Part shown: positions 1 through 64,000 of the stretch, in pieces
How positions within the stretch are numbered: position 1 is the first letter of the stretch
Layout of the letters: every line of letters starts with the position of its first letter
The notes under the pieces: generated by a model
The model's input: only the letters and a program-made list of their open reading frames with translations
The model's database searches: none
Told to the model about the DNA's origin: nothing
Program-made: the position numbers and the translations under genes
Origin: Polaromonas sp. JS666
GTDB taxonomy: Bacteria > Pseudomonadota > Gammaproteobacteria > Burkholderiales > Burkholderiaceae_C
DNA length: 64,000 bases
Assembly: GCF_000013865.1 (NCBI RefSeq)
Contig: NC_007948.1
Span: 1,302,001 to 1,366,000 of the forward strand
Reading direction: 5' to 3'

Positions 1-1
1 G

Positions 2-589
2 AATCTCGACGCCAAGCTGCGCGTCGCGATGCGCAGCGAGATCAAGGAACTGCACTTGCGCCTGAAGACCACCTCGATCTACGTCACCCACGATCAGATC
101 GAGGCGATGACGATGGGCGACAAGATTGTCGTGATGCGCGATGGCCGCATCGAGCAGACCGGCAGCCCGCTGGATCTGTACGACCATCCTGCCAACCAGT
201 TCGTCGCCGGCTTCATCGGCTCGCCGGCGATGAACTTCCTGCCCGGCACGCTGAAGCGCGCCGGTGGCAGCGCGCGCATCGAGCTGGGCGACGGCACCCA
301 GCTCGACGCACCGCCGCGCTCGGGCGGCGCGGATGGCCAGCCGGTGATCTTTGGCACCCGGCCCGAGCATTTGACGCTCGTTGACGCCGGCGGCATTCCG
401 GCCCATGTGGTCGTGATGGAGCCCACCGGGATGGACACCTTCATCGCCTGCCGACACGAGGGCGTGGACCTCTCGGCGGTGTTTCGCGAGCGACACGACT
501 TCGCACCCGGCCGCACCATCCATCTGCTGCCCGACCTGCAGCGCGCGCACCTGTTCGATGCGAGCACCGGCCAGCGCCTCGCGGCCTGA
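2..589 (+). CDS. ABC transporter ATP-binding protein, MalK/UgpC type (5' truncated)
   Basis: This is the C-terminal part of a sugar-importer ATPase; the window edge removes the Walker A and signature regions. The open frame runs in from base 2 with the D-loop NLDAKLR, followed by the switch histidine in [19 protein letters not shown]-type C-terminal domain follows, including MNFLPG and GTRPEHL. These are hallmarks of the MalK/UgpC/MsmK subfamily, which hydrolyses ATP on the cytoplasmic face of carbohydrate importers. The binding protein and two permeases follow on the same strand, so this is the energising subunit of that transporter. The sugar cannot be told from the sequence. Confidence 0.93.
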
Positions 590-648
590 CCGCGCTTGAT
601 GCCTTTTTCCCACCTCAATCCACGACTGATCACAGAAGGAGACAAGCC

Positions 649-1977
649 ATGACAGAGTTCAACCGTCGCAAGTTCCTCGAAAGCTCGGCCGGCGTCGTCG
701 CCGCCGCCACGGTCGGCACCGGGGCCGCGGTGTTTGCGCCCGCGGTCCACGCGCAGGCGCTTGCGTTCAAGCCCGAGAAGGGCGCCAAGCTTCGCGTGCT
801 GCGCTGGAGCCGTTTCGTGCAGGGCGACATCGACGCCTACATGGCCAACGTCAAGAAGTTCACCGAGAAGACCGGCATCGAGGTGCGGGTCGACAACGAA
901 GGCTGGGAAGACGTGCGCCCGAAGGCCGCGGTGGCCGCGAACACCGGCGCCGGGCCCGACATCATCCTGTCGACTAACGACGACGCCAACCTGTACCCCG
1001 AGAAGCTGCTCGACGTGACCGACCTGGCCACCTACCTGGGCAAGAAGTACGAGGGCTGGTATCCGGCGTGCGAGGCGTATTTGCGCCCCGATGGCAAGAA
1101 GTGGATCGGCATCGGCCTCGGTGCCGCCGGCGCGATGCTGGTCTACCGCCAGAGCCACGTGAAGGCGGCCGGCTTCGACACCTTCCCGAAAGACACGGCC
1201 GGCTTCCTGGCCCTGCTCAAGGGGCTGAAGGAGAAGGGCACGCCGGCCGGCATGGCGCTGGGCAACGCCACCGGCGACGGCCTGTGGACCAACTGGCTGA
1301 TCTGGTCGCACGGCGGCAAGCTCGTCGACAAAGACAACAAGGTTGTGATCGACAGCCCCGAGACGATCAAGGCGCTCGAGTACGGGAAGGAGATGTACGC
1401 GAACTTCGTTCCCGGCACCCTGTCGTGGCTCGATCCGAACAACAACAAGGCCTTCCTCGACAGCCAGATCAGCCTGACCAACAACGGCATCTCGATCTAC
1501 TACGCGACCAAGAACGCGACCGACCAGAAGGTCAAGGACCTCAAGGAAGACGTTTACCACGCCCAGTACCCGGTCGGCCCGGTGGGGGTGCCGACCGAGT
1601 CGCACCTGTTCTTCAACCAGATGATCATGAAGTACACCAAGTACCCGCAGGCCGCCAAGGAGTTCCTGCGCTTCATGATGGAGCAGGAACAGTTCGACCC
1701 ATGGCTCACGGCGGCCGGCGGCTACATCGCCCCGCCGCTGGCGGCGTACGCGAAGTCGGCGATCTGGACCTCGGACCCGAAGCACACGCCGTACCGCGAT
1801 TGCGTGAAGAACCTGCGCCCGGCAGGCTACGCCGGCAAGCTCGGCTACGCGTCGGCGGGTGCCGCCGCCGACTTCATCGTCGTCAATATGGTGGCCGAGG
1901 CGGCGAGCGGCTCGAAGACGCCGAAGGAAGCGGCCGAGCGGGCGCAGAAGCGCGCCGAGCGTTACTACAAAGTCTGA
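649..1977 (+). CDS. Extracellular sugar-binding protein of ABC importer, Tat signal
   Basis: A 442-residue family 1 solute-binding protein, the periplasmic receptor of the importer. The N-terminus NRRKFLESSAGVVAAATV has the twin-arginine (RRKFL) signal pattern and a likely cleavage after VHAQA, so the protein is probably exported folded through Tat. The rest has the length and composition of sugar-binding proteins, including the C-terminal KEAAERAQKRAERYYKV. The start is set by the strong ribosome binding site AGAAGGAGACAAGCC just before ATG. It lies 59 bp after the ATPase gene and 133 bp before the first permease. The ligand is unknown; a sugar or polyol is likely from the MalK-type partner. 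Confidence 0.92.
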   Translation: MTEFNRRKFLESSAGVVAAATVGTGAAVFAPAVHAQALAFKPEKGAKLRVLRWSRFVQGDIDAYMANVKKFTEKTGIEVRVDNEGWEDVRPKAAVAANTGAGPDIILSTNDDANLYPEKLLDVTDLATYLGKKYEGWYPACEAYLRPDGKKWIGIGLGAAGAMLVYRQSHVKAAGFDTFPKDTAGFLALLKGLKEKGTPAGMALGNATGDGLWTNWLIWSHGGKLVDKDNKVVIDSPETIKALEYGKEMYANFVPGTLSWLDPNNNKAFLDSQISLTNNGISIYYATKNATDQKVKDLKEDVYHAQYPVGPVGVPTESHLFFNQMIMKYTKYPQAAKEFLRFMMEQEQFDPWLTAAGGYIAPPLAAYAKSAIWTSDPKHTPYRDCVKNLRPAGYAGKLGYASAGAAADFIVVNMVAEAASGSKTPKEAAERAQKRAERYYKV

Positions 1978-2110
1978 TGGTGCGCGACACCTTCGATGCG
2001 GCACCATCTCGCCGCGTTCGAACGTCACGCCGCCTGAACGGCGGGCGTGATGTTCAACTTGGCGCGGTTGCGCGGACGCGCAACCGATCGCCTTCGTCGG
2101 GTGGTTCGTG

Positions 2111-3013
2111 ATGCTTGAGAGGTTGCAGAACAGCCGCAACGCGCTCGGGCTGATCTTCATGTTGCCGGCGGCGGTGTTGCTGCTGCTGTTCCTGACCTAT
2201 CCGCTCGGGCTGGGCGTGTGGCTGGGCTTCACCGACGCCAAGGTCGGCCGGCCGGGCGAGTGGATCGGCATCGAGAACTACGTGTTCCTCGCCACCGACA
2301 GCGTCACCCAGCTGGCGCTGTTCAACACGCTGTTCTACACAACCATTGCGAGCGTCGCAAAGTTCTTCCTCGGCCTGTGGCTGGCGCTGCTGTTGAACAA
2401 GAACATCCGCTTCAAGTCCTTCTTCCGTGCGGTGATCCTGCTGCCCTACATCGTGCCGACGGCCTTGTCGGCGATCGCCTTCTGGTGGCTGTTCGACGCC
2501 CAGTTCTCGATCATCAGCTGGGTGCTGGTGAAGCTGGGTGTCATCGACACCTACATCGATTTCCTCGGCAGCCCGTGGAACGCTCGCTTCTCGGTGATCG
2601 CGGCCAACGTGTGGCGCGGCGTACCCTTCGTCGCGATCACCTTGCTCGCCGGCTTGCAGACCATCTCGCCGTCGTACTACGAAGCCTCGGCGATCGACGG
2701 TGCCACCCCCTGGCAACAGTTCCGCCACGTCACCTTGCCGCTGCTCACGCCGATCATCGCGGTGGTGATGACCTTCTCGGTGCTGTTCACCTTCACCGAC
2801 TTCCAGCTGATCTACGTGATCACGCGCGGCGGCCCGCTCAACGCCACCCACCTGATGGCCACGCTGTCGTTCCAGCGCGCGATCTCGGGCGGCGCGCTTG
2901 GCGAGGGCGCGGCGATCTCGATCGCGATGGTGCCGTTCCTGCTGGCCGCCATCATGTTCAGCTACTTCGGCCTGCAGCGCCGCGCGTGGCAACAGGGCGG
3001 GGCCGACAAATGA
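2111..3013 (+). CDS. Sugar ABC transporter permease, MalF type
   Basis: A 300-residue inner-membrane permease with about six hydrophobic segments, the first starting near residue 15. The cytoplasmic EAA loop, which docks on the ATPase, is visible as EASAIDGATPWQQFRHVTLP. Short MalF-type (UgpA-like) proteins of about 300 residues are common in this family. The preferred start is ATG at 2111; a GTG one codon earlier is possible. Its stop overlaps the next start in an ATGA arrangement, showing translational coupling with the second permease. Confidence 0.93.
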   Translation: MLERLQNSRNALGLIFMLPAAVLLLLFLTYPLGLGVWLGFTDAKVGRPGEWIGIENYVFLATDSVTQLALFNTLFYTTIASVAKFFLGLWLALLLNKNIRFKSFFRAVILLPYIVPTALSAIAFWWLFDAQFSIISWVLVKLGVIDTYIDFLGSPWNARFSVIAANVWRGVPFVAITLLAGLQTISPSYYEASAIDGATPWQQFRHVTLPLLTPIIAVVMTFSVLFTFTDFQLIYVITRGGPLNATHLMATLSFQRAISGGALGEGAAISIAMVPFLLAAIMFSYFGLQRRAWQQGGADK

Positions 3014-3885
3014 GCCAGGACAAGAGCACCGACACGGTCGGGATGAGCTTTCTCGACTCCACCCCGCGCAAGCTGTTCCGGGTCTACCTGCCGCTGTGCA
3101 TCTTTCTGTTCGTGCTGCTGTTCCCGTTTTACTGGATGGGCATCACCGCGTTCAAGCCCAACAACGAGCTGCTCTCGCGCGACGGCAATCCGTTCTGGAT
3201 CATCGCGCCGACGCTCGCGCACGTGAAGAAGCTGTTGTTCGACACCGCGTACCCGCAGTGGATGTGGAACACCGTGCTGGTCTCGGTCGTCTCCACCTTT
3301 TTCTCGCTCGCCGCATCGGTGCTGGCCGCCTACGCGATCGAGCGGCTGCGTTTCTCGGGCGCCAAGCACGTGGGGCTGGGCATCTTCCTGGCCTACCTGG
3401 TGCCGCCGTCGATCCTGTTCATTCCGCTGGCCTCGGTGGTGTTCCAGCTCGGCTTGTTCGATACGCGGCTGGCGCTGATCCTGACCTACCCGACCTTCCT
3501 GATCCCGTTTTGCACCTGGCTGCTGATGGGCTACTTCAGGACCATCCCGTTCGAGCTGGAGGAATGCGCGCTGATTGACGGGGCGACACGCTGGCAGATC
3601 CTCGTCAAGATCGTGTTGCCGCTCGCGGTGCCGGGCTTGATCTCGGCCGGCATCTTCGCGTTCACGCTGTCATGGAACGAGTTCATCTACGCGCTGACCT
3701 TCGTCTCGTCGAGCGAGATCAAGACGTTGCCGGTAGGCGTGGTCACCGAGCTGGTCGAAGGCGATGTGTACCACTGGGGCTCGCTGATGGCGGGCGCGCT
3801 GTTCGGGTCGCTGCCGGTCGCATTCATCTACTCATTCTTCGTCGAGTACTACGTGTCGGGGATGACGGGCTCCGTGAAGGAGTGA
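3010..3885 (+). CDS. Sugar ABC transporter permease, MalG type
   Basis: A 291-residue inner-membrane permease, the partner of the preceding MalF-type protein. Six hydrophobic segments are visible and the EAA loop reads EECALIDGATRWQILVKIVL. It ends with the Val-Lys-Glu tail typical of short MalG/UgpE permeases (GMTGSVKE). The start is the ATG overlapping the upstream TGA. The frame stays open upstream inside the other permease, but that part has no homology character. It closes the importer operon ATPase-SBP-MalF-MalG. Confidence 0.93.
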   Translation: MSQDKSTDTVGMSFLDSTPRKLFRVYLPLCIFLFVLLFPFYWMGITAFKPNNELLSRDGNPFWIIAPTLAHVKKLLFDTAYPQWMWNTVLVSVVSTFFSLAASVLAAYAIERLRFSGAKHVGLGIFLAYLVPPSILFIPLASVVFQLGLFDTRLALILTYPTFLIPFCTWLLMGYFRTIPFELEECALIDGATRWQILVKIVLPLAVPGLISAGIFAFTLSWNEFIYALTFVSSSEIKTLPVGVVTELVEGDVYHWGSLMAGALFGSLPVAFIYSFFVEYYVSGMTGSVKE

Positions 3886-4348
3886 TCGGTGGGGTCAAGG
3901 CTTGACCGCAGAGAAACGGAGTTTTCGCCAAGACATGGGAGGTAGCGTACAAGATCTCATTCGAGTTGCAGGCCGCACCAACGGCGTGAGGAATTGCCAA
4001 GGCGAGTCCGGCGTGTGGCCCCAAGCGCGGGTGTGTCAACCCAGGACACATCGTCCGCCGCGACAGACAATCCTGCCCGGCCACACCCGAAAAACCTGGC
4101 TGAATTTGCTCTGCATGGTACCAAATACGCGTTTTTGGCGGAAAGGCTGGAACCCACCATTGGCGTGCCCACCCGCCACAGCGCACCGGCTTTTGCGGCG
4201 GTGTTTGCACCGGGATCGGACGACTACGTCTGGCTCCACCCTGAGGGCGCCGCGCGCGGCACAGGTTTGCAGCCCTTGCACCCCGCGGTGAGGGTGTAAA
4301 GAACAAAAATTCCACTGAACTGTGGGAAACGCCGCGTCTCTAACGCCT
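3886..4348. other. Intergenic stretch without a supported gene
   Basis: About 460 bp between the importer operon and the small lipoprotein gene. Several short open frames overlap here on both strands, but none has a ribosome binding site, a recognisable domain or plausible composition. I see no convincing terminator or promoter. Confidence 0.5.
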
Positions 4349-4705
4349 ATGAAGCAATCCATGAAAGGCGTGGCGAAACGCCTTACCTTTTCGCTGGTTG
4401 TCGTGTCTGCCCTGGGTGGATGCGCGGTTTATGGGCCTGCCGACCCTGGACCCTATGCGTACGGAACGTATGCCACCGGCCAACCCGTTTATGTGGCGCC
4501 TCCCGTTTACGCCAATCCCTACCCTTATCCTTACGTCTACCCCTATCCCTACTACTATGACCCTTTGTACATAGGCCCGCCTGTGTCCTTCAACTTCGGC
4601 TTCAGCTCATGGAGCGGTCATCGCAGTCATGATCGGGGATTTCGGGGTGGGCATGGCGGCTTTCGGGGGAGTCACGGCGGTGGCTCCCGGCGCGGTGACC
4701 GGTAA
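4349..4705 (+). CDS. Small Tyr/Pro-rich lipoprotein
   Basis: A 118-residue predicted lipoprotein. A signal peptide (MKQSMKGVAKRLTFSLVVVSA) ends in the lipobox ALGGC, so lipidation at that cysteine is expected. The mature part is a low-complexity Pro-Tyr-Val stretch (YPYPYVYPYPYYYDP) followed by a Gly/Arg/His-rich tail (GGHGGFRGSHGGGSRRGDR). No enzyme domain is seen; similar proteins are common in Burkholderiales envelopes and have no assigned role. There is no clear Shine-Dalgarno sequence, so the start is uncertain: GTG 4322, ATG 4349 or ATG 4361. The gene stands alone between unrelated clusters. Confidence 0.7.
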   Translation: MKQSMKGVAKRLTFSLVVVSALGGCAVYGPADPGPYAYGTYATGQPVYVAPPVYANPYPYPYVYPYPYYYDPLYIGPPVSFNFGFSSWSGHRSHDRGFRGGHGGFRGSHGGGSRRGDR

Positions 4706-4867
4706 TTTCCTGATTCCTCGTGGCTGAAAACGCGGGAGCAATACCGGGCCCGCCTGGGCTGGCGGTAGTGGTGTTGGCTGCCCCGGGATGGTCATCCCCC
4801 TGGTTCAGATTTTGGCGCACGAGATAGCGTCCTGTGCCCGCCCCGTAGAACCGTAGAACGTAGAAAG

Positions 4868-5485
4868 CTAGCGCGCAGCCTTTGGAGAGGCAGGCGTGTG
4901 CGGCCGTGTCAGGCGCCAGCCCACCTGCGCCAGCCAGAGCGCTGCCAGGGCACTGGCTACCCAGATCAGGGCCGCGCCGACAAACTGTTGTTCATCTAGC
5001 CGATAGGCATTGCACACGCGCACAGGCGCCTCCTCATAGAGCGTGCCCGCGATGGCCATCATTGGCAGCGTGTTGCCCAGAAAGAAGCCCTGCACCACGG
5101 TGCCCGCGGCCTGCCAGGACAGCCGCAGCGCGGCGCCGCACAGCAGCAGGCCCGCCAACTTCATAACCTCAATTCGCGCATCGACCAGCACCAGATCGAG
5201 CAGGCGCGGCACCATGGCCAGCGCCAGCACCAGCGCGGCAAAAACCAGCCCGGCCATGCCGTGCGCGTTGCAGGCATCCAGGCGCTGGCGCCACGCGGGT
5301 GACAGGCCCGCGGCCAGCAGGCCGCCCGCCATGATCAGGGCGGGAAACTGCAGCAGCATGTGCGTGGCCATGCCTGACTCCAGCGCGCGCCTGAGCGGTG
5401 GCACCAGCAGGGCAGCCAGCAGCAGCCCGCCAAGCAGGGTCTGGTGGCGCGCCAGCCATGGGCCAGCGGTGTGCGGCGCACTCAT
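4868..5485 (-). CDS. CtaG-like/DUF1404-like membrane protein of the oxidase operon
   Basis: A 205-residue integral membrane protein with about six hydrophobic helices. The segment MATHMLLQFPALIMAGGLLA and the late segment LDEQQFVGAALIWVASALAA resemble the HM-x-Q and DQQ-x-x-G-x-x-x-W patterns of caa3-oxidase assembly factor CtaG, though the protein is shorter and the match is by eye. It is the last gene of the operon and its ATG overlaps the SCO stop codon (ATGA), so it is translated with the copper chaperone. A role in oxidase assembly or copper delivery is inferred from this context. Confidence 0.7.
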   Translation of the reverse strand: MSAPHTAGPWLARHQTLLGGLLLAALLVPPLRRALESGMATHMLLQFPALIMAGGLLAAGLSPAWRQRLDACNAHGMAGLVFAALVLALAMVPRLLDLVLVDARIEVMKLAGLLLCGAALRLSWQAAGTVVQGFFLGNTLPMMAIAGTLYEEAPVRVCNAYRLDEQQFVGAALIWVASALAALWLAQVGWRLTRPHTPASPKAAR

Positions 5486-6174
5486 CCGGCGGCTCCTTCG
5501 GCCTTTGCCGTGTGGGCTTGTGTGGCCGCGAGGTGCTGCGCCCAGGCCAGCGCGGTGTCCATGTCGGCATAGTCGAAGATGCGCACGAGGCGGCCCCTGC
5601 CGTCGACCACCAGCAATGCTGCGTTGTGCTCGAAGCCGCCCATGCCATCCGGAATCACCACCACCTGAAAGCGCTCAAGCAAGGGACGCAGCGCCGTTTC
5701 ATCACGCGCCGTGGCAAAACGCCAGATGCGCGGGTCGGCCTGGAGGCGGCCGGCATAGGCCGCCAGCGCGGCGGGCTGGTCATGCGCCGGGTCAAAACTG
5801 ATGGACAGCAGCTTGACGCCAGCTGTGCCCTTTGCGCGCTTTGCGCCCGCCGGGCTGTTGCGTTGGCCTTCCTGGATGTTGGCCTGCAGCTGCTGAAAAG
5901 TGCTGCCCAGTGCCAGGCAAACCGTCTGGCAGCGGGTGTAGACAAAATCGACGATGGTGACGCCGCCGCCCTCCGTGAGCAGCAAAGGCAATGGGGTGTC
6001 TGCCATGTCGGGCCCGTGCAGCGGGGTGGCGGGCGCGGGCACCGGCGCGAGCGCCACTTCGAGCCGGCGCGCGCCTTCGGCCGTCCAGATCTGAAAATCA
6101 TGCGTGAGCCAGGCGCCTGCCGCATAGGCGAGCAGTGCGAAGAGCACGCTCAATGCGGTCGTCCGTCCCATCAT
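5482..6174 (-). CDS. SCO1/SenC family copper chaperone
   Basis: A 230-residue membrane-anchored thioredoxin-fold protein. After one N-terminal transmembrane helix it shows the SCO copper-binding CxxxC motif in VDFVYTRCQTVC and the distal histidine in GGFEHNAALLVV. In this family these bind Cu(I) and deliver it to the binuclear site of haem-copper oxidases. It overlaps cytochrome c upstream and the CtaG-like gene downstream by 4 bp each. Two adjacent ATGs (6174 and 6171) can serve as start. Confidence 0.92.
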   Translation of the reverse strand: MMGRTTALSVLFALLAYAAGAWLTHDFQIWTAEGARRLEVALAPVPAPATPLHGPDMADTPLPLLLTEGGGVTIVDFVYTRCQTVCLALGSTFQQLQANIQEGQRNSPAGAKRAKGTAGVKLLSISFDPAHDQPAALAAYAGRLQADPRIWRFATARDETALRPLLERFQVVVIPDGMGGFEHNAALLVVDGRGRLVRIFDYADMDTALAWAQHLAATQAHTAKAEGAAG

Positions 6175-6788
6175 TGCGCCGCCGGCAAGGCCTTGAGTTC
6201 AGCGCCGCTGGCAAAGGGCGCACTGCGGCGCGTGTCCTTGCGTTCGGCGGCGAATTGCTCTGGCGTGATGGCTGCAGCCTTGTTCGACCATTCCGATCGA
6301 ATGGTGCTGGCAATGGCGGCCAGCTCGGCATCGCCCAACTGCTTGAACGAAGGCATCATGCCCTTGTAGGTGCTGCCGGCCACCTCGATCTCGCCGGTGA
6401 TGCCGTGCAGCAGGATGTTAACCACCACGCGCGGCTCTCCCTGCACCCATTCAGAGCCGTCCAGCGGCGGAAACACGCCGGGCAGGCCCTTGCCGGTGGC
6501 CTGGTGGCAGGACGCGCAGTTGCCCGTGTAAAGCGCCTTGCCGTCTACCGCCTGGCCGGCGGCGCCCGGTGCGCCCGGCGCCTTGGCCGTGAGGTCGGCC
6601 ACGGTGCGCCGGTCACCCAGCTCGGCATTGCCAAACGGGTCGGAGAAAAATATATACCCGGCACCCAGAAGCACGATCACCAGCGTGATCGCAGCTGCCA
6701 GCAGGGGCATGGGCTGCACCTGCTCGGAGGGGTCTCCCGTTTCGCGTTGCTGCGCCGCCGGGTGCTGCCGTGGGTCAGGGGTCACCAT
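6171..6788 (-). CDS. Membrane-anchored class I cytochrome c
   Basis: A 205-residue protein with a cytoplasmic N-terminus, one transmembrane helix (PLLAAAITLVIVLLGAGYIF) and one cytochrome c domain. The haem site is CASCH and a probable axial methionine lies in YKGMMPSF. It holds only one haem motif, unlike the dihaem CcoP of standard cbb3 oxidases. From its position after the CcoO gene it may take the place of CcoP as electron entry subunit (inference). The ATG is preceded by GAGGAG at a good spacing. It ends overlapping the SCO start. Confidence 0.92.
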   Translation of the reverse strand: MVTPDPRQHPAAQQRETGDPSEQVQPMPLLAAAITLVIVLLGAGYIFFSDPFGNAELGDRRTVADLTAKAPGAPGAAGQAVDGKALYTGNCASCHQATGKGLPGVFPPLDGSEWVQGEPRVVVNILLHGITGEIEVAGSTYKGMMPSFKQLGDAELAAIASTIRSEWSNKAAAITPEQFAAERKDTRRSAPFASGAELKALPAAQ

Positions 6789-6807
6789 GAAAATCTCCTC
6801 GGGTGCA

Positions 6808-7407
6808 TCAAGGCGCTGCCGGTACGGCCGGTGCCGGCAGGATGGGGTAGGTGTGGTTCAGCGCCTGCAGGTACTTGACCAGATCCAGTGCCTCCGGCCG
6901 GGCCACCACGACCTTGCCAAAAGGCGCGTAGACCGGCGGCAGCGTCACCACCTGGTCGCCTTCTTCAGCCGCGTCCTTGACCAGAAACATGTAGGGATAC
7001 GACGGCATGATGGAGTCGGGCACATAGGCACGCGGCTGGTACAGGTGGCCCAGATGCCAGTCCTTGCTGGGCTGGCGCGCGCCGATGTTGAAGAGGTCCG
7101 GCCCGGTGCGCATGCTGCCCAGCAGGTGCGGTTTGTCGTACACATAATCGGCCGGCACCGAAGGGCGGCCCCAGCCGCGCGTGTGGTCGGGCGCCAGATT
7201 GCGGTCGCGCGGCTGCTGGCTGTGGCAATACACGCAGCCGTTGGCGATGTACACCTCTCGCCCGCGCAGCTGCTGGTCGGTATAAGGCTTGAGGCCCGCC
7301 GGTGGTTTGACATCGCGTACCTGGATGTAGGGCATCACGACCAGCGCTGCGGTGGCGATGGCGAGTGCGACCATCGCGCCAGCGGCCAGTTTGACTTCAT
7401 TTTCCAT
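6808..7407 (-). CDS. ccoO: cbb3-type oxidase subunit II (CcoO-like monohaem cytochrome c)
   Basis: A 199-residue protein with an N-terminal transmembrane helix and a periplasmic cytochrome c domain. The haem motif is GREVYIANGCVYCHSQQPRD, followed by the CcoO signature LLGSMRTGPDLFNIG and an axial methionine in SIMPSYPYMF. CcoO/FixO passes electrons to the catalytic subunit of cbb3 oxidase. The start at 7407 is chosen because GGGAGG lies just upstream; the frame remains open further upstream without support. It overlaps the CcoN gene end by 11 bp. Confidence 0.9.
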   Translation of the reverse strand: MENEVKLAAGAMVALAIATAALVVMPYIQVRDVKPPAGLKPYTDQQLRGREVYIANGCVYCHSQQPRDRNLAPDHTRGWGRPSVPADYVYDKPHLLGSMRTGPDLFNIGARQPSKDWHLGHLYQPRAYVPDSIMPSYPYMFLVKDAAEEGDQVVTLPPVYAPFGKVVVARPEALDLVKYLQALNHTYPILPAPAVPAAP

Positions 7408-9043
7408 GCGCGGCCTCCCGGGGTTGCATGAACAATGCCGCACCGGTTCGGTCAGGGCCGAAACGCAGCGCCATCGCCAGGAAGTGGCCCACAAACACCA
7501 GATGCCCCAGGCTCATCACCAGCCCACCGACGCTTCTGGACTTGAGCCAGGGCAAGGTCACGGCGACCGATTCCCCGAACGGCCGGGCCGCATCAAGCAT
7601 GGCCGTGCCCTGAAGCCAGCCGCCGATCGTCAGGCCAACGAAGTAGATGCTGATGCCCAAGGCGGCCAGCCAGAAGTGCAGCGTGATCAGCCAGGGGTAG
7701 GGCCACTCCCACTCCAGCACGCGCGGCATCATGAAGTAAATCGCCCCGAAAAATACCATCGTCACGAAGGCGTACATGCCCAGGTGCGCGTGTGCCACCG
7801 TGAAGTGGGTAAAGTGCGTCACCGCGTTGATGCTGCGCAGCGCCTCGAACGAGCCCTGCACGGAAGAGGCCAGGTACATCAGCCCGCCAAACATCATGAA
7901 GCGCAGCGTCGGCGAGTAACGCGCAAGATGCATCTGCCCCTTGAGCGTGCCCTTCATGTTGATGGTAAAAGCCAGCACCGGGATGATCATCATCACGCTT
8001 TGCACAATCGACAGCGTGGTCAGCCAGCCGGGAACCGGCCCGCCGATCAAGTGGTGACCGCCGACTTGTCCGTAAAAGAATGCCAGCGTCCAGAAGCCCA
8101 GCAGCGACAGGTTGTAGGACACCACGGGCCGGCCGATGATTTTGGGCAGGAAGTAATAAATGGCCCCCACAGCCACCGGCGTAAACCACAAGCCCAGTGC
8201 GTTGTGGCCATACCACCAGTTGGTGGTTGCCTGCTGCACGCCGGTGTGTACGCCGGGGAGGTTGGCAACGCCAAACAGCACGGCAATCCACAGCAGGGCC
8301 GCCGTGAAATACCAGACGCTCACGTACAGATGCTCGATCCGGCGGTTGACGAGCGTGTAGAGCGCGGGCAGGATCACCAGCGCAAAGCCGACGAAGATGA
8401 AGATGTCGATCTGCCACGGAATTTCAAGAAACTCCATGCCGTCAGACCAGCCCACCGCAATCGCGCCAATGCCGGCGGCAATGCCGGTGTTGATCAAAGA
8501 GCCACCCATCATGGCCCAGATGCCGCCATGCAGCCGCGTGCGCAGCATGCGTGGCAGCAGCCACAGAATCACCGCCAGCGCGGCATTGGACGACCAGCCG
8601 TAGATCACCGCGTTGAGGTGAACCGTGCGGATGCGCCCGAAGGTCAGCCAGGCCTGCTGCACCAGCCAGTCGGGCTCATGCAGCTTGTAGGAGGCGATCA
8701 ATCCGGCGACCGAGCCCACCAGCAGCCACAGGCAGGCAAACGCGATGAACATGAACACCGGGAACGCGCTGGAGCGATCGGCCTCGACGCGGTCACTGAC
8801 TTCGCCCTGGTCGGCTGACGTGGGTTCCGCCGCGGGCGGCGCGGCGGCCTGCATGGCGCCGTGCGCCTTGTCATCGAGGGAGGGGTCGTCGATGCGGCCG
8901 ATCTCGCCGCGCGCAAAAATCACCGACGCCGCGCCCGGGTTTTCCACCAGCAGGCCTTTGCGCAGTGACCAGATGAAGGCAAACAAGCCAATGATGGACA
9001 ACAAAAAGGCGCCCAGCAGGCTCAAAATCGCACTGTCCATCAT
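7397..9043 (-). CDS. ccoN: CcoS-CcoN fusion: cbb3-like oxidase catalytic subunit
   Basis: A 548-residue haem-copper oxidase subunit I of the cbb3 type. The first ~57 residues (MDSAILSLLGAFLLSIIG..., FIWSLRKGLLVENPGAAS) resemble the small assembly protein CcoS. After a polar Ala/Pro/Glu linker the CcoN core begins near residue 100. Seen in the core are the first haem ligand (RTVHLNAVIYGW), the CuB histidine region WWYGHNALGLW, a GGHHLIG pair, and the haem ligands in THFTVAHAHLG. These match C-type oxidases that reduce O2 with high affinity. The start is either of two adjacent ATGs (9043/9040) behind GGAGG. No CcoP or CcoQ gene accompanies it. Confidence 0.88.
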   Translation of the reverse strand: MMDSAILSLLGAFLLSIIGLFAFIWSLRKGLLVENPGAASVIFARGEIGRIDDPSLDDKAHGAMQAAAPPAAEPTSADQGEVSDRVEADRSSAFPVFMFIAFACLWLLVGSVAGLIASYKLHEPDWLVQQAWLTFGRIRTVHLNAVIYGWSSNAALAVILWLLPRMLRTRLHGGIWAMMGGSLINTGIAAGIGAIAVGWSDGMEFLEIPWQIDIFIFVGFALVILPALYTLVNRRIEHLYVSVWYFTAALLWIAVLFGVANLPGVHTGVQQATTNWWYGHNALGLWFTPVAVGAIYYFLPKIIGRPVVSYNLSLLGFWTLAFFYGQVGGHHLIGGPVPGWLTTLSIVQSVMMIIPVLAFTINMKGTLKGQMHLARYSPTLRFMMFGGLMYLASSVQGSFEALRSINAVTHFTHFTVAHAHLGMYAFVTMVFFGAIYFMMPRVLEWEWPYPWLITLHFWLAALGISIYFVGLTIGGWLQGTAMLDAARPFGESVAVTLPWLKSRSVGGLVMSLGHLVFVGHFLAMALRFGPDRTGAALFMQPREAAHGK

Positions 9044-9102
9044 GGCCTCCGTGTGTTCAAAGGTTGCAGATGGTGCAGATTCATCAGGGTCTCGGTGGGC
9101 AT
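9040..9102 (-). CDS. Possible 20-codon leader ORF upstream of ccoSN
   Basis: A very short open frame starting at ATG 9102 behind a near-perfect AGGAGG (spacing 5). Its stop codon TGA overlaps the double ATG of the oxidase gene. The deduced peptide MPTETLMNLHHLQPLNTRRP contains two adjacent histidines and has no known family. The arrangement suggests translational coupling or leader control of the oxidase, but no experimental or family evidence is visible. Confidence 0.4.
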   Translation of the reverse strand: MPTETLMNLHHLQPLNTRRP

Positions 9103-9449
9103 CGGTTCCTCCTGATTGCTGAAAGGCGGCCCTAAAAAGCCGCGTGACAGCCACCATAGGACCGAATACGCCGGAATGCAAGTGCGACTGCACCTGGTGA
9201 CCGCACCTTGTCACCTTGTATATATGGCCTGCCATGGCCTGCCGCACCGCAGGCACTGGCGGATCAACGTGGTGGGTCAACATGGTGGGTCAACGTGGCG
9301 GGTCAACGTGGCGGGTCAACGTGGCGGGTCAACAGCACCGGGTAACTCACGCCGCCGCTCTCCGGAGCGGAGGTTTCAATCCAGCCCTGCCGCCCCAACC
9401 GGCGCGTGACCGTCAAGGGGGCAAGGAGCAGGTTGTTGGCACAAGGTCT
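9103..9449. promoter_or_regulatory. Upstream region of the oxidase operon
   Basis: An intergenic stretch of about 350 bp. Besides the 13-bp array it contains the inverted repeat GGTGAC-N8-GTCACC at 9196-9215, an AT-rich TATATA at 9217-9224 and a twice-repeated ATGGCCTGCC at 9225-9244. I looked for an FNR/ANR box (TTGAT-N4-ATCAA) and saw none. The promoter position is not resolved. Confidence 0.4.
9256..9333. repeat. Six tandem 13-bp repeats upstream of the oxidase operon
   Basis: Six head-to-tail copies of a 13-bp unit with consensus GTGGCGGGTCAAC. The last three copies (9295-9333) are identical, the second and third differ by one or two bases and the first is more degenerate. On the minus strand the unit reads GTTGACCCGCCAC. 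The array lies 150-230 bp upstream of the leader ORF, in the only likely promoter region of the oxidase operon. The period is not a multiple of three and no gene covers it. Confidence 0.85.
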
Positions 9450-10448
9450 TCAGGCGGTAGCCGGCACCACCCGAATCAGTGGCTGGCGGTTCAGCCAGGC
9501 CTCCAGACATTCCGTGACCCCGGCTGCGAATCGCTGGTACACCGGCTCGGTGACAAAACCCAGATGGGGCGTGAGCAGCACATTGGGCATGCGGCGCAGC
9601 GGGTCGTCCATCGGCAGCGGATCCACATCAAACACGTCCAGCGCGGCAAAGCCGGGCCGGCCCTGTTCCAGCGCCTGGACCAGCGCCGCGCCATCCACCA
9701 GCGCGGAGCGCGAGGTGTTGACGAGCAGGCTGCCGGGCTGCATCAGTTTCAGCCGCTGTGCATTGAGCAGGTGGTGTGTCGCCGGCGTTGGTACCAGGTG
9801 CAGGCTGACGACTTGGGCGCTGCCCAGCAGTTCTTCCAGCGTGACCGCGCTGGCGCCGTGCTGCGCGGCGCGCTCGGGCGTCATGCGCGGGCTCCAGGTG
9901 ATGACCTTCATGCCCAGCGCCTGGCCGACTTTGGCCACGCGCCCGCCGATTTCGCCCAGGCCGATCAGGCCCAGCGTCTGGCCATGCAGCACGCCGGCCA
10001 GGGGTTCGGGTTGGTCCGCGCGCCACTGGCCGCGGCGCAGCAGGGCCGTTTGCTGCTCCAGCTGGCGCGTAGCGGCCAGGATCAGCGACCAGGTCATCTC
10101 GCAGGTGCTCTCCTTGGACGGCCCCCATTCGGTGTGGCTGACCGGAATGTCGCGCGCTGCCAGCGCAGCCAGGTCCAGGGTGGTGTTGCGCGTGCCGGTA
10201 AACACCAGGTAGCGCAACGTGGGCAGCCTGGCCAGCAAGGCCGCATCAAAGGGCGTGCGGTCGCGCACCAGCACCACGGCGTCGGCATCTTTCAGCGCGT
10301 TGATCAGGGCCGCGCCGCGTAGCGGCAGGTGGTGCGCGGTCACATCGGCCTGCGCATCAATCTTGCGCCAGTCGCCCAGCCGTCGCAGTGCCTGTTCGGC
10401 GTCTCCGGCAATGACGATTCGTGGTCTGGCGTATGCCGCTGTATTCAT
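9450..10448 (-). CDS. D-2-hydroxyacid dehydrogenase family protein
   Basis: A 332-residue NAD(P)-dependent oxidoreductase of the D-isomer 2-hydroxyacid dehydrogenase family. The Rossmann dinucleotide loop is GLIGLGEIGGRVAKVG. The catalytic arginine lies in NTSRSALVDGAAL and the catalytic histidine in LTPHLGFVTEPVY. Such enzymes interconvert 2-oxo acids and D-2-hydroxy acids; the substrate here is unknown. Its start overlaps the stop of the upstream MmgE/PrpD gene by 4 bp, pointing to one transcript with that gene, the Bug receptor and the GntR regulator. Confidence 0.9.
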   Translation of the reverse strand: MNTAAYARPRIVIAGDAEQALRRLGDWRKIDAQADVTAHHLPLRGAALINALKDADAVVLVRDRTPFDAALLARLPTLRYLVFTGTRNTTLDLAALAARDIPVSHTEWGPSKESTCEMTWSLILAATRQLEQQTALLRRGQWRADQPEPLAGVLHGQTLGLIGLGEIGGRVAKVGQALGMKVITWSPRMTPERAAQHGASAVTLEELLGSAQVVSLHLVPTPATHHLLNAQRLKLMQPGSLLVNTSRSALVDGAALVQALEQGRPGFAALDVFDVDPLPMDDPLRRMPNVLLTPHLGFVTEPVYQRFAAGVTECLEAWLNRQPLIRVVPATA

Positions 10449-11836
10449 CGGCTTTCGGGGGTGGCGAGTGCAACCACGGCCGCTACGCTGGCGGCGGCGC
10501 CCAGGGCCCAGCAGGCGTTGATCAATTCGCTGGTTCTGCCGGCGCCCAGAATCGGGTCAGACAGGTCCTGGAATTTCGCTTCCAGCTGGGCATCCGACAT
10601 CGGGTTTTGCAGTGAGCCGATCGCGTGCTCGACAAACACATGCACGCGGCGGTCGTCCTTGAGTACCGCAGTCACATCAGCACTGGCCTCGTCAATGGAA
10701 TCGTCGATCGTCGCAACCACCTTGCGGCGCAGCGCCACCATGTCGGCGCGGTTGACGATCTCGTCGGAGAACTCATCTTCAGCCGCGCGGCCAAACGTCA
10801 ACCCCGCGGCGCAGCCGTGGTAGACGCTGAACTTGGCCTGCAGGCCGTCGGCGGGCTCCTTTTTGCCGGTCAGCTCCAGCACCAGCGAGTGCACCTTGAG
10901 CTCGACGCGCTCGATCTGTTCGGCCGTAACGCCTTCTTTGGAAAACCTTTCGCGCAATTGGGCGCAGGCATCAATGCTGGGGTGAATCACGATGCCGCAG
11001 GCAAACGGTTTGTAGCTGTTGAACGAAATCTCGAAACGCTGGCCCAGCTCATGGGTGATTTCGTTCCAGTCGTTCTTGGTCGAGACGGTCTGCATCATGC
11101 CGCGCGGCGCCTCAAGGGCCTTGGGGCTGGCGGTGAAGCCCTGGCTGGCCAGCAAGGCAGACATCAGTCCCGCACGCGCGGCGCCGCCGGGGTGAAAGGG
11201 CTTGGTCATGGTGCCAAACTGCTCGCGCATGCCGACGGGCTGCGAAGCCGCAATGCCCAGCGCCATCGCGGTCTTCTGCACATCCAGCTTGAGCAGGCGC
11301 GCGCAGGCCGCCGCGGCGCCCAGCGTGCCGGTGGAGCCGGTGATGTGCCAGCCGCGGTCGTAATGCTCGGGGTACATGGCGTTGCCGACGCGGCAGGACA
11401 CGTCTATGCCCAGCACCAGCGCGTCGATCACCTCGCGGCCCGAGCTGCCCGTGTGCTCGGCCAGCGCCAGCACGGCAGAGGCCACCGGGCCGGCGGGGTG
11501 GATGATGGTTTTGAGGTGGGTGTCGTCGAAGTCAAAGGTGTGCGAGGTGATGCCGTTGAGCAGCGCCGCGCTGCCCATGTCGACTTTTTCCGTCCGGCCC
11601 AGCACGCTGGCCTGCGCGGCGGGCTGCAGCAGTTTCACGGCGGCCAGCGCCGCGTCGGCGGCTTCGTGGTGGGCCGCACCCACGGCGCAGCCCAGCCAGT
11701 TCATGAAGGTGCGGTGCGCCTCATGGTCCACCGCATCGCTCCATCCGCGCGACGGATGGGTGGCAACGAACTGCGCGAGGATTTGTGTGATGGGAGGAGC
11801 GTTGTGGTCGGCAGCGACCTGGGTATTGCGGGCCAT
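10445..11836 (-). CDS. MmgE/PrpD family protein
   Basis: A 463-residue protein of the MmgE/PrpD family, whose best known members are 2-methylcitrate dehydratase (PrpD) and immune-responsive gene 1. The N-terminal helical domain contains NWLGCAVGAAHHEAAD, and the glycine-rich GSTGTLGAAAACARLL and GMREQFGTMTKPFHPG segments are family landmarks. No other propionate-catabolism gene (prpB, prpC, acnD) is adjacent, so a methylcitrate role is not supported. More likely it dehydrates or isomerises another organic acid taken up through the Bug receptor. Confidence 0.9.
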   Translation of the reverse strand: MARNTQVAADHNAPPITQILAQFVATHPSRGWSDAVDHEAHRTFMNWLGCAVGAAHHEAADAALAAVKLLQPAAQASVLGRTEKVDMGSAALLNGITSHTFDFDDTHLKTIIHPAGPVASAVLALAEHTGSSGREVIDALVLGIDVSCRVGNAMYPEHYDRGWHITGSTGTLGAAAACARLLKLDVQKTAMALGIAASQPVGMREQFGTMTKPFHPGGAARAGLMSALLASQGFTASPKALEAPRGMMQTVSTKNDWNEITHELGQRFEISFNSYKPFACGIVIHPSIDACAQLRERFSKEGVTAEQIERVELKVHSLVLELTGKKEPADGLQAKFSVYHGCAAGLTFGRAAEDEFSDEIVNRADMVALRRKVVATIDDSIDEASADVTAVLKDDRRVHVFVEHAIGSLQNPMSDAQLEAKFQDLSDPILGAGRTSELINACWALGAAASVAAVVALATPESR

Positions 11837-11945
11837 GAGGGTTCCGAAAAAGCGGGGTTAATGAGAGTGACAATAAGCTATTAAATAAATAGCAGCCTGC
11901 GCCAGAAAATACGGGCTGCAGGCCGTGTTTTATGACTTCCGGGGA

Positions 11946-12917
11946 TCAGCTGTCCAGCTCGATCTTGCGGTCTTTGGCCAGCTTGGTCCAGCGCACGATG
12001 TCGGCCTTGATGAAGGCGGCAAACTGCTCGGGCGACATCACCATGGGTTCAATCGCTTCGACGGCAAGCTTCTCGCGCAGGTCGGGTGCCTTGAGCACGG
12101 TGGCCAGCGATTCGTTGAGCTGCTTCACGATGGGTGCAGGCATGCCGGCCGGGCCAACCACGCCGTACCATTGCTGCGCATCAAAGCCCTTGAAGCCCGA
12201 CTCATCCAGTGTCGGCAAGTCCTTGAATTGCGGGTGCCGCGTCAGGCCGGTCACCGCGAGCGGGCGTACCCGGCCGGAGCGGATATGCGGAACTGCAGCC
12301 GCCAGCCCGGGGAACATGGCCTGCGTCTGCCCGCCGATAAGATCAGTGAAAGCCGGCGCCACGCCGCGGTAGGGAATGTGCACCATGAAGGAGTTGATCT
12401 GCTGCTTGAAGAGTTCCATGGTCAGGTGCGTGAGCGAGCCCTGGCCGGCCGAGCCGTAGCTCACCTTGCCAGGGTTTTTGCGCACGTACTCGATGAATTC
12501 CTTGACCGTGGTGACGGGCAGGGCGGCATTCACAACCAGCACATTGGGCGTGGCGCCAATCATGCCAATGGCCGTGAAATCCTTCACCGCGTCATAAGGC
12601 AGCCTGCGCGTCGCGGGGCTGGTGCCATGCGTCGCCACATAGCCTTGCATCAGCGTGTAGCCATCGGGCGCCGCGCGGGCCGTGGCCTGGGCTGCAATCA
12701 CGCCGCCGCCGCCGCCCTGGTTGTCCACGATGAAACTCTGCTTGAGCTGGATGCCCCAGCGTTCGGTCACGGTGCGGCCCACCATGTCGCTGCCACCACC
12801 GGCGGCAACCGGCACGATGTAGCGGATGGGTTTGGCCGGGTAGGCCGCCTGGGCGAAGGCCAGGCCGGGGGCGTAAATCAGGGCCGGGGCTGCCTGCAGC
12901 AGGGTGCGTCGTTTCAT
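11946..12917 (-). CDS. Bug-family (TctC) tripartite tricarboxylate transporter receptor
   Basis: A 323-residue periplasmic receptor. MKRRTLLQAAPALIYAPGLAFAQA is an export signal with a twin-arginine-like start. The mature part begins YPAKPIRYIVPVAAGGGSDM, diagnostic for the Bug family, which is hugely expanded in Burkholderiales. These proteins bind carboxylic acids for TctA/TctB permeases or for sensing. No tctA/tctB is adjacent, so it probably shares a permease encoded elsewhere. The start at 12917 has GGAGA eight bases upstream. Confidence 0.92.
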   Translation of the reverse strand: MKRRTLLQAAPALIYAPGLAFAQAAYPAKPIRYIVPVAAGGGSDMVGRTVTERWGIQLKQSFIVDNQGGGGGVIAAQATARAAPDGYTLMQGYVATHGTSPATRRLPYDAVKDFTAIGMIGATPNVLVVNAALPVTTVKEFIEYVRKNPGKVSYGSAGQGSLTHLTMELFKQQINSFMVHIPYRGVAPAFTDLIGGQTQAMFPGLAAAVPHIRSGRVRPLAVTGLTRHPQFKDLPTLDESGFKGFDAQQWYGVVGPAGMPAPIVKQLNESLATVLKAPDLREKLAVEAIEPMVMSPEQFAAFIKADIVRWTKLAKDRKIELDS

Positions 12918-13034
12918 GGGTTTGTCTCCGGATTGCAATGAAAAATCAAGGGGGTGCCGCTGCTGGTTTGGACCAGTCTTGGGGCCGCGTTTGTTCGGGC
13001 GTGATTCGTTGATTCGGGTTATCCAGCTATTCGG

Positions 13035-13739
13035 TCATTGAGTCGGGGGCCGCTCCGAGTCAACCAGGCGCAGGTAGGCATCGCTCACGTGGCGCGCCAT
13101 CAAGGCTTCGCAGCGCGCTGCATCGGCATCGCGCAGGGCCTGCACGATCTCGACGTGTTCGGCAATCGAGGCCTGCACGCCCACGTTTTGCGACAGGTTT
13201 TTCAGGCGCGACAGGTGCAGCTTCTGCACGATGCCGCGGTAGGTCTCGGACAGCTGCCGGTTGCCGGCAGCTTCCACAATGGCCCAATGAAAATGCAGGT
13301 TTTCGGCGTAGTAGCGCTGCACGTCATGCTGCCCGGCGGCCTCCCGCATGGTGTCGACCGAAGCCGTCAGCAGCGCCAGCAGGGCCTCGCGTTGTTCGGT
13401 GGCCAGGCCGGCGGCGCAGCGCCCGGCAAAGCCATCCAGCAGTCCGCGCATCTGGTACAGGTCACGAATTTCAGCCGCATCGAGCTGGCGAACAAAGACG
13501 CCCGAGTGTTTGCGCGACACGACTAGCCCCGAGCTTTCGAGCTCGCGCAAGGCCTCGCGCACCGGCACCCGCGACACCTGCAGCCGGCTGGCCACATCGG
13601 GCTCATTGATGCGCTGGCCCGGCGCGAGCACCCCCTTGAGGATCAGCGCCAGCATGTCGTCGCGCACCAGCTTGGCCAGCGAGGTGTCGCGAACGTCATT
13701 GAAGCGGTCGGCAGAAGATTCAGTGAACCAGGGGAGCAT
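13035..13739 (-). CDS. GntR-family regulator, FadR subfamily (FCD domain)
   Basis: A 234-residue transcription factor. The N-terminal winged helix contains ASRLQVSRVPVREALRELESSGLV, the GntR recognition region. The helical FCD effector domain follows, with metal-site residues in FHWAIVEAAGNRQL and HVEIVQALRDAD. It is the first gene of a minus-strand cluster with a Bug receptor, PrpD-like protein and dehydrogenase and is likely their local regulator, with a carboxylic acid as effector. A perfect TCGTATACGA palindrome lies 27 bp upstream of the ATG. No Shine-Dalgarno sequence is seen. Confidence 0.9.
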   Translation of the reverse strand: MLPWFTESSADRFNDVRDTSLAKLVRDDMLALILKGVLAPGQRINEPDVASRLQVSRVPVREALRELESSGLVVSRKHSGVFVRQLDAAEIRDLYQMRGLLDGFAGRCAAGLATEQREALLALLTASVDTMREAAGQHDVQRYYAENLHFHWAIVEAAGNRQLSETYRGIVQKLHLSRLKNLSQNVGVQASIAEHVEIVQALRDADAARCEALMARHVSDAYLRLVDSERPPTQ

Positions 13740-13765
13740 GATGATCAATAGTTGGATTTATTATA

Positions 13766-13775
13766 TCGTATACGA
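13766..13775. promoter_or_regulatory. Candidate GntR operator upstream of its own gene
   Basis: A perfect 10-bp palindrome TCGTATACGA in an AT-rich stretch (13755-13785). It fits the T-N-GT-N(2-3)-AC-N-A pattern recognised by many FCD-type GntR regulators. The position suits autorepression and control of the downstream operon. Binding is inferred. Confidence 0.5.
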
Positions 13776-14065
13776 AAAAACAATTAAGCCATCAACATCG
13801 GCGAACTGCCCTCAAGCTCTAAGGGATCGTGTGCGCTGGTCGAATGCGGGAGGCGGGGCGGACATGGGGCGGTTGCCGAAAAGGAATCGCCACTGCGGGC
13901 CAGGTGTGTCCGGCCAGATGTGTCAAATGCGCCGAGAATCAGATGCGCCGGCCTGATCGGCTGCCACCTGTTTCCCATGCTGCGGCAAACTGCCTTGATC
14001 CCGGCTGGACGCAGGTGACTGGTAGCGTGGAACGGGGCCCGTGTCCGCAGGCCCTGACGCTGCGC

Positions 14066-14362
14066 TCAGGGCAGGCGTCGGTCGCTGCGAATTTCACGCG
14101 CTTCGACGTCCACCACGTCGTGTGCGGGTGGTGCGGCGCTGTCGCGGGTGCTGCCGGGCCACATGCCCTGCGGAGAAAACCGCTGGAAGCGGCCAAACAC
14201 CATCGAGGGTGAGGGCTTGCGGCCTGTGACCAGCGACTTGAGCAGGCTCAGCGCCACCACGATCAGCGCGGCCACCAGCAGGCTGACCGCGAAGATGGCT
14301 GCAAACAGGCCCAGGGCCAGTTTCAGGGAAAAACGGAAAATTTGGCTGACAAAGCTGGGCAC
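14066..14362 (-). CDS. Small membrane protein, unknown function
   Basis: A 98-residue protein beginning at GTG with AAAGGAT six bases upstream. A long hydrophobic segment (residues ~10-42, LALGLFAAIFAVSLLVAAL) should span the membrane once or twice. A basic tail with KPSPSMVFGRFQRFSPQG follows. I recognise no family. It stands alone; the good ribosome binding site and membrane-protein composition argue that it is real. Confidence 0.6.
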   Translation of the reverse strand: MPSFVSQIFRFSLKLALGLFAAIFAVSLLVAALIVVALSLLKSLVTGRKPSPSMVFGRFQRFSPQGMWPGSTRDSAAPPAHDVVDVEAREIRSDRRLP

Positions 14363-14579
14363 GCGAAATCCTTTTAAACCCGCAAACAGAAAGCATGAGG
14401 TGAAGGCAAAGCTGCCCTTTTCAAGTGATGCACGAAAACAGTGACCAGGGGCTGAAGAACTAAACGCTGGTGCGCTTTGGAAGTCACACCGGGCGGTTTA
14501 CGGAATTTCCCGGCACTTCCCGGCATTTTCCGGCAGTGCCCAAGGCCTTGCTGGTGGTTTTGTGGTGTTTCAGCGCGCT

Positions 14580-15047
14580 CTACCAGTGCAGTCCCAGCTT
14601 GCCAAACAGCTTGCTCAGCACAAACAGCGGGCCAACCCAGAGATATTGAACATCCTCGAAAAAAGAGGGTTTTTTCCCTTCTATTTTATGGCCGATGAAT
14701 TGCAGGACCCAGGCGCCGACAAAGATGGCGATGGAAATCTGCAACACCTGCGGCCCCATGGCCAACACCAGCGCCAGGGTTATCAGCGACCACAGCACCA
14801 TGGTGAGGAGAAACACCACCGACAGCCGCACGTAATACACCATGCTGGCTGCAATGAAGGCATAAGCCACGTAAGGATGCAGCGCAAACAGCATGCCGAC
14901 GAGGCTCAGCATGATCAAGGGAATGGCGATGAAGTGGATCACCTCGTTGCGCGGATTCTGGTGGCTCTCGCCATAGCGGGTGAGCAACTGGTCGACCCGG
15001 CGCGGCTGGGTGGCCGCAGATTCAGCGATGTTGGTGATGCTTGTCAT
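14580..15047 (-). CDS. Mpo1/DUF962 family membrane protein
   Basis: A 155-residue protein of the DUF962 family. It has the family's N-terminal YGESHQNPRNEVIHFIAIPL with conserved histidines, four hydrophobic segments, and the C-terminal signature FIGHKIEGKKPSFFEDVQYL. The yeast member Mpo1 is an Fe(II)-dependent dioxygenase acting on 2-hydroxy fatty acids; a comparable lipid role here is inference. The start is taken as ATG 15047, one codon after an alternative TTG. It is monocistronic. Confidence 0.88.
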   Translation of the reverse strand: MTSITNIAESAATQPRRVDQLLTRYGESHQNPRNEVIHFIAIPLIMLSLVGMLFALHPYVAYAFIAASMVYYVRLSVVFLLTMVLWSLITLALVLAMGPQVLQISIAIFVGAWVLQFIGHKIEGKKPSFFEDVQYLWVGPLFVLSKLFGKLGLHW

Positions 15048-15439
15048 CAAGGCGCTCCGGTTGGCACGTGTTTTCAGACTTTAAACCATGCACCCGTTTA
15101 TGCAAGTCGCTGAAGGCACACCGGGCTCAGGTGTTTGCCGTCCGATGACAGCCTGCCGGTCTGTCGCCCGTGCCCGCGATAAAGTGAGGCGATGGACCAG
15201 TAGAGGCTCTTGATGAATGCCCATTCAATTTCAATTTCGCAACGCTTGACAACCGGTGTTTCCAAATCCGGTTGGGGTATTGCAGCCATTGGACTTTTAC
15301 AAGCGACCATCCGTCTCTGCCCGAGCGACTGCAACAACCTTGGAAGCGGGCATTCAGCCTGCTCGCGCGGACGACCAGAATCGGTCAATGGACGGTCGCA
15401 CGGCCGGCGGCGCCAAGGCCGCTGGCAGAGTCCGCCCGA
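15048..15439. other. Intergenic stretch without a supported gene
   Basis: About 390 bp between two minus-strand genes. Overlapping short frames occur on both strands, but none has a ribosome binding site or recognisable domain. No terminator or repeat stands out. Confidence 0.45.
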
Positions 15440-15766
15440 CTACGCTCCGGGTGGCCGATAGGTGACCCCTTGCGCACGGCCAAGGGCGTCCAGGGTCTCC
15501 TCGACCGTGAGCAGGGGCGTCGTCTCGAATTTCGACAACGCGCCACCCCCGCCGATCGCGATCGCAACTGCTGCCATCGAGACGTTGTCAGGCGCTTCCC
15601 AGAGGTTGTAGCCGTCGTATGCGCCGAACGCGTACCAGAAGCCATGCAGCTTTCCACCAACCGACTCGATGTACTTGCGCGCAGCCTCACGTCGGTCTTC
15701 CGGGTTCTTCGTCAAGCGAGCCCAGGTTTCAGGCGTGTAGCTGAAGCGGGTCAAATATAAAGCCAT
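15440..15766 (-). CDS. GYD domain protein
   Basis: A 108-residue protein of the GYD family, with the N-terminal YLTRFSYTPETWARLTKNPEDR and the name-giving region FGAYDGYNLWEAPDN. GYD proteins are small, soluble and about 95-110 residues long; their biochemical role is unknown. The start has AAAGGAG eight bases upstream. No operon partner is visible. Confidence 0.85.
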   Translation of the reverse strand: MALYLTRFSYTPETWARLTKNPEDRREAARKYIESVGGKLHGFWYAFGAYDGYNLWEAPDNVSMAAVAIAIGGGGALSKFETTPLLTVEETLDALGRAQGVTYRPPGA

Positions 15767-16262
15767 GGTAGTAACTCCTTTCGGTGTATTGGGCCGTTCT
15801 TAATTCGCGGGAAAATATTATGTTCCCGACTCCTGGGTAACGGATCAACATTTCAATCACGCAGACCTACCGGGGTTTATTGGGAGGTTCGGCTCTGTGT
15901 GCCGACCTCGGTTTTGGCAGCAGCTGACTGAACTGCGTAACTTCGTAGGGCTTCCGGGCTGGCGCCGTCGACCAGTTGGTCGCAAGCGCTCAGGTTGGGG
16001 GCCGACGGCACTATTGAGAGTTTCATCAATGGCGACAAGTACCGTATTGCCGTTCGCCTTCTGTCATACGGCTGAACTTTGGGCGTCAACCTGGTGGCTG
16101 TCAAATATACAAGGCTGAACGTTGGGTGTCTTGGTACGCTGGCCTGCCCGACCCGCTTCGCAGGTCTTTCCCTTGGCCTGCGAAGCGCTTAACATGCGGT
16201 CAGGTGGGGTTTGATCCATTCAACGTGCTCCCGGATACATCCACATGCAAGGGGCTGTGCGC
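15767..16262. other. Intergenic stretch with one inverted repeat
   Basis: About 500 bp without a supported gene. It contains an 11-bp perfect inverted repeat (16154-16164 and 16177-16187, CGCTTCGCAGG and its complement) with a 12-bp loop, about 75 bp before the acylphosphatase start. No T-run follows, so it is not an obvious terminator. Confidence 0.5.
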
Positions 16263-16571
16263 ATGGTTAACGAGGACAAGGATGGTGCGGTCAGGACCTG
16301 GCTGGTGCGGGTGCGTGGCCGCGTGCAAGGCGTCGGCTACCGGGAGGCCTGTGTGCGGCGCGCCCGGGCGCTGGGCATCACCGGCTGGGTTCGTAACCGC
16401 ATTGACGGGTCGGTGGAAGCGTTGCTGCAGGGCCCGTCGGGGCCGCTTGCGGACATGTGCCAGTGGCTGCGCAGGGGTGTGCCCGCAGCATGGGTCGAAG
16501 AGCTTGAAGTCACCGAGCTGCCGCCGCCGTCCCCCCGCTTCGACCATTTCAACCGCGTGGAAACGCTGTAG
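16263..16571 (+). CDS. acyP: Acylphosphatase
   Basis: A 102-residue acylphosphatase, a small cytosolic enzyme that hydrolyses carboxyl-phosphate bonds such as acetyl phosphate. The active-site loop VRGRVQGVGYREACVRRA carries the catalytic arginine, and the second signature GITGWVRNRIDGSVEALLQG carries the catalytic asparagine. The start at 16263 gives a normal family length; an ATG six codons earlier is also open. A ftsY gene fragment begins about 10 bp after the stop. Confidence 0.9.
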   Translation: MVNEDKDGAVRTWLVRVRGRVQGVGYREACVRRARALGITGWVRNRIDGSVEALLQGPSGPLADMCQWLRRGVPAAWVEELEVTELPPPSPRFDHFNRVETL

Positions 16572-16581
16572 GACACACGTC

Positions 16582-16910
16582 GGCCAGCACGCTGCGCGCT
16601 GGCCCGTGCCGTCCAGCTTGGTCACGATCAGCAGGCCGGTGAGTTGCAGTGCGTCGTCAAAGGCCTTGACCTGGCTCAGGGCGTTCTGGCCGGTGTTGCC
16701 GTCGATCACCAGCAGCACTTCATGCGGCGCGGTGGCGTCAGCTTTTTGCACCACGCGCTTGATCTTGCGCAGCTCTTCCATCAGGTGCAGCTGTGTCGGC
16801 AGGCGGCCCGCCGTATCGACCAGTACCACGTCCTTGCCGCGTGCCTTGCCGGCGGTCACGGCGTCAAAGCTCACCGCCGCCGGGTCGCCGCCCGCCTGGC
16901 TGATGATTTC
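16582..16910 (-). pseudogene. ftsY gene fragment (partial duplication)
   Basis: A 329-bp stretch nearly identical to 17941-18264 within the intact ftsY gene about 1 kb away, in the same orientation. It encodes the part from EIISQAGGDPAAV through DTAGR to VTKLDG. It differs by a few substitutions and an in-frame 3-bp insertion (LLIVTKLDG instead of LVVTKLDG), and diverges at the end near 16582-16604. It lacks the N-terminal domain, the P-loop and the C-terminus, so it cannot be a working receptor. It lies between acyP and the rhtB-like gene. Confidence 0.9.
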
Positions 16911-16941
16911 TAGCGAGACCGCATCGGCGACGCGGCAATGG

Positions 16942-17580
16942 TTAGCGCGTGGGACGCGTGCCCATGGCCGTGAGCGCACCCAAGGCGATGAAAGACGTAC
17001 CCGCGAGCCGGTTGCCCCAGACGGCGTGCCGGGCCGCCCGGCTCAGGCGCGGTGCGACGAGGCTTGCGGTCAGCACGTAGATGAGGTCAGTGCAGCCTGC
17101 GATACCGATGAAGACCCCGCCGAGCGCCAGGGTCTGCATCAGCGGGCTGGCGTGCGCGTCCATGAATTGCGGCAGAAAGGCGGCGAAGAACAAGGTGGTT
17201 TTCGGGTTCAATAGCGCCACCATGAAGCCGTCGCGAAAGACACGCCGCAGGGGCTGCACCGGTGCTTGTAACGCCGCAGCTGCGATGGCCGGCACCGCCC
17301 GCCACATCCGGATGCCGAGGTATACGAGGTAGGCGGCCCCGGCCCATTTCACCACGGTGAATGCGACCGATGAAACAGCGAACAAAGCGGCCAGCCCGAG
17401 CGCGGCGCCCACGGCGTTGGAGAGGTTGCCCAGCGCCACGCCCAGCACGGAAGCGAGACCGCAGGAGCGACCCTGTGCCAGAGTGCGGGCCACGATATAG
17501 ACGACGGCGGGGCCGGGCGTGAGAGCCAGCACCAGGCTGGCACCCACGAAAGCCAGGAGCAACGGGGTGTCGGGAAGCAT
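16942..17580 (-). CDS. LysE/RhtB family amino-acid exporter
   Basis: A 212-residue inner-membrane protein with about six hydrophobic segments. The N-terminal LALTPGPAVVYIVARTLAQG and mid-protein ALLNPKTTLFFAAFLPQF are the two family signatures. Members export amino acids such as homoserine, threonine, leucine or lysine. The substrate cannot be assigned. The start at 17580 is preceded by GGAG at six bases; the open frame further upstream lacks support. It sits directly beside the ftsY fragment. Confidence 0.9.
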   Translation of the reverse strand: MLPDTPLLLAFVGASLVLALTPGPAVVYIVARTLAQGRSCGLASVLGVALGNLSNAVGAALGLAALFAVSSVAFTVVKWAGAAYLVYLGIRMWRAVPAIAAAALQAPVQPLRRVFRDGFMVALLNPKTTLFFAAFLPQFMDAHASPLMQTLALGGVFIGIAGCTDLIYVLTASLVAPRLSRAARHAVWGNRLAGTSFIALGALTAMGTRPTR

Positions 17581-17730
17581 ATGAACTCCGGATTCTTGGA
17601 GCAACAAGTGTCGCTGCGCCATCGCTGCTTGTAAAGAGTCATCTGGCCGGGCCACAAGGTTGGACATGCACGGCAAGAGTGGCTGCTACGGTCCCGTTGG
17701 GTCAGCCACTTGTGGTCTGTAAATGGCCGG

Positions 17731-17772
17731 TTTGATCCGTTTGATCCGTTTGATCCGTTTGATCCGTTTGAT
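17731..17772. repeat. 9-bp tandem repeat downstream of ftsY
   Basis: Four perfect head-to-tail copies of TTTGATCCG plus a partial fifth (TTTGAT), between the ftsY stop and the rhtB-like gene. It is noncoding and looks like a slippage-prone minisatellite. Confidence 0.85.
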
Positions 17773-17796
17773 TTTTTAGCTGTCGCCGGAATGCCT

Positions 17797-18936
17797 TTAA
17801 CTCAGCAGCGCTTGCGCAAATTCCCGGGCGCTGAAGGTTTCTAGGTCTTCCAGCTTTTCGCCCACGCCAATGAAGTAAACCGGCACCGGGCGCAGGTCGG
17901 GCGCGACCTCCTGGCGCTCGCGGGCCCACAGCGCAATGGCGGCCAGCACGCCGCCCTTGGCCGTGCCGTCCAGCTTGGTCACGACCAGGCCGGTGAGTTG
18001 CAGTGCTTCGTCAAAGGCCTTGACCTGGCTCAGGGCGTTCTGGCCGGTGTTGCCGTCAATCACCAGCAGCACCTCATGCGGCGCGGTGGCGTCAGCTTTT
18101 TGCACCACACGCTTGATCTTGCGCAGCTCTTCCATCAGGTGCAGCTGTGTCGGCAGGCGGCCCGCCGTATCGACCAGCACCACGTCCTTGCCGCGTGCCT
18201 TGCCGGCGGTCACGGCGTCAAAGCTCACCGCCGCCGGGTCGCCGCCCGCCTGGCTGATGATTTCCACGGTGTTGCGGTCGGCCCAGATGCTGAGCTGCTC
18301 GCGCGCGGCTGCACGAAAGGTGTCGGCCGCCGCCAGCAGCACCGAGGCGCCTTCGGCGGCCAGGTGACGCGTGAGCTTGCCGATCGAGGTGGTTTTGCCC
18401 GCACCGTTGACCCCGGTAACCATGATCACGGTGGGCTGGTACTGCCCGATGACCAGCGCTTGCTCCAGCGGCTTGAGCAGTTGCGCCAGCGCATCGACCA
18501 GCGCATTCTTCACAGCCACAGGGTGGGTCATGCCGCCATCCTTGACGCGGCGCTTGACTTCAGCGAGCAGGTATTCGGTGGCCTTCACGCCGGTATCGGC
18601 CATCAGCAGGGCGGTTTCAAGATCCTCGTACAGCTCATCGTCAATGCGGCTGCCGGTAAAAACGGTGGAAATGCTGGAGCCGGTTTTGCGCAGGCCGGCC
18701 TGAAGCTTGGCAAGCCAGCGTTCGCGTTCGGGGGCGACCGCGCCGATTTCCGGAATCGCGATGGGTGTGACCAGCGCCGTGCCAATCAGCCCGCCACCGG
18801 TGCTGGCGGGCCGGCTGGTCGCTGCGGAGGTGCCAGCAGATGGGTAGGACGCGGGCGCAGGGGCAACCGCGGCGGGAGCGGCCGGAGTGGGCGCAGGGCT
18901 TGGGGGAGGGGATTTTTTCTTGAAAAAACTGAACAT
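17797..18936 (-). CDS. ftsY: Signal recognition particle receptor FtsY
   Basis: A 379-residue SRP GTPase that docks ribosome-nascent chain complexes on the inner membrane. Domain order: an A domain rich in Pro/Ala (residues ~8-45), the helical N domain (~70-165), then the G domain. G-domain motifs are GVNGAGKTT (175-183), the DTFRAAAREQL I-box (205-215), DTAGR (256-260) and TKLDG (320-324). It diverges from the M16 peptidase gene with only 28 bp between start codons. A fragment of this gene is duplicated at 16582-16910. Confidence 0.97.
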   Translation of the reverse strand: MFSFFKKKSPPPSPAPTPAAPAAVAPAPASYPSAGTSAATSRPASTGGGLIGTALVTPIAIPEIGAVAPERERWLAKLQAGLRKTGSSISTVFTGSRIDDELYEDLETALLMADTGVKATEYLLAEVKRRVKDGGMTHPVAVKNALVDALAQLLKPLEQALVIGQYQPTVIMVTGVNGAGKTTSIGKLTRHLAAEGASVLLAAADTFRAAAREQLSIWADRNTVEIISQAGGDPAAVSFDAVTAGKARGKDVVLVDTAGRLPTQLHLMEELRKIKRVVQKADATAPHEVLLVIDGNTGQNALSQVKAFDEALQLTGLVVTKLDGTAKGGVLAAIALWARERQEVAPDLRPVPVYFIGVGEKLEDLETFSAREFAQALLS

Positions 18937-18964
18937 TGGGTATGCTTGTGAGTCGCATCATTCT

Positions 18965-20434
18965 ATGAAACACCCCGGGCAAGCCCTTTTGTATCTTTTA
19001 GTATCCTTCCCCCAACGCATTGTTTCCCTGATTCCCGCGTCTTTTCTGCCCGTTGTACTGGCCGCCTGCGTCAGCACGGCAACCCCTGCGCAGACCCCGG
19101 CGCCGGTCGAGCAATTCACGCTGGCCAACGGCCTGACGATCATTGTCAAGCCGGACCACCGGGCGCCTACCGTCGCGCACATGCTCTGGGTGCGTGTGGG
19201 CTCCATGGACGAAGTGGATGGCACCTCTGGCGTGGCCCATGCGCTGGAGCACATGATGTTCAAGGGCACGCCCATGGTGAAGCCCGGCGAATTTTCCAGG
19301 CGGGTGGCAGCTCTGGGTGGGCGTGACAATGCCTTCACCAGCCGCGACGCCACCGGCTATCACCAGCAGATTCCCGCGTCGAAGCTGGAAGACGTGATGC
19401 GGCTGGAGGCCGACCGTTTTGCCGGCAATCAGTGGCCGGACGAGGAGTTCACGCGCGAGATCGAGGTGATCAAGGAAGAGCGCCGCCTGCGCACCGAGGA
19501 GTTGCCGCGCGCCATGTTGTTTGAGCAGGCGGCGGCCATCACTTTTCTGGCCGCCCCCTATCGCCGTCCCATCGTGGGGTGGATGAGCGACCTGGACGCC
19601 ATGACCCCGGTCGATGTGCGTGACTTTTACCGGCGCTGGTATGTGCCGGCCAATGCGGCCGTTGTGGTGGCCGGTGATGTCGAGGTGGCCCAGGTCCGCC
19701 GGCTGGCCGAAAAATATTACGGCAGCATTCCGGCGCGTCCGGTGCCCGTGCGCAAGCCGCGCAACGAGCCCGAGCAGGCCGGCGTGCGGCACCTGGACTT
19801 CAAGGCCCCTGCGAGCCAGGCCTATGTCAATCTGGCCTTCAAGGTGCCCAAGCTCGAGGCCACGGACCTGACCGATTCGGCGAGCGGCGGCCGGGACGCA
19901 CTGGCCCTGACTGTGCTGGCCGCGGTTCTGGACGGATACAGCGGTGCGCGCCTGGACAGGGCGCTGGTGCAGGGGGACGGGCGCGTGGCCGACAGTGCGG
20001 GCGCCTCCAATGGCCTGCTGGGCCGCGGGCCGCAACTGTTCACGCTCGACGGCGTTCCCGCGGACGGCAAAACCACCGCACAGGTGGCGGACGCCTTGCG
20101 CCAGCAGGTCGCCATCATTGCACGCGACGGTGTCAGCGAGGCAGAACTCCAGCGCGTCAAGACCCAATGGGTTGCCAGCGAAACCTACAAGCTCGACTCG
20201 GTATTCAGCCAGGCGCGCGAGCTAGGCTCCAACTGGATACAGGGCTTTCCGCTGGATGCCGGTGCGCGGCTGATTGCCCGGCTGCGCACGGTGAGCCGCA
20301 GTGAGGTGCAGGCGGTGGCCGCCAAATATTTCGGCGACGAGCAGCTGACCCGCGCTGTCCTGCTGCCGCAGCCCGTGGACCCGAACTCCCGGCGCCGCCA
20401 GCCGCGCGCCGCGGCTGCCGGCACCCGGCATTGA
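18965..20434 (+). CDS. M16 zinc metallopeptidase (catalytic subunit)
   Basis: A 489-residue insulinase-like peptidase with an N-terminal signal (FLPVVLAACVSTATPAQ), placing it in the periplasm. The zinc-binding inverted motif is VAHALEHMMFKGTP (HxxEH) and the distal glutamate lies in EIEVIKEERR. The paired gene downstream encodes a homologue without the zinc motif; such pairs form heterodimeric peptidases of the PqqF/processing-peptidase type. The ATG at 18965 is preferred; its promoter must overlap that of divergent ftsY. Confidence 0.92.
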   Translation: MKHPGQALLYLLVSFPQRIVSLIPASFLPVVLAACVSTATPAQTPAPVEQFTLANGLTIIVKPDHRAPTVAHMLWVRVGSMDEVDGTSGVAHALEHMMFKGTPMVKPGEFSRRVAALGGRDNAFTSRDATGYHQQIPASKLEDVMRLEADRFAGNQWPDEEFTREIEVIKEERRLRTEELPRAMLFEQAAAITFLAAPYRRPIVGWMSDLDAMTPVDVRDFYRRWYVPANAAVVVAGDVEVAQVRRLAEKYYGSIPARPVPVRKPRNEPEQAGVRHLDFKAPASQAYVNLAFKVPKLEATDLTDSASGGRDALALTVLAAVLDGYSGARLDRALVQGDGRVADSAGASNGLLGRGPQLFTLDGVPADGKTTAQVADALRQQVAIIARDGVSEAELQRVKTQWVASETYKLDSVFSQARELGSNWIQGFPLDAGARLIARLRTVSRSEVQAVAAKYFGDEQLTRAVLLPQPVDPNSRRRQPRAAAAGTRH

Positions 20435-20469
20435 GCCTGGCCGCGAACCGACATGAAACGATTTTTGCC

Positions 20470-21855
20470 ATGACCATCGTCATTCCCATTCCAGACAAGG
20501 CTGCCAGAAACAGGGTCCGCCGCACCCTTTTATCGGGGGCCGCAGGCTTGCTGGCGCTATGCCTCCAGTCGGGCGTGCTGGCCGCCATTCCCGTGCAGCA
20601 CTGGACCCAGCCCAGCGGGGCCCGGGTCTACCTGTTGGAGAGCCCGGCCATTGCCATGCTGGATGTGCAGATTGATTTCGATGCCGGCAGCCGGCGCGAC
20701 CCGCCTGACAAGGCGGGGTTGGCCGGCGTCACGGCAGGCATGCTCGACAAGGGCGTACGCGGGAGCATTGGCGAGCCGGCTATGGACGAAAACGCGCTGA
20801 GCGAAGCCTGGGCTGATCTGGGCGCGCAATTTGGCGCGGGCGCCAGCTCGGACCGCATGGGATTTTCACTGCGCTCGCTGACCGAGCCTGGGCTGCTGGA
20901 CAAGGCCGTGGCGCTGGCTGCGCGCCAAATTGCCGAGCCATCTTTCCCCGAGGCGATCTGGCAGCGTGAACGCCAGCGCATGCAGGCCGGGCTCAAGGAG
21001 TCCTACACCCGCCCCGCCAGTGTGATTGGCCGCGCCTATGCCCAGGCGGTGTATGGCAACCACCCCTATGGCTACCAGGTGACGGAAGCCAGCCTGGCCC
21101 GCATCAGCGTGGCTGACATGCGGGCGGCCCACGCGGCCGGCGTGGTGGCCTGTCGTGCGCGCATCAGCATGGTGGGCGCCGTCACGCGCGCGCAGGCCGA
21201 TGCCATTGCCGCGCGCCTGCTGTCGCGCCTGCCGCAAGTGCCCTGCGCCAGCCTGCCGCCCGCGCCGATGGTGGCCGAGGTGGCGCCGCTGGCCGAGGCA
21301 CAGGAAAAGCGCATTCCCTTCGATTCGGCGCAGGCCCATGTGCTGATCGGCCAGCCCGGCTTCAAGCGGGCCGACCCGGACTATTTCGCGTTGACCGTGG
21401 GCAATTACATTCTCGGCGGTGGCGGCTTTGTGTCGCGCCTGTCCAGCGAGGTGCGGGAAAAGCGCGGCCTGACCTACGGCGTCTCCAGCTACTTCTCGCC
21501 CGGCCTGCATGCCGGCAGTTTCACCGTGGGCCTGCAAACCCGGCCCGATCAGGCCGCGCAGGCCGTGCAAATCGTGCGCCAGGTGGTGAATGACTTCGTG
21601 GCCAACGGGCCTACCGAGGCCGAACTTCAGGCCGCCAAGGCCAACCTGATCGGCGGTTTTGCGCTGCGCATCGACAGCAACCGAAAATTGCTCGACAACA
21701 TTGCCGCTATCGCCTGGAACAACCTGCCGCTCGATTACCTGGATACCTGGACGCAGCAGATCGACAAGGTCACCCGGGCGGAGATCAAGGCGGCATTTGC
21801 CCGCAAATTACAACCCGACAAGATGATTACCGTGATTCTGGGAGCCGCGCCATGA
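20470..21855 (+). CDS. M16 family peptidase-like protein (non-catalytic partner)
   Basis: A 461-residue M16 homologue with an N-terminal signal segment (LLSGAAGLLALCLQSGVLAA). At the site of HxxEH it reads GVTAGMLDKGVRG, so zinc ligands are absent. The C-terminal R/Y substrate-binding region (YILGGGGFVSRLSSEVREKRGLTYGV) is conserved, as in non-catalytic partner subunits. It follows the catalytic subunit by 35 bp and overlaps rsmD by 4 bp. ATG 20470 is chosen; an upstream TTG would add 13 residues. Confidence 0.9.
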   Translation: MTIVIPIPDKAARNRVRRTLLSGAAGLLALCLQSGVLAAIPVQHWTQPSGARVYLLESPAIAMLDVQIDFDAGSRRDPPDKAGLAGVTAGMLDKGVRGSIGEPAMDENALSEAWADLGAQFGAGASSDRMGFSLRSLTEPGLLDKAVALAARQIAEPSFPEAIWQRERQRMQAGLKESYTRPASVIGRAYAQAVYGNHPYGYQVTEASLARISVADMRAAHAAGVVACRARISMVGAVTRAQADAIAARLLSRLPQVPCASLPPAPMVAEVAPLAEAQEKRIPFDSAQAHVLIGQPGFKRADPDYFALTVGNYILGGGGFVSRLSSEVREKRGLTYGVSSYFSPGLHAGSFTVGLQTRPDQAAQAVQIVRQVVNDFVANGPTEAELQAAKANLIGGFALRIDSNRKLLDNIAAIAWNNLPLDYLDTWTQQIDKVTRAEIKAAFARKLQPDKMITVILGAAP

Positions 21856-22505
21856 AATACACCGCACTGGCAACTGAAAAGAAAACAGACAAGAAAGCGG
21901 AAAAAAAACCTGTCAGGTCGGGCAAGGTGGTAGCGCGTAAAGCCAAACCTCCTGGCGAAATCCGCATCATTGGCGGGCAGTACAAACGCACCAAACTCCC
22001 GGTGCCCCACAAGCCCGGCCTGCGTCCCACCCCCGATCGCGTGCGCGAAACCCTGTTTAACTGGCTGGGCCATGATCTGACCGGCTGGCACTGCGTCGAT
22101 GTGTTTGCCGGTACCGGCGCACTGGGATTTGAAGCGGCCTCGCGGGGCGCGACCGAGGTGTTGCTGTGCGAGCAGGACCCCGGGCTGGTGTTGCGGCTCA
22201 AGGCCCTGCAAACGCAATTGCAGGCCGGCATGGTGCGGATCGAGCGCGGCGACGGCGTGGGCCTGCTGCGGCGACTGCCCGCGGCCAGCATGCAGCTGGT
22301 GCTGCTGGACCCGCCGTTTGAGTCCGAACTGTTTGAGCCCGCGCTGAAAGCCGCCGTGCAGGTGTTGGGGCCTACCGGCCTTGTCTACCTGGAGGCACCC
22401 CGGCACTGGCTCGATGAGGAACTGCAGCCGCTGGGCCTGCGGGTACACCGCAGCGGCAAGGCGGGTGCGGTGCATTTCCATTTGCTGGTGCGCATCGACA
22501 GTTGA
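21852..22505 (+). CDS. rsmD: 16S rRNA (guanine(966)-N2)-methyltransferase RsmD
   Basis: A 217-residue SAM-dependent methyltransferase acting on the small ribosomal subunit. Residues 1-35 are a Lys-rich extension. The core shows IRIIGGQYKRTKLPVP, the RPTPDRVRETLFNWL signature, the SAM loop DVFAGTGALGFEAASRGA and the catalytic DPPF at about residue 153. The start overlaps the upstream stop (ATGA). rsmD followed by coaD is a widespread pairing. Confidence 0.95.
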   Translation: MKYTALATEKKTDKKAEKKPVRSGKVVARKAKPPGEIRIIGGQYKRTKLPVPHKPGLRPTPDRVRETLFNWLGHDLTGWHCVDVFAGTGALGFEAASRGATEVLLCEQDPGLVLRLKALQTQLQAGMVRIERGDGVGLLRRLPAASMQLVLLDPPFESELFEPALKAAVQVLGPTGLVYLEAPRHWLDEELQPLGLRVHRSGKAGAVHFHLLVRIDS

Positions 22506-22594
22506 GGCGCCGGCTGGCCGCCAAGGCAGGGCGGCTGCGGCCCTGTTTGGCTTGGGGTTACGCGCGCCCGAGGCCGGCGGGGCATAATTCCCCC

Positions 22595-23376
<782 letters not shown>

Positions 23377-23427
23377 GATTTTTGGCTGGCATGGCAACTC
23401 CTGGGTGACCGGGCCAACCGCCGCGGC

Positions 23428-24132
23428 TCACTCGGTCAGGTCCAGCATCGATATTTTCGAAGCTTCGCGCCGCCACAGCGCGTAGCACTCCTGGAGCGCA
23501 ATGCGCGCCATTTCGGGCTCCCGGTCACGCAATGACTGCACCACCGATGAGTAAGCGTCCACATTGCGGTCAAAGGCGCCCCGCACCATCGATAGCACCC
23601 GTACCCGGCTCAATAGCACCGCCCGAATTACCCGCGCCAGTCCATCGATCAGCAGGCTGATGACGGGATTGTGGCAAGCACGTGCCAGTCCGGCGTGAAA
23701 CTCGAATTGGCCATCGACAAATTCATTGACACTGGTGGTCGCGGCCAACTGTTGGACCGCCTGCTCCAGCAGATCGATATCTGCGCTGCTGGCGTGGATG
23801 GCGGCGCTCCCGACCATTTCCAGGCCGATCATCTCCATGGCCTTTTGCATCTGATCGATTGAAACGAAGCCCAGTTTCAGGCCGACTTCAAAATAGAACT
23901 GCAGGAATTGCGAATTTGGCAGTGTGAGATAGGTGCCGCTGCCCTGGCGACGCTGCACGAAACCCAGTGTTTCAAGAATGGTCAGGCGCTCCCGCACCGT
24001 AGGGCGTTGCACCTGCAGCAATTCGGAAAGCTCGCGCTCGGTCGGAAGACGGACGCGGCCGCTGCTGTCAGCCCGCGTCCGCACGGCGATCTCGATAATT
24101 CGGACCAGCAGATCGTCGGCGTCTTCAGTCAT
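23428..24132 (-). CDS. GntR-family regulator, FadR subfamily (TRAP operon)
   Basis: A 234-residue regulator. The winged helix contains LPTERELSELLQVQRPTVRERLTILETLG and the wing RRQGSGTYLTL. The FCD domain contains metal-site histidines in FEFHAGLARACHNPV. It is the last gene of the TRAP-catabolic cluster. Two candidate operators of the PdhR/UxuR type (AATTGG...CCAATT) upstream of dctP are the likely targets, which would make it a substrate-responsive repressor. The start at 24132 matches the family's N-terminus. Confidence 0.88.
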   Translation of the reverse strand: MTEDADDLLVRIIEIAVRTRADSSGRVRLPTERELSELLQVQRPTVRERLTILETLGFVQRRQGSGTYLTLPNSQFLQFYFEVGLKLGFVSIDQMQKAMEMIGLEMVGSAAIHASSADIDLLEQAVQQLAATTSVNEFVDGQFEFHAGLARACHNPVISLLIDGLARVIRAVLLSRVRVLSMVRGAFDRNVDAYSSVVQSLRDREPEMARIALQECYALWRREASKISMLDLTE

Positions 24133-24308
24133 GAGTTTGGTGCATGCGGTCGGTGAAAAAACAGGGCCAGGCGCGCGCGTTCCGGCAATTCGCGATCCTC
24201 GATGGAGGCGGATTAGAGCATAGCAGCGCGCTATAGCACTGTGGCAGGCCACAGCCGGCGCCATCCGCGCGCGGGCCACACAGGACACAGGCGGTTGGCG
24301 TGCGTTCG

Positions 24309-25847
24309 TCAGGCTCTTGCTCGATGGCGCACCACGTCATGGGCGGCTGGTGTCTGTTCAGCCAGTGCATGCATTGATCGGGCCAGTGCAGGATAGAGCT
24401 CGGTGAAGACCGAAAACCGGTGGTTATAGACCTCGCAGCGATCCTGCGGACCGGGTTTGATGTACTGGTCGGCCGAATGAATGATTGGCAGCGACGAATC
24501 GTCCAAGCCCCGGTAGCGTTGCGACGCCACGCCGCCCAGCAGGGCTGCGCCCAGGGCACTCGCATCGGTGAACTCGGCCATGCCGTATTCCAGCTGGAGT
24601 ACATCGGCCTTGATCTGTGCCCAGAAACGGCTGCGGGCGCCACCGCCGACGCCCACCAGTTTTCGCGGGCGCCAGTTCCACTGGTCTTCGGCGTGTTGCA
24701 GTATCTGCCGCAAGCCGAATGCTGCGCCTTCGAAAACCGCGCGCACCATGTCGGCCCGCGTGTGCCCCAGACGCAATCCAATCCAGGCGGCACTGGCCTC
24801 CGCGTCCCAGATAGGGCTGCGTTCGCCGGCCAGGTAGGGCAGGAAGATCAGTCCATTGGAGCCCGGGACCGATTCCTGCGCCATGCGTTCCAGTTCGGCC
24901 AGTGAATGCATCTCCGGCCAGACCTTGCTTTGCAGCCAGCCAAAGGCACCACCCAGGGTTGACATGGCGCCGTGGGCGAGCCAGCGACCGGGCAGGATGT
25001 GGTGGCGGTTGAGAAAGCATGAATTGAAGTCCGGGCGGTCCAGACAAAAGGTGATCACACCCGACGTGCCGACCGACTCGAAGGCGTCACCGCAATCGCG
25101 CAGGCCGATGGCAAAAGCGGCGGCCACGGTGTCTGCGACACCCAGCGCCAATGGTGTGCCAACAGGCAAGCCGGTCAAGGCCGCGGCTTCGGGGGTCACC
25201 CGTCCCAGCAGGTCGGCGCCCGAACAAAGCGGCGGCAGAAGCTCCGGCCTCACGCTCCAGAGACGCAGCAATTCGTCCGACCAGCACGCTTGCGAAGCGC
25301 GGACGTCCATCAGGCCGGAGTAGGACGCCTGGGTCGGCTCAATACCCAGCGTCCCGGTCAGGCGCAGTGCCAGGAAGCTGTTGAGCATGCACACCCGGTG
25401 AACCTTGGCCCACACCTGGGGCTCATGGCGCTGCAGCCACAGCAGATTGGCGGCCCAGCAGGTCGACGGACTGGCCTGGTTGCCGGTACGGCGCTGGTAG
25501 GCGGTCGCGTCCTTGCCGGTGATTTCGTGCACCAGTTCATCCGCTCGCCCGTCAAGATAGACGATGCCGGGCCGCAGTGGCCTGTGGTCGGCGTCCAGCA
25601 CGATGGTCGTCGGGCAGGTGGTGGACAAACCGATGCCCGAGACCGGGCCGACCCGGGCGGTGACTTCATGAATGGCTTCGGCGATGAGTTCCCAGTAGCG
25701 CTCCAGGTCGACCTCGACCCACAGCGGACAGGGCGTGATGACGGGCACCGAACGCTGGGCCTTGGCCAGCAGCTTGCCACCCGGGTCGAAGGCGCAGACC
25801 TTGATGGCGCTGGTACCGGCATCGATGCCGAGCAGGACTTCAGACAT
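24309..25847 (-). CDS. FGGY-family carbohydrate kinase
   Basis: A 512-residue sugar kinase related to xylulokinase. The N-terminal phosphate loop is LLGIDAGTSAIKVCAFD, sugar-site residues are near YLDGRADE, and the second FGGY signature is LVGVGGGARSRFWAQIKADV. It phosphorylates a ketose or polyol with ATP. In this operon a dehydrogenase should act before it and a class I aldolase after it. The exact sugar is not deducible. It overlaps the dehydrogenase gene by 8 bp. Confidence 0.92.
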   Translation of the reverse strand: MSEVLLGIDAGTSAIKVCAFDPGGKLLAKAQRSVPVITPCPLWVEVDLERYWELIAEAIHEVTARVGPVSGIGLSTTCPTTIVLDADHRPLRPGIVYLDGRADELVHEITGKDATAYQRRTGNQASPSTCWAANLLWLQRHEPQVWAKVHRVCMLNSFLALRLTGTLGIEPTQASYSGLMDVRASQACWSDELLRLWSVRPELLPPLCSGADLLGRVTPEAAALTGLPVGTPLALGVADTVAAAFAIGLRDCGDAFESVGTSGVITFCLDRPDFNSCFLNRHHILPGRWLAHGAMSTLGGAFGWLQSKVWPEMHSLAELERMAQESVPGSNGLIFLPYLAGERSPIWDAEASAAWIGLRLGHTRADMVRAVFEGAAFGLRQILQHAEDQWNWRPRKLVGVGGGARSRFWAQIKADVLQLEYGMAEFTDASALGAALLGGVASQRYRGLDDSSLPIIHSADQYIKPGPQDRCEVYNHRFSVFTELYPALARSMHALAEQTPAAHDVVRHRARA

Positions 25848-26880
25848 TGTGAATCGCCACCTTCAGGGCCCGGCCGCTGCCGGCTTCGTCAAAGGCTGCC
25901 AGCGAATCCGCGACCTCGTAGCGATGGGTGATCAGCGAATTGGCGTCGATCTGACCGGCTGACAGCATGTTCAGCGCAAGTTCGTAGTCGCGTCGCCTCA
26001 GGGCACTGGCGCCCGTGACCACGATTTCGTTGTAGTGGATCAGGTTGACATCGATGTTCGAGGTCTCACCGGCCGAGAAACCCGCAAAGAGGTTGACGTG
26101 TCCCCCCTTGCGGACCAGATTGAGCGATTCATTGGCAAGCTGCGGGACGCCAATGGCGAGAATCACAACATCCGCGCCGAGTCCGTCGGTGCGGGCCTTG
26201 ACAAACTCCATGACAGACTCGGTGCTGGGGTCGCACATATGTTCAACGCCCCGGTCGACGGCAGCCTGGCGCCGCGCCGCATTGGGCTCGCTGACAATCA
26301 CCTGCCTGGCTCCCGAGAGACGCGCCAGCGCGGCGTGCATCAGGCCGATGGGGCCGGCTCCGAGGACCACCACGGTATCTCCGACCTGGACACCGGCATT
26401 GCGCTGGCCGTTGATGCAGCAGGCCAGGGGCTCGGCGAGTGCGGCGGATTCAAAGCTCATCTGCGCGGGCATCATGAACACATTTCCCGCCGTGAGCGCG
26501 ATCGCCGGAATACGGATGTACTCGGCAAAAGCGCCGTCGAATTCATAGCCCATGGCCTGCCGATGAAGGCAGACATTTTCGTGCCCGGTCTTGCAATAGG
26601 CGCAGGCCCGGCAGGGGATGACGGGATCCATGCAGACACGGTCTCCCGTCTTGAACTGAGTCACGCCGTCGCCGACCTGAACCACTTCGCCCGCAAACTC
26701 GTGTCCGATGACCGAGGGAAAACGTACCCCCTTGGTCTTTCGGCCAGTCAAAATTCGCAGATCCGTCCCGCAGACCATCGCAGCCCGCACACGCAGCACC
26801 AGCTCGCCGGGTGCGGCTTCCGGTGTGGCGATGTCGCTGAGTTGCAGTACCTTGGGGGCGCGCAGAACGGCGGCTTTCAT
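25840..26880 (-). CDS. Zinc-dependent polyol/alcohol dehydrogenase
   Basis: A 346-residue medium-chain dehydrogenase of the sorbitol/threonine dehydrogenase type. Catalytic zinc ligands are Cys37 (MVCGTD) and His60-Glu61 (IGHEF). The structural zinc cysteines are 90, 93, 96 and 104 (CRACAYCKTGHENVC). The NAD loop is VVLGAGPIGLMHAALA. It likely oxidises a polyol or sugar alcohol to the ketose used by the kinase. It overlaps the aldolase by 4 bp and the kinase by 8 bp. Confidence 0.93.
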   Translation of the reverse strand: MKAAVLRAPKVLQLSDIATPEAAPGELVLRVRAAMVCGTDLRILTGRKTKGVRFPSVIGHEFAGEVVQVGDGVTQFKTGDRVCMDPVIPCRACAYCKTGHENVCLHRQAMGYEFDGAFAEYIRIPAIALTAGNVFMMPAQMSFESAALAEPLACCINGQRNAGVQVGDTVVVLGAGPIGLMHAALARLSGARQVIVSEPNAARRQAAVDRGVEHMCDPSTESVMEFVKARTDGLGADVVILAIGVPQLANESLNLVRKGGHVNLFAGFSAGETSNIDVNLIHYNEIVVTGASALRRRDYELALNMLSAGQIDANSLITHRYEVADSLAAFDEAGSGRALKVAIHNV

Positions 26881-27689
26881 TCGGCCTCCGTCGTCACTGC
26901 GGCGTCATAGACCTTGAGGGCTTCTGCCACGCTGGCGTTGTCGTGAATCAGGGCGCTGAGGGAACGGATCACGGCCGTGGGGTGCTTATGCTGCCAGACA
27001 AAACGGCCGTAGGTCACGCCGCCCAGGCCGACGTCGAGTGCCTCACGGGTCATGCGCAGGTAGTCTTCCAGGGTTTCCCCCATTTCGCCACCGGCCAGGG
27101 CCACGATGGCGGGGCAGCCTTCGACGACGCTGCGAAAGCTCTCGGCCGACCCGGTCCACAGGGTCTTGATGATGTCTACGCCCAATTCGGCGCCAACGCG
27201 CGCTGCATAGGTCACAGCCTTGGCGTCGTGTGGGTCCTTGATCATGCTCCCCTTGGGATAGATGTGGGCCACCAGGGGCATGCCCACCGAGCTGGCCTCC
27301 TTGGACACTTTGCCAAGAAAAGTCAGCTGTTGGGCCTGCTCGGGCCCGCCGACAATGCATCCCACCGAGATCGCGTCAGCCCCCAGTCGGACCGCCTCTT
27401 CGATATCCGCCACCGGGGCGTCGTAGGTCGGGTGGTACTGCACTGAATAGGCGCTTGCTTTCATGATCATGGCGGCTTCACCGGCATAGGGTGCAAACAC
27501 CTTTTCGGCGATTCCCTTGTGCATGGTGATGGCGTCGGGGCGGCCGGCCACCACCTTGCGCATGGTGGTGCGGATATCTTCCAGGCCGGGCATCAGCCCG
27601 CGGGTGATCGGATGGTCGATGGTGATGGCCAGCAGGCGGCCGGATTTTCCGAGCAGGCGTTTGAGGCGGACTTGTTTACCGACGAACAT
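26877..27689 (-). CDS. Class I aldolase, DeoC/LacD/FbaB (COG1830) family
   Basis: A 270-residue Schiff-base aldolase. The N-terminal LLAITIDHPITRGLMPG is typical of the FbaB/LsrF branch. The candidate catalytic lysine lies in GVDIIKTLWTGSAESFR. Barrel phosphate-binding elements are near ALAGGEMGE and GLGGVTYGR. Members cleave ketose 1-phosphates or act on related phospho-sugars (LsrF, YihT). With the dehydrogenase and kinase it would complete a polyol to ketose to ketose-phosphate to triose route, which is inference. Confidence 0.88.
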   Translation of the reverse strand: MFVGKQVRLKRLLGKSGRLLAITIDHPITRGLMPGLEDIRTTMRKVVAGRPDAITMHKGIAEKVFAPYAGEAAMIMKASAYSVQYHPTYDAPVADIEEAVRLGADAISVGCIVGGPEQAQQLTFLGKVSKEASSVGMPLVAHIYPKGSMIKDPHDAKAVTYAARVGAELGVDIIKTLWTGSAESFRSVVEGCPAIVALAGGEMGETLEDYLRMTREALDVGLGGVTYGRFVWQHKHPTAVIRSLSALIHDNASVAEALKVYDAAVTTEAE

Positions 27690-27755
27690 GGGGAATACTC
27701 CTGTGAATGGGGTGAGTGGATGGGGGGTGGATGGATGGGGTGGAGTTGTGCGGCG

Positions 27756-29036
27756 TCAGTACATGCCAAACAGGCGCAGTGGACCGATGACCAGCACGGG
27801 GAAAAGAACCATGGCGAGGATGGAGAGGATCAGAACCGAGACGGGGCCGATTGAGCCCTTGATGACCTCCTCCACGGACATGTCTGCCACCTTCGCCGCG
27901 GCGAACAGACAGACGCCCACCGGGGGCGTCACCAGACCCAGGGTCAATGTGACGACCACAATCACCAGCAGGTGAATCGGGTCGATGCCCAGGGCTACGG
28001 CCGGCGGCAGCAGCACCGGAATCAGGATGAACATGGCCGCGATGGCATCCATGAACATGCCGACTACCACCAGGAACAGGAAGATCAGCAGCATGATCAG
28101 CATGGGGTTGGTGGTGATCGAACCCAAGGCATTGCCGACCTGCACCGGCAGGCCGTCATAAGCGAAGACCCAGGCCGCCAGCTTGGCCGTGGCTGCGATG
28201 AACAGGATGTTGCCGCTGGTCCGTGCGGTATCGATCAGCATCGGGGCGATGTCCTTCCACTTGATCCGGCGGTAGATCACTGCTGCAATCGAAAGCGTGT
28301 AGACCACGGCAATCGCGGCGGCTTCGGTCGGGGTGAAGAAGCCGTCCAGAATGCCGATCATCAGGATCACCGGTGTCATCATCGGCAGGATCGCGCGCAG
28401 ACCGGCACGCAGCAGCAGCCCCCCGCTGAAGGGCATGGGCTTGCCGACGCCTTTGCGCACGCTGTAGAAGTGGTTGTAGACCATCAGCATGGCGGCGATA
28501 AACAGGCCGGGGATCAGGCCGGCGACCAGTAGCAGGCCGATCGACTGGCTGGCGATCGAGCCTGCAATCACCATCAGGATCGAGGGCGGAATGATCGAGG
28601 ACAGGGTCGAGGTGGTCAGTGTCATGCCGACCGCATAGCCCTTGTCGTAGCCATGCCGCGTCATGGCATTGATCTCGACTGCGCCCAGCGAGGCGATGTC
28701 GGCGACCGAGGAGCCCGAGATGCCGCCGAAGACCACCGAGGAGGTTACGTTGACATGGCCCATGCCGCCAGGCAGCCAGCCGACGGCCGCATGGGCAAAG
28801 TCGAAAATCCGGTCGGCGACCCCGCCGCGTTCCATCAACTGACCGACCAGCAGGAACAGCGGAACCGCAACCAGCAGGAAGGAATTCATCGCTGAAAACA
28901 TGCTCTCGGACAACAGGTTCAGCGGCGTCGAGGTGAACATGAAGACGCTGGCCACGCCGGACAGGCCCAACGCAATGGCCAGCGGGACGCCAAGCGCCGA
29001 CAGGACGAGAAAAATCAGCAGCAGCGCGATACTCAT
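27756..29036 (-). CDS. TRAP transporter large permease (DctM)
   Basis: A 426-residue inner-membrane protein with 11-12 hydrophobic segments, the normal DctM length. Family landmarks are LVGQLMERGGVADRIFDFA, GGISGSSVADIASLGAVEI and the C-terminal ITLGLVTPPVGVCLF-like stretch (LTLGLVTPPVGVCLFAAA). It carries the substrate by sodium symport together with the small permease. It overlaps dctQ by 4 bp. Confidence 0.95.
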   Translation of the reverse strand: MSIALLLIFLVLSALGVPLAIALGLSGVASVFMFTSTPLNLLSESMFSAMNSFLLVAVPLFLLVGQLMERGGVADRIFDFAHAAVGWLPGGMGHVNVTSSVVFGGISGSSVADIASLGAVEINAMTRHGYDKGYAVGMTLTTSTLSSIIPPSILMVIAGSIASQSIGLLLVAGLIPGLFIAAMLMVYNHFYSVRKGVGKPMPFSGGLLLRAGLRAILPMMTPVILMIGILDGFFTPTEAAAIAVVYTLSIAAVIYRRIKWKDIAPMLIDTARTSGNILFIAATAKLAAWVFAYDGLPVQVGNALGSITTNPMLIMLLIFLFLVVVGMFMDAIAAMFILIPVLLPPAVALGIDPIHLLVIVVVTLTLGLVTPPVGVCLFAAAKVADMSVEEVIKGSIGPVSVLILSILAMVLFPVLVIGPLRLFGMY

Positions 29037-29596
29037 GATGCAGCTTCCTGTTTGGGTGTGGCTTTCGAAGGATCGAGAGCGATGGCGGCGCGGTGCTGGC
29101 GCAAGGACTCCAGCGTGCAGAGAATGGCCAAAATCGCGGAGACTGGCATGACCAGGCCAATGACCCAGCTGGGCCAGCCCAGCGTGGCGATGGATTCATT
29201 CATCAGTATTTGCTGGCGTACCATGGTGGCGCCCGTCCAGCCCATCAGCGCGAAAAAACCCAGGCAGCAGAAGAGGTAGATCGGCAGTGCGAGCCGCCTT
29301 AATGAGCGGGGCAGGGTTTCCATGAAGATGGTCACACGGGCTGCGTCGGCGTGTCGCATGCTCGTCGCCAGGCCGATAAATATCATCCAGATGAACAAGG
29401 CTCGGGTCAGTTCCTCGGTCCAGGAGATCGGTGCACCCAGCAGGCGGCTGATCACCTGCGTCAGAACCACCAGTACAGTCCCGGCAGCCGTCAGGCCGCA
29501 AATACCATCCGTCAGCTTTCCCAGCCATCGGGCGTAGGCAGACCGGTCAATGTCCCGGCCCAGGGCGACCGGAGGCTGCAAGGTGTCGGTTGACAT
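29033..29596 (-). CDS. TRAP transporter small permease (DctQ)
   Basis: A 187-residue four-helix membrane protein. The DctQ signature is visible as ISWTEELTRALFIWMIFIGLA. The start at ATG 29596 follows AAGGAA; an ATG 15 codons upstream lacks a ribosome binding site. It is coupled to dctM and pairs with the receptor gene upstream. Confidence 0.92.
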   Translation of the reverse strand: MSTDTLQPPVALGRDIDRSAYARWLGKLTDGICGLTAAGTVLVVLTQVISRLLGAPISWTEELTRALFIWMIFIGLATSMRHADAARVTIFMETLPRSLRRLALPIYLFCCLGFFALMGWTGATMVRQQILMNESIATLGWPSWVIGLVMPVSAILAILCTLESLRQHRAAIALDPSKATPKQEAAS

Positions 29597-29687
29597 GACG
29601 GAATGTTCCTTTTTTCGCCGACTGGAATCCTGGATGCTCATGACCCGGGATACCAGACTGGTTTGGAAGATATGGGCCGGTTGCTGC

Positions 29688-30683
29688 TCACTTTTTGCCG
29701 ACAAAGGACAAGGTCTTGTCAAAGAAGGCCTGATCCTTGACAAGCGTTGAGAAGCGGGGGAACAGTTCTTTGGAGACCGCCACAAAGGCTTTTTGTTGCT
29801 CCGGGCTCAGGCTATTGACCTGCACGCCCTTGGAGCGCAGGAATTCCACCGATCGGCTGGCATCGGCTGCGTCATTGGCAGACTTCCATGCTTCCGCCTC
29901 TACGCTGGCAGCTTGCAGCGCCTGCTTCTCCGCCTCCGGGAGCGCCGCGAATTTGGCGGGATTGATGGCCAGCACCCAACCGTCGGCCATGTGGTTGGTC
30001 AGCGTGGCGAACTTCTGGACTTCGTAAAACTTGGCGGTTACCGGAATGTTGATCGGGTTTTCCTGGCCATCGACCACCTTCAGCTGCAGGGCGTTGTAGA
30101 CCTCGCCGAATGCCATGGGGGTCGGAACGGCGCCGAGCTTGCCAAAAAACTCCATCCACAGGGGGTTATTCGGGACACGGAACTTCATCCCGGCCAGATC
30201 CTGCGGCTGGTTGATCGCCCGGCGCGAATTGGTCATCTGACGGAACGGACGCTGCCAGAGCGCCAACCCCTTGATGCCTATGCCGTTCAGGTCAGTGAGC
30301 AACTCCTGCCCCAGGGGGCCTGCCAGATAAGCACGAAGCTGGGCATTGTCATCAAACAGGTACGGGACGGAGATGGCGGTGAACTTCGGATTGAAGTTGG
30401 CATACAGCGAGCTTGACAGCAGCAGCATATCTAAGGACCCGCTCGCCAGTTGGCGCACGGCAGCGGAAGGATCACCCCCGTAAAGCTGCCCGTTCGGAAA
30501 CACCTTGACTTCGATTTGCCCGCCACTTTTGGCCGCGACAATTTCCGCGAATTTTTTGGCTGCCAGGGTAATTTCAGAACTATCCGGGTCGGGCGTGGAG
30601 AGATTGAAGGTGGTTTTGGCGATGGCCGTCTGAGCGGCAAAGGCCAGCGCCCAGGTAAGCAGCATGAATCCGATCTTGCTCAT
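29688..30683 (-). CDS. TRAP transporter substrate-binding protein (DctP)
   Basis: A 331-residue periplasmic receptor, first gene of the operon. The signal peptide is MSKIGFMLLTWALAFAAQTAIA. The DctP fold is marked by FPNGQLYGGDPSAAVRQLASG, the conserved ligand-binding arginine region MKFRVPNNPLWMEFF, and PTPMAFGEVYNALQLKVVDGQENP. The start at 30683 has GGAGA upstream. The set dctPQM with aldolase, dehydrogenase and kinase suggests a sugar acid, sugar or polyol ligand. Confidence 0.94.
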   Translation of the reverse strand: MSKIGFMLLTWALAFAAQTAIAKTTFNLSTPDPDSSEITLAAKKFAEIVAAKSGGQIEVKVFPNGQLYGGDPSAAVRQLASGSLDMLLLSSSLYANFNPKFTAISVPYLFDDNAQLRAYLAGPLGQELLTDLNGIGIKGLALWQRPFRQMTNSRRAINQPQDLAGMKFRVPNNPLWMEFFGKLGAVPTPMAFGEVYNALQLKVVDGQENPINIPVTAKFYEVQKFATLTNHMADGWVLAINPAKFAALPEAEKQALQAASVEAEAWKSANDAADASRSVEFLRSKGVQVNSLSPEQQKAFVAVSKELFPRFSTLVKDQAFFDKTLSFVGKK

Positions 30684-30698
30684 AACGTGTCTCCTGTT

Positions 30699-30714
30699 AA
30701 TGGTTATACCAATT
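30699..30714. promoter_or_regulatory. Candidate GntR operator, dctP-proximal
   Basis: AATGGTTATACCAATT, an imperfect inverted repeat similar in layout to the perfect site 30 bp further upstream. It lies 16 bp before the dctP start codon, a position suited to repression. Confidence 0.45.
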
Positions 30715-30740
30715 TTCATGAGATTTGAGTGTATGAACAA

Positions 30741-30759
30741 TAATTGGTCTATCCAATTA
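30741..30759. promoter_or_regulatory. Candidate GntR operator, perfect palindrome
   Basis: TAATTGGTCTATCCAATTA, a 7-5-7 perfect inverted repeat, 58 bp upstream of dctP. It closely resembles the AATTGGT-N3-ACCAATT operators of PdhR, LldR and UxuR (GntR/FCD family). The regulator encoded at the end of this operon is the obvious candidate binder. Confidence 0.6.
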
Positions 30760-31354
30760 GTAGAAACCCCCGGGAAAGAATTGGGTCAAAAGTGCGCCTG
30801 GAACGAGAGGGCTGCAGTGAGCCCCGCGGTCAGCATGGGGCGCTGGATCAGCGGTTTGGCAATTTGTCAGCGCGGGACAAGTCTCCTGGCTTGTGCGGCA
30901 GCGTCGGGGGTGTGGGCCGTAGCCTGTGGCAGCCGGCGCGCAGTAAGGTGGAGCGCGAACAGACTTCCCTGCAATAAAGGCCGTGGATGGCTCAACGGAT
31001 GGATTGGGACGGTAGCGGCAGCCGGTGTGCGCCAGAACAGTCGCTTTTGCCATTTCGCCCGCCCGGTACATGGGGTACGGACTTCGCGGTGATTCAACCT
31101 TTGATCGCGATACGCCGATCACCTGGCTGCAGGTGCAACCGCATTGGTGCAGCCTCGGCCCCGGGCGAAGAAATATAGCAGGCAGCTATAAAAACAGGGT
31201 CTTGGGAAGCAAAGGTCGTCAATGAAGATTGCTTCCGAGCAAGGATGACAGCGCCTTGCAGAGATCCACAGGACGGAGATTGAACCTGAATTCAGTCTTG
31301 TTGCGCAGACAGACGGTGGGCGCGTTCCTTCCTGAGCCTAACTGGCTGCTGCGA
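30760..31354. other. Intergenic stretch without a supported gene
   Basis: About 600 bp between the TRAP operon promoter region and the pth stop codon. Overlapping short frames are present on both strands, none with a ribosome binding site or domain. I see no terminator or repeat. Confidence 0.45.
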
Positions 31355-31969
31355 TCAGTCTTCCGGTTCCGTCCTGCGCGGTGGCTTGGGACGCGGTGGC
31401 TGGCTGGTGTGAATCAGCATGGTGGCTTTTTCCATCTCGCCTGCCAGCAGGGCCGGTACCGCCTTGAGTGCGCGGTCAATGCATTCTTCAATCGCTACGC
31501 GATGTTCCTGTGACGGCTTTTTCAGCACCCAGTTGATGACCTCGGCTTTCACGCCGGGATGGCCTACGCCGATGCGCAGGCGCCAGTAGTCGTCGGTGCC
31601 GAGCTGGGCATGAATGTCGCGCAGGCCGTTGTGGCCCGCATGGCTGCCGCCAAACTTGAGTTTGACCTGTCCGGGCACGATGTCGAGTTCGTCGTGGGCC
31701 ACCAGCACCTCGTCGGGCGCGATCTTGAAAAACCGGGCGAGCGCCGCCACGGATTTGCCCGAGACATTCATGAAGGTCAGGGGCTTGAGAAGCCATACGG
31801 TTTTGCCGTTCAGGGTGGTGCGCGCGACCTGTCCGTGATAACTCTTGTCCAGGGTGAGCGGCGCCTGCAATTCGCGCGAGAGCGCGTCTATCCACCAGAA
31901 GCCGGCGTTGTGGCGGGTCGCCTCGTATTCGGCACCCGGGTTGCCCAGGCCAACAAAAAGTTTGATCAT
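31355..31969 (-). CDS. pth: Peptidyl-tRNA hydrolase
   Basis: A 204-residue enzyme that releases peptides from peptidyl-tRNA dropped by ribosomes. Motifs are [23 protein letters not shown] with the catalytic histidine, [13 protein letters not shown], and the general-base region [10 protein letters not shown] followed by [13 protein letters not shown] Pro/Arg tail ([12 protein letters not shown]) extends the C-terminus. It follows rplY and a strong terminator, so it may be expressed partly by read-through or from its own promoter. Confidence 0.97.
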
Positions 31970-32042
31970 GCTGTGTGTAAGGGAGAGAAAGCGGTGCGTC
32001 CCGCAACCGGGATTATCGGTGCAGCAGAACGTGGTCCTCAAG

Positions 32043-32079
32043 AAAAACGGCCCTTGGCCTCCGGGGAGGACAAGGGCCG
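32043..32079 (-). terminator. Rho-independent terminator downstream of rplY
   Basis: On the minus strand a GC-rich stem (CGGCCCTTG with CAAGGGCCG, extended by TCCTCC with GGAGG) is followed by TTTTT. It is 35-70 bp after the rplY stop codon and upstream of pth. Confidence 0.88.
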
Positions 32080-32113
32080 CTGACCTTTTCAGGCCAATGC
32101 CGCTGGCCGGGAA

Positions 32114-32797
32114 TTACTTCTTGGCAGGAGGCTTGGCGCCGGCTTTGGCTTCTTTGGCGGCAGCAGCCTTGGCTGCTTTGGGGTCCACAGGCACGGCCGC
32201 GGCAGCGGCGGCGGCTGCATCAGCCTCGGCCTCTTCCGAGACGGCAGACACAGACACCAGCACCGGGTTGTCCTGGCCGCCTTTGGCGACGAACTTCACG
32301 CCTTTGGGCAGCGTGATGTCCTTGACGTGCAGCGAGGTGCCTTTTTTCAGGCCGCCCAGATTGATGTCGATGAATTCAGGCAGGTCTTTCGGCAGGCAAG
32401 AGATGCTCAGTTCGGTCAGCACGTGGTTGACCAGGCAGTTCTCGACCTTGACCGCAGGGGACTCTTCTTCACCGCTGTAGTGCAGAGGCACTTTCATGGT
32501 CAGGCGGGTCCTCGCGTCAACGCGCTGGAAGTCGATGTGCAGAACCTGTTGCTTGAACGGGTGCATTTGCAGATCGCGCAGCAAAACCTTCTCGGTCTTG
32601 CCGCCCATTTCCATCTCGAGGACGGACGCGTGGAAAGCTTCCTTCTTGATGGCGTGCCACAGTGCGTTGTGATCGAGTTCGATCAGCGACGGTTCACCGG
32701 TGCCACCGTAAACGATACCGGGCGTGCGGCCCGTGATGCGGAGACGGCGGCTCGCACCCGTGCCCTGCTTTGCGCGCTCAAAAGCGACGAATTTCAT
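32114..32797 (-). CDS. rplY: 50S ribosomal protein L25 (Ctc form)
   Basis: A 227-residue L25/general-stress-protein-Ctc. The N-terminal L25 domain ([29 protein letters not shown]) binds 5S rRNA. The C-terminal TL5-like domain contains [15 protein letters not shown]. The tail after residue ~200 is an Ala/Lys-rich low-complexity extension. It sits between prs and pth, the usual betaproteobacterial order, and has terminators on both sides. Confidence 0.96.
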
Positions 32798-32843
32798 AAT
32801 CTTCTCCATTAAGGGGCAGGCCGCGACCAGCTCACCCCGACAT

Positions 32844-32886
32844 AAAAAGGCTGCCCAACCCCTGGGGTTGCGCAGCCACCTTTTTG
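32844..32886 (-). terminator. Rho-independent terminator downstream of prs
   Basis: On the minus strand GGCTGC and GCAGCC flank AACCCC/GGGGTT, giving a long stem followed by TTTTT. On the plus strand the same stem is also followed by TTTTT, so it could act in both directions. It lies between prs and rplY. Confidence 0.88.
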
Positions 32887-32893
32887 TTTCAGA

Positions 32894-33868
32894 TCAGAAC
32901 AGGTTGTCCTGGTCCGAAAACAAACTCATGACCGACTCTCCCTTGGCAATGCGCTGGATCGTCTCGGCGATCAGCGGTGCCACGGAAAGCTGGCGAATTT
33001 TTTTGCACGTTTGCGCGTTCTGGCTCAAGGGAATGGTGTTGGTGATCACCACCTCATCGAGCGCGTCGCCCTGGGCGATACGCGAGATGGCCGGGCCCGA
33101 GAAAATCGGATGGGTGCAATACGCGTAAACCTTTTGGGCGCCACGCTCCTTGAGCACCTCGGCGGCCTTGACCAGCGTGCCGGCCGTGTCGATCATGTCG
33201 TCCATGATCACGCAGTTGCGGCCTTCGATATCACCGATCACGTGCATCACTTCCGACACGTTGGCCTTGGGACGGCGCTTGTCGATGATGGCCATGTCGC
33301 AGCCGAGCTGCTTGGCCAGCGCGCGGGCACGCACCACGCCGCCCACGTCGGGCGAAACCACCATCAGGTCGGTGTAATTCTTCTGGCGCAAATCGCCCAG
33401 CAGCACCGGCGACGCATAAATGTTGTCCACCGGAATATCAAAAAAGCCCTGGATCTGGTCGGCATGCAGATCCATCGTCAGGACGCGCGACACGCCTACG
33501 GCCTGCAGCATGTTGGCCACCACTTTGGCCGTGATCGGCACGCGTGCCGAACGCGGGCGGCGGTCCTGCCGGGCATAGCCGAAATAAGGAATCACGGCGG
33601 CAATGCGCTCGGCCGAGGCCCGTTTGAGCGCGTCGACCATGATGAGCAGTTCCATCAGGTTGTCATTGGTCGGCGCACAGGTCGACTGCACCACAAACAC
33701 GTCACGGGCCCGCACGTTTTGCTGGATTTCAACGGTGACCTCACCGTCGGAAAAACGCCCCACATGGGCAGCGCCCAGTGAAATGCCCAGGTGCTGGGCG
33801 ATCTCGGAGGCCATGCTGGGGTTGGCATTGCCGGTGAAAACCATGAAGTCGGGGTGGTGCGTTTGCAT
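32894..33868 (-). CDS. prs: Ribose-phosphate pyrophosphokinase
   Basis: A 324-residue class I PRPP synthase: ribose 5-phosphate plus ATP gives PRPP and AMP. Landmarks are [20 protein letters not shown], the ATP-site loop [14 protein letters not shown], the cation-binding [20 protein letters not shown] and the PRPP loop [13 protein letters not shown]. It is downstream of ispE and the tRNA-Gln gene on the same strand. Confidence 0.98.
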
Positions 33869-34012
33869 GTGAGGCCCAGCTGAAATCGAACTTGAAGAGG
33901 ACTTGAACGCGACGGAAATTTTTTATCGAATCAACTTGCGCGCGGCAACATCACGCACCGGGGAAACACGTTGCAGCAGGAACTTGGCAGTGAGCGCCGG
34001 TTGCCAGTGTCT

Positions 34013-34070
34013 CCCAAAACACACAGACCCGCCAAGCGGGCCTGTAGTCAAGCGGAACCTAAGGGGTTCC
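34013..34070 (-). terminator. Hairpins downstream of tRNA-Gln, possible terminator
   Basis: Two inverted repeats follow the tRNA-Gln gene on the minus strand. GGAACC-N5-GGTTCC lies at 34054-34070. GGCCCGC-TTG-GCGGGTC lies at 34026-34042 and is followed by a T/G-rich run (TGTGTGTTTT). Together they plausibly end the tRNA transcript before prs. Confidence 0.45.
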
Positions 34071-34132
34071 GTCAGTCATGCAGACCCGCACCGGGCGGAT
34101 CTGCGACCCGCCTTCATGGCAGATCAGAAATT

Positions 34133-34209
34133 TGGCAGGGGTGGAAGGATTCGAACCTGCGAATGCCGGAATCAAAATCCGGTGCCTTAACCAGCTTGGC
34201 GACACCCCT
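34133..34209 (-). tRNA. tRNA-Gln (TTG)
   Basis: A 77-nt tRNA with encoded CCA. The acceptor AGGGGTG pairs with CACCCCT. The D-arm is CGCCAAGCTGGTTAAGGC, the anticodon stem CCGGA/TCCGG encloses loop TTTTGAT giving anticodon TTG, and the T-loop is TTCGAAT. The ispE-tRNA(Gln)-prs order is typical of proteobacteria. Confidence 0.96.
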
Positions 34210-34333
34210 ACACAGGACAACTGTTGCCTTTGAAGCGTAGCCTGAAACCAGACAACGCAACTCGCCAACAACCGACCTATAACCTGTTCACTCATGGTCG
34301 CTTGAAAACACATTCCCAAGAGCCGTTATTTTA

Positions 34334-35263
34334 TTACCAACCGGCCAGGGGATGCGCTTGCAAATTGCTGCACTTGCGGATTTTCCAGTCACCAGGAGTT
34401 CCTGGTACATCTGACAGATCCACATCGTGCGGCAGTAGCGCAAACACAGCACTTCCCGAGCCGGTCATTCGTCCCTGAAGGTGTTGCGCTGACAGCCAAT
34501 CGAGTGATTGACCAATCGGCGGACACAGTGCCTGGGCGACCGGCTGCAAGTCGTTGCGGCCAAATCCGAAGACCTGACCTTCTGCATTTGCAGCAAAGCC
34601 TTGGATTGTAGCAGTTTCTGTATCGCGTTTGAGTTCCGGCGCACTGAAAATAGCGGGCGTAGAGAGCCCGGCCGAAGGCTTGACCACCACAAACCGCGCC
34701 GCCGGCAGCGCGATGGGGGTGATTTTCTCGCCGATCCCTTCGACCCAGGCATGCCCGCCCGAGAGGAAAAAAGGCACGTCCGCGCCCAGCGACAGGGCCA
34801 GCGCGCGCAACTCCGTGGCAGGCAACGTTACGCCCCAGAGGCGTTGCAGTGCCAGCAGGCAGCTCGCCGCGTCGGACGAGCCGCCGCCCATGCCCGCCTG
34901 AGACGGTATGCGTTTTTCCAGACCGATGTGAACACCCAGTGAGGTGCCGCACGCTGCCTGCAGGGCCCTGGCCGCCCGCACGGCAAGATCTTCTGCTGGC
35001 AGGGGTTCTGCTGCGCCGCAGCCGGGACTGCCTGGATCGCTCAGGTCGGCGCGGCTGATCTGCCCATCGGTGCGCAGTTCAAAGTGCAGGGTGTCGCACC
35101 AGTCGATCAGCATGAAGGCCGACTGCAGCAGGTGGTAGCCATCGGCCCGCCGGCCCGTGATGTGCAAAAACAGGTTGAGCTTGGCCGGGGCGGGAACGTC
35201 GTAAATGGCTTTGAGTGGGCGTGCTGAACCCACGGAACGAGGAGCGCTGGCAGTGCGTGTCAT
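34334..35263 (-). CDS. ispE: 4-diphosphocytidyl-2-C-methyl-D-erythritol kinase
   Basis: A 309-residue GHMP kinase of the non-mevalonate isoprenoid pathway; it phosphorylates CDP-methylerythritol. The substrate motif PAPAKLNLFLHITGRRADGYH, the ATP loop IPSQAGMGGGSSDAA and the C-terminal GRMTGSGSAVFAL are all present. It follows lolB by 62 bp and precedes tRNA-Gln. The N-terminal ~18 residues are an extension over the usual family start. Confidence 0.97.
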   Translation of the reverse strand: MTRTASAPRSVGSARPLKAIYDVPAPAKLNLFLHITGRRADGYHLLQSAFMLIDWCDTLHFELRTDGQISRADLSDPGSPGCGAAEPLPAEDLAVRAARALQAACGTSLGVHIGLEKRIPSQAGMGGGSSDAASCLLALQRLWGVTLPATELRALALSLGADVPFFLSGGHAWVEGIGEKITPIALPAARFVVVKPSAGLSTPAIFSAPELKRDTETATIQGFAANAEGQVFGFGRNDLQPVAQALCPPIGQSLDWLSAQHLQGRMTGSGSAVFALLPHDVDLSDVPGTPGDWKIRKCSNLQAHPLAGW

Positions 35264-35325
35264 GTCTGAAAAATTCCGATGAATCCGTTAATCCATTAAA
35301 GCGGCGGAGGGCGCTGCACCGGACC

Positions 35326-35838
35326 TTACTGATCCAGCACGACACGAAGATCGGCTGGTGGTGTGGGCTGGACTCTTTTGGCAGAAATACGGCCCTCGCC
35401 GTAGCGGGACAAGTCGGCAGACCAGCCGCTGACGCTGGCGTGGTCCCCTTGCAACCAGCCAAACAGCGCGACCAGTGGCAAGGCCGCGCCGGTTGCCTGC
35501 TCCATCAACACGTCGATCGAGGCATAGTGTTGCAGCTTCTCGTTGCCCGAATCAAGGACGGCCTCGCCGGGAGACCAGCGCAGTACGCCCAGGACATTGC
35601 CCAGCGGGCTGATGAGTGTCAGCTCGCCGCGCTCCGGCTGGCCCTTGAGCTCGAAACTCGCTGAGAAAGACTGCGCGGGTTCACTGTGGACCTGCAGGCT
35701 GAGACGGCCGGTCCAGAAGTCGTTTTGAGGGGCACGAATGCCCTTGACCCCCGGAGGATTGGCGCATCCTGCGATTAGAAAAGCAGCAATCAGGCAGCCT
35801 GAAAAAAAAGCTGAGCGCAGGCGGGCAAGGAGCAACAA
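35326..35838 (-). CDS. lolB: Outer-membrane lipoprotein receptor LolB
   Basis: A 170-residue lipoprotein that accepts lipoproteins from LolA and inserts them in the outer membrane. The signal peptide ends in the lipobox LIAGC with lipidated Cys25. The mature part contains FWTGRLSLQVHSEPAQSFSASFEL and GELTLISPLGNVLGVLRW, typical of LolB. It lies between the TPR protein gene and ispE, the standard neighbourhood. Confidence 0.93.
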   Translation of the reverse strand: MLLLARLRSAFFSGCLIAAFLIAGCANPPGVKGIRAPQNDFWTGRLSLQVHSEPAQSFSASFELKGQPERGELTLISPLGNVLGVLRWSPGEAVLDSGNEKLQHYASIDVLMEQATGAALPLVALFGWLQGDHASVSGWSADLSRYGEGRISAKRVQPTPPADLRVVLDQ

Positions 35839-35853
35839 GGGGCGGGGTCCGGA

Positions 35854-37638
35854 TTACAGCTTGACACGCAGGCGCTTGAGGGTTTCCTGCAAGGTCTCGT
35901 TGTCGGGGTTCAACAGCAAGCCTTCCTTCCAGATCGCCGTCGCCCGTTCGCGCTGGCCCAGACTCCACAAGACCTCCCCGTAGTGCGCGGCAATTTCCGC
36001 GTCGGGTTTGGCCTTGTAGGCGGCCTCAAAAATGCGGAGTGCTTCCGTCTTGTTGCCCATGCGGTATTCAACCCAGCCCAGGCTGTCCTTGATAAAGGGG
36101 TCGGTCGGCGCGAAGCCGAGCGCTTTCTGGATCAGGTCACGGGCTTCCGGCAGGCGAACACCGCGGTCTGCCAGCGAATAACCGAGCGCGTTGTACGCGT
36201 GGTGATAGTCGGGCTTGAGCTGGATGACCTGGCGCAGCAGGCGCTCCATCTCGCCGAGCGATGCGAGTTTTTCGGCCATCATGGCCTGGTCGTACAGCAG
36301 TTCCGGTTCATCGGGCGTCTTGCTCAGGGCCTCGGCCAGCACATCATGGGCAAGCCGGTATTGCTTCAGATCGCGAAGCAGTCCGACTTCGGCGTTGAGC
36401 TTCAGCCGCGCATCACCAGGGCTGCGTTCGGGCAGCTGGCGGATGAGCTTCCGGCCTTCTTCGAGCTTGCCCTGGCTCGCCAGGATGGAGGCGCGGCGGG
36501 TTTGCGCCGCCGTCAGTTCGGACGCATCCTCGATTTTGTTCAGCCAGTTTTCCGCTGCTGCATAGTCCTTGCGCTTTTCAGCCACTTGCGACAGCGAGAG
36601 GTAGGCTTGGGCCAGTCCGCGGTTACGGTCGGTATCCGCAGCCTGCTGCTCCGCCAGCGTGACATAGCGTTGCAGCGAGGCCTGCGCCTGCGCGAGCTGG
36701 TTGTCCTGCAGTTGCAAAGAGCCCAGCACCAGCCAGCTTTCCGGGTAGTCGGGTTTTTCACGGGTCACCGCCTGCAACTGCGTGGCCGCTTCTGCATAGC
36801 GCTGTGCATCCAGCAGGGCCCGTGCGTAAGCCATGCGGAATTCGGGCTGGGCCTTGGCGTTGCCTTCAAGGTATTTCCTGACCAGGCCTTCTGCTTCGGG
36901 CAGTTTGGGGTCCATCAGCTCCAGCGCCAGCATGGCCGGGCCTTCCGCGTGAGCGTCGGCGGCCTGGCCGCGTTTGGCCGCGTCGAGTGCGCCATTGCTG
37001 TCGTCTGCGGCCAGCCGCATGCGTCCTACGGTGGCCCAGGCGGCGCCGGCGGTGGCGGGATTGTTCAGGTAGGTGTCCAGGCCCTCCTGCACAACGGTGC
37101 TGGACAATTTTTTGTCACTGACACGGGCGTAGGCGCGCGGCACTGCGGCCAGGACCGCATTGCGCTCGGCCTCCGGTGCCAGGGCGATCTCGGTTTTCAG
37201 CAGGTCTGCCGTTTCGGGAATGCGGTTCAGTGCGATCAGGATTTGCAGCACATAGCGGTTGGCCTCGCGCGAGGCAGGCTGGGCCTGCTTCCAGGCCTGT
37301 GCCGCCTGCAGCGCGGCGTCGCCGGAGCGCGACTGCAGGGCAATATCGGTGGCTCGCTGGTAAAGCTGGGCCTCGCCCGTTTTGCGGGCTGCGTCCAGCA
37401 TCAGCGCGAAACCCGCGGCGGGCTCTCCATCCTGCGTGGTGATTTCACCCACAAGCAGCTGGTAAAACAGTGCGCTATCGAGCGGCGAGGCGGGCGGCGC
37501 TGCGTCCTGCGCGGCTTTGGCTTCGGCGAGCCCGGAAGGTGCAGCGGGTGCGGCGGGGGCGGGCGCTTGGGTCTGCGCCAGCACCATGGGGGCGGCGAGG
37601 CAGAGGCAGCCGAGGGCACGGCTAAGTCTTTTCTTCAT
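35854..37638 (-). CDS. Periplasmic TPR-repeat protein
   Basis: A 594-residue protein with a signal peptide (KKRLSRALGCLCLAAPMVLAQTQ), a Pro/Ala linker and tetratricopeptide repeats through most of the rest. Clear TPR-like units include YPESWLVLGSLQLQDNQLAQ, YHHAYNALGYSLADRG and KDSLGWVEYRMGNKTEAL. TPR arrays mediate protein-protein contacts; the partner is unknown. Position before lolB suggests an envelope role. The start is ATG 37638; the frame stays open much further upstream across mutM on the other strand, without support. Confidence 0.9.
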   Translation of the reverse strand: MKKRLSRALGCLCLAAPMVLAQTQAPAPAAPAAPSGLAEAKAAQDAAPPASPLDSALFYQLLVGEITTQDGEPAAGFALMLDAARKTGEAQLYQRATDIALQSRSGDAALQAAQAWKQAQPASREANRYVLQILIALNRIPETADLLKTEIALAPEAERNAVLAAVPRAYARVSDKKLSSTVVQEGLDTYLNNPATAGAAWATVGRMRLAADDSNGALDAAKRGQAADAHAEGPAMLALELMDPKLPEAEGLVRKYLEGNAKAQPEFRMAYARALLDAQRYAEAATQLQAVTREKPDYPESWLVLGSLQLQDNQLAQAQASLQRYVTLAEQQAADTDRNRGLAQAYLSLSQVAEKRKDYAAAENWLNKIEDASELTAAQTRRASILASQGKLEEGRKLIRQLPERSPGDARLKLNAEVGLLRDLKQYRLAHDVLAEALSKTPDEPELLYDQAMMAEKLASLGEMERLLRQVIQLKPDYHHAYNALGYSLADRGVRLPEARDLIQKALGFAPTDPFIKDSLGWVEYRMGNKTEALRIFEAAYKAKPDAEIAAHYGEVLWSLGQRERATAIWKEGLLLNPDNETLQETLKRLRVKL

Positions 37639-37734
37639 CAACCCATGATAATTGAAGCTCCGCGGATGCGTTTTCCCTCTTGTCCTCAGGGTCTGTGTCG
37701 CGGGTTGATGTTTTTTGCCGTCTGACTGTGAGCC

Positions 37735-38550
37735 ATGCCCGAACTGCCCGAAGTTGAAGTCACCCGCCTGAGTTTTGCAGGCCGCATTGCAGGTGCCCGC
37801 ATCGAAGCGGTGTCCATGGGCAAACCGCTGCGCTGGCCGCTGGGCTGCAGCCCGCAGCAACTCGTGGGCCTGCGGGTGCTGGCCGTGCGGCGCCGCGGCA
37901 AGTACCTGCTGGTCGACCTGAGCGATGGCCTGTTGCTGATTCACCTGGGCATGTCGGGCAGCGTCAGCTTTGGCTCGAGTCTGTCTTCGCCCGGCAAGCA
38001 TGATCACTTTGACATGGTGACCAGCCTTGGAACCTTGCGCCTGAACGACCCGCGCCGTTTCGGCGCGGTAGTGTATGCCGGAGACGAGCACGACGCTGTG
38101 GCCCACAAGCTCCTGGGCCGGCTGGGCGTCGAGCCGCTCAGCGACGCTTTTGACGCGGCGCTGTTCCACCAGGCGCTCAAGCCCAGGCAGACCCCCATCA
38201 AGCAGGTCTTGCTGGGCGGTGAAGCAGTGGTTGGCGTGGGCAATATATACGCCTCGGAGGCGCTGTTTCTGGCCGGTATCCGGCCTACCACCAAGGCGTC
38301 CCGCATCAGCAAACCGCGCGCAGCGTTGCTCCACCGCGCCATTCGGCAGGTATTGACACAGGCCGTTACAAAAGGGGGGAGCACCCTCAGGGACTTTTCC
38401 AATGCCCAGGGCGAGGCCGGTCATTTTCAGCTCGACGCCATGGTGTACGACCGTGCGGGCATGCCCTGCAAGGTGTGCGGATCGCCCATCAAAAGCATCC
38501 GGCAGGGCCAGCGATCGACTTTTTATTGCGTCAGTTGCCAGAAACCGTGA
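37735..38550 (+). CDS. mutM: Formamidopyrimidine-DNA glycosylase MutM
   Basis: A 271-residue base-excision glycosylase/AP lyase that removes 8-oxoguanine. The catalytic N-terminus is MPELPEVEV (Pro1 nucleophile, Glu2). The helix-two-turn-helix contains [17 protein letters not shown]. The zinc finger is [11 protein letters not shown]...YCVSCQK. It diverges from the TPR-lolB-ispE operon, and mutY, which acts in the same 8-oxoG pathway, lies two genes downstream. Confidence 0.98.
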
Positions 38551-38626
38551 GCGTTCCAGAGCGGGCGCCCATGGTTGTTTCAGGTGGGCGATGCTATATT
38601 GACCATTCACACCCACACAGTTGACT

Positions 38627-40606
38627 ATGTCTTTTAACGAAAAATTTGACCAGCACGGCGCATGGCGACGCGGATTTGCCCTGCGGCTGAAGTTGCTTGC
38701 CGAGTGGATGAAAGACCACGACCTGCTCGACGCGGCAGTGGAAGAGCGGCTGCACAGGCTGGAGTCGCAGGTGCGCTCCGACAAGGTCATGGTGGCTTTT
38801 GTGGCGGAATTTTCGCGTGGCAAATCCGAGCTGATCAATGCCATCTTCTTTGCCGGCTATGGCCGCCGCATCATGCCGGCGAGCGCTGGCCGCACTACCA
38901 TGTGCCCGACCGAGCTGGGCTACGACGCCGATGTGCCACCCTGCCTGCGCCTGTTGCCGATCGAGACGCGCCTGAAGTCCCAGGCGCTGATGGAATGGCG
39001 CATGGTGCCCGAAAAGTGGACGCGCGTTGACCTGGACGTGAACGACCCGGCCCAGCTGGCGCAGGCCCTCGAGAAGGTCGCCGAGGTTCGGCATGTCACC
39101 CAGGAAGAGGCCCGCTTGCTCGGATTCTGGAACGACAGCACGCCGGAAGACAACCCCCTGGTGGGCGCCGATGGCTTGATCGAAGTGCCGAAGTGGCGTC
39201 ATGCGCTGATCAACATCGCGCATCCGCTGCTCAAGCAGGGTCTGGTTATCCTCGATACGCCGGGCCTGAATGCGATAGGCGCCGAGCCTGAGCTGACCGT
39301 CAGCCTGATCCCTCAGGCGCATGCGGTGGTGTTCATCCTCGCCGCTGATACCGGTGTGACCAAATCCGACCTGTCCATCTGGCGCGAACACCTGATCACC
39401 GAGGGTGACGCCAGCGACGCGCGCCTGGTGGTGCTGAACAAGATCGACACCATGTGGGATGCCTTGAGCACACCCGAGCAGGTGCAGGCGCAAATTGACC
39501 GGCAAAGGGTGACATCGGCCGAAATCCTGGGGCTGCCCGAGTCGCAGGTCATTCCGGTTTCTGCGCAAAAAGGATTGCTTGCCAAGGTGACGGGCGACAA
39601 GGCGCTTTTGCAGGCCAGCCGCTTGCCGGTGCTTGAGCTCGCATTGGCCCAGGGCGTGATGGGCCAGCGCCAGAAGATCCTGCGCACGGCAGTGGCCGGC
39701 GGTATTGGCGAGCTGAGAATCGAGGCGGGGCGCGCCATGCACATTCGCCGGCGTGACCTGGCCGAGCAGATGATCGAGCTGCGCGGCCTGAGAGGCAAGA
39801 ACATCTCCGTGATCAAGCACATGCGCACGCGCATCGAGCAGGAGCAGGGCGAATTTGACACCAGCGGCGCCAAAATACATGCCGTGCGGTCCGTGCACCT
39901 CAAATTGCTTCGGGAAATGTTTACCCTGCTCAGCACGCCAACGCTGAAGGCCGAGTTGGCCGAACTGACGGCGACGCTCAAGAAGTCGGGTATCAAACTC
40001 GGCGTGAGGAAGGCTTACGGCCAGACCTTTTCCCGGCTGCGCGAGGGCCTGCAGAAGTGCCAAATTCTCAGTGGCGAAATCCAGTCCATGCTGACCGCCT
40101 CTTTTCGGCAGTTGAATGCTGAATTCAGCTTCTCGCTGCAGGCGCCCAAGGAGCCTGAGCTGGTCCGGTACGTCAACGACCTGGAACTGATACAGCGCAG
40201 CCACCTGCAATACCTGGGGGTGAGCAATATCCTGAAACTGTCGCAGGCCGAGTTTTCCGAGCGGCTGGTTCGGGCGCTGGCCACGCGCCTGCGGGTGGTG
40301 TACGAGTCCGCCTTGGGCGAAGTGGAACTCTGGAACAAGTCAGCAGCATCACAGCTGGACGCGCAGCTGCGCGAGCGGCGCCGCAATTTCGGGCGCAGGC
40401 TCGAAGCGATCGAGCGTATCCAGCAGGCAGCATCCGGCCTGGACGAGCGCATTGCCGAGATTGAGGACCAGGAGAATGTCCTCAATGAGCTCGACACCAA
40501 GCTCAAAGAGCTGACCGAGCATCTGATGGGCGGGCCTGCAACCCATCCCAAGGCAGAAGAGCCGGCGGTCGCCATGGAACAGGCGGCGATGAGCCAGGCA
40601 GCCTGA
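38627..40606 (+). CDS. Dynamin-family GTPase
   Basis: A 659-residue large GTPase. The G1 region reads FVAEFSRGKSELINAIFF, then SAGRTTMCPTEL (G2), LDTPGLNAIG (G3) and VVLNKIDTMWD (G4). The C-terminal ~350 residues are helical with heptad-rich stretches, e.g. LDERIAEIEDQENVLNELDTK, predicting coiled coils and membrane or self-assembly surfaces as in bacterial dynamin-like proteins. Its function is unknown. It sits between mutM and mutY on the same strand, as in several Comamonadaceae (recollection). ATG 38627 is chosen over TTG 38621. Confidence 0.85.
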   Translation: MSFNEKFDQHGAWRRGFALRLKLLAEWMKDHDLLDAAVEERLHRLESQVRSDKVMVAFVAEFSRGKSELINAIFFAGYGRRIMPASAGRTTMCPTELGYDADVPPCLRLLPIETRLKSQALMEWRMVPEKWTRVDLDVNDPAQLAQALEKVAEVRHVTQEEARLLGFWNDSTPEDNPLVGADGLIEVPKWRHALINIAHPLLKQGLVILDTPGLNAIGAEPELTVSLIPQAHAVVFILAADTGVTKSDLSIWREHLITEGDASDARLVVLNKIDTMWDALSTPEQVQAQIDRQRVTSAEILGLPESQVIPVSAQKGLLAKVTGDKALLQASRLPVLELALAQGVMGQRQKILRTAVAGGIGELRIEAGRAMHIRRRDLAEQMIELRGLRGKNISVIKHMRTRIEQEQGEFDTSGAKIHAVRSVHLKLLREMFTLLSTPTLKAELAELTATLKKSGIKLGVRKAYGQTFSRLREGLQKCQILSGEIQSMLTASFRQLNAEFSFSLQAPKEPELVRYVNDLELIQRSHLQYLGVSNILKLSQAEFSERLVRALATRLRVVYESALGEVELWNKSAASQLDAQLRERRRNFGRRLEAIERIQQAASGLDERIAEIEDQENVLNELDTKLKELTEHLMGGPATHPKAEEPAVAMEQAAMSQAA

Positions 40607-40626
40607 CCCGTGGTCCCTCACCGCTG

Positions 40627-41778
40627 ATGAAGGCCGCAGGCGTTACGCGCAAAGGCCGGCCGACGAATCCGCCTGCTCGTGAGCCACGCGGGAATCCGGA
40701 CGTTGTGCCATCGACCCTGGTAGGGTTTTCCGGTGAAATCGTGCGCTGGCAGGCCACGCATGGGCGCAATAGCCTGCCCTGGCAAAACACGCGCGACCCC
40801 TACCGCGTGTGGCTGTCGGAGATCATGCTCCAGCAGACCCAGGTCGCGACCGTGCTCGACTACTACGCCCGGTTTTTGCAGCATTTCCCCGCAGTCAGCG
40901 ACCTGGCCGCTGCCTCGCAGGATGAGGTGCTGGCCTTGTGGAGCGGCCTGGGCTACTACAGCCGGGCGCGCAACCTGCACCGGTGCGCACAGGACGTCAT
41001 GCTGCTGCATGCGGGGCAGTTTCCGCGTACCGCCGAACAGCTTCAGACCTTGCCAGGTATAGGCCGTTCGACCGCAGCTGCCATTGCGTCATTCTGTTTT
41101 GGAGAGCGCGTCGCGATTCTGGATGGCAACGTCAAACGGGTGCTCACGCGGGTGCTCGGTTTTTCGGCGGATCTTGCGCAAAGCGCCAATGAACGTGCGC
41201 TGTGGGATATGGCGACCAACTTGTTGCCCACACAGGATTTGCCGGACAGCATGCCGCGTTACACGCAAGGGCTGATGGATCTGGGCGCCACGATTTGCGC
41301 TGGCCGGCAGCCGCAGTGCCTGCTGTGCCCGGTGCAGAATCTGTGCGGCGGCCGTGCGAGCGGTGAGCCCGAAAAATACCCCGTCAAGACGCGAACGCTC
41401 AAGCGCAGTTCGCGGGCGCTGAGCCTGCTATGGGCGCAGAGGCCGGACGGCTCGGTCTGGCTTGAAAAGCGCCCTGCGTCGGGCATCTGGGGCGGGCTGT
41501 ATTGCCTGCCGGTTTTTGACAGCGAGGACGCGCTGAAGGATTTTTTGCCACCCAGCGTGCACGGCCGGCTGGAGCCTCTGCCGCATTTTGTTCATGTGCT
41601 GACGCACAGGGATTTGCATCTGGCCCCGTGGATCGCGGGCTTCCGGGCGGGCCAGGCCATGCCGAAAGCGATGGATGCGGGGGCGCGTGCCGGTGCGTGG
41701 TTTGGCCCGGCGCAATGGCCGGGTTTGGGCTTGCCTGCGCCCATCCGCAAACTGCTGCTGCAGGATGCACCGGCGTGA
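40627..41778 (+). CDS. mutY: A/G-specific adenine glycosylase MutY
   Basis: A 383-residue glycosylase that removes adenine opposite 8-oxoguanine. Landmarks are the catalytic-Glu region WLSEIMLQQTQVATV, the HhH LPGIGRSTAAAIASF, the catalytic Asp in VAILDGNVKRVLTRV and the cluster cysteines CAGRQPQCLLCPVQNLC. The C-terminal NUDIX-like domain recognises 8-oxoG. The N-terminal ~30 residues are a nonconserved extension, so the real start may be later. Confidence 0.97.
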   Translation: MKAAGVTRKGRPTNPPAREPRGNPDVVPSTLVGFSGEIVRWQATHGRNSLPWQNTRDPYRVWLSEIMLQQTQVATVLDYYARFLQHFPAVSDLAAASQDEVLALWSGLGYYSRARNLHRCAQDVMLLHAGQFPRTAEQLQTLPGIGRSTAAAIASFCFGERVAILDGNVKRVLTRVLGFSADLAQSANERALWDMATNLLPTQDLPDSMPRYTQGLMDLGATICAGRQPQCLLCPVQNLCGGRASGEPEKYPVKTRTLKRSSRALSLLWAQRPDGSVWLEKRPASGIWGGLYCLPVFDSEDALKDFLPPSVHGRLEPLPHFVHVLTHRDLHLAPWIAGFRAGQAMPKAMDAGARAGAWFGPAQWPGLGLPAPIRKLLLQDAPA

Positions 41779-41816
41779 GCGGGATTTTGGCGATGTACCG
41801 GACCGTTGCTGCCTGA

Positions 41817-42680
41817 TCAGCCGGCATCCAGTTCGCGGTGCCGTTTCAGGGTGGGCCACTGCCTGCCAAACGACTCGGCCAGCTTTTCCACCAGGTAAAC
41901 GGAGCGGTGCTGGCCGCCGGTGCAGCCAATGGCCACCGTGACGTAGCTGCGGTGATCGCGCACCAGGGCCTGCAACCAGTGATCAAGGAACTTCTCGATA
42001 TCCCTGAACATGTCATTCACCTCTGCATGCGCCTTCAGGTAATCGGCGACGGCGAGGTCGCACCCTGTGAGGTGGCGAAGGTCTGGTTCGTAATGCGGGT
42101 TGGGGAGCATCCGCACGTCAAAGACATAGTCGGCATCCAGCGGCACGCCGCGCTTGAAGGCAAATGACTCAAACACCAGCGTCAGTTGGGGGGCCGGGGC
42201 CGCGATCAGTGACTTCACGTAGGCCTGCAACTGCGAGGCGCGGATCATGCTGGTGTCCAGCACGTGGGATTGCTCGCGCATGTCGCCCAGCAGCTCGCGC
42301 TCCAGCTCAATGGCATCGACCAGCGCCCTGTGCTGGTCGGCCGTATCGCCGCGCGACAGCGGGTGAAGCCGGCGGGTCTCGGAAAAGCGCCGGACCAGCG
42401 TTTCGGTGTTGGCGTCCAGAAACAGGGATTGCACAGTCACGCCCTGCGCCTGCAACTGCCGCAGCTGCTGCGGAACAAGCGGTAATGACGTGGCACTTCG
42501 CACATCCATCGCAATGGCCACTTTTCGGGGGCCGTGCTGATGCTCAAGGGCCACAAAGGGCGTCAGCAGTTCCGGTGGCAGGTTGTCCACGCAGTAATAG
42601 CCGGCGTCTTCCAGCGCGTGCAGGGCCACGGACTTGCCCGAGCCCGACATGCCGGTGATGAGAACCATTTCCAGTGCCAT
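41817..42680 (-). CDS. rapZ: RNase adapter protein RapZ
   Basis: A 287-residue P-loop protein that directs RNase E to the GlmZ small RNA in enterobacteria. The Walker A motif is [29 protein letters not shown]. The C-terminal domain contains [22 protein letters not shown], diagnostic for RapZ. The start at 42680 overlaps the recN stop (TGATG). No PTS-Ntr genes are visible nearby. Confidence 0.95.
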
Positions 42681-44323
42681 CACTGGCCCAGCATTTCCTT
42701 GGCGTGCGCCAGCGTGGTGCCCGACAGCCGTTCACCACCCAGCATGCGGCCAACCTCCGCCACGCGTTGTTCGCCGTTGACATGGTCCACGGTGCTGACG
42801 GTCGCGCCTTTTTCGGTGCGCTTGGCCACCACCAGATGCTGGTCGGCACACGCGGCGACCTGGGGCAGATGGGTCACGGCCATGACCTGCCGGTCCTTGC
42901 CCAGCTGCTTCATCAGGCGGCCCACCGTTTCAGCCACGGCGCCGCCCACGCCCGAATCAACCTCGTCAAAGATCAGGGTTTGCGCCTGGCCCAACTGGCT
43001 GGTGGTGACGGCAATGGCCAGGGCGATGCGCGACAGCTCGCCGCCTGACGCGACCTTGCCGACCGGGCGGGGGGTGCTGCCGCTGTGGCCCGCCACCAGA
43101 AATTCAGCCTGCTCCAGGCCATGCTGGGCGGGCTGCTCCAGCTTGCCGAGTGCGACGTCAAATTTGCCGCCCTGCATGCCCAAGCCCTGCATGGCTTGCG
43201 TGATGGCCCTGGCGAGCAGCGGCGCCGCCTTGCCGCGCGCCTTGGACACCTGGCGCGCTTCGTCCATATAAGCCGAGCGGGCAAGGTGCTCATTTTTTTC
43301 CAGCTGAACCAGATCCGCCGCTTCATCGAGCCGGTGCAGGTCACTTTGCCAGGAGGCCAGCAATTCGGGCAGCTCGGCAGGCGTGCGTTTGTAGCGCCTG
43401 GCCAGGCTGACCCAGAGAGACAGGCGTTCGTCCAGCTCGGCGAGCCGCTGCGGCTCCAGCTCGGCATGCCTTGCATAGCCGTTCAGTGAATGAACGGCAT
43501 CTTCGACCTGCGCCAATGCGCTGTTCAAAACCTCGACAAGACCTTTGAATTCCGGCTCTATATGTTCCTGATTTTGTAGCGACGAAATGGCGCGGCCAAG
43601 CAGCGCTGTGGCGTTGTCGTCGGCCTCCTGCAGTGCGTCGACGGCGGTCTGCACCGCATCGCGCAAGGCCTGGGCATTCGACAGGCGACTGTGCTGGGTG
43701 TTGAGCTCGTCCCATTCGTCCACGCCCGGTGCCAGCTTGTCCAGCTCACCGATCTGCCAGGCCAGGCGTTCGCGTTCACGCTGCAGGCTGTCCTGGGCGG
43801 CGCGCGCGTCCGCCAGTGTTTTCTGGGCCGTGCGCCACGCTTGCCAGCACTGGGAGAGCTTGACTGTTGACAGGTCCGCATAGGAGTCCAGCAGGCCGCG
43901 TACGGCGTCGGGACGCGTCAGGCTTTGCCAAGCGTGCTGGCCGTGTATGTCTACCAGCTGGTCGGCGATTTCCTTGAGCTGGGTGGCGGTCGCCGCGCTG
44001 CCATTGATCCAGGCCCGGCTTTTCCCCTGGGAATCAATGGTTCGGCGCAGCAGCAGACTGCCATCGGCCTGGAAGCCGGCCTGCTCCAGCCAGGGCGCCA
44101 GGCTGGCGGGGCTGTCAAATTCCGCACTGATCTCGCAGCGCGCAGCGCCTTCACGGACCACGCCGGCATCGGCGCGTGAGCCCAGGGCCAGCTGCAGGGC
44201 GTCAATCAATATCGATTTACCGGCCCCGGTTTCACCGGTGAGGACGGTGAATCCGTCCGACAGGTCCAGGTCCAGCGCGTGGACGATCACAAAATCGCGG
44301 AGCGAGATGCTTTTAAGACTCAT
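42680..44323 (-). CDS. recN: DNA repair protein RecN
   Basis: A 547-residue SMC-like ATPase for double-strand-break repair. The N-terminal Walker A is [23 protein letters not shown] long central coiled coil follows, and the C-terminal half has [13 protein letters not shown] and [12 protein letters not shown]. Sequence and length match the family. It lies after nadK and is coupled to rapZ; the nadK-recN adjacency is common. Confidence 0.97.
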
Positions 44324-44361
44324 AAAGTTAAATCCGGGGCCAGGTGATCAGCCGGAGCGCT

Positions 44362-45237
44362 TCAGGCCACGCCTTCATTCCAGTGCAGCTTTTTGCGCAA
44401 GGTATCAAAATAACTCCATCCCTTGGGGTGCAGGAAACGCATCTGGTGCTCTGAGCGCCTGACGGTGATCCGGTCGCCGTGCAGCAAGGTGGCCAGCGAC
44501 TGCATGTCAAAGTTGGCGCTGGCATCCCGGCCCGCCACTATTTCAACGGTAATTTCCCCCGCATCTGACAGCACGATGGGCCTGTTTGACAAGGTATGCG
44601 GAGCGATGGGCACCAGCACCCAGCCGGGAATCGAAGGGTGCAGCAAGGGGCCGCCGGCGGAGAGGGCATAGGCGGTCGAGCCGGTGGGAGAGGCAATGAT
44701 CAGGCCGTCAGCGCGCTGGTTGGCCACAAAGCGGCCATCAACTTCCACACGCAGCTCCACCATGCCAGCCGTTGCGCCGCGATTGACCACGACGTCATTC
44801 ATGGCCGTTGCGCTGAAGACGCAGCGCCCGTCGCGCACCACCTTGGCCTGCATCATCCAGCGCCGATCTTCCTCAAACTCGCCGCGCAGCATGGGTTTGA
44901 GCGTGTCCTGGTAATCCTCAAACGCGATGTCGGTGATGAAGCCGAGCCGGCCCTGGTTGATGCCCACCAGCGGAATGCCGAACTGGGCCAGTAGCCGGCC
45001 GATGCCCAGCATGGTTCCGTCGCCGCCAACCACCAGGGCGAGGTCGCACTGGGCGCCTATGCCGGCCGCATCCAGCGTGGGGAATTGCGTCAGGCCGGTG
45101 TTGCTGGCGGTGTCCTGCTCAATCGCCACATCGCAGCCCTGTGTGCCCAGAAAGTGTGCAATGTCTTCCAGCGCAGAACGGGACCCCTGGGCGTGGTACT
45201 TGCCGATCAGTGCGACATGGCGAAATTGCGATTTCAT
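44362..45237 (-). CDS. nadK: NAD kinase
   Basis: A 291-residue enzyme making NADP from NAD. It shows the family motifs [16 protein letters not shown] (GGDG), [11 protein letters not shown], the NE-like [10 protein letters not shown] and [16 protein letters not shown]. The start is ATG 45237; an upstream TTG is possible. It is divergent from hrcA with a 49-bp gap. Confidence 0.97.
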
Positions 45238-45286
45238 CGGCAAATTACATCACAACATGGTGATAGAAGCTTCGTAGAATGTCAGT

Positions 45287-46303
45287 ATGCTTGATGATCG
45301 TGCCCGGTTGTTGCTCAAGGCGCTGGTGGAGCGCTACATTGCTGATGGTCAGCCGGTCGGGTCGCGCACGCTGTCCAGGGCCTCCGGTCTTGAACTGTCT
45401 CCGGCCACCATACGCAATGTCATGAGCGATCTGGAGGAGCTGGGCCTGATTGTCAGCCCGCATACCTCTGCCGGCCGCATCCCAACCGCCCGCGGCTACC
45501 GCCTCTTCGTCGACACCATGCTGACCACGCAGCGCGACCAGCTTTCGGCTGGGCACATCACGGCGCCCAGGCTGGCACCCGATCAACCACAGAAGGTGAT
45601 CAGCAACGCCGCCCACATGCTGTCCAGCCTGTCGCAGTTCGTCGGCGTGGTCATGGCGCCGCGCCGCACGTCGGTGTTCCGGCATATCGAGTTTTTGCGC
45701 CTGTCGGAAAAACGGTTTCTTGTGATCATCGTCTCACCGGACGGCGACGTGCAAAACCGCGTCATCTTTACCGAGGCAGACTACACGCAGTCCCAGTTGA
45801 TCGAAGCCTCCAACTTCCTCAATTCGCACTATGCGGGCATGGCTATTGAAGAAGTGCGGGAGCGCCTGCAAAATGAGGTGGAAGCGCTCAGGGGCGAAAT
45901 TGCCACGTTGATGCAGGCTGCCGTCCAGGTGAGTTCCGAGGCCATCGAATCGCGCGACGAGGTGGTGGTGTCAGGCGAACGCAATCTGCTGGCCGTCAGC
46001 GATTTTTCCAGCGACATGGGCAACCTGCGCAAGCTCTTTGATCTTTTTGAGCAGAAGGCTCAACTGATGCGCCTGCTCGATGTGTCAAGCCGCGCCGAGG
46101 GCGTGCGCATTTACATTGGCGGCGAAAGCCAGGTCATTCCCTACCAGGAACTCTCGGTGGTGACGGCACCTTACGAGGTGGACGGCCAGGTCGTGGGAAC
46201 GCTGGGCGTCATCGGCCCCATGCGCATGCCGTACGAAAAAATGATCCAGATTGTCGATATCACCTCCAAACTGGTCAGCACGGCCCTGAGCCACAGCAAG
46301 TAG
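45287..46303 (+). CDS. hrcA: Heat-inducible transcription repressor HrcA
   Basis: A 338-residue repressor of groE/dnaK operons. The N-terminal winged helix is [24 protein letters not shown] followed by [18 protein letters not shown] and [16 protein letters not shown]. The C-terminal GAF-like part is intact. No CIRCE element (TTAGCACTC-N9-GAGTGCTAA) is present in the 49 bp before the gene, so it does not seem autoregulated through a local CIRCE. Confidence 0.97.
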
Positions 46304-46328
46304 GCCCTTACAATCTGCCTGTCGATGG

Positions 46329-46405
46329 GGGGCGTTAGCTCAGTTGGTTAGAGCAGAGGACTCATAATCCTTTGGTCGTTGGTTCAAGTCCAACACGCCC
46401 TACCA
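46329..46405 (+). tRNA. tRNA with CAT anticodon (tRNA-Ile2 or elongator Met)
   Basis: A 77-nt tRNA with encoded CCA. The acceptor is GGGGCGT/ACGCCCT, with a G-U first pair. The D-arm is GCTC-AGTTGGTTA-GAGC, the anticodon loop is CTCATAA within GAGGA/TCCTT, and the T-arm is GTTGG-TTCAAGT-CCAAC. A CAT anticodon is read as Met, or as Ile (AUA) after lysidine modification; the ACTCATAATC...TTGGTCG layout resembles E. coli tRNA-Ile2. Its last 50 nt form the attL core of the integrated element. Confidence 0.93.
46356..46405 (+). repeat. attL: tRNA 3'-half core of the element
   Basis: A 50-bp stretch, from the anticodon stem to CCA of the tRNA gene. It is repeated without mismatch in the same orientation at 57383-57432. 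The complete tRNA is kept on this side, as is usual for tRNA-integrating elements. Confidence 0.95.
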
Positions 46406-46430
46406 CCCAGAAGTCTTATAAACAAAGGAA

Positions 46431-46466
46431 AGCCTGCTATTCAATAGATAGCAGGCTTCTTTTTTT
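46431..46466 (+). terminator. Rho-independent terminator just inside attL
   Basis: A perfect 10-bp stem AGCCTGCTAT/ATAGCAGGCT with a 7-base loop, followed by TCTTTTTTT. It lies 26 bp after the tRNA, on the element side of attL. The element thus supplies the terminator now used by the tRNA gene. Confidence 0.9.
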
Positions 46467-46485
46467 CGACTGTCCTGGGTGCACT

Positions 46486-46504
46486 GGTGTCTGTAAGGTG
46501 TCTA
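46486..46504 (+). repeat. Integrase arm-type repeats, left
   Basis: GGTGTCTGTA followed directly by a partial copy (GGTGTCT). The same unit is repeated three times in tandem near attR (57214-57247), in the same orientation. Occurrence near both ends suggests integrase or excisionase arm sites. Confidence 0.5.
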
Positions 46505-46582
46505 TTGATCTATGGTCATGCGTGGACACAGGAAACCAGATACCATAGATTCCCCCTAGGATCACACGCACTGGAGGAAGCC

Positions 46583-46816
46583 ATGACTAGCGTCAGATGG
46601 GAGACCGTCACCGACGACGGTACCGCAGAGTTTCAGGTCCAATACGGTGGGAAGACAGCGAAGATCAAGCTTGAAGGACTGGACACGACGGGATGGCAGG
46701 AAGAACCCGCTCCACCGTGGACGGAGTTCTACCTGAAGTGCTTCAAGGAGCTGTTCGACGCGATCCAAGCCAAGGACACACACTGGACGGATCGCCACCC
46801 CGGCGGTAAAGGGTGA
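46583..46816 (+). CDS. Small hypothetical protein, element cargo
   Basis: A 77-residue acidic protein (TSVRWETVTDDGTAEFQVQY at its start) with no family I recognise. The start is fixed by GGAGG six bases upstream. It is the first gene inside attL and convergent with the zinc-ribbon gene, 6 bp apart. It may be an element accessory gene. Confidence 0.65.
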   Translation: MTSVRWETVTDDGTAEFQVQYGGKTAKIKLEGLDTTGWQEEPAPPWTEFYLKCFKELFDAIQAKDTHWTDRHPGGKG

Positions 46817-46822
46817 CCCCGG

Positions 46823-47146
46823 TCACCAGCGCGGCGTCAACGTTGGCTGCCAGCCTTGCACCCCGGCGTCGGGGAATAGCGCCAGCACTGCCTCACGTCG
46901 GCGCTCCAACTCATCCAGGCTGATGGCGTAGACCATGCCATAGCCGGCGCAGTGTGAACATTGGCTGAACGCGTCCGCCAGGCCGGTGCCGTCGCAGCGC
47001 GGGCAGGGGTCGGATACGTCGTTGCCGAGAATACGGCGCGTCTCGTCGAGGTAGAGGTACTTTTCCCTGATGCCGCAAAGCAGCATCCGGCGGGTGCGAA
47101 TGGCGAAGCCGCTGAAAGGCGTTGCACGGTCGGAATAGTGTTGCAT
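46823..47146 (-). CDS. Small DnaJ-type zinc-ribbon protein
   Basis: A 107-residue protein. The central part CPRCDGTGLADAFSQCSHCAGYG has two CxxC-G-x-G pairs, like half of the DnaJ cysteine-rich zinc domain. The flanks are charged, and the C-terminus contains LDELERRREAVLALF. Proteins of this shape are frequent in phages and islands; the role is unknown. ATG 47146 is chosen so that the gene starts outside the poorly conserved upstream stretch; no strong ribosome binding site is seen. Confidence 0.6.
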   Translation of the reverse strand: MQHYSDRATPFSGFAIRTRRMLLCGIREKYLYLDETRRILGNDVSDPCPRCDGTGLADAFSQCSHCAGYGMVYAISLDELERRREAVLALFPDAGVQGWQPTLTPRW

Positions 47147-47525
47147 GGCTGCACCCCCGTAGGTCCCCCCATCGTGCCAGCGGATCGGCCGGGCGGCAAG
47201 AGGTAGGCAGGGCGAGGCCGCTGACGACCCGTGCCGGAAACCACTGACCATTCCACGAAGTTATTCTGCTCAAGACTGAAGACGGAAGTAGCGGAATTAA
47301 AACTTCCTGCCCGATACCGGCCGGTCATTCGGGCTGTAATTGTTTTGGTCAGCCATGGAGCGACGATTTCGTACACTGGAGCCCCCGCATTCGACCGGAC
47401 CTTGGCTAATTCTCCCGAAGGCGGAGGTTGATCCCCCAAATGGGGATGCCGTTCACATTTTTGCGGTGAAGACAAGCAGCCCACTGTTAGAACAATCATT
47501 TAACAAAAATTCACGGAGGAACTGT
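47147..47525. other. Intergenic region before the membrane cargo gene
   Basis: About 380 bp between divergent genes, becoming visibly AT-richer toward its right end. It contains small palindromes (CCGGCCGG near 47320 and ATCCCC-N5-GGGGAT near 47430). It presumably holds promoters for both flanking genes; I cannot place them. Confidence 0.4.
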
Positions 47526-48135
47526 ATGAGCCACTGGATCGATAGAGTCCGTCACACTCCTTGCTCTAGCTGGTTTGATTTTTGTCGCCTTTTTGGTGGC
47601 GTTTCCCGGGGTAATTGGTTCGGGCTCTTCGGCTGACCGGGTTGGCCAGCAGAAGGTTCTTGAGCCTAAAGCTGATGTCGGGTTGCAAGGGAATGTCAAT
47701 GCCACTTCGGATAAGAAAAAAGAGGCGCAACCAGAATTCAAAGCAACTGCTGAAGTGGCGAGCAAACCACATACAGAAGCAGAGTTTTATCAAGGCCTTG
47801 CAACTAGAGTTTTCCTGTCCATAACCTTTGGCATCTTCGCAGCATACGCCGGACGACAAGCAAGTCGGTTTTTTGAGATGGAGCAAAAGAATAGAAAGTT
47901 GGCGCTTGAACTTGAAGCACTTGGCCCATTTATAGAGCCTTTAGATAAGTCGGATAGGGATAAGTTTAGAGTGCAAATTGGAGACCGCTCCTTTGGGGTG
48001 CCGGATCATGACGCGTCCAAGCCCAAAGAAGATGATCCGGTAACACTTGCTGGGTGGATCAAATCCAAAGATGGAATAGAGGCCATCACCAATCCGATAA
48101 AGGAGGTCTTGAAAGCTCTGAAGATAGGTAACTGA
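47526..48135 (+). pseudogene. Two-helix membrane protein, cargo; probable frameshift near 47550
   Basis: A well-placed GGAGGA and ATG at 47526 open the frame MSHWIDRVRH, which leads nowhere. The next frame carries the protein: from about 47551 it reads VTLLALAGLIFVAFLVAFPG (membrane helix), a polar Lys/Glu stretch, a second helix FLSITFGIFAAYAG and a charged tail with ALELEALGPFIEPLDK and FRVQIGDRSFG. The only in-frame start is a TTG at 47575 without a ribosome binding site. Either one base was gained or lost, or frameshifting occurs. The function is unknown; the composition is AT-richer than its neighbours. Confidence 0.55.
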
Positions 48136-48163
48136 ACCGTTCGGTGCAGCACCAGCGATGACG

Positions 48164-48739
48164 TTACAACAAATTGCGCCTGTGATGCGCTGCGAGACGA
48201 GCCAGGTAGCCGTCATGGGCCTTGCGCCTTGCGTCGATGACCTCGGGACGGGCCTGTGAGCGTCCCTGCTCGGCTGAGCCGCCGCGATAAATCTGCAGGG
48301 TCTCGGTTCGGGTTTCCTCGACGACTTCCTGGCCGCGCAGGTCGGGAATCGAATAGGTCGGGAACTCGTCCAGCGGCGGGAGTTCGGACGCAGGCTCAGG
48401 TTCGGGGGCTTGAGCAGGGGCGGCTTCGATGATGTCCACTGGCGCGGCTGAGCCGGCCTGTTGGCGAGCGATCGCTAGGACATATGAAATTCTCATTGCG
48501 ACGGCGCGCAAGTCATGGGGCTCGAACGGTGTGCTCTCGGCTTCCTCGGTCTCGCTGCGCGGTGGCGGCACCAGCCTCATCAAGTGCTTGCAGAACTCAT
48601 CCTCGTGCGCGCGGGCATAGGCAAGGAGCCAGCGGCGCCCGCCCAAGGCTTTATAGACGGCGAGCAGATCACCTTTCACCCGTTCCGTGACGGCGTTGGG
48701 TGTACCGACCTGCCGGCCGCCAGTCTTGACCCTGGTCAT
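48164..48739 (-). CDS. Putative terminase-small-subunit-like phage protein
   Basis: A 191-residue protein. The N-terminal VKTGGRQVGTPNAVTERVKG followed by GRRWLLAYARAHEDEFCKHL matches the layout of DUF5681/terminase-small-like phage proteins (GRPxGTPNKxT, then helices ending near LLxxLxP). The middle is Pro/Glu-rich and the C-terminus basic. The call rests on pattern memory, not a search. GGAGGG lies eight bases before ATG. It is the last gene of the long minus-strand block. Confidence 0.5.
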   Translation of the reverse strand: MTRVKTGGRQVGTPNAVTERVKGDLLAVYKALGGRRWLLAYARAHEDEFCKHLMRLVPPPRSETEEAESTPFEPHDLRAVAMRISYVLAIARQQAGSAAPVDIIEAAPAQAPEPEPASELPPLDEFPTYSIPDLRGQEVVEETRTETLQIYRGGSAEQGRSQARPEVIDARRKAHDGYLARLAAHHRRNLL

Positions 48740-48742
48740 CGT

Positions 48743-48949
48743 TCAACCCTCCGGGGGCGGGGCATCCGTGTTGACAAAAACGGATGTGAGGTTGCCGCTG
48801 TCGTCGTAGCGAAAGCACACCCGGGTGTGAAGGGTCCGGGGCAGCTGATTGAACCCTGGCACCAAGCACGTCAGGGCCTCGATCAGCGCGCGAGCCTCTA
48901 GGAAACAGCCTTCCTGCGTCGAAAATTCGTCGCCTTTGTAGTAAAGCAT
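48743..48949 (-). CDS. Small hypothetical protein of the element
   Basis: A 68-residue protein with no recognised domain (LYYKGDEFSTQEGCFLEARA at its start). GGAGG is placed six bases before ATG. It lies 3 bp after the previous gene's stop and 3 bp before the next gene, so it belongs to the packed minus-strand block. Confidence 0.6.
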   Translation of the reverse strand: MLYYKGDEFSTQEGCFLEARALIEALTCLVPGFNQLPRTLHTRVCFRYDDSGNLTSVFVNTDAPPPEG

Positions 48950-48952
48950 TTT

Positions 48953-49384
48953 TTACCTCCGATTAATAGGCGCCGGGCCGTAGCTCGGAAGCCGATGGCT
49001 GCCGTCATCCGGCACCCAGCGCGTCATGAGCCCGCTGGCGTCCCTTTGGATTAGCAGACGCTGACCGTTGATGACGATTGCGCGCGCAAGCCCCGCGCCA
49101 TCCCTTTGGATTGAAACCTCCGGCGCCTTTAACGGAGGGGCTGCGCGGCGCTCCAGGGCGCGTAGGCGGCGTTCGAGGTCGGGTGAAGGGGAATGCACAG
49201 GGCGTAGTGGTTGCGCGGCGCGTAGGGCCGCCTGATGGCCGGTGAGGGCCTTCGCGACCTCGGCCTCGACCACCTTCGCGATTTCTTTCCGCAGCGCACC
49301 GGCCAGGCCATCGGTCAGGCCATCGGGCGAAGGCCTGGCCTGCTTGGCGACGAGCCGGCGTTCAAGGATTTGAATCACGCCCAT
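48953..49384 (-). CDS. Hypothetical phage-like protein with internal duplication
   Basis: A 143-residue protein. An Ala/Glu/Lys-rich helical half is followed by two copies of a short motif, VSIQRDGAGLARAIVI and LLIQRDASGLMTRWV, joined by NGQR. The DNA shows the same duplication as repeated CCCTTTGGATT. No family is assigned. It is tightly packed with its neighbours, so co-expression is likely. Confidence 0.6.
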   Translation of the reverse strand: MGVIQILERRLVAKQARPSPDGLTDGLAGALRKEIAKVVEAEVAKALTGHQAALRAAQPLRPVHSPSPDLERRLRALERRAAPPLKAPEVSIQRDGAGLARAIVINGQRLLIQRDASGLMTRWVPDDGSHRLPSYGPAPINRR

Positions 49385-49386
49385 GA

Positions 49387-49707
49387 TTAGCTCGACGCCA
49401 CGCTAACAGTCGCACTGATGGGGCCGGCAAACCCGGTGCTCGTCGAAAGTGACGAGACCCGGTGCCAGGTAACCGCGCTCGAACCCGCAGTGCTGACGCT
49501 GGCGTGGACCAACAGGTCGCCAACCCGCAGGCCAATGCACGCGCCGTGTGCCGTGGAGAGGCTGCCCCGGCCGGCACCAGTGAAAAAATTTGGCGCCTCG
49601 ATCTCGCTGTGGGAATGCGTGCTCTGATACGCGAACACGCCACCGCCGCCCGAAAGATCAAACGACATGATCTGGCGTGCAGGGTTGGATGAACTTGAAT
49701 AAGCCAT
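49387..49707 (-). CDS. Hypothetical small phage-like structural protein
   Basis: A 106-residue Ser/Gly/Ala-rich protein with alternating hydrophobic and polar residues (LRVGDLLVHASVSTAGSSAV), suggesting a beta-rich fold. It could be a head-decoration or accessory virion protein; this is only inference from composition and position. GGAGA precedes the ATG by six bases. Confidence 0.55.
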   Translation of the reverse strand: MAYSSSSNPARQIMSFDLSGGGGVFAYQSTHSHSEIEAPNFFTGAGRGSLSTAHGACIGLRVGDLLVHASVSTAGSSAVTWHRVSSLSTSTGFAGPISATVSVASS

Positions 49708-49718
49708 GGTGAATCTCC

Positions 49719-50636
49719 TTATGAATCGTCACGGAGGTGCAGCAGCGCTAAATAACGTGCCTGCATCAGGGGGCTGCGGTTGTAACGGGCGCGGTCAGTG
49801 CGCAGAGCGTGTTCTATTTCGGCAATCTCCAGTGCGAGATTGCCACCAGTGGGCATCGGGCCGACCGCTTCGGCATGCAGGGCCTGTATCACGCCCGCAT
49901 CATTCGCGGCGAGTTTTCCGCCAGGCAGCACTGCGTTTTCGAGCTTCTGGCGCGCCGCTGCAGGCAGGTTTCTCACGTACTGACGCACCAGTGCCAGGCG
50001 GGGCTCAAGCTCATGCCCCCAGGCGACGCGTAAAACGTCCATCCCGTCTTCCCGGTCGCTTTCGCTCCGTTCATCAATCTGAGCGAGTTCCGAATCGCTG
50101 AAGGTATCGGTAGTGCGCTGCTGCTGTTGCTGCGACTGCTGCTGATACACCCGGGCAGAAAGGGCGTGATACCAATGAAGAATTGCATATGCGCTCGACT
50201 GCGGCAGGCCGCGCTGCGCCATGGCGTTGGCAAAAAAAGTCACGAGCGCGTGATCTTCTTTTAGGAACGCCAAGTTGCGCAGGTCATAGTTATGGGTTGC
50301 GACCACGTTGCGCGGCGCCGGGGTCATGGCCGCCATCTGCTTGAATAAATCGATTGCGAACCGCGTGTGTGCGGCAGGGATAGCACGCGACATATCGCGC
50401 GCAAAGGTTTCAGTGATCTGCACCATGGCCTGCTGCACCGCCTGCGGCGACGTGCCGGGCGATAGCTGCTGCCCGAAGACAGTCGGCGCGGCGGTGTGGC
50501 CGTGTTCGGCGCGGTCGTCGAGAAGGTCGAGGGCAGAGCCTGCGGGCGCACTTGGCAACAGCGGTCCTGCTGGCGCGTATGGCACCAACTCGCCACTACC
50601 TTGAGAGGCCGGCAGCATGTCGTCGTAATCGTTCAT
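49719..50636 (-). CDS. Putative head-assembly/scaffold-like protein
   Basis: A 305-residue acidic protein. The N-terminal ~80 residues are Pro/Ala-rich and disordered. The helical middle contains VYQQQSQQQQQ. The C-terminus GNLALEIAEIEHALRTDRAR followed by MQARYLALLHLRD resembles the end of phage scaffolding/capsid-assembly proteins (EIEkxMxxDxxxYxxxxxxQaRYleLL). A satellite could use such a protein to remodel helper capsids. The resemblance was judged by eye. It overlaps the upstream gene by 4 bp (ATGA). Confidence 0.5.
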   Translation of the reverse strand: MNDYDDMLPASQGSGELVPYAPAGPLLPSAPAGSALDLLDDRAEHGHTAAPTVFGQQLSPGTSPQAVQQAMVQITETFARDMSRAIPAAHTRFAIDLFKQMAAMTPAPRNVVATHNYDLRNLAFLKEDHALVTFFANAMAQRGLPQSSAYAILHWYHALSARVYQQQSQQQQQRTTDTFSDSELAQIDERSESDREDGMDVLRVAWGHELEPRLALVRQYVRNLPAAARQKLENAVLPGGKLAANDAGVIQALHAEAVGPMPTGGNLALEIAEIEHALRTDRARYNRSPLMQARYLALLHLRDDS

Positions 50637-51100
50637 GATGCGGGCACCTCTTCAATACGTCCTACTTGAGACTGCAGGCGACGCCACGCCCTGCGGCAAC
50701 GCGAATGAATGAAGCTGCCAGACACCAGCTGGCCGTATGCATCAACGTCTGACTCAAGCTCGGGCACCAGGCTGGCGGCCTCGCGCAGCAGGCAGTAGCG
50801 GCACACCCCAGCGCGGGGAGGGTGCTGCAGCCTTAAACGCGCAGCCCCAAGGCCGCCCGGTTGTTGGTCCACCAGTCGCACCAAACCGTCCGAGCCAAAC
50901 CACAAAGCAACGTCCCGCTCGAACAGCGCCTGCTGAACAAGGGCGGAGCGTAGCGCGGTTTCGACTTCGGCCGCACGCCGCTCGGCTTTCATCGAAACCG
51001 CGATCTGGCGGGCCAGCGCATCGACGGGGGTGCGCAAAGCGGCGTGCGCGATGGCGGTCGCCTGCGCGTGTCGCATGACCTGGTCGTTGAAGGGGCTCAT
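50633..51100 (-). CDS. Hypothetical protein with cysteine pair
   Basis: A 155-residue mostly helical protein (AALRTPVDALARQIAVSMKA). The C-terminal part CRYCLLREAASL with a later cysteine (HSRCRRAW) could bind a metal. It has 4-bp start/stop overlaps with both neighbours, so it is in the middle of a tightly coupled set of three genes. The function is unknown. Confidence 0.65.
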   Translation of the reverse strand: MSPFNDQVMRHAQATAIAHAALRTPVDALARQIAVSMKAERRAAEVETALRSALVQQALFERDVALWFGSDGLVRLVDQQPGGLGAARLRLQHPPRAGVCRYCLLREAASLVPELESDVDAYGQLVSGSFIHSRCRRAWRRLQSQVGRIEEVPAS

Positions 51101-51573
51101 GATCGCAGGGCCTCAATGATCCACATGCACGCCTCACCTTTGGTTTGGAATTCTGCGCGCAGCACTTCGCTGCCGCGCAGGATTCCCCACAATCGTTCGG
51201 GGCCTAAGAATTCGCAGGTATGGCCGGCCGGCAAGGCGTCCACCGTGTGCGGATGCAGTGGCGGCAGATCGATTTTTCGCAACAGGACAAGTACGGCATA
51301 ATTTTGCCCGCAGTCGCGGACCAGCAGCTCGGCCCACCACGAGCTATCTTCGGGCTGAACCTCGATCAGATCGCGGCGACTAAGGCGGTCCGCCACCAGG
51401 GGCCAGAAGTCAGCGCACTGCAGGGCTTCGACGGTGGTGTCGTTTGTCACGATGGCCGTCCAGCTATTGCGTTTTGCTTCGGCCAGGGCGAGCTGCGAGG
51501 GCTTGAGCTGCGGAAAGCGCGGACGCGGCTTGATTTGCAGCTCAACCGGGGCATCGATGGTGGCGGTTTTCAT
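51097..51573 (-). CDS. Hypothetical phage-head-neighbourhood protein
   Basis: A 158-residue soluble protein. RNSWTAIVTNDTTVEALQCA, FWPLVADRLSRRDLIEV and SSWWAELLVRDCGQNYAVLV form a pattern (W-x-x-I-V, FW..VA..L...D.I.V, W.AEL.V) that I associate with a small protein next to head genes in podovirus-like phages. The role is unknown. GAGGAG lies eight bases before ATG. Confidence 0.6.
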   Translation of the reverse strand: MKTATIDAPVELQIKPRPRFPQLKPSQLALAEAKRNSWTAIVTNDTTVEALQCADFWPLVADRLSRRDLIEVQPEDSSWWAELLVRDCGQNYAVLVLLRKIDLPPLHPHTVDALPAGHTCEFLGPERLWGILRGSEVLRAEFQTKGEACMWIIEALRS

Positions 51574-51625
51574 GCGACTAACTCCTCAAAAATAATTGTT
51601 AGTCTGAAGATGCGGGGACATGGTG

Positions 51626-51991
51626 TCAAAGTTTCTGGTCCAGAAGTTCGGTGTCCAAAATGTCCTGGATCAACTCCACGCTGGGCAGTTTCTTGCCGAG
51701 CCCGTAATGCCCTTCCTTGGTGGCGATCTGGGTTTCGATCCACCCCGCACGCTCTTCGGGCGGCAATACACCCAGGGGCGCGGCGATGTCGGCCGCCGCG
51801 TCCTTGACCGCCTCTACCACCCTGGCCCTGCGCGCCGCGCGCGCCCTGGCGCCGCGCTCATAGTCGGCGGCGCGGCGGCGATTCAGCTCAGCGTTGCCGG
51901 CGTAGAGCCAGGCCCGCGCCTCGGGTGACACGGCTTCGAGCTCGCGCTCGATTTGGGCTGAGCTGGGGAGGGTTGATTCGGGCTTTTTCAT
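51626..51991 (-). CDS. Small hypothetical protein of the element
   Basis: A 121-residue charged helical protein with an Arg/Ala-rich centre (RRAADYERGARARAARRARV) and the C-terminus KKLPSVELIQDILDTELLDQ. AAGGAA precedes the ATG. It starts a transcription unit: a tandem GGTACC motif lies just upstream and a 245-bp gap separates it from the RHH gene. The function is unknown. Confidence 0.6.
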   Translation of the reverse strand: MKKPESTLPSSAQIERELEAVSPEARAWLYAGNAELNRRRAADYERGARARAARRARVVEAVKDAAADIAAPLGVLPPEERAGWIETQIATKEGHYGLGKKLPSVELIQDILDTELLDQKL

Positions 51992-52011
51992 GGTTCATTT
52001 CCTTCACAACA

Positions 52012-52028
52012 GGTACCCTATAGGTACC
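52012..52028. promoter_or_regulatory. GGTACC tandem motif, candidate RHH operator
   Basis: GGTACC-CTATA-GGTACC: two palindromic hexamers 11 bp apart, in an AT-rich spot 20 bp before the 121-residue gene. Ribbon-helix-helix repressors often bind such short repeats one helical turn apart, and an RHH protein is encoded next door. Confidence 0.45.
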
Positions 52029-52236
52029 AAGAAACCGCCCCCAGAACTTCCACAGCCGCCATAGCCGCGCCATTGCTGGGTTTTCGGCACAGCGACAAAA
52101 GGACTATGAATCCTTTGGCAGAGAGAAAACATCACAAAATGCTTCTATTTTTGTAGCAATTTCGGGGGCAAATCGGGCGGGAAGCCTTGATTGGCGCGGA
52201 GTTGTTGCGTGGGAATTTTTCTACTGTCGTCGCGCG

Positions 52237-52545
52237 TCATGACTTCGCTCGCTGGGTTAAGACCTCACAAAGCAACCTTTCCAGCAGCGCGGCCTGGGTT
52301 TCGCCTGGCTGCCGTTCCGCCATCAGCCGCTGATAAACGGTATCCGGCAGCCAGGTCTTGAGTTGCCGATACCCCGCCGCTTTGCGCCGCCGCTGAAAGT
52401 CTCTTTGCCTTTTTGCGCTATGCGCCGGGGGCTTGGTGGTTGCCACCCGCACCCAGGAGCCGCTCGCCAGCAGCCGGGCCGCGTCGTCAGGCGACAAGAC
52501 CTCGCGCACGTTCTGGCGTGGTACCAGCAGAGTCGGCTTTTTCAT
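52237..52545 (-). CDS. Ribbon-helix-helix-like DNA-binding protein
   Basis: A 102-residue basic protein. After an N-terminal arm it has a very basic stretch (HSAKRQRDFQRRRKAAGYRQ), then LKTWLPDTVYQRLMAERQPGETQAALLERLL. That pattern, a short strand and two helices, fits the Arc/MetJ-type RHH fold. It probably regulates the element's genes or replication. GGAG lies before the ATG. The promoter region contains one arm of the large inverted repeat. Confidence 0.7.
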   Translation of the reverse strand: MKKPTLLVPRQNVREVLSPDDAARLLASGSWVRVATTKPPAHSAKRQRDFQRRRKAAGYRQLKTWLPDTVYQRLMAERQPGETQAALLERLLCEVLTQRAKS

Positions 52546-52578
52546 GGGGCTCCTTTTCACATGTTTGGTCTGCTCCGC

Positions 52579-52683
52579 TGATGCAGGCTGATGCATGCAT
52601 TTCTCCATTGCAATCTGTATATATATTTATCTTTATTTGAATGTGAACCTGCAATGGTTAGATGCATGCATCAGCCTGCATCA
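52579..52683. repeat. Long inverted repeat around an AT-rich core (candidate origin or operator)
   Basis: Perfect 22-bp arms lie at 52579-52600 and 52662-52683, each built from repeated GATGCA/TGCATGCAT units. Weaker symmetry continues inward (ATTGCA near 52607 and TGCAAT near 52650). The 61-bp centre is AT-rich, with TATATATATTTAT. It lies between the primase-helicase stop codon, which falls in the right arm, and the RHH gene. This is where a P4-like replication origin or a main operator would be expected. Confidence 0.85.
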
Positions 52684-54996
52684 CCCTCCCGCAGCGGGGC
52701 GCAAACGATTAAAAAATCCCATTTCGCCATTTCCCTGCCAGCTGTCAGCGAGTCCAACGCCCCTGTAAAAACGGCGCTGCCGGCCCTCTACACGCGGGTG
52801 GTGCGTTTGTAGATCCGGCAGCGCCGCACGCAGGTCGCGGCCGAACGTTGCTTCAGTGCCGTGGTGCTCCCAGCCGTGGGCTTGGCACCAGAGACGCCAC
52901 GCCTGAAAAAGCCGGCCACGTTCGACCTCGGCGCCGGGTGTCACGACACAGGATTCCCGCAAAAATGCGCCGACTGGCGAACCCAAGTCTTCCAGCTCGC
53001 GGACCAGTTCCGACGCCGCAGCGGGTTGGCGAAATTGCCCCCGTTGGCACAGTCGTTCCAGACCGTTTAACGACCAATTCAAAATTGCAGGCAGCTCGCG
53101 CAGAAGCCGATCCGCCAGGCCCAAGTCCTCGGAGCCCAGCCATGACCGCGTGAGCCGCAATACGATGAACCGAGACGCCAAAGCGCCGCTGCTGTCGGCG
53201 ATGCGGGGTAACTCGTTCGTGAGCAGCACAAAGCGCACGCCGAGCCGGCCCGTCCAGGCGCTGATGTGTTTCCGATCGACCGTCAACGTGTCCTCGCCCG
53301 ATACTGCTAAAAGCCTCTCGGCCAGGGCCTGCTGGTCGACCCTGCCGCTCAGGCGCGCGTCCGAGATAACCGCGAGCCGTTTTTCGATCAAAGGCTGCAG
53401 GCCGAAATTGGTGCGCAGCGAGTCGAGCGTAGGGCCGACGCAATTGGCCTCGCCGAGCAGCGCGCGCATCACCTTTATAGCCGTCCCCTTGCCTGCGCGC
53501 TTCGGTCCGACCACCATCAAAATTTTCTGACGCGAGCTGTCGGCGGTCAGCAGATAGCCGAAGAACTCCTGCAGTGTTTCGCGGGACTCGGCGTCATCCG
53601 GCCACAGCTCGCGCAGGAACCGCAGCCAGGCCATCGGCGGTTCGGCATTCGCGTCGTAAGCGAACGGCAATCCCGTGGTTGTGAACAGCTGCGCGTCATG
53701 TGGCCGCAGGGTGCGGCTCGGCAGGTGCATGATGCCGTTTGCCATCACCAGCAGGTCGCGCGCATCGGGGTCGCCCTCGCGCTCATTGAGCCAGCACGGC
53801 GGCGCGTGATGGCTCGCCAGGTGTGCCGTGGCACGCAGCGCGGCCATCACGTCGCCGACACGTGCGCGGTTCGGGCCGAACGGCTCGGCTCCGTTCTTGC
53901 CCAAATATTGCGCGCCTCCGAGATAGGCGTAGATCACCGCTTCGAGGTCGGCGGGCGCCATCGAACGCCATGCGCCCGCGCGCCAGCCGTAGAAGTCGCC
54001 GCGCCAGTGCAGCAGCAAAGCGGCGCCGTCCTCGGCGGTGAATTTTTCCGCGACGAGCCGATGGGCGGTCCAGGCCGGCTCGCTGCGCGAGAGGGTGCGC
54101 TGCGCACGCAGCTTTGCCAGCAGTGGCCCAGTGTAATCGTGGTCGCCCCGGCCATCCTGCGCGGCCTTCCCGTGAGCGAAGGCCCGCAATGCCGTGGCGA
54201 TCTCGTGATCATTGAAGCCGCGCATCACCATGAGCGAAGCCAGGCTCATGTCGAGGCCGGACCGGCTCGCATCGTTGAGCCCTCCGGTTTCGCCGTCCCA
54301 GCGCGTACGCAGCTTGGGGTCCGCGTGCAGCAGCTCGGCGAAACGCGGTGGTAAGTCGTCGCGCTGCGCGCACGGCACTGCGTGGGGTTCCTTGCGGCCT
54401 TTCGCGGCCAGTTGCTGGCGCCACGCACTGAGCGGCGCATCAGGGATCGGCTGAATGTTCGCGATGTCGCCGATCCACGCATAGGGACGTCCCGTGTCTG
54501 GGTGGGTCGATGGCGGCAGGACGTCTTGCCATGTCGTGCCATTGCCGCTGGCGCAGCGCAGCTCGCCCCAGGGCAGGGTGCACGACGGCAACGGCTGCGG
54601 CAGGCGGTATAGCAGCTTAGCCCGCCCCGGCCGCCCGGAGTGGATACGCACAGCGCCGGGTGCGTTCAGCAGGGCGTCGAGGTCAATGCCGCGCTCAGCG
54701 AACCAAGGCCGGGCGAGTGACATGTTGTCGATATCAAGGGCGCAAGTCGGCGGATTGCTGTAGGCGTGGGCCAAACCGATGTTGCACGACCCGTTCAGCT
54801 GCGCCTGCGCTTGTTCACTTGTGGTGATGGCGTTTTCGCGAAGGTTCCAGCCCGCCGCGCGCGGGCCTTTCAGGCCGTGCGGGATTGGGACCAGCGCAAA
54901 GCCGGCGGCCAGGTAGGCGGCAATTAAGTCATCGCGCGCTGCCATTTGCGCGGCAGGCGCAACTGCGCTATCATTTTCGCAGTTCGTTTCGTTCAT
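52681..54996 (-). CDS. Bifunctional primase-polymerase / SF3 (P4-type) helicase
   Basis: A 771-residue replication protein. The N-terminal Prim-Pol domain (residues ~20-195) shows GFALVPIPHGLKGPRAAGW, the metal site ALDIDN (Asp88, Asp90) and RIHSGRPGRAKLLYR. A D5/DUF5906-like linker follows (~310-470). The C-terminal superfamily 3 helicase has Walker A VVGPKRAGKGTAIKV (497-505), AVISDARLSG and LLTNELPRIADSSGALASRF. It resembles P4 alpha-type proteins that prime and unwind at their own origin. The start at 54996 follows GGGAGAGC. Confidence 0.92.
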   Translation of the reverse strand: MNETNCENDSAVAPAAQMAARDDLIAAYLAAGFALVPIPHGLKGPRAAGWNLRENAITTSEQAQAQLNGSCNIGLAHAYSNPPTCALDIDNMSLARPWFAERGIDLDALLNAPGAVRIHSGRPGRAKLLYRLPQPLPSCTLPWGELRCASGNGTTWQDVLPPSTHPDTGRPYAWIGDIANIQPIPDAPLSAWRQQLAAKGRKEPHAVPCAQRDDLPPRFAELLHADPKLRTRWDGETGGLNDASRSGLDMSLASLMVMRGFNDHEIATALRAFAHGKAAQDGRGDHDYTGPLLAKLRAQRTLSRSEPAWTAHRLVAEKFTAEDGAALLLHWRGDFYGWRAGAWRSMAPADLEAVIYAYLGGAQYLGKNGAEPFGPNRARVGDVMAALRATAHLASHHAPPCWLNEREGDPDARDLLVMANGIMHLPSRTLRPHDAQLFTTTGLPFAYDANAEPPMAWLRFLRELWPDDAESRETLQEFFGYLLTADSSRQKILMVVGPKRAGKGTAIKVMRALLGEANCVGPTLDSLRTNFGLQPLIEKRLAVISDARLSGRVDQQALAERLLAVSGEDTLTVDRKHISAWTGRLGVRFVLLTNELPRIADSSGALASRFIVLRLTRSWLGSEDLGLADRLLRELPAILNWSLNGLERLCQRGQFRQPAAASELVRELEDLGSPVGAFLRESCVVTPGAEVERGRLFQAWRLWCQAHGWEHHGTEATFGRDLRAALPDLQTHHPRVEGRQRRFYRGVGLADSWQGNGEMGFFNRLRPAAGG

Positions 54997-55054
54997 GACG
55001 AGCTCTCCCGGCCCTCTTGCGCCACCCTCAGGGTGCAAGGGGCTTTTCTTTGAC

Positions 55055-55324
55055 TTATTCGTCGTCCTTCGGCCACGCGATGCCTTCGCGCCTGACGCGC
55101 TCAAGCTCTTCGATCGGAATGCGCCTATCGCTTCCGACGAACACATAGCGCAGCAGGCCTTTTTTCATCAGTTCGTAAACCAGCGCGCGCGACACGTCGG
55201 CCGCCTCCGCAAAAGCGTTGGGACACAAAAGCCTGCGATCGGGCTTCTTGTCGAGCGCAGCCGCGACGGCGCGTTCGACGGCCGCCGTCAAGTCAGCAAT
55301 AGAAGGGGTGGGGAAAGTTTCCAT
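55055..55324 (-). CDS. AlpA/Xis-like helix-turn-helix protein
   Basis: An 89-residue DNA-binding protein. The C-terminal half has a MerR/excisionase-type winged helix, ALVYELMKKGLLRYVFVGSD followed by RRIPIEELERVRR. Such proteins act as excisionases or activators of int or replication genes in P4-like elements. It lies between the integrase-linked 118-residue gene and the primase gene. ATG 55324 gives a natural length. Confidence 0.8.
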   Translation of the reverse strand: METFPTPSIADLTAAVERAVAAALDKKPDRRLLCPNAFAEAADVSRALVYELMKKGLLRYVFVGSDRRIPIEELERVRREGIAWPKDDE

Positions 55325-55439
55325 TTCGTCAACTCCATGTTTACCAAAACATGGGCTGATCATCCACCCGCACGCGCCAAAAACGCTAATTGGCAGCGCC
55401 GCACAAATGCGCATTTGTGTCGGTGCCGTCGGTTGGGAC

Positions 55440-55796
55440 TTAGTGTTTCGCCGGGGCCTTCTGTTTCTCGAAGTCGCGCTCGGCCTGTCGCTCGGAACCG
55501 CCGTACAGGCGCCTGATCAGTTCGACGACTTCCTTCTTCGTGAAACCGGCCTCGCAGAGTGCCTTGACATAGTCGAGCCGCGCAGAGGGCGCGACCCGCC
55601 CACGCTTGCCCTCGCCGAGTATCTGGAGCACTTCGAGCAGTTCGCGGCGGAATGCTTCATCCGCCGCTGCCTCGTCCACCAGCTCGGCGCGCAGCCGCCG
55701 CCGCTTTTCCTTCAGCCCCTCCAGGAACGCGTCAACGCGCTCGGCGTCGCTCGGCTCAGGCTCGGTGTCGAGCAATGTTTTCTTGACGGGCTTCAT
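55440..55796 (-). CDS. Charged helical protein following the integrase
   Basis: A 118-residue, highly charged, predicted all-helical protein (LEGLKEKRRRLRAELVDEAA, EAGFTKKEVVELIRRLYGGS). No family is assigned. It begins 3 bp after the integrase stop, so it is cotranscribed with int and may be an accessory of recombination or regulation. Confidence 0.65.
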   Translation of the reverse strand: MKPVKKTLLDTEPEPSDAERVDAFLEGLKEKRRRLRAELVDEAAADEAFRRELLEVLQILGEGKRGRVAPSARLDYVKALCEAGFTKKEVVELIRRLYGGSERQAERDFEKQKAPAKH

Positions 55797-55799
55797 GGC

Positions 55800-57173
55800 T
55801 CACCCCCTCCGCAGCGGCACGACCTTGCCCGGCGCCTCGCCCTTCGCAATCGCATCGAGCTTTCGCGCCCAGGCTTTCAGCGTGCGCTGCTTCTCGGGCA
55901 TGTAGTCGTAGCGGTCGTAGTGCTTTTGCTGAACACCGCTGAGGCCGTGGCTCAGCAGTTGGGCGCGCGTGTCGCGTGACACGCCCATGCGGGCCAGCAT
56001 CGTCTCGCATGTCCTGCGCAGATCGCACATCTGGAACGGTGCACGTGCCTTCTTCGCTTTCACCATGGCCGTGCTGATTTCGTGGACCCGCTTGCTCAAT
56101 GTCTCGACGCGCACCGGCACCTTGCCCCGGCTGCTGATCAGGTACTTATGGTCGGCGTTCGCCTGCATCAGGCGCTCGACGATTGCCAGGGCGGGGTCGG
56201 TCAGCGGGAGCACATGCAGCCGTGGCTGCAGACGTTTCCCCTTGGGGTCGAGCAGCGTGACAGCAGGGCCATCCGGATCAAACTGCGCGGGCTTGAGCCG
56301 CAGCAGTTGTGCCAGGCGTTGCCCGCCCAGGTAAAGCGTGAGCCTGATCGCGTCGGTGGCAAGGCCCGGCCGCTCGTCGAGCGCCTTCAGGAAGACGCGC
56401 AGCTCGTCCTCGTTCAGCGCCCGCTCGCGCTCCCGATTGAACTGTCTGAGCGACTTCGCCGGCACCAGTGCGGCCGGATTCATCTTGAGGGCAAAGCCGT
56501 GCAGCGATGGATGGATTGTCGGGTCGCCTTCGGCTTGCAAGCCCGCTGTGAATGCTGCGGAAAGATAACTGCGCAGTTTCGCGGCCGTGCGTCCCTTACC
56601 CTGGTTGATCAACCCGGCCAGGGTGGCGCTCACGTCTTGCTGCACGACTTCCGACGCGCGCTTTGCGGTGAGTTGCGGATGTGCCTCGAACACGTGAAGC
56701 TTGAACAGGTTGCCCACTTCCTTGGCCGACATCTTGCCCTGTCGCTCCAGGTGCTGCGTGTAGCCCTTGAGCAGCGCCTGCAGCGAACCGGCCGTAGCCT
56801 GTTTTTCATCTTCCCTGCGCTTTGCGGCTGCGGCTTCGATCAGTGCCCGCTGCGCAGCGCGCTCGTGTGCCAGATGGCTGTGCAGATTGCGCACGCCGCT
56901 CTGGTAAAGCCTTGACAGCTCTCCCGCGCTCGCGCGCGCGGCGCCGAGCGTGAGGCCGGCGCGACCGCTCTCGTCGTAAGTGCCAAGGTCGAGCTGGTGC
57001 TGTGTGCCTTCACACGAGTAGCGGAAGTAGAAGAGGACATGACCACCCGGTCGCGCACGCAGCCGCAGCCTGCCTTCGCCACGCGGGCGCGCCTCGGTGA
57101 GCCACACATCGCACTCGTCCTTCTTCGCCTTGCGGATCGCTGCATCGACCGTCTTGATCGTCCAGGTTGTCAT
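55800..57173 (-). CDS. int: Tyrosine recombinase (integrase)
   Basis: A 457-residue P4-type integrase with the N-terminal arm-binding DUF4102-like domain (residues 1-100), a core-binding domain (~130-230) and the catalytic domain. Catalytic residues seen are Arg286 (GGQRLAQLL), Arg386 (CDLRRTCETML), His409 (LLSHGLSGV) and Tyr419 (KHYDRYDY). At the usual first-histidine position (H-x-x-R) it has Cys383. It reads away from attR, which is 210 bp upstream, and should mediate insertion at the tRNA 3' end. Confidence 0.94.
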   Translation of the reverse strand: MTTWTIKTVDAAIRKAKKDECDVWLTEARPRGEGRLRLRARPGGHVLFYFRYSCEGTQHQLDLGTYDESGRAGLTLGAARASAGELSRLYQSGVRNLHSHLAHERAAQRALIEAAAAKRREDEKQATAGSLQALLKGYTQHLERQGKMSAKEVGNLFKLHVFEAHPQLTAKRASEVVQQDVSATLAGLINQGKGRTAAKLRSYLSAAFTAGLQAEGDPTIHPSLHGFALKMNPAALVPAKSLRQFNRERERALNEDELRVFLKALDERPGLATDAIRLTLYLGGQRLAQLLRLKPAQFDPDGPAVTLLDPKGKRLQPRLHVLPLTDPALAIVERLMQANADHKYLISSRGKVPVRVETLSKRVHEISTAMVKAKKARAPFQMCDLRRTCETMLARMGVSRDTRAQLLSHGLSGVQQKHYDRYDYMPEKQRTLKAWARKLDAIAKGEAPGKVVPLRRG

Positions 57174-57213
57174 GACCTTCCCCTTCGTGTCTGTTCGCAG
57201 TCCTTTGGTTGCG

Positions 57214-57247
57214 CTGGTGTCTGTCTGGTGTCTGTATGGTGTCTGTA
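57214..57247 (+). repeat. Integrase arm-type repeats, right
   Basis: Three tandem copies of an ~11-bp unit, CTGGTGTCTGT(A), between int and attR. A further GTGTCTGT lies at 57187-57194. The same unit is found just inside attL. This is consistent with arm sites bound by the integrase N-terminal domain, or with autoregulation of int. Confidence 0.55.
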
Positions 57248-57382
57248 TGACCGCTGGTCACAGATGGACAGACGTCGACAGGCACAGACAAAGGATACGC
57301 CTTCAGGCGTTGATTTTCAAGGGTTTTTTCAACAGGCGGCGACAGGGGAAAACAGAGGCAAACACGGCTGGACAGCGTATTT

Positions 57383-57432
57383 GAGGACTCATAATCCTTT
57401 GGTCGTTGGTTCAAGTCCAACACGCCCTACCA
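57383..57432 (+). repeat. attR: 50-bp copy of the tRNA 3' half
   Basis: Identical to 46356-46405. Only the 3' part of the tRNA is present, so it is not a functional tRNA gene but the right attachment site. Chromosomal sequence resumes after it. Confidence 0.95.
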
Positions 57433-57442
57433 GTGTATTTGC

Positions 57443-57478
57443 GCCTCAGCCCCGGTTTCGGGTCTGGGGCGTTTCTAC
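57443..57478 (+). terminator. Hairpin after attR, probably the original tRNA terminator
   Basis: CGCCTCAG pairs with CTGGGGCG around a smaller inner stem (CCGG/CGGG) and is followed by TTTCT. Before integration it would have stood about 10 bp after the tRNA CCA, a natural terminator position. Confidence 0.6.
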
Positions 57479-57536
57479 AAGCAGGGTTTGTTTCTACAAA
57501 ACTGGATATCGCGCGAGCCAGGTTTCGGTTGCTCGT

Positions 57537-58397
57537 CTACTTCGCCCAGGAGGGGGTAAAACCCGAGCGCGAGGTGCGGGCGAATATCACGGAGGGACTC
57601 TCGTTCACATCCACCACGAACGGTTCCACAAACCTTCGGCCGCGCGACAGGAAGACCAGTTCGAAGTTCCGTCTGATGGACGGTGAAACATGGGGCTCTT
57701 TGCGTTGCCCCACGGACTTGCAATCGTAGGTATACGCCAACCCAAAGGGCGTCCATTCCTCGGGAACCGCCCTGGCGCCCCGGTTGATGCAAACCTTGCT
57801 TTCTTCCCATTCGATACTTTCCAGCTTGTCGTCGACAAGAATGCTGGAGATATAACTTTCCTGAAGCGACAGCCGGTTCCCCACCGTCTCCAAAGTCCGC
57901 AGATTGCCGTTGATGGAAAAGTCGGTAAGCACATGGGCATAGAGCGGAGGTTTGTCCTCGTCGGTCGTGGCGACAGCCACGCGAAGGAGGCCTGCCAGCG
58001 CCGTCAGTTCCTGCTGCTTCCCGGACGTGCTGTCATGTCGTGTCGTCGCTACCGCGCAAAGATTGAAGCCGCCGGAGGTCACCGTGCATTCGTACTCCCG
58101 TGAACGCTTGGCGGACATTGACACCATGGTCAGGACACCTTCAAGGGTTCCGCGGTAGCCCATCTTTGGACGGATGCCCGAAAGCTTCGTTGAATCCAGA
58201 AGCTTTCTGGAGACTTGTTCTGACAACACAGGTTTGAGTTCTTCAGGCAACGCAAAGGTACTTGCGGCCTCGCGCTGCGCAAAGGCCGGAGTGCTCAAGA
58301 AGGCTGACGCCGTCCATAAGGTTACCGCCGAGGCGGAAAAGATTGTGAGAGCAGCGAATGCCTTTAGCGGCGCCTCCAACCGGCTGACGTGACGCAT
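57537..58397 (-). CDS. Secreted hypothetical protein
   Basis: A 286-residue protein with a signal peptide (ALTIFSASAVTLWTASAFLS, cleavage near AFA). The rest is soluble with four scattered cysteines (ECTVTSGGFNLCAVAT, SKVCINRGARA, TYDCKSVG), possibly two disulphides in the periplasm. I recognise no family. It lies alone between attR and a shorter tRNA-like remnant at 58560, so it may be cargo of an older insertion. Confidence 0.7.
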   Translation of the reverse strand: MRHVSRLEAPLKAFAALTIFSASAVTLWTASAFLSTPAFAQREAASTFALPEELKPVLSEQVSRKLLDSTKLSGIRPKMGYRGTLEGVLTMVSMSAKRSREYECTVTSGGFNLCAVATTRHDSTSGKQQELTALAGLLRVAVATTDEDKPPLYAHVLTDFSINGNLRTLETVGNRLSLQESYISSILVDDKLESIEWEESKVCINRGARAVPEEWTPFGLAYTYDCKSVGQRKEPHVSPSIRRNFELVFLSRGRRFVEPFVVDVNESPSVIFARTSRSGFTPSWAK

Positions 58398-58559
58398 AGG
58401 AGTACCCTCAAAGTCGGAGCCGCAGACTTCTAACTTCCAACTTCTAAGTGTTGCGGCATTACCATTTAAATATTACTCTGAAGTTCGTCGTTCCCGGCGG
58501 CTTTCAGGCCAGCCCGGTGGAACCGATGCAGTCGATGCGGCCGGTGTTGCAGCGAGTCT

Positions 58560-58580
58560 GGTGCAAGTCCAACACGCCCT
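58560..58580 (+). repeat. Short tRNA 3'-end remnant (degenerate att-like site)
   Basis: The stretch GGTGCAAGTCCAACACGCCCT matches the T-arm and acceptor end of the tRNA at 46329 with one mismatch, including 17 identical bases in a row. The sequence then departs before CCA (GCAGCCACCA). It is too short for a tRNA gene and fits a relic of an earlier integration event. Confidence 0.7.
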
Positions 58581-58603
58581 GCAGCCACCAAAGCACAGAA
58601 AAA

Positions 58604-58630
58604 GAAATGACGGAAATGACAGAAATGACT
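58604..58630 (+). repeat. Three tandem 9-bp repeats
   Basis: GAAATGACG, GAAATGACA and GAAATGACT in a row, in noncoding DNA between the att-like remnant and gspC. Confidence 0.7.
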
Positions 58631-58673
58631 TGCAACACAAGCGCTGCAAGCCATTGGTTCGAGGCTACCCGGA

Positions 58674-59117
58674 TCATCGCGTGAGCGGTGGCATGTCGAG
58701 CGTTAGGAGGGCCGGGCCGTTGCGCGTGGCGCCCAGTGTGGCCTGACGCGCTGCCGTCGACTGCAGGATCAGGCCCTCTTCGACTTCACTGCCCACACGA
58801 AATGGCCGCGCCGGCTTGCCGTCGATGGCGATCAGTGCGGCGCCTCCGCCGGGGGAGCCGGCCACTACGCCATGGAGGGAAAACCGGCTGGCCATGCTGA
58901 CTTGTGGCGAGGGTGTTGGGGCTGCTGCGCCCAGCACGCGCGCGACGGCTAGCGGATCGAGGGAAGCGGGGCTCACTGAGGTGACGGGCACCGGCTCGGC
59001 CACACCGCGTCCGGGGGCCAGCCGCAGTCCCCAGTACACCAGGCTCGCAGCAGCGAGTGCCCAGACTACCAGCGTAATGGCCCGCAAGCCCAGCCTGCTT
59101 TGTGAAAGTATTACCAC
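58674..59117 (-). CDS. gspC: Type II secretion system protein C (short form)
   Basis: A 147-residue inner-membrane protein. It starts at GTG 59117 with LSQSRLGLRAITLVVWALAA followed by the transmembrane part, a proline-rich linker, and the homology region FSLHGVVAGSPGGGAALIAI...GKPARPFRVGSEVEEGLILQS. GspC links the inner-membrane platform to the outer-membrane secretin. No PDZ domain follows, as in the short GspC of Burkholderiales. It is divergent from gspG, with overlapping promoter space, as in Burkholderia gsp clusters. Confidence 0.88.
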   Translation of the reverse strand: MVILSQSRLGLRAITLVVWALAAASLVYWGLRLAPGRGVAEPVPVTSVSPASLDPLAVARVLGAAAPTPSPQVSMASRFSLHGVVAGSPGGGAALIAIDGKPARPFRVGSEVEEGLILQSTAARQATLGATRNGPALLTLDMPPLTR

Positions 59118-59162
59118 ACAGAGATTATGATGGAAGCACACTGGTCTACCGACATCCCAACC

Positions 59163-59603
59163 ATGACCTCTCTCAAGTTTTTCGCGCGCCGTAGCCAGCA
59201 GGCTGGTTTCACCCTGATTGAGCTGATGGTCGTTCTGGTCATCATTGGTGTGCTGGCGGCGCTGATTGTTCCCAATGTGCTGGACCGTGCCGATGATGCG
59301 CGTGTCATGGCGGCCAGAACCGATGTGAACAACCTGAGCCAGGCGCTCAGGCTCTACAAGCTGGACAACCAGCGCATGCCTACCGCCGAGCAGAGCCTGC
59401 AGGCGCTGATCGTCAAGCCCACGAGCGGGCCGATTCCGGCCAACTGGAAACCCTACGTGGAAAAGCTGCCCAACGATCCCTGGGGCCGTCCTTACCAGTA
59501 CCTCAACCCCGGCATCAAAGGGGAAGTCGACGTCATGTCTCTGGGGGCCGACGGCCAGGCCGGCGGTGAAGGCAAAGATGCTGACATCGGCAGCTGGCAA
59601 TAG
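59163..59603 (+). CDS. gspG: Type II secretion major pseudopilin GspG
   Basis: A 146-residue pseudopilin. The prepilin leader MTSLKFFARRSQQAG is cleaved before FTLIELMVVLVIIGVLAALI, with Glu5. The globular domain contains the calcium-loop region DPWGRPYQYLNPG and ends DGQAGGEGKDADIGSWQ, typical of GspG. It forms the bulk of the pseudopilus. ATG 59163 is chosen for the normal leader length. It overlaps gspH by 26 bp. Confidence 0.97.
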   Translation: MTSLKFFARRSQQAGFTLIELMVVLVIIGVLAALIVPNVLDRADDARVMAARTDVNNLSQALRLYKLDNQRMPTAEQSLQALIVKPTSGPIPANWKPYVEKLPNDPWGRPYQYLNPGIKGEVDVMSLGADGQAGGEGKDADIGSWQ

Positions 59604-60087
59604 CGATATTGCCTCCATTCCCGTCCCTGCACGTGCTGCCCCGGGAGCCCGTGCCCGCAATCTCCGCAACCGGGGATTTACCTTGCTCGAACTCCTCGTG
59701 GTGGTGGCCATCATGGCACTGGCCACGGCCGGCGTGACGCTGGCGCTGCGCGACAACGCCCAGACCACGCTGGAGCGCGAGGCGCTGCGGCTGGCGGTCC
59801 TGTTCGAGTCTGCCCGCGCGCAGTCGCGTGCAAACGGTGTAGCGGTGTACTGGCACGCGACTGCCGAGGGTTTTCGCTTCGAAGGCCTGCCGTCCGAGGC
59901 TTTACCCGGCAGGTGGCTGGCCGAAGGCACGATGGTTCGCGGCAGCCCCAGCGTGCAGCTCGGACCCGAGCCCATCATCGGCCCGCAGGCGGTGGAGCTT
60001 TTCAGCGTCAGCCAGTCTGATCGCACCCTGCGCGTAGCCACCGACGGGCTGCGTCCCTTTACTGTCCAGGGGCCGGTGCAGCCATGA
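59578..60087 (+). CDS. gspH: Type II secretion minor pseudopilin GspH
   Basis: A 169-residue pseudopilin. Its leader is long, with cleavage expected at RNLRNRG/FTLLELLVVVAIMALA. The C-terminal domain (VAVYWHATAEGFRFEGLP) fits GspH. It lies between gspG and gspI, overlapping both. ATG 59578 or an upstream GTG (59566) may be used. Confidence 0.93.
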   Translation: MLTSAAGNSDIASIPVPARAAPGARARNLRNRGFTLLELLVVVAIMALATAGVTLALRDNAQTTLEREALRLAVLFESARAQSRANGVAVYWHATAEGFRFEGLPSEALPGRWLAEGTMVRGSPSVQLGPEPIIGPQAVELFSVSQSDRTLRVATDGLRPFTVQGPVQP

Positions 60088-60476
60088 CGCCGCATCGGTC
60101 CTTGCCACGGTCACAGGCACGCCGTCCATCGGCGGGCTTCACGCTGATAGAAGTGCTGGTGGCCCTGGGCATTGTGGCGGTCGCCCTCGCAGCCGGCTCT
60201 CAGGCTACGAGCGCCCTGACCAACAACGCCCGGCGCCAGTCCGACGTTTTGCTCGCGCATTTGTGCGCAGAAAACCAGCTGGTCAAGGTTCGCCTGTTGC
60301 GGCAGATGCCTGGCGTCGGCGACAGCACGGAGGCCTGCGAGCAGGCCGGACGCGGCCTGCAGGTCACGCTGTCGGTGCGGCCCACACCCAACCCTGAATT
60401 CCGGCGCGTGGATGCGCAGGTGAGCGACGGCAACACGCCGGTTCTCAAGCTGTCCACGGTGGTCACGCGCTATTGA
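60084..60476 (+). CDS. gspI: Type II secretion minor pseudopilin GspI
   Basis: A 130-residue pseudopilin with cleavage expected at RRPSAG/FTLIEVLVALGIVAVAL. The body contains ARRQSDVLLAHLCAENQLVKVRL, typical of GspI. It forms the pseudopilus tip complex with GspJ and GspK. The start overlaps the gspH stop (ATGA). Confidence 0.94.
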   Translation: MTPHRSLPRSQARRPSAGFTLIEVLVALGIVAVALAAGSQATSALTNNARRQSDVLLAHLCAENQLVKVRLLRQMPGVGDSTEACEQAGRGLQVTLSVRPTPNPEFRRVDAQVSDGNTPVLKLSTVVTRY

Positions 60477-60487
60477 GCTATTGAGCC

Positions 60488-61195
60488 ATGCAGATGCATC
60501 CCACGCGAACCCAAGTCCGGAGCAGCGGCTTCACACTGATCGAGATGCTTGTGGCCATCACGGTCATGGCGCTGCTGGCCGTGCTTAGCTGGCGCGGCCT
60601 CGATGGGATGGCGCGCGCGCAGGCGCAGACCAGCCAGCGTGCCGACGAGGTGCTGACCCTGCAGGCCGGCCTTGCGCAATGGAAAGTCGATCTGGATGCG
60701 CTGGCCCAGCTACCCCGTGTGAGCAACCTGGATTGGGATGGCCGCGTGCTGCGCATGACGCGGCGCACGGCCTCGGGCGGCGAGGGCGTTCTGGTGGTGG
60801 CATGGACCCGCCGCATCGATGCGGCTGGGGGGCAGTGGCTGCGCTGGCAGTCGCCGGTGCTGAGTACGGCCGCCGACTGGAACGAGTCCTGGAGCCGGGC
60901 GGCGCTTTGGGCGCAAAACGCCAGCACCGAGGATCGCGCGCGCGAAGTGCCTGTGACGCCGCTGGAAGACTGGCAGCTCTTTTATTTCCGCAGCGACGCG
61001 TGGACCAATCCGCAGTCCAGCGACGGCAGCCGGGGGACGGCCATGACCCCGCCGGCGGCCTTGCAACTGGTGTCCCAGCAGACTGTGGTGCCCGACGGCA
61101 TCCGCTTGGTGCTGACCCTGCCGCCCGGTCAGGCGATCAGCGGCAAGCTCACCGTTGACTGGGTGCGCCCAACTTTCGGAAGCGAAAAATCTTGA
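60488..61195 (+). CDS. gspJ: Type II secretion minor pseudopilin GspJ
   Basis: A 235-residue pseudopilin with cleavage expected at RSSG/FTLIEMLVAITVMALLAV. The body contains SWRGLDGMARAQAQTSQRAD and WQLFYFRSDAW, matching GspJ. It joins GspI and GspK in the tip complex. It ends where the frame leading to gspK opens. Confidence 0.94.
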   Translation: MQMHPTRTQVRSSGFTLIEMLVAITVMALLAVLSWRGLDGMARAQAQTSQRADEVLTLQAGLAQWKVDLDALAQLPRVSNLDWDGRVLRMTRRTASGGEGVLVVAWTRRIDAAGGQWLRWQSPVLSTAADWNESWSRAALWAQNASTEDRAREVPVTPLEDWQLFYFRSDAWTNPQSSDGSRGTAMTPPAALQLVSQQTVVPDGIRLVLTLPPGQAISGKLTVDWVRPTFGSEKS

Positions 61196-61209
61196 ACCGG
61201 TGGATATTG

Positions 61210-61540
61210 CCCCCACGCTTGTCACTGCGTGTACTGCGCTGCCCCCCGAGGGGGCCGCTGCGCCTGCGGTCTGGCAAAGCCAGTCCCGCGGCCCCTGCTG
61301 GGGTGGAGAGCCCCCACGGTTGCTCACTGCGTGTAGCTCCCTGCTCCCCGAGGGGGCCGCTGCGCCTGCGGTCTGGCAAAGCCAGTCCCGCGGCCCCTGC
61401 TGGGGTGGAGAGCCCCCACGGTTGCTCACTGCGTGTAGCTCCCTGCCCCCCGAGGGGGCTGCTGCGCCTGCGGTCTGGCAAAGCCAGTCCCGCGGCTCCT
61501 GCTGGGGTGGAGAGTCCCCACGCTCGCTCGCTGCGTATGG
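61210..61540 (+). repeat. 102-bp tandem repeat (three copies and a bit) at the gspK 5' end
   Basis: Three successive units of exactly 102 bp; the marker CGAGGGGG recurs at 61247, 61349 and 61451. Copies 1 and 2 share nearly all bases, and the third has several changes. Each unit is itself GC-rich with inverted-repeat character (CCCCGAGGGGG). As 102 is a multiple of three, the frame toward gspK stays open through the array. It is not CRISPR: the units abut without spacers. Confidence 0.92.
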
Positions 61541-62481
61541 CTCTCGAGTCGGGTGCGGCGCTCCTGAGTGCCATGCTCACCGTGACACTGGTGGCTACCT
61601 TTGCCGCGGCGGCGCTCTGGCAGCAGTGGCGCAGTGTGGAAGTGGAGGCGGCTGAGCGTGCCCGGGTGCAGTCGGCATGGATTCTGACGGGCGCCCTGGA
61701 CTGGACGCGCCTGATCCTGCGTGAGGATGCCCGTGCGGGCGGAGCGGACCACCTGGCTGAGCCGTGGGCCGTGCCCTTGAATGAGGCGCGGCTGTCGAGC
61801 TTTCTGGCCATTGACAAGAATGCCAGCGAGACCGAGCGCGAAGCGTTTCTTTCCGGCCAGGTGAGCGACTTGCAGGGCAGGCTCAACGTGATCAACCTGG
61901 TTGCAGGCAACGCGATTTCGGAACCCGCCATGGTCAGCTTTGGCCGGCTGTTCGAGTTGCTGGGTTTGCCAGTCCAGCAGTTGAATACTCTGGCCAGCCA
62001 ACTGCTGCAGGCCTCGCAAGCCGGCGCTCAGGCGCCTACCCAGCTGACGCCCCTGATGCCCCAGCGGGTCGAGCAACTGGTCTGGCTGGGGCTTGCCCCG
62101 GAGACGCTTGCCGCGCTGGAACCCTACATCACGCTGCTGCCCGTGCGTACCCCTGTCAACCTCAATACCGCCAGCGCCGAAGTTATTTATGCCAGTACAG
62201 CCGGGCTGGAGATGGCTGAAGCGCAAAAGCTGGTGGCCGCGCGTGCGCGCAGCCACTTTCGAACGCTGGCCGATGCCAATCAGCAACACAGTGGCCCAAG
62301 CGGGGCGTTCAATGACGGCCAGCACGCGGTGGCCTCCCGGTTTTTTGAAGTACGCGGCAGATTGCGGCTCGACCAGACGGAGGTCCAGGAGCGTTCAGTG
62401 CTGCAGCGCGACGGCCTGACGGTGCGCACGCTCCGGCGCGACCGGGGCGTTGTCACGGTGACAGACGTGGCCCGCCGCTGA
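61537..62481 (+). CDS. gspK: Type II secretion minor pseudopilin GspK
   Basis: A 314-residue (from ATG 61537) large minor pseudopilin. The hydrophobic N-terminal helix GAALLSAMLTVTLVATFAAA is preceded by only MALES, lacking the usual basic leader. The body has the GspK landmarks VSDLQGRLNVINLVAG and VRTPVNLNTASAEVIYAS. The start codon falls in the last partial copy of the 102-bp repeat. The frame is open from TTG 61192 through the repeats, which would add a 115-residue Arg/Pro/Ala-rich leader. Its length from 61537 fits the family. Confidence 0.85.
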   Translation: MALESGAALLSAMLTVTLVATFAAAALWQQWRSVEVEAAERARVQSAWILTGALDWTRLILREDARAGGADHLAEPWAVPLNEARLSSFLAIDKNASETEREAFLSGQVSDLQGRLNVINLVAGNAISEPAMVSFGRLFELLGLPVQQLNTLASQLLQASQAGAQAPTQLTPLMPQRVEQLVWLGLAPETLAALEPYITLLPVRTPVNLNTASAEVIYASTAGLEMAEAQKLVAARARSHFRTLADANQQHSGPSGAFNDGQHAVASRFFEVRGRLRLDQTEVQERSVLQRDGLTVRTLRRDRGVVTVTDVARR

Positions 62482-62599
62482 GACGCAGAGAAGAATTGCA
62501 TCCATTGCATCCGGCCGCGGTCGGGGTACGTTGAGGGTACGTTGGGGTATTCATAGTCAAAACGCTACCCTACAATGAAATGAACCGGGGTCTTTGCCC

Positions 62600-63823
62600 A
62601 TGAGCACACTGATCGTTTATCTCCCCTTGGCGGCACCCGGTGCTGCGGCAAGCTATGACTACGTACGCACGCACGACGGTCGAACGATGACGGACCACGC
62701 CAGTGTGCCGTTGGCCCTGCTGCCGGGCGCCGAGCGCGGCGGCGAGGTGATCGCCGTCGTGCCCGTGGGGTTGCTGTCGTGGCATCTGGTCGAGTTGCCC
62801 AAGGGCGTTGGCATGGGCTCACCGCGGCTGCGCTCCATCCTGGAAGGCCTGCTCGAAGACCGGCTGCTGGATGAGCCGGAGCAACTGCATCTGGCCCTGG
62901 CGCCGGGTGCCGTTGCCGGTGGACAGGCCTGGGTCGCTGTTTGTGACAAGCACTGGCTGCGTGGGCACCTGCAGGCGCTGGAACTCGCGCAACGTCCGGT
63001 CACCCGCATCGTGCCGGAGTTTGCCCCGGCGCCTGGCCCTCTGTACCTGCACGCTGTGGGTGAGGCCGACCTGCCGCAGCTGCTGGTTACCGGCGATGTT
63101 GCAGCGGGCGTGATGCTACTTCCCCTGAACGCCGCAGCGATGACCCTGATCCCGGTCACCAGTGAATCCGATGAAGAGCTTCAGGCCCTGGCTGAACCCG
63201 GCGTGGCCGCACTGGCCGAGCAGGTGCTTCAGCGCAAGGTCGGCGTGATGACCCGGCCCCAGCGCTGGCTGGAGGCCGCCCGTTCGCCCTGGGACCTGGC
63301 GCAGTTTGAGCTCGCCTCCTCGAGCCGCGCGCGCACGGTCAAACGCCTGTCCAGCGTGGGCCGCGAGCTGTGGCAATCGCCCGCCTGGCGACCGGCGCGG
63401 TGGGGCGCTGCGCTGCTGCTGCTGGCCAATCTGATCGGTTTGAATGCCTGGGCCTGGAAAGAGCAATCGGCGCTGCAGGCCCGGCGTGCGGCGGTCAAGG
63501 ACACCCTGATGCAGACCTTTCCGAACGTCAAGGTGGTGGTGGATGCGCCGCTTCAAATGGAGCGTGAGGTGGCGGCATTGCGGCAGGCCACCGGAGCCGC
63601 CTCGGGGCGCGATCTGGAGGCCATTCTGGCGGCGCTGGGCGCAACCATGGCTCACGGCCGGACCGCGGGCGCCATTGAATTCGTGGCTGGCGAGGCCCGC
63701 ATCAAGGGCCTGCAACTCGGTCCCGAGGAAGCGTCCACCCTGTCCGTCCAGCTCAAGGGCCAGGGCTACAGCGCGCGGGCGGAAGGCGACACCATGTTCA
63801 TCAAGCAGGAGCTGGCCCCATGA
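62600..63823 (+). CDS. gspL: Type II secretion system protein GspL
   Basis: A 407-residue bitopic protein. The N-terminal cytoplasmic actin-like domain contains VIAVVPVGLLSWHLVELPKG and LRSILEGLLEDRLLDEPEQLH. One transmembrane helix follows (WGAALLLLANLIGLNAWAW), then the periplasmic ferredoxin-like domain. GspL tethers the GspE ATPase to the inner membrane. It is separated from gspK by 118 bp and overlaps gspM by 4 bp. Confidence 0.94.
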   Translation: MSTLIVYLPLAAPGAAASYDYVRTHDGRTMTDHASVPLALLPGAERGGEVIAVVPVGLLSWHLVELPKGVGMGSPRLRSILEGLLEDRLLDEPEQLHLALAPGAVAGGQAWVAVCDKHWLRGHLQALELAQRPVTRIVPEFAPAPGPLYLHAVGEADLPQLLVTGDVAAGVMLLPLNAAAMTLIPVTSESDEELQALAEPGVAALAEQVLQRKVGVMTRPQRWLEAARSPWDLAQFELASSSRARTVKRLSSVGRELWQSPAWRPARWGAALLLLANLIGLNAWAWKEQSALQARRAAVKDTLMQTFPNVKVVVDAPLQMEREVAALRQATGAASGRDLEAILAALGATMAHGRTAGAIEFVAGEARIKGLQLGPEEASTLSVQLKGQGYSARAEGDTMFIKQELAP

Positions 63824-64000
63824 AAATCGCCGATGCCCTGGCCCCTCTTCAGGCGCGCTGGCATGCACTTGGCCAACGCGAGCAAACCTTGCTCCGCAGC
63901 GTTGCGTTGCTGGTGGGGCTGGCATTGCTCTGGTGGGGGCTGATGGCGCCCCCGTTGCGCACTTTGCGCCAGGCTGAGGCGCAGCAGCGCAGCCTGGATG
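63820..64000 (+). CDS. gspM: Type II secretion system protein GspM (3' truncated by window)
   Basis: The first 60 codons of a small bitopic protein: a short cytoplasmic start (MKIADALAPLQARWHALGQR), then the transmembrane helix VALLVGLALLWWGLMAPPL and a coiled-coil-like beginning (LRQAEAQQRSLD). Position after gspL with an ATGA overlap and this layout identify GspM, the GspL partner. The rest lies outside the window. Confidence 0.88.
   Translation, partial: MKIADALAPLQARWHALGQREQTLLRSVALLVGLALLWWGLMAPPLRTLRQAEAQQRSLD

Follow-up and report, generated by a model that had tools for sequence, protein, structure and literature searches.

A putative phage satellite in a tRNA-Met gene of Polaromonas sp. 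JS666 with a distant scaffold homologue and no recognisable virion core

Borders and gene content of the element

The window, a stretch of 64,000 nucleotides of Polaromonas sp. JS666 (contig NC_007948.1), contains an 11,027-bp island, measured start-to-start between two identical 50-nt direct repeats inside a tRNA-Met gene. The following features mark its borders.

46329..46405, plus strand: tRNA-Met (CAT), the target gene, intact (ARAGORN, Rfam)
46356..46405, plus strand: left copy of the att repeat, a 50-nt perfect direct repeat
46485..46494, plus strand: left candidate integrase arm-type site (TGGTGTCTGT; motif search)
57215..57249, plus strand: right candidate arm-type sites, three copies with 11-bp spacing (motif search)
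57383..57432, plus strand: right copy of the att repeat, a 50-nt perfect direct repeat

The left repeat is the 3' part of the intact tRNA-Met (CAT) gene, and hrcA adjoins the insertion site. An initial annotation of this DNA had claimed perfect 50-bp att repeats in a tRNA gene, and these are confirmed within tRNA-Met (CAT). The motif TGGTGTCTGT, absent from that annotation, has one copy within attL (46485) and three within attR (57215, 57226, and 57237); the remaining 53 kb of the window contain one match per strand. The coding fraction of the element is 0.89, and twelve ORFs beyond the integrase, the AlpA/Xis-like protein, and the primase-helicase were counted as genes. As a separate observation on the host, its 360-kb contig C2 carries transposon-like DNA with matches of 78-87% to plasmids of Polaromonas, Delftia, Acidovorax, and Cupriavidus, in keeping with a host in Burkholderiales.

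The excision and replication front end

The right part of the element reads integrase-(118 aa)-AlpA-like-PrimPol/D5 helicase, with the integrase gene next to attR.

55800..57173, minus strand: tyrosine integrase, 457 aa (PF00589 40 bits, cut-off 27.1; phrog_1 E 1.3e-31)
55440..55796, minus strand: 118-aa protein, 3 nt behind int, in the place of PICMI iolg/icg
55055..55414, minus strand: AlpA/excisionase-like HTH protein, 119 aa (sub-cut-off matches)
52681..55146, minus strand: PrimPol-D5 helicase, ORF of 821 aa (Pfam, PHROGs, and NCBIfam profiles)

Two assignments of the initial annotation, a tyrosine integrase at attR and a Prim-Pol/SF3 helicase, are upheld by profile scores above cut-off, the latter by PF09250 (54.5 bits), PF19263 (49.7), PF08706 (32.6), and TIGR01613 (148.8). 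For the primase, a start at Met51 (54996; 771 aa, with GGGAGAG upstream) is likelier than one at 55146 (821 aa). The 119-aa protein matches HTH_17 (22.9 bits, cut-off 27), TIGR01764 'excise' (23 bits, cut-off 28.8), and phrog_66 (E 8.4e-4); its earlier designation as AlpA/Xis-like appears to name the right kind of protein, although the HTH_17 and TIGR01764 scores lie under the curated cut-offs. No family match was found for the 118-aa protein in Pfam or PHROGs. Judging from its sequence, the island can probably excise and copy itself.

Within the family sample, the closest primase (genome G381, 37-39% identity over about half) was rejected as a relative: at E 0.01, none of the other element proteins has a match in the island that surrounds it.

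The region between the primase and the late genes, together with the left end, contains an inverted repeat and several small ORFs.

52579..52683, no strand: inverted repeat with 34-nt arms (91%) and an AT-rich spacer, candidate origin or operator
52237..52608, minus strand: 123-aa protein, possible copy-control repressor (weak matches)
51626..51991, minus strand: 121-aa protein (ORF)
47575..48135, plus strand: 186-aa ORF, possible cargo
46823..47251, minus strand: 142-aa ORF with a CxxCxGxG-type stretch, possible regulator or cargo (weak matches, all below cut-off)
46487..46816, plus strand: 109-aa ORF, possible cargo

The DNA fold of the inverted repeat has a z of -7.26. The 123-aa protein, earlier called RHH, does match plasmid repressor and RepA-regulator models, but all below cut-off; its matches are weak throughout (UrfF E 0.0022, RepA regulator E 0.041, DUF7302 E 2.9e-4, phrog_748 E 4.4e-4), and the head-tail connector label of phrog_748, a weak and partial match, was set aside. 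The 186-aa and 109-aa ORFs are without a match in the family and PADLOC scans.

The late operon

Seven genes with open frames, separated by gaps of -4, -4, 11, 2, 3, and 3 nt, form what we call the late operon.

51097..51573, minus strand: gene 1, 158-aa protein (phrog_26742, unknown function, E 3.9e-17)
50633..51100, minus strand: gene 2, 155-aa protein, with a 4-nt overlap with its neighbours
49719..50636, minus strand: gene 3, 305-aa scaffold homologue (distant homology to phrog_3742)
49387..49707, minus strand: gene 4, 106-aa protein (ORF)
48953..49384, minus strand: gene 5, 143-aa protein (ORF)
48743..48949, minus strand: gene 6, 68-aa protein (ORF)
48164..48739, minus strand: gene 7, 191-aa protein (seven relatives, 39-55%)

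The 155-aa protein belongs to no family in Pfam, PHROGs, or NCBIfam, the 143-aa and 68-aa proteins gave no match in family scans, and profile scans assigned no family to the 191-aa protein. Relatives of the 158-aa protein are P0015-P0017. Several further assignments were tried and rejected. A reading of the 106-aa protein as a phage structural protein, prompted by a possible resemblance, gained no support from Pfam, PHROGs, NCBIfam, phage records, viral contigs, or PDB sequences, none of which gave a match. The N-terminal pattern of the 191-aa protein is presumably suggestive of a small terminase, yet no match was obtained for it, nor for its relative P0013 against phages. For the 158-aa protein, we regard as chance a phrog_26742 match in genome G209 (E 2.0e-4), whose context (L068) we assume to be that of a housekeeping methyltransferase, as well as the PDB matches of its profile (7on6 at E 0.0011; YcgR and another at 0.35 and weaker) and the 11 phage records reached by P0017 at E up to 10 (best E 1).

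The 305-aa protein is related to a scaffold-position family

Membership of the 305-aa protein in the wider phrog_3742 family, as a distant relative, is indicated by sequence homology at several levels. Its relative P0005 (E 1.2e-11) matches phrog_3742 at 6.8e-12, and other relatives do so at 3.2e-7 (P0002), 1.2e-5 (P0003), and only 0.075 (P0004); the protein of the window alone reaches only E 0.0077. A profile-profile alignment of the 305-aa family with phrog_3742 gave 85.5% and E 5.7e-6 (for that one comparison), and the protein ranks first in scaffold homology among 279 ORFs of the window and among 114 ORFs of the element. When nine scaffold-position proteins were searched in reverse, only that of prophage L063 stood out (E 0.0098), with four others at E 3.9-6.2.

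In all nine prophage loci (L060-L067 and L069) the phrog_3742 gene directly precedes the gene in capsid position, which is named as a major capsid protein by PHROGs only in L064. The 'scaffold' label rests on this gene position, because phrog_3742 carries no functional annotation, and for its gene in L064 the better match is phrog_458 (5e-58), whose label is 'protease'. The earlier description of head-like genes is therefore right for at least one gene, the 305-aa protein being linked to scaffold-position proteins by distant profile homology. In the element this gene has no major capsid gene as neighbour among the 114 six-frame ORFs.

No recognisable virion core

The claim that portal, capsid, large terminase, and tail genes are missing is borne out in both the 16 element proteins and the 114 six-frame ORFs of at least 40 aa. 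None of the 16 proteins matches any family of terminase, portal, capsid, or tail proteins, save for the partial phrog_748 match already mentioned. Profiles of TerL, portal, major capsid protein, and two tail proteins built from the prophages gave a best E of 0.14 among the 114 ORFs, and each profile recovers 5-8 ORFs at E<1e-20 in its own source prophage loci. No portal of the prophage type was found in the host genome, an empty answer obtained without a positive control.

Relatives and rarity of the element

Relatives of the element proteins are mostly metagenome proteins. Those of the late proteins show 39-76% identity and similar lengths (P0005 being shorter), which suggests long maintenance. 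Two pairs of relatives lie on contigs of equal reported length: those of the 305-aa and 191-aa proteins (P0002 and P0008) at 6,051 bp, and those of the 191-aa and 158-aa proteins (P0011 and P0016) at 219,513 bp. The contigs of P0004 and P0017 measure 7,754 and 7,726 bp. Four overlapping samples of other genomes (273-388 each), in which a limited number of candidates was scored per genome, gave no clear match to the element. Pattern scans, which are insensitive when built on single sequences as here, confirmed no relative in genome contigs (primase and A2), viral contigs (primase, A2, A1, A3, 106-aa protein, and integrase), phages (158-aa protein, P0005, and 305-aa protein), or plasmids (P0016). 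The suggestion of a new family is only half borne out: there are related proteins, chiefly from metagenomes, but the relatives within reach included no second complete element, and the other sampled genomes gave no clear match. The same genes inside a full prophage, named in advance as the refuting case, were sought and not found among the few relatives within reach of the search. Among the matches listed, the open-licence literature on satellites held no description of such an element.

Comparison with known satellites

In the broad sense, the element has the features of a phage satellite: it is integrated site-specifically, carries its own integrase and replication gene, and has no complete virion set. 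The initial annotation matched it to no described satellite family; this holds for the three groups compared, namely P4 and PICMI by published marker lists and cf-PICI by described content, as given in the available portions of the sources cited below.

The front end resembles that of the PICMI of Vibrionaceae in its order (int, a gene that overlaps or abuts int, alpA, primase), PF00589 integrase, PF12728-type HTH, DUF5906, flanking direct repeats, and compactness (PMC10803314, available portion). Integrase, AlpA, and DUF5906 primase are present in that order, the PF12728 score being 22.9 bits against a cut-off of 27. In contrast, the PICMI insertion next to fis and the DUF3987 primase have no counterpart: the element lies in tRNA-Met beside hrcA, PF13148 is unmatched, and Prim-Pol stands in place of DUF3987. 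It also differs in host group, in size (11 kb against 6.1 kb for PICMI115), and in its late operon, which includes a scaffold homologue; typical PICMI encode no capsid remodelling, according to the same portion of PMC10803314.

With P4-like satellites the element shares an integrase, an AlpA-like protein, a primase-helicase, and a size of about 11 kb (PMC8628076, in part). The P4 markers Psu (PF07455), delta (PF04606), and epsilon (PF10554), taken from the same source, are unmatched at E 0.1 in the 16 proteins. PF03288 of P4 alpha reaches only E 0.03, below cut-off, and the TIGR01613 'P4 family' primase model is above cut-off; the AlpA-like protein matches HTH_17 rather than PF05930 of P4-like satellites. 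P4 uses an external scaffold, Sid (PMC8628076, in part). The cf-PICIs likewise carry head-module genes, but those described in part of PMC10690885 encode capsid protein, protease, portal, connectors, and terminase, and the element has no major capsid protein, portal, or terminase of its own. Family scans of the element proteins, which include no PICI model, returned no PICI-type name; the PICI plan places int and regulators first, replication next, and packaging or interference genes such as cpmAB, terS, and rpp last. PLE belong to V. cholerae (PMC10803314, in part), have ICP1 as helper, and measure about 18 kb, against 11.0 kb for the element.

A functional parallel would be with staphylococcal islands. 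Shrinking of helper capsids by internal scaffold competition is documented for SaPI CpmB, which competes with the helper scaffold (PMC5644958, in part), and internal scaffold competition has been proposed for Rcm of SaPI (PMC12409344, in part). The likeness, that a satellite without a capsid gene encodes a protein akin to a phage scaffold or imitating one, is only a parallel in how the proteins would work: CpmB is much smaller, and SaPIs reside in Gram-positive hosts with another genome plan.

The nine prophage loci, which we read as podovirus-type, share the homologous scaffold-position protein with the element and, in L064, have a DNA primase gene upstream of the head module. They differ in possessing portal and capsid genes, and tblastn of the element proteins against them at E 0.01 gave no match beyond the primase, for which no match exceeded 120 bits.

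Discussion

A relative of a scaffold protein with no capsid, portal, or tail gene suggests, on sequence grounds, a life by redirecting the particle assembly of another phage. The reading that we consider rather probable is that of an integrated phage satellite: its front end is PICMI-like, and its scaffold homologue would compete for the capsid protein of a helper, much as SaPI CpmB does. This reading builds on the observed integration anatomy, replication protein, distant scaffold homology, intact operon, and lack of a recognisable virion core. It is further favoured by the arm-type-like repeats at both ends, the PICMI-like gene order, the paired relatives on contigs of equal length, and the CpmB precedent. 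Points against it are the weak direct match of the 305-aa protein to phrog_3742, the reverse search in which one of nine proteins stood out, the position-based scaffold label, the empty portal search of the host genome, and the six late proteins out of seven that have no assigned function. The earlier view of an integrated, satellite-like element that lacks a virion core is supported, and helper use stays a proposal.

The main rival is a trimmed prophage, in which large terminase, portal, capsid, and tail genes were deleted and integrase, replication, and some head-module genes were kept. We judge this unlikely, though it has several points in its favour: the 305-aa protein derives from a phage head module, the 158-aa protein falls in a phage cluster, L064 has its DNA primase gene and head module side by side, the 6,051-bp contig is by size arithmetic just roomy enough for portal, capsid, and TerL plus the two known genes, and no complete element was seen among the relatives reached. 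Such a remnant would nevertheless require several separate and precise deletions that left the late genes open, nearly gapless, and tightly coupled, the att repeats perfect, and the arm sites retained; the divergence of the late-protein relatives at similar lengths also argues against it.

An integrative plasmid-like or defence island that uses phage-derived genes otherwise, for example as a decoy scaffold that poisons phage assembly and is itself unpackaged, is less probable still. Similar PrimPol-D5 proteins occur on plasmids (328 records match, none covering 80% of the query), the 123-aa protein is weakly like plasmid copy repressors, and interference without packaging requires no packaging gene. 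Against this, no PADLOC defence family was detected in the nine element proteins scanned and no relaxase or partition family among the matches for the 16 proteins, and a seven-gene late operon exceeds the needs of a decoy. That the element is a small virus able to sustain itself, with one of its late proteins forming an unrecognised capsid, is highly improbable: six of the seven have no assigned function and a scaffold homologue implies a capsid partner, but neither packaging ATPase nor portal was detected in the element proteins or ORFs, and the late proteins besides the scaffold homologue have only 68-191 aa.

Under the satellite reading, we infer a life cycle that would run from excision and episomal replication to helper dependence, scaffold competition, and packaging. 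The integrase and the AlpA-like protein, perhaps with the 118-aa protein, would excise the element from tRNA-Met at the 50-bp att sites, assisted by the arm-type repeats. The PrimPol-D5 protein would then replicate it as an episome, and the 123-aa protein and the inverted repeat would likely serve as copy control or origin. With a helper phage active, the late operon would be used: the 305-aa scaffold homologue would bind the major capsid protein of the helper, thereby competing with the scaffold that the helper supplies, and may steer assembly towards capsids that fit an 11-kb genome, while the remaining late proteins might adjust or redirect packaging.

More tentatively, the element may represent an undescribed satellite family, in which a PICMI-like excision and replication front end is joined to a remodelling operon whose source was a temperate phage's head module, the scaffold being kept without a capsid gene and imposed on the capsid protein of the helper; the captured operon perhaps also keeps other head accessory genes. 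If true, this would be an independent case of internal scaffold competition in an element unrelated to the staphylococcal islands, and would suggest that remodellers of this sort originate when the scaffold gene of a phage is captured.

Integration of the element at tRNA-Met

The 11-kb element is bounded by two att repeats with a period of 11,027 bp.

att repeats bounding the element (window positions)
46356-46405: att repeat, left copy (attL); perfect 50-nt repeat
57383-57432: att repeat, right copy (attR); perfect 50-nt repeat

The left copy forms the 3' part of a tRNA-Met gene, which is intact and adjoins hrcA. The motif TGGTGTCTGT occurs once on the inner side of attL and three times at 11-bp spacing on the inner side of attR, with one match per strand in the remaining 53 kb of the window, and we read the copies near both ends as candidate integrase arm-type sites. 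In a genus search, hrcA was present in 13 of 13 genomes (the host's own genome counted), and tRNA-Met stands next to it in 6 of the 11 loci retrieved from genomes other than the host's; these loci are short and the other five may simply end early. The sequence after tRNA-Met varies among the six. In one of them (L080), a hairpin-like stretch resembles, by eye, the host sequence beyond attR, as if the latter had been displaced from the tRNA by insertion of the element. To the right of attR, a 286-aa ORF (57537-58397) was found in its own genome only, among 16 searched; variability may extend to this side of the element as well.

A 46-bp exact copy of the tRNA-Met 3' end lies on the 360-kb contig of the host genome (G000:C2:196489-196534; about 9,990 in the fetched locus L044), possibly the footprint of another element with the same target; ARAGORN found no tRNA in the 20-kb stretch holding it. 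Elsewhere in the window, a tandem array of a 102-bp unit (61209-61543, 3.3 copies) occupies the 5' part of an ORF whose neighbours are presumably type II secretion-like genes. Perfect or near-perfect short tandem repeats were also observed at 17730-17772 (period 9, 4.8 copies) and 9257-9333 (period 13, 5.9 copies).

Front module and probable place among phage satellites

Leftwards from attR, the front module comprises a 457-aa integrase, a 118-aa protein whose gene begins 3 nt behind the integrase gene, a 119-aa AlpA/excisionase-like protein (assigned by matches under curated cut-offs), and a PrimPol-D5 helicase, for which four of four main models exceeded the cut-off and the likelier start is at 54996. 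An inverted repeat, whose 34-nt arms flank an AT-rich spacer (DNA fold z -7.26), follows the primase gene and precedes the next one. The gene after it encodes a 123-aa protein with weak copy-repressor matches; together, we infer, they may be a candidate origin, operator or copy control. A related second integrase (36-37% identity) is located at G000:C2:310851-312152 (L045:10834-12189), with IS-like sequence nearby. Another island, in a family relative (G381, L041:8365-13220), carries an integrase and a large primase whose C-terminal half is 37% identical; no further protein common to the two was found at E 0.01.

The 16 element proteins gave no family match to a terminase, portal, capsid or tail protein, bar a weak partial match of the 123-aa protein to phrog_748. 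Against the 114 six-frame element ORFs, profiles for TerL, the portal, MCP and a pair of tail proteins scored no better than E 0.14. In PICMI satellites (PMC10803314), the order is int, iolg or icg, alpA and prim, and the subfamilies have an int-overlapping gene in 21/35 and an int-touching gene in 4/35; excision required alpA, int and iolg, and prim was involved in replication. The element follows the PICMI gene order but lacks the PICMI insertion beside fis and the primase domain DUF3987. It also differs from P4 by the absence of the markers Psu, delta and epsilon, as named in the published marker list (PMC8628076), and from cf-PICI by the absence of the head genes, by the definition in PMC10690885. 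Judged by these published markers and descriptions, we conclude that the element is a putative phage satellite, a variant apart from P4, cf-PICI and PICMI; the main rival explanation is a trimmed prophage. No helper was identified in the host genome: neither the phrog_3742 model, which at that threshold misses the element's own 305-aa protein too, nor the prophage-type portal profile, searched without a positive control, matched there, and a helper may still be resident.

Late operon and its relatives

Seven genes, encoding proteins of 158, 155, 305, 106, 143, 68 and 191 aa, form the late operon from 51573 down to 48164, with intergenic gaps of -4, -4, 11, 2, 3 and 3 nt. A word-based search of 5.8 billion proteins, which misses remote relatives, returned four relatives of the 305-aa protein at E 1e-3. 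The 191-aa protein has seven relatives (39-55% identity) and the 158-aa protein three (69-76% identity). The 158-aa protein and its three relatives match phrog_26742, a phage cluster of unknown function (best E 1.5e-17). Most late-protein relatives carry the source tag 'lgn' alone, which we take to mean Logan assemblies; P0011 and P0016 are additionally tagged jgi and ena. The element's own 191-aa protein is listed on three contigs. Because the contigs agree in size for P0002 and P0008 (6,051 bp), relatives of the 305- and 191-aa proteins, and for P0011 and P0016 (219,513 bp), relatives of the 191- and 158-aa proteins, it is very probable that these late genes are neighbours in other genomes as well.

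In overlapping genome samples, no match beyond the own genome was found for the 305-aa protein in 299 genomes of the order, for the 191-aa protein in 298 of the family, or for the 158-aa protein in 273 of the class and 388 of the family. A single further phrog_26742 match in 249 order genomes was weak and taken as chance.

Scaffold-position relatives of the 305-aa protein

The relative P0005 matches the 305-aa protein at E 1.2e-11 (30% over 57%). Phrog_3742 is matched by P0005 (6.8e-12), P0002 (3.2e-7), P0003 (1.2e-5) and P0004 (0.075), and by the element's own 305-aa protein at E 0.0077. In a sample of the order, phrog_3742 was matched in 12 of 250 genomes, and nine of the 12 loci were fetched and read; a tenth fetched stretch (L068) belongs to phrog_26742. 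The gene directly downstream is of capsid-protein size in all nine loci, and a portal-sized gene lies upstream in eight, with one to four small genes in between; no portal was found upstream in L063. A single capsid profile, built from eight of the nine downstream proteins, retrieves eight ORFs in those loci, while the downstream protein of L060 differs by eye. L064, the only locus named by PHROGs, contains a terminase large subunit, head-tail adaptor, major head protein and tail protein; its phrog_3742 gene is a better match to phrog_458, labelled 'protease'. The reading of phrog_3742 proteins as putative scaffolds rests on position and sequence pattern. Phrog_3742 matches with internal stops in L053 (G110, one TAA) and L054 (G053, two TAA) are perhaps decayed prophage copies.

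Profile-profile comparison of the 305-aa family (five rows) with the nine prophage proteins gave 85.5% and E 5.7e-6 for one comparison. With the profile of the nine, the 305-aa protein ranks first among 279 window ORFs (E 0.025; next 0.39) and among 114 element ORFs (E 0.01; next 2.5). In reverse, the 305-aa family profile ranks the L063 protein first among 637 prophage-locus ORFs (E 0.0098; next 0.98), and four other scaffold-position proteins reach E 3.9-6.2 only. The homology of the 305-aa protein to phrog_3742 is distant, yet well supported via P0005 and P0002.

CpmB of SaPI competes with the helper scaffold for capsid protein and thereby alters capsid size (PMC5644958), and a CpmB-like action has been proposed for Rcm (PMC12409344). 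In the putative satellite, no capsid gene accompanies the relative of phage scaffold-position proteins in its operon, and the 305-aa protein is most simply read as CpmB-like, an argument from how such proteins work; it would compete for helper capsid protein and may thereby change the capsid size.
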